IMG/VR virus record: IMGVR_UViG_3300009788_000317
Span: 1-22,424 of that record
DNA from: a virus
Reading direction: 5' to 3' (one strand)
Length of the DNA stretch: 22,424 nucleotides
Below are positions 1 through 22,424 of the stretch, in pieces. Position 1 is the stretch's first letter. Every line of letters begins with the position of its first letter. The translations under genes and the position numbers were made by a program. A model generated the notes under the pieces. It was not told where the DNA came from. It ran no database searches and saw nothing but the letters and a program-made list of their open reading frames with translations.

Positions 1-945
1 CCAGGTACAAGTCTAGAGATCTTCATTTCTGCTACCGCAGTGATGGACATTTCGATAGGCGTATGGACGGTACCAACGAGTCCTCTTGTTAACGATTTGC
101 TCATCCAAGGTCAAGATGGTATCATCGCAGCCAGCGGAGGAGATCTTACCTTAAAGGCGGGCATAGGGGCTTCAACTTTCCCTGCGGGAGATCTTATATT
201 TGAAGCTCGTGCGGCCGCAGGCGGTGGAACAGATGGCCTCATACTGTTTAAAGATTCTGCTGGCGCAACGATAATAACTATTGATGTTGCAGAGGTCAAT
301 TTCAATTCGATAAGCCTAACCAACGTAGCAGACATAGACGTTGATGCTGCGGGGTTCGTAGGAACAGCAGCAGATTGCTTCTTCGAGTTTAATGCAGCTG
401 ATATCACGGCTCGAGTTGATAATGCGATACAGTGGGTCAATACTGACGGTGTAATAGATTTCCAAGACACTACAGAAATCCGTGGGGTGCCGAATTTAGG
501 TTCTTGCTTTAAGACAACAACCAACTTCGGTAGTTCCTTGAACGGAACAAATGTAATTGTCGATTGGGATCAAACAGCATCTATCGACGAAGGCCCGAGC
601 GTCTTTACGCATAATCCCAGTAGTAATCCTTCTCGTATTGAAGTTGAAAAGACGGGCATTTATCTAGTTGATGTCATCCTGACGATGTCAACAGCTTCCA
701 ATACGGTTAGTGTCAATGCGCAGCTTCGTGTTAATGGTACAACGCTTCAAGCTGGTAAGGGTGCAGGTGGTATTGTCACCACAGGCACTCATGATGAATC
801 TTCTGTTCATATCAATACACTTGTGAGTCTGGCTGCTAATGATTATATTGAAGTGGTGTGTAACAGAGAAGCAGGCGGAGGCAGTGTAACATTAATTGCT
901 GGTGAATCAAGTATCTGTTTGACTTTGGTACGGGACAATACTTAA
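1..945 (+). CDS. Tail fibre/appendage protein with C1q/TNF-like C-terminal domain (5' truncated)
   Basis: The reading frame is open from the first base, so the gene very likely begins upstream; the first in-frame ATG in the window is at base 40. The visible 314 residues start with a Gly/Ala-rich beta region (for example GGDLTLKAG and LILFKDSAGATIITID) of the kind found in phage fibre shafts. The last ~130 residues look like a C1q/TNF-type jelly roll: alternating hydrophobic strands around EVEKTGIYLVDVILTMS, then an LRVNGT strand, LVSLAANDYIEVVC, and a final SSICLTLVR strand. Such domains trimerise and often end phage receptor-binding or head/tail decorating fibres. Role in host attachment is inferred. 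It sits at the head of a run of appendage-like genes just before the terminase, as expected on a circularly permuted phage map. It could instead be a head fibre. Confidence 0.6.
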   Translation, partial: PGTSLEIFISATAVMDISIGVWTVPTSPLVNDLLIQGQDGIIAASGGDLTLKAGIGASTFPAGDLIFEARAAAGGGTDGLILFKDSAGATIITIDVAEVNFNSISLTNVADIDVDAAGFVGTAADCFFEFNAADITARVDNAIQWVNTDGVIDFQDTTEIRGVPNLGSCFKTTTNFGSSLNGTNVIVDWDQTASIDEGPSVFTHNPSSNPSRIEVEKTGIYLVDVILTMSTASNTVSVNAQLRVNGTTLQAGKGAGGIVTTGTHDESSVHINTLVSLAANDYIEVVCNREAGGGSVTLIAGESSICLTLVRDNT

Positions 946-955
946 AGGGATGAAC

Positions 956-1153
956 ATGCCGAATTCTTTTACGCAGGTTATGTTATTTGAAATTGTGCTA
1001 GGGATGGACACATTCAAAGATGTGAGTAAAAATCCTCAAGGCGTAACACTGGTAAGTAAAGACGCTCGAATCAATGTCGCGTTCGATCAGGAGGTTCGCG
1101 AGAGTCTCCTCGACACAGACCCTCCTGAAGGAGATCAAGCAGATGCCGGATGA
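956..1153 (+). CDS. Small protein of unknown function
   Basis: A 65-residue acidic product beginning MPNSFTQVMLFEIVLG. An in-frame ATG at 950 lies inside the purine-rich sequence AAAGGGA (944-950). I prefer the ATG at 956, which leaves that sequence as a ribosome binding site 5 nt upstream. The N-terminal third is hydrophobic and the C-terminal end is acidic (LLDTDPPEGDQ). It overlaps the next gene by 11 nt, and its 3' end carries that gene's ribosome binding site. No family is recognised. The tight packing between two structural genes suggests a small structural or assembly protein. Confidence 0.55.
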   Translation: MPNSFTQVMLFEIVLGMDTFKDVSKNPQGVTLVSKDARINVAFDQEVRESLLDTDPPEGDQADAG

Positions 1154-1667
1154 AGAATGCAAAATCAAGGGAACAGTTGTAATTGTCCTCAAGGACAAGG
1201 ACGGCAATATCAAGATTCGAGAAACGCATAATCTTGTCACAAACTCGGGCGATGAGTATTATGCCGAAGTTGGCGCACAGGAAACACCCAACTTCACGAT
1301 AGCTGGTATTCGCCTGGGTACAAATGCAGGAGCGGCAACTACTCCGATCAAGACAGATGTCGATATGACCACGACAACTGGATCATCGGTCTTGGGCGGT
1401 TCGGGGAACCAGCCTATTGATGTTGGCTATCCTAAGTCAGATGACGACGATACCGACAACACAGGTGCTCTGGCAGATGCCGTGACCTGGCGGTCCAGTT
1501 GGGGTACTGGCGAGGGGAACTCGGCAGATCTTGCGACCGTTGACTTGCCAGACAACTTGACTACGCCGACAAAGTCCTTAGCGATCGCGAACTTTGCATC
1601 CAAGTTCACCAAGACGTCTTCTGATACGCTGAAGGTATTCGTGAACCATACAATGCTTGGGGCCTGA
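1143..1667 (+). CDS. Probable phage minor structural (tail appendage) protein
   Basis: The ATG at 1143 is chosen over an in-frame upstream ATG at 1074. GAAGGAG at 1127-1133 lies 9 nt before it, and the extra N-terminal residues upstream would overlap the preceding gene heavily. The 174-residue product starts with a short beta unit, TVVIVLKDKDGNIKI, followed by THNLVTNSGDEYYAE. This 'D-G-I...hN-L-V-T-N-x-G' pattern is common in small phage tail and baseplate accessory proteins. The middle is rich in Thr, Gly and Asp, and the end has a beta strand, LKVFVNHTMLG. Its stop codon shares a base with the next start (TGATG), implying coupled translation. Assignment as a virion component is inferred from composition and neighbours. 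Confidence 0.6.
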   Translation: MPDEECKIKGTVVIVLKDKDGNIKIRETHNLVTNSGDEYYAEVGAQETPNFTIAGIRLGTNAGAATTPIKTDVDMTTTTGSSVLGGSGNQPIDVGYPKSDDDDTDNTGALADAVTWRSSWGTGEGNSADLATVDLPDNLTTPTKSLAIANFASKFTKTSSDTLKVFVNHTMLGA

Positions 1668-2524
1668 TGGTAGCTCTTGTAGAAGTCATCGATAACGACG
1701 TCGGATCTGCCGAGATTCTGACTCGCGTTATACCGATGCTTAAGGAGTTCAACGAGAACGTTGGGATCGCAGATGCCGCCCTCAAGTCCACGCAGAAGCT
1801 TGAGTTAAATGATGTTGTGGGCGGCACAGAGACTATCACTTTCATTCTGGGCTTTAATAAGGTTCTTGATGAGACCATAGGCGTTACAGAGACCAATGAT
1901 CGTGTACCAGGGTTCTTTGATCTGCTTGCGAGTACTCTTGGTATTGCCGAGGGCATAGTTACCGTACAACCTTTTGGACCGCAACTCGTTGAAAGTATCG
2001 TAGGTGTTACGGAGGATTTGGTTCCATTCATTGTACACTTGCCCGTAGATGATGAAACAATTGGTATAACGGAAGGCAATCTGCATGTAAAGGCTATTGT
2101 TGAAATCTTCAGCAGTACCATCGGCGTTACGGAAACAGAGGATACCAACCTTGGCGTAGAGCAGATCGAGGTCATTGATAGTACAGTAGGTGTTACCGAG
2201 GTAGAAGACACTAGATTCTATCAGCCTGTAGGACTCGTGTTCAAGTATGTAGCGAGCAACTATGCCAATGCGGTCAAGTGGTTTGTTGAGGCCAGGGCTA
2301 CCGGGGCCTCTCCTGCCATAACATTCAGAGTTTTTAATCTCACAGACGGTGTAGAGGTAGCCAATTCGACAGTGTCCTTTACTTCGGTAGGAACAACCGA
2401 GATCAAACGCAGTTCGTCATTTATCTTTGAAAATGGCAAAGAGTATCAGGTTCAAATAGGTCGGGAAATTACAGAGAGTTTCTTAGATCAATTCCACGCA
2501 AGACTTGTAGGAGCACGAAATTAA
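1667..2524 (+). CDS. Repeat-containing phage appendage protein with C-terminal beta domain
   Basis: A 285-residue protein in two parts. Residues ~9-181 consist of nine units of about 20 residues, each centred on a V/I/L-G-x-[TA]-[ED] core such as ETIGVTE, STLGIAE or STVGVTE. Core glycines fall at residues 13, 33, 52, 72, 92, 113, 133, 153 and 175. Residues ~186-285 form a non-repeated beta-rich domain (LVFKYVASNYANAVKWFVEA, then FRVFNLTDGVEV, then EYQVQIG). This resembles a shaft or stalk followed by a binding head, so a tail appendage is likely, but no named family is claimed. It starts on the preceding gene's stop (TGATG) and ends in TAATG with the next gene. Confidence 0.65.
   Translation: MVALVEVIDNDVGSAEILTRVIPMLKEFNENVGIADAALKSTQKLELNDVVGGTETITFILGFNKVLDETIGVTETNDRVPGFFDLLASTLGIAEGIVTVQPFGPQLVESIVGVTEDLVPFIVHLPVDDETIGITEGNLHVKAIVEIFSSTIGVTETEDTNLGVEQIEVIDSTVGVTEVEDTRFYQPVGLVFKYVASNYANAVKWFVEARATGASPAITFRVFNLTDGVEVANSTVSFTSVGTTEIKRSSSFIFENGKEYQVQIGREITESFLDQFHARLVGARN
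1691..2209 (+). repeat. Nine degenerate ~60-bp (20-residue) coding repeats
   Basis: Spacing between successive core glycines in the encoded protein is 20, 19, 20, 20, 21, 20, 20 and 22 residues. The DNA has diverged (GGCGTTACAGAG, GGTGTTACGGAG, GGTATAACGGAA, GGCGTTACGGAA, GGTGTTACCGAG). Selection therefore appears to act on the protein repeat rather than this being a recent DNA expansion. The first three units are the most degenerate. Confidence 0.75.
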
Positions 2525-2817
2525 TGAGGCCAGAGGATTTCCAAAATTCTGCTAAAATTCGTTCTATGGTACTACACATGATGGAAGCCCGTGGAGGCAT
2601 GATACACGGGGGCAGGGAGCATCTTGAGTATGCAGCAAACCACCTCAATCAAGTTGCAGCTTTGTACGAGAAACATGCTCGTAGGATAGAAGAGGTAAAT
2701 ATTTTGAAGGCAGCAGGCGTAAAGCATGTGCCTGAACCTACTATGGCTGCCACTGTTGCAGATTCTGCCGCTGCTGCTGCTAAGAAGAGGAAATCAAAGG
2801 ATAAGGATGACAGTTGA
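2524..2817 (+). CDS. Small helical protein in the terminase small-subunit position
   Basis: A 97-residue protein starting on the previous stop (TAATG) and overlapping the large terminase gene by 11 nt. The predicted content is helical (EHLEYAANHLNQVAALYEKH and following), then a linker, then a poly-Ala stretch and a Lys/Asp-rich tail (AAAAAKKRKSKDKDD). Its position directly before the large terminase, its size and its basic tail are compatible with a small terminase subunit. No helix-turn-helix is evident and I do not recognise the family, so this is only a positional suggestion. Confidence 0.5.
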   Translation: MRPEDFQNSAKIRSMVLHMMEARGGMIHGGREHLEYAANHLNQVAALYEKHARRIEEVNILKAAGVKHVPEPTMAATVADSAAAAAKKRKSKDKDDS

Positions 2818-5272
2818 AGCTACAAAAGATTGGCGGGTACACAAACGACGTGTACCGCTAAAGCGGCCGGAAGCTGCACGCCATGAGCTTACGCCTGGGG
2901 AGTTTATGCGTAGAGAGCTCAAGGCGAAGGTGTCTGCACAACTCAATCGCATTCACTTCACAGATTACGTTTCAGATCCTCTTGCGTTTGCCAAGGAAAT
3001 CCTGAATATTAAAAGGTTCTCGCTCGATCAAAGGAAGGTGATTGCTTTAGCGGAAGAGGATCAAGATGTTTCTATGATCTCTGCGAACTTCGTGGGATCA
3101 ACATTTGTAGCTGCGATACTGGGACTATGGTGGTTGCATGCTCGAGGACCGGGAACCAAGGTGTTTGTTACAGCACCTAATAAGGCTTTGCTGATGAGTG
3201 GTCTCTGGGGCCAGATGAGGGATCTTAGTCAGCAAGCCGTGAAGCCTCTACCCGGACAATGGTCGGGGACAATTGTCGATCTGTCAGAGAATTGGTATCT
3301 GACTGCCTTTAAGGCTTCGCAAGCCAAACAGTACGCAAGTACACAAGCGTCAGATGGAATGCTGATCTTAGATGCCGCAGATCGATATCCTCAAGAAGCC
3401 TGGCATATCATTATGGATATGGCAGAGGCTAATGGTTTTGCCCGTATCATCATAGGACGAGGCCAAGACAACGGTGCTTGGGCTACCTATAGCAGAGACG
3501 GTTTGACAATGAGCGGGCTTAATCACCCCAACATTAAGAATGGCCGTATTGCTATCGCAGGTTGTATCGACAAGAAGACGATAGCTAAGATCACAAAGGA
3601 GCATGGCAAGAAGTCACCTGAGTACGAGCAACTTGTCTTGGGCAAACGTATTGATCAAGCTCAGCCTCAACGTTTCGAGGAGGGAGCAGTAGAGTTTCAC
3701 AGCGAGCTTGCTGATAACTTGAAGGACAAGGTTGAGAACACAATAGATCGTCGGCTCCTACGGCATGAATATTCTACCATGGAGGTCAGTGATTTCACGG
3801 CCAAAAGACTTTGGATTCGTGATAAGACTGGCAGCGTGGTGCCATTTGAGTGTTGGCCGTTGCAGATGTTTTATGAGCAGGAGAAGGCACGTGCAGCAGC
3901 AAAAGGTTTCAGCAAATGCATCTTGCTCAAATATCGACGGGGAGGATTTACAACCTATGAGCAAGCAGAAAGTTATAAGCTGGCGACTACTCGAAAGCAT
4001 ACCAGATGTCTCACTCTCGCCCACACAGAAGAAAGCACTACGGAAATCTTCAGGATTTCTAAACGGTATCACGAAAACGACCCCGAGGCTCCAGAAATTA
4101 AAGGCGTGGGAAATGCTCGCCGTCTCGAGTTTCCTATTCTTGATACTCAGTATTTTACCGCCACTGCTTCGGGAAACGCTCCTGGTCGTGGGGATACTCT
4201 CAGCCGTGTACATGGCTCTGAGGTATCCAAATGGTGTATTGGACCTAACCAAGCGGACATTGTAAATGACTTGATTGCTGGACTTCAGGAAGCAACCAGT
4301 CACGGTACTATGGTTATGGAGAGTACCGCCAATGGGGTGGATGGATGGTTCTGTCCGAATTATCGCGAGGCCAAGGTTGGAGCAAATAACTGGTGGCCTA
4401 TCTTTCTGCCTTGGTATATTGATCCTCTGAATACGAAACAAGAGGGGGACTACAATCCGCAAGAGATTGCTGAGACCCTTTCAGAAGAAGAAAAAGATCT
4501 AATCAAACGTGCAGCTTCCGAATGGAAAGTTGTACTGACTATGGCCCAGGTTGCCTGGCGAAGACAGAAGATACGTGACCTGGGTGTGCTGTTTCCTCAA
4601 GAGTATCCTGAAGATGACGAAAGTTGCTTCCTCACTAGCGGGACCGCTTATTATGACATTGGCAGCATTCTTGCCCTTCTCAAAAAACTCGCCCGGACAT
4701 ACAAGGTCCAGTCCGTTCCAGGGGGCAACATCTACAGATACAAGTCCCCCGTCAAGGGACGTAGATATGTTGCGGGAAGCGATACGTCTGAAGGCATCAG
4801 AGGAGGGGATCTGGGAAACGTATGCATTAAGGACAAGCGAACAGGTGAACAGGTCGCCTGGGCTCATGGTCTATGGCGACCTGAGTATCTAGCGGAACTA
4901 GGCGTGAAGATGTGTAGGGAGTACAATAATGCATTCTGGGGCATTGAGCGGAACAATCACGGTCATGCCGTGATATCAGAAGTCAGGAAGATTGGATATC
5001 GTTATCTGTTCAAGTTCGACAAGCGGCGGTCAGGATGGGACACCAACAGTAGTACTCGTCCGATGATTCTTAGTGATGACCGTGTATTTCAAGATGACAA
5101 TCCCGAACTAATTCATGATGATGTATATCTTGGCCAATGCACGACATTCAAACTTCAGAAGAATGGTAAGTTTGAAGCAGACCCTGGTTGTCACGATGAT
5201 ACGATCTTCGGCTGGGGCATCAGTGAACAAATGAGGAGCCGAGGCGGATCGCCTTCGGTTGCAGTCGGATGA
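2807..5272 (+). CDS. terL: Large terminase subunit with an extra degenerate N-terminal ATPase domain
   Basis: Packages DNA into the prohead. The ATG at 2807 is chosen because AAAGGA lies at 2796-2801 and upstream codons overlap the previous gene; this gives 821 residues, well above the usual ~450-600. Residues ~330-821 form a complete terminase: Walker A-like LLKYRRGGFTT (373-383), Walker B region VHGSEVSKW with E472, coupling motif ESTANG (505-510), and an RNase H-type nuclease with D659 (AGSDTSEG), E714 (GIERNNHG) and D797/D798 (GCHDD). Residues ~55-285 look like a second terminase ATPase of another lineage: VFVTAPNKALLMSGLW, LPG, LILDAADRYPQEAW, IIIGRGQ, NHPNIKNGR and EHGKKSPEYEQLVLG. This copy lacks catalytic residues: ANFVGSTF has Ser where the Walker A lysine should be, and LILDAAD has Ala where the catalytic Glu should be. 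Confidence 0.93.
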   Translation: MTVEATKDWRVHKRRVPLKRPEAARHELTPGEFMRRELKAKVSAQLNRIHFTDYVSDPLAFAKEILNIKRFSLDQRKVIALAEEDQDVSMISANFVGSTFVAAILGLWWLHARGPGTKVFVTAPNKALLMSGLWGQMRDLSQQAVKPLPGQWSGTIVDLSENWYLTAFKASQAKQYASTQASDGMLILDAADRYPQEAWHIIMDMAEANGFARIIIGRGQDNGAWATYSRDGLTMSGLNHPNIKNGRIAIAGCIDKKTIAKITKEHGKKSPEYEQLVLGKRIDQAQPQRFEEGAVEFHSELADNLKDKVENTIDRRLLRHEYSTMEVSDFTAKRLWIRDKTGSVVPFECWPLQMFYEQEKARAAAKGFSKCILLKYRRGGFTTYEQAESYKLATTRKHTRCLTLAHTEESTTEIFRISKRYHENDPEAPEIKGVGNARRLEFPILDTQYFTATASGNAPGRGDTLSRVHGSEVSKWCIGPNQADIVNDLIAGLQEATSHGTMVMESTANGVDGWFCPNYREAKVGANNWWPIFLPWYIDPLNTKQEGDYNPQEIAETLSEEEKDLIKRAASEWKVVLTMAQVAWRRQKIRDLGVLFPQEYPEDDESCFLTSGTAYYDIGSILALLKKLARTYKVQSVPGGNIYRYKSPVKGRRYVAGSDTSEGIRGGDLGNVCIKDKRTGEQVAWAHGLWRPEYLAELGVKMCREYNNAFWGIERNNHGHAVISEVRKIGYRYLFKFDKRRSGWDTNSSTRPMILSDDRVFQDDNPELIHDDVYLGQCTTFKLQKNGKFEADPGCHDDTIFGWGISEQMRSRGGSPSVAVG

Positions 5273-5478
5273 ACAAAGCAGATACAAGACAACACATGAC
5301 AGACTTCCAAAAGAAGCTTGTGCACGGTGCCAAGCTCAATCCAGAAGGTATTACAAAAGGAGACCGTAATGCCAAAAGCACTTGTGACGGGGATAAAGTC
5401 GTGGCAGACGACGTCAATGGCCATAATGACCGCTCTAGCAGTAATCATTCCAGCCGGGATGCTTCTGCTAGACGGTGA
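5269..5478 (+). CDS. Possible small hydrophilic ORF overlapping the holin-like gene
   Basis: The ATG overlaps the terminase stop (ATGA), and the frame fills an otherwise empty 96-nt gap in a tightly packed region. The first ~35 residues (MTDFQKKLVHGAKLNPEG and on) look protein-like. The last ~35 are low-complexity and lie out of frame inside the much more convincing membrane-protein gene that starts at 5369. It could be a real coupled leader peptide gene or chance; I lean towards chance. Confidence 0.25.
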   Translation: MNKADTRQHMTDFQKKLVHGAKLNPEGITKGDRNAKSTCDGDKVVADDVNGHNDRSSSNHSSRDASARR

Positions 5479-5590
5479 TGCCACGACAAATCCAAACTGG
5501 AATGTTGTCATTCCAGCCCTTACCGCCGCTGTGGGTTTGATCTTCGCCCGTGACGGTAACAAAACCTCTGAAGATGTAGGAGCGAAATAA
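5369..5590 (+). CDS. Small two-helix membrane protein, holin-like
   Basis: A 73-residue protein. The ATG at 5369 follows a strong AAAAGGAG ribosome binding site by about 6 nt, so it is preferred over an in-frame ATG at 5318. Two hydrophobic segments are visible: TSMAIMTALAVIIPAGMLLL (residues ~15-34) and VVIPALTAAVGLIFA (~46-60), separated by a short polar loop. The C-terminal end, ARDGNKTSEDVGAK, is a conserved-looking polar tail. Size, two transmembrane segments and position beside a putative spanin fit a holin, which would permeabilise the inner membrane at lysis. Many small phage membrane proteins share this look, so function is inferred. The stop overlaps the next start (TAATG). Confidence 0.6.
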   Translation: MPKALVTGIKSWQTTSMAIMTALAVIIPAGMLLLDGDATTNPNWNVVIPALTAAVGLIFARDGNKTSEDVGAK

Positions 5591-5943
5591 TGCGACGAAG
5601 ACTTTCGCAGATCACTGCATTGTTGGTCCTCGTTGCCCTGGTTGGCTGTGGAGCAAGTCCAGCAAAGCAGTGGAAACAAGCTGCACTGGTCTTCCAGGGC
5701 ACTGAAAAAAGCTTGAACTTGGCTCATGATTCGGGTCTAGTTCAGGACGAAGATCTCGTGGCTCTCCAGCCTTATCTACAAATGGGCAAGGGAGCTCTTG
5801 ATGAAGCGTTCAATCAAATGGTTGCTGACCTCGCAGCAGGGACGACTCCCCAGGGAGGTGAAGTTTTTGAACGCTTTCTCGATGTTGTTGAAGAAGCCAT
5901 CGCTCGTGTGCTGCCGTACCTAATAACGCGAGGAGGTGAATAA
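5590..5943 (+). CDS. Phage-encoded lipoprotein
   Basis: A 117-residue protein with a textbook lipoprotein signal: a basic start MRRR, a hydrophobic core TALLVLVALVG, and a lipobox LVGC with the lipidated Cys at residue 20. The following residues are GAS, with no Asp at +2. By the E. coli rule this would favour the outer membrane. The mature part is helical and mildly acidic (FERFLDVVEEAIARVLPYL). It sits between the holin-like gene and other membrane genes, sharing overlapping stop/start bases on both sides. Possible roles are a lysis accessory or outer-membrane spanin, or superinfection exclusion. No family is recognised. Confidence 0.65.
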   Translation: MRRRLSQITALLVLVALVGCGASPAKQWKQAALVFQGTEKSLNLAHDSGLVQDEDLVALQPYLQMGKGALDEAFNQMVADLAAGTTPQGGEVFERFLDVVEEAIARVLPYLITRGGE

Positions 5944-6143
5944 TGCCCCCAGTAGAGATGATATCACTGATCCGACTCGCGATGATGGGTGCACGTGAAC
6001 TGCTTGGCGTTATCGACGTCAATAACGCTCAGGACATCACGATCGAGGATTTAAACAGCACCAAGGCAGAAGTTGATGCCACTCACGCCAGTCTCATGGC
6101 GAAGATCGACGCAATTAAGGAGGCACAGGGCGGCGGAGCGTGA
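5943..6143 (+). CDS. Small helical protein of unknown function
   Basis: A 66-residue product starting in TAATG with the lipoprotein gene; a GGAGG element lies about 7 nt upstream. The N-terminal third is an amphipathic or weakly hydrophobic helix (EMISLIRLAMMGARELLGVI). The rest is a polar helix (TKAEVDATHASLMAKIDAIKE) that could form a coiled coil, ending in QGGGA. Its stop overlaps the GTG start of the next gene. No family is recognised. Membrane association is possible. Confidence 0.5.
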   Translation: MPPVEMISLIRLAMMGARELLGVIDVNNAQDITIEDLNSTKAEVDATHASLMAKIDAIKEAQGGGA

Positions 6144-6331
6144 GTTTCATTCTGGATATAATTTCTAGTATTTTCAAGGCATTGTTTAGTGTCATCTGGG
6201 ATCGTCAATCATTACCCGACGAAGCAGAGCGTGCTAGTTCTGATTTTGGGGATGCTAGTGTCGATCACCTACGTGACAGCTTGTCGGGGTCCGGGTCCGA
6301 ACATAACGCTGATTCCGGCGATTCCGAATGA
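6140..6331 (+). CDS. Small protein with N-terminal hydrophobic helix; overlaps the spanin-like gene out of frame
   Basis: A 63-residue product with a GTG start overlapping the previous stop (GTGA), so translation is probably coupled. The first 20 residues, SFILDIISSIFKALFSVIW, form a hydrophobic helix that could insert in or lie on the membrane. The rest is acidic and Ser-rich (SLPDEAERAS, DHLRDSL). From base 6189 onward it shares DNA with the next gene in a different frame. This layout recalls the overlapping Rz/Rz1 lysis genes of other phages, but homology is not shown. Confidence 0.5.
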   Translation: MSFILDIISSIFKALFSVIWDRQSLPDEAERASSDFGDASVDHLRDSLSGSGSEHNADSGDSE

Positions 6332-6623
6332 AACTGAGCCAATGCTCACGGCAGAGCCGATCACAGCACGATTCCTGCTATGGAATAAGGACACCAAGAC
6401 CTTCGATATAAGCAAACGCACCACAATACCGGCAGGTATGACGGTGCATTTCGTTCCGATTGATGATATAATTGGGAGTCTTGAAAAATCACCAGAAAGG
6501 AGAATAGGAAAACAAGGTTCGAGCGATTTTGATAAACGGTACATATTCGTAGGAGCATTCATTGCAAGCTTGTTTGTCCTCTACCTTCTAGTCCGGGGGA
6601 TCAGGAAACGGAAAGGCTCATAG
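6189..6623 (+). CDS. Candidate unimolecular spanin (lipoprotein signal plus C-terminal membrane anchor)
   Basis: A 144-residue protein from a GTG start. The first 32 residues make a lipoprotein signal: a short n-region with one Lys, a hydrophobic core SVLVLILGMLVSITYV, and a lipobox VTAC with Cys 32. The middle (residues 33-115) is a predicted periplasmic segment containing a small beta region (ITARFLLWNKDT, then TTIPAGMTVHFVP). The end carries one transmembrane helix, YIFVGAFIASLFVLYLLV (118-135), followed by RGIRKRKGS, whose positive charge suits the cytoplasmic side. A protein lipidated at one end and anchored in the inner membrane at the other is the design of unimolecular spanins such as phage T1 gp11. 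These fuse inner and outer membranes at lysis. GTG 6231 is an alternative start but would leave no positively charged n-region. Confidence 0.55.
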   Translation: MSSGIVNHYPTKQSVLVLILGMLVSITYVTACRGPGPNITLIPAIPNETEPMLTAEPITARFLLWNKDTKTFDISKRTTIPAGMTVHFVPIDDIIGSLEKSPERRIGKQGSSDFDKRYIFVGAFIASLFVLYLLVRGIRKRKGS

Positions 6624-6926
6624 ATGGAAGTTCTGTTTCGGAATCTGTTAGAAAGAGTACCTGAGCTTGCAACAATGGTACTTATGGTATGGCTGTTTAT
6701 GAAGTACCTGTCAAAACGTGACGATCAGATCAAGGAAACACTGGAGAGACGAGACCAGATATTGAAGGAAATGGGTAATGAATCTAATCTGGCTCAACGA
6801 GACAGCCGAGAAGCCCTAGATAGAAATACGCATGTCCTTGGTAAAGTCCACGAGGCAATGCATAACAATAGTACTGCCCTAACAGAAGTCACAAAGGCAT
6901 TAGCACGTGTGAATGGAAGATCATGA
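6624..6926 (+). CDS. Single-pass membrane protein with long coiled coil
   Basis: A 100-residue product with ribosome binding site GAAAGG at 6611-6616. One hydrophobic helix is visible at residues ~12-30 (VPELATMVLMVWLFMKYLSK). The rest is a charged helix (RDDQIKETLERRDQILKE to TALTEVTKALARV) that looks like a coiled coil. The layout resembles inner-membrane spanin subunits or small holin-associated proteins such as XhlA-type products. Charges after the helix are mixed, so topology is unclear. It abuts the preceding stop, and its own stop overlaps the next short frame (ATGA). Confidence 0.5.
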   Translation: MEVLFRNLLERVPELATMVLMVWLFMKYLSKRDDQIKETLERRDQILKEMGNESNLAQRDSREALDRNTHVLGKVHEAMHNNSTALTEVTKALARVNGRS

Positions 6927-7141
6927 GCAAGAAAAAAGCTACCAGAAAGACCGTCCGTCGTACTGTAAAGAGGCCATCACGTAAAGTGATTGAACCAATC
7001 AGCATATTGCCGCTGAGAATGTGCTTGGCGTAAGATCCCGCTGCTCCTAAGAAGCCTAAGCCAGCACGTGGATTGACTCCTGTAGAGAAGGGGATGGCCG
7101 CAGCTGTCTATCACACCCACGCGCATTTATTCGGGATATAA
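6923..7141 (+). pseudogene. Short basic-protein frame interrupted by an in-frame TAA
   Basis: An ATG at 6923 overlaps the previous stop (ATGA) and opens a 72-codon frame that ends at TAA 7139-7141, just before the portal gene. The frame is split by TAA at 7031-7033. The first part (36 residues) is very basic (MSKKKATRKTVRRTVKRPSR). The part after the stop also looks protein-like (DPAAPKKPKPARG, then LTPVEKGMAAAVYHTHAHL). Together they resemble one small basic protein broken by a nonsense change. The alternatives are a real 36-residue protein plus leftover sequence, or an error in the sequence. The region 7034-7144 holds no other gene. No function is recognised; the Lys/Arg/Pro content would suit nucleic-acid binding. 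Confidence 0.4.
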
Positions 7142-7144
7142 GCT

Positions 7145-9589
7145 ATGCCGCAGGAAAAGCCCAAATACCTTCTAGGGCCACAAGGCCAAGAGCTAGTCCC
7201 TATCGGGGAAGTTTCTGATGGGCCTCTTAGCCTGAAGGAAGAGAAGACTTGGCAATCGATCCAGAAGAGTCAGCTATTTGAAATGGCTCTTAGGGATACT
7301 CGTAGTCCTGCTGCCTCACGTGCAAAGCAGCCGTATTGCAATCATGCGTGGGTTTTTGCATCTGCGGCCGCGAACGCAGATAATATTGCTCAGGTAGATT
7401 TCCTGATATGGGAGGAGACGGAAGCAGAACAGACTAGGCGTGCAAAGCAATCTCTACGACGCGGCCGAGTCAAACATACTTCCGCGTGGATTCCTAACAG
7501 GGGCAAGAACCGTAGTATACTCCAACGTCATACTCATACCAAACGGCGGTTTACTGGCAAACATATCAAGGCTCTAGAAGAAGATACAGATCATCCGCTT
7601 AGTAAGTTGTTCCGCAATCCTAATCCTCGTATGGCCGGAGTGACGTTGTGGAAAGCGACAGACGTATACTATCAGCTAGCAGGTAACTGTTATTGGTGGT
7701 TGGTGACAGAGAGCGGTGCGCCATGGTTTCCTGGGGATCGTATTGAACGGATCCTTGTACTTCATCCTGTGGACATGAAGCCATTAATTGATCAAGGTAC
7801 AGGCGTTCAAGTAGGATGGCAATTTGATGTCACGGGAAAATCTGAGGGTCTAGGCGTTGGAGCAAATGGTCAATCAATTAGACTGATGATGCAGGAAGTT
7901 GTTCATTTTCGCAACTTCAATATGGATCATGTGGTTGAAGGTCTCAGCCTTATCAATCCAGCAGCTGGAGCTATCATTCAAGATATAATGGCGCAACAGG
8001 TTAACACTGCTGTTCTTGAAAACGGAGCAGATCCTGGTGGTATTCTGACGAGTGCCGAGCCAATTGATCCCAGAGAGAAACGAAAGATCATCAAGAAGTG
8101 GAATGATCGTCATGGAGGTCCCCATTCTCGTCGAAAGATTGCGGTACTTGATGGGGATCTTAAATGGACGAAGACGGGAATGACTCCAGAGGAGATGCAG
8201 TTTTTCGATCTCCAGTCATTCAATCGGGAAACGGTTATGGCGGTTCTCCGGACGAACAAGTCAGTGCTTGGCTTGACGGAGGACATCAATCATGCCACGC
8301 ATCTTGCGCAGGATCGAGCCTTCTGGCAACGCTCGTTGCTGCCAAGAGTGCGATACTACGAGAGTGTGATTGATAAAACGATTATGGTTATTGAACCAGA
8401 TTCAACGGTTGCTGCGTTTAAGCTAGAGGATGTCGAAGCACTTCAAGAGGATATCACTTCGAAAGTAAAGACAGTCAAGGAGCTTACAGGCCAAGAGATC
8501 CATATGCCACCGGGCCAGGCTCTAGAGCTAGTGGGGATCGATGTAGCGGATTACGATGGTAGCGAAGAGGCTTTGGTCCCGCCGTTGCTGACAACGATTG
8601 ATCGTATCTTAGAAGATGCAGAAGATCCTCCGGAGGATACGGTTGTTGATCCGAATGCTCCGCCTCCAGATGAAGAGCCGGGAGATGAGGAGGATGAACA
8701 GGCTTTGCCTCGATTAAGATTTGAACGACCAGAGGGTTCTTCACTAGCTCATAAACGTGGTATGACGAGTAAGGTTTGGTTTGATCAGGTTACCAAGGAT
8801 ACCAATCGAATACGTGATGCGTTTGCGAAGCTTGTTGGGGCACATGAAAAGTTATTCCGCAAGCGTTTTCGTAATCATGTGTTCAATTTACGCAGAGAAA
8901 CACTCATCAACTTTGAACGAGTGTCTAGGGATAAGCTAGACCGAGTAGCATCTGGATCAAAGGTGAACAAGGATCTCTTTACTCCCGAGGAGATAGAGAC
9001 TATACTCTTCAATCTAGAGCGAGCAGGATTGGACATTACAGCACGTACCGCACCTCTGTACTCCAAGATGATTGAGGATATCACGGACTTTACGGAAAGT
9101 GAGTTAGGAAGGTTTTTCCAGTTTGACCCGACAGACATACAGGTAGAGACTTTTCTACGACGCAGGTCGGTAATGATTCGTAGTGTCAATGGTACAATCA
9201 GACGAGCTCTTCGTGCGGCCATCGCCACGGCTATAATTGAGGGAGCGGGATTCGATCAGCTTCAGAATAGTATTCGTCAGGTATTCAACCAACAGGTAAG
9301 TCCGTTCCGTGAGCTTCGTATTGCCCGAACAGAGACAGCACAAACTATGAGCGGAGTCCGTTCATTGATCTTTGCAGCAGAAGGTGTCAAACGAGTTGTC
9401 TGGGCAACTGCTGGCGACGAAAAGGTTCGTGAAGCCCATGTTATCTTGGGCAGTACAGGACCCCAGAATATCGGTCACAATTTCATGGAGGATCTCGGTG
9501 AACCGGGCACCCTCCTCTACCCGACGGATCCGGATGGTCCGCCGAGGCAAGTCATAAACTGCCGCTGTGTTCTTGTACCAGTAGGCTGA
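7145..9589 (+). CDS. Portal protein fused to a MuF-type head morphogenesis domain
   Basis: An 814-residue fusion. Residues ~50-480 match the HK97-type portal: an LFRNPNPRM segment, WKATDVYYQLAGNCYWWLV, ILVLHPVDM, EVVHFRNFN, a GLSLINPA stretch, NGADPGGIL, and the late NRETVMAVLRTNKSVLG and HLAQDRAFW segments. The portal forms the dodecameric ring through which DNA enters. An acidic Pro-rich linker (~500-535, including PPPDEEPGDEEDEQ) joins it to a C-terminal MuF region. Key MuF signs are RIARTETAQ near residue 725, a R-x-x-H motif (REAH) and the closing VINCRCV with C806 and C808. MuF proteins sit at the portal inside the head and are usually encoded separately next door; some phages fuse the two. 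The ATG at 7145 has only a weak ribosome binding site. The next gene is the prohead protease, as expected. Confidence 0.92.
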   Translation: MPQEKPKYLLGPQGQELVPIGEVSDGPLSLKEEKTWQSIQKSQLFEMALRDTRSPAASRAKQPYCNHAWVFASAAANADNIAQVDFLIWEETEAEQTRRAKQSLRRGRVKHTSAWIPNRGKNRSILQRHTHTKRRFTGKHIKALEEDTDHPLSKLFRNPNPRMAGVTLWKATDVYYQLAGNCYWWLVTESGAPWFPGDRIERILVLHPVDMKPLIDQGTGVQVGWQFDVTGKSEGLGVGANGQSIRLMMQEVVHFRNFNMDHVVEGLSLINPAAGAIIQDIMAQQVNTAVLENGADPGGILTSAEPIDPREKRKIIKKWNDRHGGPHSRRKIAVLDGDLKWTKTGMTPEEMQFFDLQSFNRETVMAVLRTNKSVLGLTEDINHATHLAQDRAFWQRSLLPRVRYYESVIDKTIMVIEPDSTVAAFKLEDVEALQEDITSKVKTVKELTGQEIHMPPGQALELVGIDVADYDGSEEALVPPLLTTIDRILEDAEDPPEDTVVDPNAPPPDEEPGDEEDEQALPRLRFERPEGSSLAHKRGMTSKVWFDQVTKDTNRIRDAFAKLVGAHEKLFRKRFRNHVFNLRRETLINFERVSRDKLDRVASGSKVNKDLFTPEEIETILFNLERAGLDITARTAPLYSKMIEDITDFTESELGRFFQFDPTDIQVETFLRRRSVMIRSVNGTIRRALRAAIATAIIEGAGFDQLQNSIRQVFNQQVSPFRELRIARTETAQTMSGVRSLIFAAEGVKRVVWATAGDEKVREAHVILGSTGPQNIGHNFMEDLGEPGTLLYPTDPDGPPRQVINCRCVLVPVG

Positions 9590-9603
9590 CAAGGAGAGCG
9601 TCC

Positions 9604-10860
9604 ATGCCCGAAGTAATCAAGAGTGCAAGAGTAATCGAAGATCCGGATGAGATCTACAAGTTCATAACGCAACGTGCACGTGAACATCCTTCTGGTCCCG
9701 CCATTCGCACGCATTCGGAGGAAGGCTATATCATTGAGCCTAGCTCTCCGACAGGGATCGTAGTAGACAAAGGTCGTCACAAACTTCCCTCAGCGGATGA
9801 ACTGAAGACTTTGGTCGAAGCTCGTGGTATGCCTTGGAGAGATGACTTTGTTGGTCGCTCTGAATTGTTCTGGACTAGTGATGAGCGAGTAGATGGCGAT
9901 GGAGATATCGTGCGTCAGAACTGGGACTTTTCTCGTTATGAAAAGCTCAGTCGAGTTCTCCACGCTCATAACTGGGCAGGACTGCCAATAGGTCGATCTG
10001 TCAGATGGGACATAGTCAAGCGTAACGAAGAGGACTTCAAGGGACCCGCTTTGTTACAGGTATTCTTGTTTGCACCGCAAGATGTTAATCCTATGGGTGA
10101 ATTGATCAGGAATATGGTCAAGGCACGCTTTCTCACAGAGACGAGTGTAGGATTCCTCCCGCTAAAGATCATCCATGTCGAGGATGAGGATGAACGGGCA
10201 AAGCTAGGTCTTGGTCGGTGGGGCTTGATCTTCGATAGGAGTAAGTTGATCGAGACTTCTACCTGTGCTGTTGCCTGTAACGAGGGAGCACATGTACTCA
10301 ATAGCCTCAAGGCATCAAGAGACTCGGGCTTCCTCAAGGCGGATCACCAAGATATGGTGCGATATCTTGTTGCTGCTCGTCACAAAGAAGATTTGTTGCA
10401 TGAAGAGTCTATCGGGATACTGACGAGTGGATTTGACAAGACCGTTTGTGATGTGTTCAAGGAGCTCTTCCCCGATGAAGTCAAGGAGCCAACGACAACG
10501 GTTGCTCTGGATGATTCTGTTTGCAACTATGTATCGATTGAAAGGCTCCAAAAACAGATCGACGAGATCAAAGAAGTTCAGGCCAAAGTGGCCGAGGAAC
10601 TTATCGGATGGTTCAAGAATCTTAAGGCTGGGTTGGTTGCTCTGTACCCAACGGACGGAACGATCCAAGACTCAGTACGAGGGAAACAAGATCCTGAAGA
10701 TAAGGATGATGACGACGACGACGAGGACGACGATGAATTGTTGGACGAACTCAATGATGACGACGAAGATGATGATGAATCTGTTGAGTCCGATCCTGAT
10801 GGTCGGTCACAGCCTGTGGGTTCCTCATATCTCGAAGAAATCTTTGGGGACAGTGACTAA
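9604..10860 (+). CDS. HK97-type prohead maturation protease with acidic C-terminal extension
   Basis: A 418-residue serine protease of the HK97 gp4 (U35) type. It cleaves the capsid protein's N-terminal region during head maturation. Ribosome binding site AAGGAG at 9591-9596. The core (residues ~85-235) has SDERVDGDGDIV, then VLHAHNWAGLPIG with candidate catalytic H122, then TETSVGF with candidate nucleophile S181, then LIETSTCAVACNEGAHVL with E217. The family is usually ~200 residues, and this one carries ~180 more. The extension has a coiled-coil segment (IERLQKQIDEIKEVQAKVAEE) and an almost pure Asp/Glu tract (~363-398) before a short end, YLEEIFGDSD. The extension may act as an internal scaffold; that is inference. 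The capsid gene follows after 26 nt. Confidence 0.9.
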   Translation: MPEVIKSARVIEDPDEIYKFITQRAREHPSGPAIRTHSEEGYIIEPSSPTGIVVDKGRHKLPSADELKTLVEARGMPWRDDFVGRSELFWTSDERVDGDGDIVRQNWDFSRYEKLSRVLHAHNWAGLPIGRSVRWDIVKRNEEDFKGPALLQVFLFAPQDVNPMGELIRNMVKARFLTETSVGFLPLKIIHVEDEDERAKLGLGRWGLIFDRSKLIETSTCAVACNEGAHVLNSLKASRDSGFLKADHQDMVRYLVAARHKEDLLHEESIGILTSGFDKTVCDVFKELFPDEVKEPTTTVALDDSVCNYVSIERLQKQIDEIKEVQAKVAEELIGWFKNLKAGLVALYPTDGTIQDSVRGKQDPEDKDDDDDDEDDDELLDELNDDDEDDDESVESDPDGRSQPVGSSYLEEIFGDSD

Positions 10861-10886
10861 TCACAACGAACACAGGAGGCATCATT

Positions 10887-12281
10887 ATGCCTTTGACTGA
10901 AGAGGAAAAAGCCGCAAGAGTCAAGAAGCGGCAGGAGGAGCGTGATAAGCTTCTCAGCCGCATCTCGAAGCTTGAGGTTACCGTCGAGGAACAGAAGAGG
11001 ATGATCGGGTCTTACAAGGCCGTCAGCGATGTGCTAGACGGCATAGATCTGAAGGACATCCTGAGCAGGATCGATGAGATCAAGTCTGGTCAGGAGACTC
11101 TCAAAGATCAGATCCGTAAGGACCGAGGTGGTCTGTACATCTCGGGTATTGAGGATGAAGGTCGTGACTTCAATCTCATCAAGGCTCTTGCCGGAGCAGC
11201 GACCAACTGGTCGATGTGGAAGGATACCAAAGAGCACGAGATCATGAAGCAGACTACCGACATTGCTAAGAATGTCGCAGGCATTGACTCGGAAGGTGGC
11301 TGGTTCGTGCCGGACCAGGTCATCGCTGATGTCATTGAGGCTCTGTACGAGGACAGTGTGTTCCTTGCCTTGGATGCAACGACGGGTCGTACTCGTGTGA
11401 GCTTGATCACCGGCTTGACTGGTGCGAAGGTTCGCATTCCGAAGTTCAACTCTGGTATGGTCGCGTTCTGGATTGGGGAAAAGGTGCCGTACACGGCATC
11501 AGAGCCCACCACCGCAGTCGTGACGTTAGACCCCAAGAAATTGGGACTCCTGACCACGCTTACGGATGAGATGGCCACCAGGGCAAGCTTCGGGTTCGAC
11601 AGCCTGCTGAGGAACGACATGCGTCGGGTTGCCGCTGCGGAGATTGATCGTGTTATCCCCTTCGGGTCAGGCACGAACTTTGAGCCGCGTGGTATCATCA
11701 ACGACCCCAACATCAGTCAGTTCTACTTCGAGAATGGAACCACAACTGCTCCTGGGGGAACTCCCATTGGTGGACGTGGTGACTGGTCGAAGATGAACTT
11801 GATGATGCTCCAGCTGGAGAATGCTAAGGTTACCATCAATAACACGGCTGCATGGATCAGTAGTCCGTCATTCTTCAGAGACCTCGCGAACCTTCGTGTT
11901 CTGAACTTCTCAAGTCAGGATGTTGAAGGCGTGGAGCCTGGACCGTATCTGGCGGGTCTGCCGCCACTGACGATGCGGGCCTTGGCGGATCTTCTGGGTG
12001 ACTTTGATAAGACCACCCAGATCGCTGCGAATAGAACGGTCTCCGCAACCACCCCAGGTAGTGCCACTACCTATACTGACCTATTCTTCGGCAACTGGTC
12101 CGAGTGCGTGGTCGGTAGATGGGGCGGGGTCGAGATCCTGAGTGACCAAGGGCTTGCTGGCCAGAACTGGTTTGCTGATCTGCGGTCCATCAAGATGCGG
12201 ATGTACATGGATATTGCTTTCCGGCACACTGAAGCTATCCTGTTCGCCCGTGATGTTCGAGTCTTCTCATATCCGGTGTAA
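10887..12281 (+). CDS. HK97-fold major capsid protein
   Basis: A 464-residue protein behind a strong ribosome binding site, AGGAGG (10874-10879). Residues 1-~105 are a charged coiled coil (EEEKAARVKKRQEERDKLL and on), the delta region. In HK97-like phages this serves as built-in scaffold and is removed by the prohead protease encoded just upstream. The capsid fold follows: DSEGGWFVPDQVIADVIE, ATTGRTRVS, VRIPKFNSG, the E-loop-like GEKVPYTASEPTTAVVTL, LTTLTDEMATRA, GSGTNFEPRGIIN, NTAAWISSPSFFRDL, and a late WGGVEILSD and MYMDIAFRH. Order portal, protease, capsid is the classic HK97 arrangement. A GC-rich hairpin follows 37 nt after the stop. Identification is firm; the cleavage point is not assigned. 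Confidence 0.93.
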   Translation: MPLTEEEKAARVKKRQEERDKLLSRISKLEVTVEEQKRMIGSYKAVSDVLDGIDLKDILSRIDEIKSGQETLKDQIRKDRGGLYISGIEDEGRDFNLIKALAGAATNWSMWKDTKEHEIMKQTTDIAKNVAGIDSEGGWFVPDQVIADVIEALYEDSVFLALDATTGRTRVSLITGLTGAKVRIPKFNSGMVAFWIGEKVPYTASEPTTAVVTLDPKKLGLLTTLTDEMATRASFGFDSLLRNDMRRVAAAEIDRVIPFGSGTNFEPRGIINDPNISQFYFENGTTTAPGGTPIGGRGDWSKMNLMMLQLENAKVTINNTAAWISSPSFFRDLANLRVLNFSSQDVEGVEPGPYLAGLPPLTMRALADLLGDFDKTTQIAANRTVSATTPGSATTYTDLFFGNWSECVVGRWGGVEILSDQGLAGQNWFADLRSIKMRMYMDIAFRHTEAILFARDVRVFSYPV

Positions 12282-12318
12282 ATGTGAGCACTGGATAGTC
12301 AAATCCCTCTGGGCGTTC

Positions 12319-12339
12319 CCCGGGAGTGATCCTCCCGGG
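12319..12339 (+). terminator. Perfect GC-rich hairpin downstream of the capsid gene
   Basis: CCCGGGAG (12319-12326) pairs perfectly with CTCCCGGG (12332-12339) around a 5-nt loop, 37 nt after the capsid stop and 26 nt before the next start. No T-tract follows, so it is not a classical intrinsic terminator. It may instead attenuate transcription or protect the 3' end of the capsid message. Confidence 0.5.
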
Positions 12340-12365
12340 AGCTCCCCTCAGGAAAGGAGGCAGCA

Positions 12366-12848
12366 ATGCCTGCCAATACACTCACGGAAAAGTCAAGTGT
12401 TGTGGCTTCACTTGACGCAGATGCGTACAGTACGGGCACAGTCAATGGTGCTGCGGTTGCAATCTCAAACTTCCGCAAGACGGAAGTGATTGCCAATTAC
12501 GGCACCTTGGGCAGTACCACAACCTGTATCGTCAAAATTCAGAGCTCAACGGACGGTACCACGTTCGCTGATCTTCTGGGTGATGATGGTGTAACGGTTG
12601 TGGCGTTCCCAGCGGTTGTGCCTGGTACTGATGATGATACCGTTTTTCGCGGTCTCATCTACAACGTCGAACTGCCACTCAATACATCCCACCTGCGGGC
12701 TGTAGCGACGATCGGTGTTCTGGCTATGGACTTGAGCGTACTAATGCGGCTGGGTGAGCCGTATGATGCTCCTGTAGTTGCGGATGCCGTTGCTGCCAAT
12801 CTTGGCGGCAACGCATTCTCTGCGATTCACGGCGTGGGTGCGCGATAG
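12366..12848 (+). CDS. Probable capsid decoration (cement) protein
   Basis: A 160-residue protein behind a very strong site, AAAGGAGG (12353-12360), suggesting high expression. It is beta-rich: DADAYSTGTVNGAAVAI, TTTCIVKIQSSTDGTTF, TVFRGLIYNVELPL, LRAVATIGVLAMDLSVLM. The 'DA.AYSTGTVNGAA...' start and the strand-rich middle with SSTDGTTF are typical of small phage head proteins encoded right after the capsid. Flanking hairpins on both sides make it a separately tuned, highly translated unit, as expected for a protein with hundreds of copies per virion. Decoration function is inferred from position, size and expression signals. Confidence 0.6.
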   Translation: MPANTLTEKSSVVASLDADAYSTGTVNGAAVAISNFRKTEVIANYGTLGSTTTCIVKIQSSTDGTTFADLLGDDGVTVVAFPAVVPGTDDDTVFRGLIYNVELPLNTSHLRAVATIGVLAMDLSVLMRLGEPYDAPVVADAVAANLGGNAFSAIHGVGAR

Positions 12849-12873
12849 CGTATCCTGCGGTGTGTTCATGCCG

Positions 12874-12906
12874 CCTTGGCGGGCTGACAAGGCTCGCCAG
12901 GGTTTT
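12874..12906 (+). terminator. Intrinsic terminator after the decoration gene
   Basis: CCTTGGCGGGC (12874-12884) pairs with GCTCGCCAGGG (12892-12902) over 11 positions, including two G-U pairs, around a 7-nt loop. TTTT follows directly (12903-12906). The hairpin starts 26 nt after the preceding stop. The T-run is short, so partial read-through to the downstream tail genes is likely and needed. Confidence 0.65.
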
Positions 12907-12917
12907 CGGAGTATGTA

Positions 12918-13088
12918 ATGACCGAACAAAATCCATGGGTCAGTCCTGATGTTGATAGGGACAGGGAAGCTGAGCTAGAGGATCTAGCAAATCCTGCTCC
13001 TGCTGGTAGTCCGTTCATACTCAGGGCACCAATAAAACGGTCAATTACGTTGCCAACGAGAATCTCGCATGGAACGGAGACACCGTAG
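12918..13088 (+). CDS. Tiny protein of unknown function
   Basis: A 56-residue frame that fills the gap between the terminator and the next gene. GGAG at 12908-12911 lies 6 nt before the ATG. The stop TAG directly abuts the next ATG. The N-terminal half is charged and acidic (DVDRDREAELEDLANP). The C-terminal half is basic and Pro/Ser/Thr-rich (FILRAPIKRSITLPTRI). This looks like a genuine small head-region gene, possibly a short linker or accessory peptide. No family is recognised. Confidence 0.55.
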   Translation: MTEQNPWVSPDVDRDREAELEDLANPAPAGSPFILRAPIKRSITLPTRISHGTETP

Positions 13089-13439
13089 ATGAGTACCCTC
13101 CGTGAATTTCGGTTCAAGCAAGGTTTTACAGGCACGATGCACTTCAAATTTATTGATGAAGATGAAGTGGTGGTGCCTCTGAGTGGTAGTGAAGAGGTAA
13201 ACTTTGGCATCAAGGTAGCAATGGTAGATTCAGTAATTCTTGTTTCGATAAGCGAAACGGATCCTGAACTGGTTGTAGATGGTCCGACAGATGAGGTGCG
13301 TATAACATTCAATTCTACTCATCTAGGAAATTTGGCTCCTGGTACTTATGTAGCAGATTTTTGGATAAAAACAAGTCCCATAATTGTATCTGACACTTTT
13401 ATATTCATCGTTGAGCCTATAGTCGCATTACCTGTGTGA
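13089..13439 (+). CDS. Small beta-sandwich-like structural protein
   Basis: A 116-residue protein starting directly after the previous TAG, made of regular beta strands: REFRFKQGFTGTMHFKFID, VNFGIKVAMVDSVILVSI, EVRITFNST, then APGTYVADFWIKT and DTFIFIVEPIVALP. The pattern (LAPGTY turn, then two strands ending in FxFxV) resembles Ig-like domains found in phage baseplate and virion accessory proteins. Position between the decoration gene and the head-tail connector suggests a virion component. The stop overlaps the next GTG start (GTGA). Confidence 0.55.
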   Translation: MSTLREFRFKQGFTGTMHFKFIDEDEVVVPLSGSEEVNFGIKVAMVDSVILVSISETDPELVVDGPTDEVRITFNSTHLGNLAPGTYVADFWIKTSPIIVSDTFIFIVEPIVALPV

Positions 13440-14071
13440 GTCAAGATATGTTAGTAAATACACAAGATGTACGAAATGCTCTGGGTTGGCCACCTACCAG
13501 AGACGTAGAAGCAGAACGTCTCGGTAAGATTGTAACCGCACAGTGGGAGGTTCAGACCAAACGACTATGGGACGCACGAATTGCTTATGCGTGGAGAACG
13601 GAACTCGATGAATTTGAGAAAGTAGTTATGCTTCCTCTGTATCCGCTCTCTGTAGCCCAGCTTGTTAGTTGGGCGGACGGAGAAACAGAGCCAGCAGATT
13701 TCACCGTTACGCTTACCAGGGATACTGATTATGTAATCGATATGGATACAGGTCAGGTGACTATACTCCAAACTGCGGGATCCAACTGGTTCTTTATCGA
13801 TTGGCGTCATCCCGACAACTGGCTAAAATTTGAGCTTACAGGAGGATACAATGCGAGTACGCTTATTACTGTTCATGATCAAGGGGAAGCTATTAAAGAA
13901 GCACTACTCGTCCAAGCAGTATATCAATATGAACGTAACAAGAGGGAAAATGTAATCGCAACTAGCGTAGCATTGGGCGGGCCAGAAAGTGGTGCCGTTG
14001 GGTTGCGCAACTCGAGTGTTCACCCCTTGTTCCGAGATCTTGCGAGAACATTCAGGCTCAATTCTCTATAA
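13436..14071 (+). CDS. Head-tail connector (gp6-like) protein
   Basis: A 211-residue protein from a GTG overlapping the previous stop (GTGA); an in-frame ATG at 13448 is an alternative start. It begins with a helical segment (VNTQDVRNALGWPPT, then AERLGKIVTAQWEVQTKRLW), then a beta insertion (FTVTLTRDTDYVIDMDTGQVTIL), and a closing helix (HDQGEAIKEALLVQAVYQYERNKR) with a short tail (FRDLARTF). This all-alpha bundle with a beta insertion is typical of HK97 gp6/SPP1 gp15-like adaptors that form a ring under the portal and complete the filled head. Synteny with the following gp10-like and terminator genes supports it. Confidence 0.75.
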   Translation: MSQDMLVNTQDVRNALGWPPTRDVEAERLGKIVTAQWEVQTKRLWDARIAYAWRTELDEFEKVVMLPLYPLSVAQLVSWADGETEPADFTVTLTRDTDYVIDMDTGQVTILQTAGSNWFFIDWRHPDNWLKFELTGGYNASTLITVHDQGEAIKEALLVQAVYQYERNKRENVIATSVALGGPESGAVGLRNSSVHPLFRDLARTFRLNSL

Positions 14072-14844
14072 TGGCCGCAATTGCTTTCAAAGTCATCACC
14101 AGGCCAAACCTGGATAAACTTGCACGTGAGATCAATGTGCGGGCTAAAAGGCTACGAGCAGATCTTACATTATTCTTCAAACAAGATCTTGGGCCAGAGG
14201 TTGCTGCGTTCGTACGCAAGACTATGGATTCTAGAGGCATACAGTCACGTACAGGACAGATCAAGAAGTCTATAGTTGGAGGTGGCACTGCAGGAAGAAG
14301 TCAAGCCGCACTGTTAACAGTTAGTATTATTGGCCCGTCAAAGGTAGAGCAAAGAGCCGTGGTACTTGAGGTGGGTACAAGGAGCGAAAATCCTAGGAGT
14401 GCTATTCCCGATATCACGCCTGTAAATGCAAGATTTCTGACGGTGCCTGCAAATGTTGGAGATGCGGCAAAGATGTCTGTTAGAGATCTGGGCGAGGATC
14501 TTCAAGCACTTATGTTTGGCAAATTAGGAGGAATGAACAACAATGTCGCAGGCAAGTTAGTTAGTGCAATAGCTTTTCAGGAAGAGCGTGAATCTGCAAT
14601 AGCAGAGGAACGAAAGCCAGACTTTAGTGGCCTCACTCCAATTTTCTTCCTGCTGACGTTTGTTAAAGTCAAGCCACGATTTTACGTACGCAGAGGAGTG
14701 GAGGAATACTTTCCCACGATCATGAAGAAGTTGCTAGAGAGAATTGAGAATCTTGATATCTTGAGACAGGGAGAAATGATTGAAGCCTCTGCAAGAAGAG
14801 CAGAAACACTCATATCAACACGTGATACGTTTCAGATTTTCTAA
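14071..14844 (+). CDS. HK97 gp10-like head-tail joining/minor tail protein
   Basis: A 257-residue protein starting in TAATG. Recognisable HK97 gp10-type features: helical FVRKTMDSRGIQSRTGQIKKSI, strand LLTVSIIGP, then VVLEVGTRSENPRS, the Pro-rich stretch and ARFLTVP, and late KPRFYVRRGVEEYFPTIMKKL. The family usually runs 110-150 residues. Here ~60 extra residues lie between the two halves (around GKLGGMNNNVAGKLVSAIAF). Family members join the tail to the head. The stop/start overlap with the next gene (TAATG) supports coupled expression. Confidence 0.75.
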   Translation: MAAIAFKVITRPNLDKLAREINVRAKRLRADLTLFFKQDLGPEVAAFVRKTMDSRGIQSRTGQIKKSIVGGGTAGRSQAALLTVSIIGPSKVEQRAVVLEVGTRSENPRSAIPDITPVNARFLTVPANVGDAAKMSVRDLGEDLQALMFGKLGGMNNNVAGKLVSAIAFQEERESAIAEERKPDFSGLTPIFFLLTFVKVKPRFYVRRGVEEYFPTIMKKLLERIENLDILRQGEMIEASARRAETLISTRDTFQIF

Positions 14845-15269
14845 TGGCATTTACTCCAAGACATCGTTGGCTCAAAGAACTACTTCGTATCCTGAGGGAT
14901 CTGGATAGCAATAAGTATTTTGTACGCAGAGGAGCAATTCTCTGGGATACATTTGCATGGCCTAAGTCATTTGCGGTTTCGGTACGTTGTCCTGAGAATT
15001 TTCCCGCGTCCAGTCAGAATCCTACGCAAACTACTCTGGTTCTCACGGTAGGGACTAGGATCCCTGGACCTGCTGCTAAGGAGGATATTGATGATGAAAC
15101 ATTAGATGTTCTGGAACAGGATATGGTCGATGCGTTAAGTGCTCTGAAAAGGTTTACAACAGAGAACGATAACGTCATCATCAACTCCGAATTGCAAGGT
15201 AGTGTCGAATGGCACAGTGCCGATTTTAATGTTCAAGGTTACGTTGTTACGTTCATGATTTCTTACTGA
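14844..15269 (+). CDS. Probable tail terminator (tail completion) protein
   Basis: A 141-residue alpha/beta protein, starting in TAATG. It has an N-terminal helix (HRWLKELLRILRDLD), a strand (FAVSVRCPENFP), a strand (TTLVLTVGTRIPG), an acidic helix (LDVLEQDMVDALSALKRF), and a final strand (NVQGYVVTFMIS). This order and the gene's place between the gp10-like and tail tube genes match lambda gpU/SPP1 gp17-type tail terminators, which cap the tube and bind the head connector. Confidence 0.68.
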   Translation: MAFTPRHRWLKELLRILRDLDSNKYFVRRGAILWDTFAWPKSFAVSVRCPENFPASSQNPTQTTLVLTVGTRIPGPAAKEDIDDETLDVLEQDMVDALSALKRFTTENDNVIINSELQGSVEWHSADFNVQGYVVTFMISY

Positions 15270-15280
15270 AAGGAACTCAA

Positions 15281-16093
15281 ATGGCCGTATCAGGGGCTCA
15301 AGAGTTTTGGGTCGCAGGTGCCCGAGTTTTCATCGTTCGCGATGCAATTGGTGGCGTGATTCAACCACTGTTAGACTTTGGCGTCATAACAGAGGTTGAG
15401 CCAGCCGTCGAGACCGAGCAGGCGACGCTGCGCGATCCCGATGGCGGTATTCTCAAGAAGGTTGATGAGGTCACGATCTCTTTTGAAGAGACGTACAACC
15501 TGACTGTAGCGAACTTCAGTCCGGATAACCTCAACATCCTTTTTGCGGGCGACGGGGTTCAGTCTTTCTCACAGGTAGCAACACCACTCACAAGTGTTGT
15601 TCATGCCAACCAGACACCAGGCAAACTAGTGAAGCTAGTTAATGCTGCTGGTACCTGGATGTACGGCATCACTTCAGTTGAAGCGGTCAAGGGACCATCA
15701 GGTACTCCGGTGTATGTGGAAGACACCGACTGGGAAATTGTTGACCTCGAGCGTGGTGTCATTCGCATGATTGATGGCGGTGCGTTTGCCGCTCAAGCCA
15801 ATCTGGAGATTGACTTTACGCCACGTGCCATTAGTGGCAACCGACTTGTAAGGCCGCAGGCCGGAGCCGCTAGTTTCAATGGTCGTGTTGCTCTGTTTAT
15901 CGGTCGAGCCGAGAAAGCAGAACAGCATGTCAGAGAGATGCGTTGTTCTATCACGACGGAAAGCTTCGCTGTTCCGGCGGAGGAACACTCCAGTTGGGTC
16001 GCCAGATTCTCGGTTGTTGAAGACGCTACATCTGTTGCTGAGCCGTTCGGCAGGATGTTGCACTTTGTGGGTAGCGTTCCGGCGACGTCGTAA
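15281..16093 (+). CDS. Major tail tube protein
   Basis: A 270-residue protein with ribosome binding site AAAGGA (15269-15274). It begins VSGAQEFWVAGARVFI, followed by strand-rich sequence (LLDFGVITEVEPAVETEQ, DPDGGILKKVDEVTISFEE, WEIVDLERGVIRMIDGG, LEIDFTPRAISG, AALFIGRA-like VALFIGRAEKAEQ, and a final SSWVARFSVVED). The acidic N-terminal strands and the late beta-sandwich pattern fit phage tube proteins that stack as hexameric rings. Position directly before the chaperone pair and tape measure is diagnostic. It is followed by an intrinsic-terminator-like hairpin. Confidence 0.85.
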   Translation: MAVSGAQEFWVAGARVFIVRDAIGGVIQPLLDFGVITEVEPAVETEQATLRDPDGGILKKVDEVTISFEETYNLTVANFSPDNLNILFAGDGVQSFSQVATPLTSVVHANQTPGKLVKLVNAAGTWMYGITSVEAVKGPSGTPVYVEDTDWEIVDLERGVIRMIDGGAFAAQANLEIDFTPRAISGNRLVRPQAGAASFNGRVALFIGRAEKAEQHVREMRCSITTESFAVPAEEHSSWVARFSVVEDATSVAEPFGRMLHFVGSVPATS

Positions 16094-16123
16094 ACCACGC
16101 TGCCCCACGACCCCAACCCCTGG

Positions 16124-16159
16124 TCCTGGCTCCCCGCCGGGGCCAGGATTTTGGTCTTT
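16124..16159 (+). terminator. Intrinsic terminator after the tail tube gene
   Basis: TCCTGGC (16124-16130) pairs with GCCAGGA (16142-16148). An inner CCC/GGG stem and a short GCC loop extend it with one bulged base. TTTTGGTCTTT follows at 16149-16159. It lies 30 nt after the tube stop and just before the chaperone's ribosome binding site, so it probably lowers expression of the chaperone and tape measure relative to the tube. Confidence 0.7.
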
Positions 16160-16180
16160 CAGGCATAAGGAGAACACACC

Positions 16181-16717
16181 GTGGCCAAACAAGAAAAGAC
16201 CGCAGCTGATATTCTCAAAGTCGTCGATGCGCTCAGACCAGGCGTTCTCGTTACGCTTGGCGAAGATGAGGGCAAACCTCTTCAAGTCCGTGTTCGAGAT
16301 GTTGCTCTCGAAGATATTGAAGAGTTCGCAGCGGTGATTGGATCAACCATTCCGCAAATAATCACTGCAATTTCTGGTTTTATTCGAGATGAAATTGCAA
16401 CAGGAGGAAAATTCACATGGGGTGATCTACAGGACCATCCTGAATTTCTTACTGAAGCACTTGCCAAACCCGCATTGATTGGTAGACTTGTTCCTCTGGC
16501 GATACAAAGTCTTTCTGATATGATTGATAAATGCGTGGAGCCAAATGGTGTGTTCAAGAAGTTGCCACACGATATGGCTGCACCAGTTATCCGTCAGTGG
16601 ATAGAATTGAATCTTCTTGACTCGGGAAAATTAAAGGGCTGGGGGACGGCGTTCAGCGGGTTGACGAAAAAGCTGCAGGAAGTGCTCCCAGCTTCGGAGT
16701 TGTCTGCTGTCACTTGA
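16181..16717 (+). CDS. Tail assembly chaperone, unshifted product (gpG-type)
   Basis: A 178-residue protein from a GTG start with AAGGAG (16167-16172) 8 nt upstream. It is helical and lies between the tail tube and tape measure genes, the position of lambda G. Visible segments: DILKVVDALRPGVLVTL, VRDVALEDIEEFAAVIG, PQIITAISGFIRDEIA, LAKPALIGRLVPLAIQSL, PVIRQWIELNLLDSG. In siphophages the short product is made in excess over its frameshifted form, and both coat the tape measure during tail assembly. The slippery site lies 29 codons before the stop. Confidence 0.8.
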   Translation: MAKQEKTAADILKVVDALRPGVLVTLGEDEGKPLQVRVRDVALEDIEEFAAVIGSTIPQIITAISGFIRDEIATGGKFTWGDLQDHPEFLTEALAKPALIGRLVPLAIQSLSDMIDKCVEPNGVFKKLPHDMAAPVIRQWIELNLLDSGKLKGWGTAFSGLTKKLQEVLPASELSAVT

Positions 16718-16944
16718 TTGGTTCGGGCTTTCAGCCGGACTTCTTGCTGTCCCTCGGCCTAAAACAAATCTACTTCTGGTATGATCAACTGCTTCGTTAC
16801 AAAGAACTGGAGTCACATCTTGAAGGACAACAGGCTACACTTTCAATTGCGGTTGCTTTAGGTGACAAGAAAGCCAGAAGCATCAAGAAAAAGCTAATGA
16901 AAGAAGCACTCGCCAAGGTGACTGATGCCGACAGCAAAAAGTAA
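16181..16944 (+). CDS. Frameshifted tail assembly chaperone (gpGT-type), -1 shift at 16624-16630
   Basis: Predicted -1 frameshift product of about 254 residues: 150 from the zero frame, then 104 encoded from 16630 in the -1 frame to the stop at 16942-16944. The -1 frame opens right after a TGA at 16618-16620, so the shift must occur after that point. The second part begins IKGLGDGVQRVDEKAAG and continues into LSLGLKQIYFWYDQLLRY and a Lys-rich helix (KKARSIKKKLMKEALAKV). In the family, the T domain recruits tube subunits to the tape measure. The -1 frame has only a TTG (16714, overlapping the stop) for independent start, without a good ribosome binding site. Confidence 0.75.
16624..16692 (+). 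promoter_or_regulatory. Programmed -1 ribosomal frameshift signal
   Basis: GGGAAAA at 16624-16630 is in the correct phase (G GGA AAA) to be an X-XXY-YYZ slippery heptamer, close to lambda's GGGAAAG. After a 7-nt spacer, GCTGGGGG (16638-16645) can pair with CTCCCAGC (16685-16692) over 8 bp (one G-U), enclosing a 39-nt loop. The spacer length suits a stimulatory stem. Pairing was done by eye; no folding program was used. Confidence 0.8.
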
Positions 16945-19900
16945 AATCCAAATTGAAATTCAAGCTCTGACCGCTGCGGCCAAGAAGAATATCACTACAT
17001 TTGCAAATTCTTTTAAGGGTTTGCGTACACAGATTCTTTCTACGGAAAAGGGCATCGCTCCATTAACTCGTCAGGTAGCAGGCCTAGCAGCAAGTTTTGC
17101 TAGTGTGGCAGCTGTTGGCAAAGCAATCAAACTGGCCAGATTCCAGATTGAACAGCAGGTCAAGCTACAGGTTGCTCTCGGAGAGAACATTCATCTCTTC
17201 GATGAAATGTTGGAGTCAGCGGCAAGGTTCCAAAGAGCTACTCTCTTTACTGACGAAGTCACGTTAAGCGTTACTGCCTTAGCATTAAGTTTTGGCGTTG
17301 CAGTTGATGAAATTGATGATTTTATTGCTGCCGCTGCCGCAGTAGCTACAATTGGTATTGTACCTAGTTTTGAAGCAGCAGCAAGACAGCTGTTGTTCTT
17401 CAGGAGTGGCCGTGGACAACCACTCAGCGCATTAGCTCGTTTGCCACTAGCTAAGAATTTGACTGAGGCAGAGCGAGCAGCAGGTGGAGTTGAGAAAGCT
17501 ATCAATAGGCTACTTGGGGATGTGGCTCGTGAAGTAGCCAAGACGCCGTTCGGCGTTCTACAGCAGGACATCAACCTGATTGCTGATGAATTTGAGCGAT
17601 TGGGTCGTGTGCTGATCCTGATTGTCGGTCCAGCAATCAATCAAGCCAAATTAGCGTTTAGTGGTTTTGTTGATAGTGTTGATAGAGCTATCAGCCCAGC
17701 GGTTCCTTTGATCAATGCTGCTATCCAACCAATAGCAGGTATTCTGCGTGAGTTGATTAAACTTACAGCTGTTATTGCTCTGTTTAAGATTCTCGCTAAA
17801 ACTTTTAAGCTTGTAGGTCTTCAAGGTTTTCTCGGGAAGCTCATAAAAATTATTCGTATTCTTGCTAACCCATTCGGCCTAGTTCTTGGGTTTGTTATTG
17901 CTATTGTTGTAGGACTTGGTGTACTTGCCGCTAAAGTAAAACCTATACGAGAAGCATTCGGTGGTTTGTTTGTGTTGGTCGCAGCAGTTTTCTCTGCTCT
18001 TAAGCAATTGCTTGTAGAAGCTGCGGAGCCATTTGCTGCACTCGTTGAACAAATTGTTCTCAGTGTAACAAATTGGGTTGATAAGCAAATCGAAGCAGGC
18101 ACTGCCCTTGGTAAGTTCCTAAAGCGATTGATTGAGATCAATGATGGAATTAAAGACGGGTCAATTACTTTTGAAGAAGTTGTACAAGATGCTCGTCTAG
18201 CTCTTGTACGTGCGTTTGTGTTTATCAAGAGCAAAGTTATTAATCCTTTCTCCTTTGGTCTTCGGGGCGTTATAAATGCCTTCAAGAATGGTTTCCTAGT
18301 TGCTTGGAAGGCAATAAGGGTTGCAGGAACTGCTGTTCTTATTGCACTTGCTGTAGTATTTGAAAGAATTATTACGGGCGTCACTATTGCTATTGATGGA
18401 GTAACAAAAGGAATTGGGAAGGCCATAAGTCTCTTCGACGAAGAAGCAGGGAAGAAATTTGGCACAGGGTTAGCAAAAAGTGAATTTGTACTACTTATAC
18501 AAGAATTACCCAATGCTCTCGCGGATCAGCTTCGGGAGCAAGTTGATGAACTTGGTGCTTCTATTGACCAGGGTGCAGCGGAGCAAGAAAAACTCAATAG
18601 GGAATTCGAGGAAAGCCAAGGAAGACTACAGGATATTCTTGATAAAGAGTTACAACGCGATGCAATTGCACGAAAACGCTTTGCACGTGAACGTTCATTC
18701 AGGGAATCTCCAGAGGGTATTACGGCAGAGAGCAAGCGGATCCAATTATTGCGGGAGGCTCGAATTGATGCAGAGCGACTGGGTAATGCTCAGATCCTAG
18801 CCGCAACGGAAGGTAGGGTCCGGGAAGAATTTAATATTGAGAACATCAAGAACAAACGTCTTCTTGCTATAGCGAAACGACTCGGTATTGATAAGCTCGA
18901 GCTCAGTGAAGACGAAGCTCTTGCAATTCGCAAGAAGCAAATCAATATCACCAAGGCTCTTGGCAAAGCAGAGCTAACAGAGCTTCAGACTTCACTCAAG
19001 AAACGAGAAATTAACTTTGAGCAATTTGCTAGGAGACGCAAACAGCTTGCGGTTGAAACTATTGATTTTGAGCTACGACTACTCGAGCAAGAACAAGAAG
19101 GTCGGATAGTTGCAATTGAGGCGGAAGAGAAAAAGCGTATTGAATTCGCAGCACGACAAATAGTACGTGCTCAGAAAGAACAAGCGGCTCTTGATGCTGC
19201 ATTCAAGAAGCAAAAAAAGCTTTTAGATGATATTGAAAATAAGAGAGCAAATATCTCGGAGGAAGCTGCAGAGTCACAAAAACAGCTCGTTGCCCGAGAA
19301 CTAGAGGAGCGATTGGCTGCTCTTGGTAAGATAAGGATAGAAACTGCGAAGCAAGCAGAAGAAGAGCTCATTACTATTAACAGCATTGCACGCTTCCAGG
19401 AAGAAGCTGCTAAATTAGCAGGCGAAATCACTCTCAAACTATTAGAAAGACGTACCTCCTTAGCTCAGGCTCTTAAGCAAATTGAGCAGAAGAGGCTAGA
19501 AGCTTTACGTGAAGAAGTCAAGGTGACGCGGTTCCTTAATGAGCTCAGGGAACGAGGTCTTATATCTGCAAGAAAAGACTTCGAGGCAAGTTTGCTTCAG
19601 GCAAATCAAAGTATCATAGAATCTATCAACCAAGTTCGGGAAACTCTTAAACGATTCCCGACCGAACTTGAGATAAAGATATTCATCGCAGAGTCAGATC
19701 TTGCTCGTGAGGCAGCAGTCACCGATGAGCTCGCTCGTATCACAGAGAAGCTTACAGAGAAGACAGAGGAATATAATGCCTCTATAGCTCGACGCAACAG
19801 ACAAGTTCTATTGGGTACTTTGCAAAGTCAGAGTGCTATTGACCTTAACGAAAGAGATCTAAAGGTCATCATCAGACAGACCAAGGCTACTATTGATCAA

Positions 19901-21214
19901 GTAGCTGCATTAGCTCTGCAGGTCATAACTAGTGAAGAGTTCGCGGGCAAGCAGAGACTACTGAAAGAAGTCACTCAAGAACTTACTACCGTTCAAGAGA
20001 CACTTAATGCACAGTTGGCCGAGCAACAACTGTTGCTATTGGAACTCACTGGTACCTTTGACCAAGGTCTGGTGTCTGGTCTAAGAAACTTTATCACACA
20101 ACAAGAGAATGCGTTCGCTAAAGGCATAGAGCTTGCTCAGGCTCTTACCGAGGAGATCAGTACGAATCTCACCGATGCATTCGTTGACATAATAAAAGGA
20201 ACCAAGACTGCCAAAGAAGCATTCCTTGATTTTGCTAGGGACACGGTGGAGGCTATACTCAGGGTCATTATCCAAATGATTATCCTGAAGGCATTGTCTT
20301 TGGCTCTCGGTGGTGTCTTACCCGGAGGAGCAATTCCGGGAGGCAATAAAGGCGGACTCATCGAAAGATCAAAGGGAGGACCGATACCAAAACGTAATGA
20401 GGGTGGGTTTGTTGGCAGGAAAGTATCAATATCAGGATACAGCAAAGGTGGATCTGTTGATGACACAACGATAAAGCCAAAGCGTAAAAAGGATAAGTTT
20501 GCCGACAAGGCAATAGAAGTATCAATATCAGGACGTAATGAAGGTGGATCTGTTGATGACACGACAATAAAGCGAAGACGCAAAAAGGATAAGTCTGCTG
20601 ACAAGGCAATAGAAGTATCAATATTAGGACGTAATGAAGGCGGATCTGTTGATGATACAGTAATAACACGAAGACGCAAAAAGGATAAGTTTGCTGACAA
20701 GGCAATAGAAGTATCAATATCAGGACGTAATGAAGGTGGATCTGTTAGTGAAAGGGATAGGGATGGCAAGGTAACAGGAACACCGATACGAATACGTGAC
20801 AAGCATAAACTTATCGGCAGATCAGCGGGAGGACCAATACCAGGTAGAGGTCCGGACCGAGATACTGTTATTATCGGGGCTACACCTGGTGAGTTTGTGC
20901 TACGTCGTGCTTCATCAGACTATTATGGCCGGGCTATTCTCAATGCTCTGAATTCAAGATCCATTCCTAGAAATATATTGACTTCGTTCGGTAAAGAAGG
21001 CGGAAGAGAGATCAATGACACAGGAGGCTTCCAGAGAGGCGGAGAAGTCACGCCCGAAAGACCACGTCAAGCCGGTACGAGCGTATTGCCTGTATTGGTA
21101 GCGGACAGTGAAGCAATGGACAATCTACTCAAGGGCGGGAAGAATGAGTTGCTTGACTTCCTGCGTGAGAATAGAGATCAATTCCTGGGTGAGGATATTG
21201 CAAGAACGTCATGA
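16925..21214 (+). CDS. Tail tape measure protein
   Basis: A 1429-residue protein that sets tail length and is carried inside the tube. It starts inside the end of the chaperone frame (20-nt overlap). Order of regions: N-terminal helical, Ala-rich domain; hydrophobic segments at about residues 312-337 (FGLVLGFVIAIVVGLGVLAA), 346-360 and 470-489; a long charged coiled coil (~540-1055); a conserved-looking late helix (TAKEAFLDFARDTVEAIL and on, ~1085-1130). A Gly-rich C-terminus follows, with repeated GG motifs, three 32-residue tandem repeats, and a typical ending, DTVIIGATPGEFVLRRASSDYYGRAI in two adjacent pieces. Using the rule of about 0.15 nm per residue, the tail would be roughly 210 nm long. 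The hydrophobic segments may insert into the membrane at DNA delivery. Confidence 0.92.
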   Translation: MPTAKSKIQIEIQALTAAAKKNITTFANSFKGLRTQILSTEKGIAPLTRQVAGLAASFASVAAVGKAIKLARFQIEQQVKLQVALGENIHLFDEMLESAARFQRATLFTDEVTLSVTALALSFGVAVDEIDDFIAAAAAVATIGIVPSFEAAARQLLFFRSGRGQPLSALARLPLAKNLTEAERAAGGVEKAINRLLGDVAREVAKTPFGVLQQDINLIADEFERLGRVLILIVGPAINQAKLAFSGFVDSVDRAISPAVPLINAAIQPIAGILRELIKLTAVIALFKILAKTFKLVGLQGFLGKLIKIIRILANPFGLVLGFVIAIVVGLGVLAAKVKPIREAFGGLFVLVAAVFSALKQLLVEAAEPFAALVEQIVLSVTNWVDKQIEAGTALGKFLKRLIEINDGIKDGSITFEEVVQDARLALVRAFVFIKSKVINPFSFGLRGVINAFKNGFLVAWKAIRVAGTAVLIALAVVFERIITGVTIAIDGVTKGIGKAISLFDEEAGKKFGTGLAKSEFVLLIQELPNALADQLREQVDELGASIDQGAAEQEKLNREFEESQGRLQDILDKELQRDAIARKRFARERSFRESPEGITAESKRIQLLREARIDAERLGNAQILAATEGRVREEFNIENIKNKRLLAIAKRLGIDKLELSEDEALAIRKKQINITKALGKAELTELQTSLKKREINFEQFARRRKQLAVETIDFELRLLEQEQEGRIVAIEAEEKKRIEFAARQIVRAQKEQAALDAAFKKQKKLLDDIENKRANISEEAAESQKQLVARELEERLAALGKIRIETAKQAEEELITINSIARFQEEAAKLAGEITLKLLERRTSLAQALKQIEQKRLEALREEVKVTRFLNELRERGLISARKDFEASLLQANQSIIESINQVRETLKRFPTELEIKIFIAESDLAREAAVTDELARITEKLTEKTEEYNASIARRNRQVLLGTLQSQSAIDLNERDLKVIIRQTKATIDQVAALALQVITSEEFAGKQRLLKEVTQELTTVQETLNAQLAEQQLLLLELTGTFDQGLVSGLRNFITQQENAFAKGIELAQALTEEISTNLTDAFVDIIKGTKTAKEAFLDFARDTVEAILRVIIQMIILKALSLALGGVLPGGAIPGGNKGGLIERSKGGPIPKRNEGGFVGRKVSISGYSKGGSVDDTTIKPKRKKDKFADKAIEVSISGRNEGGSVDDTTIKRRRKKDKSADKAIEVSILGRNEGGSVDDTVITRRRKKDKFADKAIEVSISGRNEGGSVSERDRDGKVTGTPIRIRDKHKLIGRSAGGPIPGRGPDRDTVIIGATPGEFVLRRASSDYYGRAILNALNSRSIPRNILTSFGKEGGREINDTGGFQRGGEVTPERPRQAGTSVLPVLVADSEAMDNLLKGGKNELLDFLRENRDQFLGEDIARTS
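20421..20745 (+). repeat. Three 96-bp tandem repeats plus a partial fourth in the tape measure gene
   Basis: Units begin with AAGTATCAATAT at 20421, 20517, 20613 and 20709, an exact 96-bp period. The fourth is truncated near 20745. Each unit encodes 32 residues, including VSISG, RNEGGSVDD, and a basic block such as KRRRKKDKSADKAIE. The period is a multiple of three, so copy-number change keeps the frame. Copies differ at scattered positions, so they are not brand-new. Confidence 0.9.
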
Positions 21215-22424
21215 GTGTACAAGCATCACAGCTAGTTGATCCGGAGATAATAGCCACAAAAAGTCAATTGTGGCAGCCGACAGTTTTCTTCAGGCAGGAT
21301 TGGTCACAACCCTTCACACTAGTTTCTTCCTGGCGTACCCAGGTGGTCTCTTCTCGCAATCAATCAGAACAACGATTTGGTCTTCTGGAACGGCCCCATC
21401 GTACCATAGAGAGCAGAGTATTAGGTTGGAACCTTGAGGAAGGTCTTGATGGCGATGAGCCTCGAGGCCAACAGGGCATTCAACATACTCGAAATTTAAT
21501 GAGTCGTATGGCCAAGGCTCGGAGCCTTTGGCCGATATACAGCGATCGTGTAGAAATTACACAGCTATCACAATTTGTATATACGGGTGATTTCAAGCAC
21601 AGACGATTTCAAGTAGGTGGTAGAGTATTAGGAGCACACCATGATGGTCCTCTGATTGATAATTTTAGTATTGCTAAGGTCATAGCAGTTAGTGATACTT
21701 CTATTACTCTTAGTGCAGATCTGGGCGGAAAGATAAAGATCATAAGTCATATCACGGGATCGATAAATATTCTTGTCTCTCCGACAGTCGCTCTTACAAT
21801 TCCCGGAGTCACAAAGAAAAAGAATGAGCTGCTTGTTATTTCAGCTGGTCGTCGTAGTGCGGGTACACCTGCATTCTTTCCTGTTGTTACATGGGGCGGC
21901 CAGACTTTAATTCACGTTGTTCGAAGAGGAATCACTAGCAGTGATTTCTCTTTATACATAATTGGTGGCGATGTCGAAGATACCCGAGATCTGGTCGTAA
22001 CTTATAGTGACTTGAAACAACAAGAAGTTTATGGTTCCGTGATTGTTGTTGGAGGTGCTGATCGACTGGGATTACATGCCGCAGCAGAAGGCTTTGAAGT
22101 ATCTGGTGCTCAACCGCGTTTTCCCATTACCACTACTGTAGCTAACACTCTGTTAATTTGGCACAATCTTGTGTCAAATTCTAGTGCTAGTCCTCATACT
22201 CCGTTTCCCGTTGGTGCTACAGGATTATTTGAATTTTCTTCCTTTACGGGGCCTTCTCGATTCAGCGGCATGCACAAGAATTTGCAGTTGGCTGTTACGG
22301 AAACTATTGGTTTTGATTTTGCTTCGCCCGCAAGCAAAAGAACTTTATTCAATGCCGTTGCCTTAAAAAGTGGACCAGGTCAATTTCTGTATCCACTCCT
22401 CGAAGGGGACATCAAGCTATCGAG
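21211..22424 (+). CDS. Distal tail/baseplate protein following the tape measure (3' truncated)
   Basis: The ATG at 21211 overlaps the tape measure stop (ATGA), and the frame stays open to the window edge (over 400 residues), so the gene is incomplete. The first ~170 residues (LWQPTVFFRQDWSQPFTLVS, RNQSEQRFGLLERPHRTIE, ARSLWPIYSDRVEI, FKHRRFQVGGRVLGA) resemble tail-tip proteins encoded after the tape measure, where an 'E-x-R-x...L-x-x-P-x-R' segment precedes a beta barrel. From about residue 185 a different beta-sandwich-like domain appears (SINILVSPTVALTIPG, ELLVISAGRRSAGT, SLYIIGGDVEDTRDLVVTYS). This could be an inserted adhesion-type domain. Tail-tip function is inferred mainly from position. 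Confidence 0.65.
   Translation, partial: MSVQASQLVDPEIIATKSQLWQPTVFFRQDWSQPFTLVSSWRTQVVSSRNQSEQRFGLLERPHRTIESRVLGWNLEEGLDGDEPRGQQGIQHTRNLMSRMAKARSLWPIYSDRVEITQLSQFVYTGDFKHRRFQVGGRVLGAHHDGPLIDNFSIAKVIAVSDTSITLSADLGGKIKIISHITGSINILVSPTVALTIPGVTKKKNELLVISAGRRSAGTPAFFPVVTWGGQTLIHVVRRGITSSDFSLYIIGGDVEDTRDLVVTYSDLKQQEVYGSVIVVGGADRLGLHAAAEGFEVSGAQPRFPITTTVANTLLIWHNLVSNSSASPHTPFPVGATGLFEFSSFTGPSRFSGMHKNLQLAVTETIGFDFASPASKRTLFNAVALKSGPGQFLYPLLEGDIKLS

Follow-up and report, generated by a model that had tools for sequence, protein, structure and literature searches.

Closest described systems

The closest described counterparts of the locus analysed here are found in phage lambda and in the Casjensviridae. 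In lambda, the gene before the tape measure gene encodes gpG and, through a −1 shift near its end at the heptamer GGGAAAG, the longer gpGT with a C-terminal T extension. The binding partner of gpG is the tape measure protein, that of the T part of gpGT the major tail protein (PMC5009743). In four phages with a Casjensviridae-type major tail protein, the gene for this protein is followed by a G-like gene, then by T in the −1 frame and the tape measure gene. The heptamer is GGGAAAG in Achromobacter phage AchV4 and AAAAAAG in Burkholderia phage AH2, where it was predicted (PMC3483164); the AH2 record is among those matched in this analysis. Annotation of these genes is uneven: across five Casjensviridae records the T part is called ‘tail length tape measure protein’ in three and ‘hypothetical protein’ in one, and it is omitted in Rhizobium phage RHph_X2_30. 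The T frame of this last phage (L004, 3714–4402) is open and carries the heptamer AAAAAAC, yet it is unannotated.

Organization of the tail module

The window, that is, the whole stretch of DNA analysed, is a virus record of 22,424 bases from an uncultivated tailed phage. It encodes a terminase, a portal/Mu F-like fusion, a protease, a capsid protein, head-tail genes, a major tail protein, G and a tape measure protein. The tail-module features discussed below lie on the plus strand. The major tail (tube) protein (15281–16093) is of the Casjensviridae type and has an Ig-like domain (phrog_807, E 2.2e-19). It scores 67.6 bits against the NCBIfam tail tube model NF052337 (cut-off 60) and matches its Casjensviridae counterparts at ∼27% (tblastn). 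Next comes G (16181–16717), a putative tail assembly chaperone of 178 aa in the 0 frame, so named because it precedes the tape measure gene and weakly resembles Casjensviridae G. It begins with GTG at 16181, has a Shine-Dalgarno-like AAGGAG at 16167–16172, and stops at TGA (16715–16717). The tape measure protein (16925–21214, 1429 residues) matches Pfam Tape_meas_lam_C (E 1.6e-4) with 22.1 bits, slightly below the curated cut-off of 23.

Between the major tail protein and the tape measure protein there are thus two overlapping ORFs with the second in −1, which is the lambda G/GT-type layout. The second frame, T (16630–16944), would supply a 104 aa extension of a GT fusion, and the tape measure ATG (16925) falls within its 3′ end, an overlap also seen in relatives L003 and L005. 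The order of a major tail protein typical of chi-like phages (Casjensviridae), G, T in −1 and tape measure, together with the size of T and its overlap with the tape measure gene, matches Casjensviridae G/GT and supports the original prediction of a frameshift in a tail chaperone gene. With AchV4 and AH2 the window shares the major tail protein family, the gene order, the −1 frame and a similar T length. It differs from them in that G is just 15–19% identical and T has no detectable similarity.

Several other features of this phage were recorded. The portal protein (7145–9589, 814 residues) has a C-terminus that matches the Mu F head-morphogenesis domain, making it a portal-MuF fusion. Between terminase and portal (5318–6926) lie four small genes whose products resemble membrane proteins or lipoproteins, one of them having a lipobox-like start; they are possibly lysis genes. 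Three of the four were scanned against Pfam, with nothing above cut-off. Scans of the window for tRNAs and Rfam families came back empty. Two other IMG/VR contigs with different sample numbers (L008, 38,775 bases; L009, 5,837 bases) match the window at 99.9% identity over 1–15938 and 5802–11615, and we regard them as the same virus. They were the only contigs returned by searches with the portal, capsid and major tail proteins, and neither reaches G: the frameshift site lies beyond both, the longer one stopping at window position 15938.

Overlapping frames and the GGGAAAA heptamer

The heptamer GGGAAAA (G GGA AAA, 16624–16630) lies in phase, with the 0-frame codons GGA at 16625 and AAA at 16628. 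A TGA (16618–16620) closes the −1 frame upstream; the heptamer starts three bases later, and from there the −1 frame is open to 16944, extending 227 nt past the G stop. Recomputation of the predicted fusion gave the same 254 residues as the original prediction, with a predicted mass of ∼27.7 kDa for GT and 19.2 kDa for G. As in lambda, G precedes the tape measure gene, the −1 shift would occur close to its 3′ end, the X_XXY_YYZ heptamer is of the GGGAAA type and T would form a C-terminal extension; unlike in lambda, the last base of the heptamer is A rather than G, and a further heptamer starts nine bases later. No Shine-Dalgarno-like element is visible within 20 nt before the slip site, whereas a GAGG-like element precedes the site in several relatives.

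The 20 window genes examined (6657 codons) contain 14 XXXYYYZ heptamers in phase, of which two fall in the G overlap, and G is the sole gene with one in a −1 overlap at its 3′ end, even though 17 of the 20 have such an overlap. When codons 16619–16714 were recoded synonymously, a GGGAAA- or AAAAAA-type heptamer arose somewhere in the overlap in 13% of recodings, but its combination with a −1 frame open throughout arose in just 1.7%. At least two heptamers, whatever their type, appeared in 2.2%.

PMC4066793 cites earlier work in which G_GG.A_AA.A was inefficient in E. coli, while its own results place V_VV.A_AA.R, GGGAAAA included, among the efficient motifs.

Conservation of the site among Casjensviridae relatives

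Scanning with the G proteins of the four phages above yielded 28 viral loci. To these we added L003, L004, L005 and L007 and removed identical G proteins (L021, L030, L005 and L007), leaving 28 distinct relatives, which are not all independent because several form near-identical pairs (e.g., L014/L015 and L035/L037). Cylindrospermopsis phage Cr-LKS3 (L006) was not counted: its major tail protein is similar, but the gene that follows lacks a −1 overlap of this kind.

Some heptamer occurs within the overlap in 23 of the 28 relatives, and many use GGGAAAN. Its position is fixed: 20 of the 26 relatives with an LP anchor carry a slippery heptamer at codons 25–26 after that anchor, against 1.7 expected under synonymous recoding, and the maximum reached in 200,000 simulations was 10. 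The unanchored L027 and L038 have GGGAAAC and GGGAAAG in a matching GG-L context, bringing the total to 22 of 28. In L003 the heptamer is TTTTTTG, two codons after the family column. The five relatives without a strict heptamer (L012, L013, L016, L019 and L024) keep A_AAG at that column, as G_GAA_AAG in four and A_CGA_AAG in one. No start codon lies between the site and the T core in 17 of 25 scorable relatives; one is present in eight, and three could not be scored. The T extension beyond the G stop is 146–272 nt in the 28 relatives and 221–272 nt in 27 of them. The fixed heptamer, together with the lack of a T start in most relatives, indicates that T is normally reached by frameshifting in these phages, and it strengthens the case for the same event in the window.

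Homology of G and T

G is the top-scoring of 239 window segments against a Casjensviridae G profile (hmmsearch E 0.032), with 15 of 200 shuffles scoring as well; hhalign returns a P of 3.6e-4 and a probability of 16 only. We consider homology of G to Casjensviridae G marginal on these profile scores. For T, neither hmmsearch nor hhalign found anything among Casjensviridae T proteins, and the profile alignment is weak (13 of 300 shuffles as good); homology of T is not significant. Neither protein has a usable match in PHROGs, Pfam or NCBIfam. Searches for close relatives were likewise empty for G in viral contigs, genome contigs, phages and plasmids; for T in viral contigs and phages; for the tape measure protein in viral contigs, and for the DNA of its start in phages; and for the capsid protein in genome contigs. 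The quality of single-sequence structure models (mean pLDDT 44 for G and 63 for T) was too low for them to be used in fold searching.

The downstream stem

Downstream stimulatory structures are common at −1 sites of this kind, although they are not universal. The original prediction drew an 8 bp stem, 16638–16645 with 16685–16692, after a 7 nt spacer. This stem exists, with one G-U pair among its eight, and folding lengthens it to 16636–16645 (5′ arm) and 16685–16694 (3′ arm); the spacer is accordingly 7 nt to the stem as first drawn and 5 nt to the stem as folded. Folding of 16620–16700 recovers it, with five of 200 shuffles as good. Over 70 nt the fold reaches −25.7 kcal/mol, equalled by seven of 200 dinucleotide shuffles (z −1.9) and by 1.4% of 1000 codon permutations; of 2000 stretches of 70 nt taken from 7145–21214, ∼4% fold equally well. 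Over 90 nt the fold does not stand out from shuffles, 83 of 200 being as good (z −0.07). The stem is therefore modestly better than chance, suggestive of a stimulator but not strong. Nor is it common to the relatives, in which the mean downstream-stem z is −0.87 over 22 sites, with few strong structures. These 22 sites come from the 23 heptamer-bearing relatives after dropping L037, whose downstream stretch is identical to that of L035; the additional heptamers CCCGGGC (L023) and GGGGGGC (L029) were not included.

A second heptamer and the choice of slip site

The original prediction overlooked another heptamer in phase with G, AAAGGGC (A AAG GGC, 16633–16639), which starts nine bases after the start of GGGAAAA. 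In both the window and AchV4/AH2 the slippery site falls in the stretch after an LP...L[TN] motif; for the window to be covered, the anchor was relaxed to L[TN], which also accepts LN. Counted from this anchor, AAAGGGC occupies codons 25–26, the family column, whereas GGGAAAA occupies codons 22–23, three codons upstream of the column used by AchV4 and AH2. Three of four alignments or anchorings place AAAGGGC at the conserved column: hhalign and alignment A3 give this register without the widened anchor, and alignment A1 is one codon off.

The exact slip site is uncertain because of this second heptamer. Ribosomes might shift mainly or jointly on AAAGGGC, with GGGAAAA auxiliary or incidental and Leu rather than Ile at residue 151. 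We consider this rather unlikely, yet AAAGGGC coincides exactly with the heptamer position of 20 of the 26 anchored relatives, and the rarity of two or more heptamers among recodings also speaks in its favour. Against it, the predicted stem overlaps AAAGGGC, the RNA 3′ of this heptamer folds no better than shuffles (z 0.2), and the A-site codon of the relatives at that column is AAN, not GGC. Moreover, by general pairing rules, the tRNA for GGC is expected to re-pair poorly with GGG. Even so, A_AA.G_GG.C is listed in PMC4066793 among the motifs that exceed 0.10% in E. coli without stimulators. Position thus favours AAAGGGC and the stem favours GGGAAAA. We favour GGGAAAA as the slip site, with AAAGGGC as a serious rival or partner.

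A double site is also conceivable, in which both heptamers feed the −1 frame and this lineage has moved, or is moving, its slip site upstream from an ancestral column; we put this forward tentatively. A literature search for tandem or second slippery sites returned no paper on phage tails, judged by titles and the starts of abstracts.

The two sites would yield fusions of equal length whose sole difference is Ile or Leu at residue 151. Consequently, the junction peptide originally proposed for mass spectrometry (DSGK followed by IKGLGDG) is a poor check: trypsin would cut it to ...DSGK, IK and GLGDGVQR, the last of which would reveal −1 frame reading but not the site, and the Ile/Leu difference would hide which site had slipped.

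Probable programmed frameshifting and its alternatives

This phage probably makes a longer GT version of its putative tail assembly chaperone G by programmed −1 ribosomal frameshifting. From the observed phase, overlapping frames, gene order and conserved site in relatives, we infer the following course, including the slip itself, its rate, its site and the function of its product. The majority of ribosomes would translate G through to its stop at 16715–16717. A minority would shift into the −1 frame, with GGGAAAA as the likeliest place, where the tRNAs on GGA and AAA could re-pair with GGG and AAA, accompanied by pausing at the stem that starts 5–7 nt downstream. The slipped ribosomes would then read the −1 frame to 16944, giving the 254-residue GT. 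By analogy with lambda, many copies of G and a few of GT may coat the tape measure protein, with T recruiting the tube protein; the same chaperone role is suggested here by gene position.

T could instead be made as a separate protein, by ribosomes that end at the TGA (16715) and reinitiate on the TTG that overlaps it (TTGA, 16714). An ORF of 76 aa with this start (16714–16944) is present in the ORF list and is, as anticipated, what a gene caller might report in place of the fusion. A GGAG lies ∼14 nt upstream of the TTG. As a Shine-Dalgarno element, however, it is weak and distant, the start codon is rare, and a low-confidence model (mean pLDDT 63) puts the TTG within a helix whose start lies further upstream in the −1 frame. 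The relatives also argue against reinitiation, in that the 17 described above lack any start before the T core, though eight have one. Reinitiation therefore seems improbable.

It is more improbable still that nothing is programmed, and that an assembly indel error or gene decay created the two frames with a heptamer by chance. The site is known from a single copy, covered by no second contig, and a GGGAAA- or AAAAAA-type heptamer alone is no great rarity among recodings; the relatives, however, share the two-frame layout with its −1 offset. Transcriptional rather than ribosomal slippage is extremely improbable, for although the A and G runs look slippery, no run in the overlap exceeds five bases, which is short for polymerase slippage, and the GGGAAAN of many relatives contains no long run.

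Programmed frameshifting as the preferred reading is a well-supported prediction and makes this chaperone gene an ordinary example of a mechanism used by lambda and many other phages, with the unusual tandem of heptamers as its one notable detail. It would round off the tail module of this uncultivated phage, which is otherwise unplaced, and set right a gene that automated annotation divides or overlooks. Having two heptamers in tandem, the locus is a modest case in which the evolutionary movement of a programmed slip site could be tested: if the double site is real, a new heptamer with its own stem would have been added while the old one still works.
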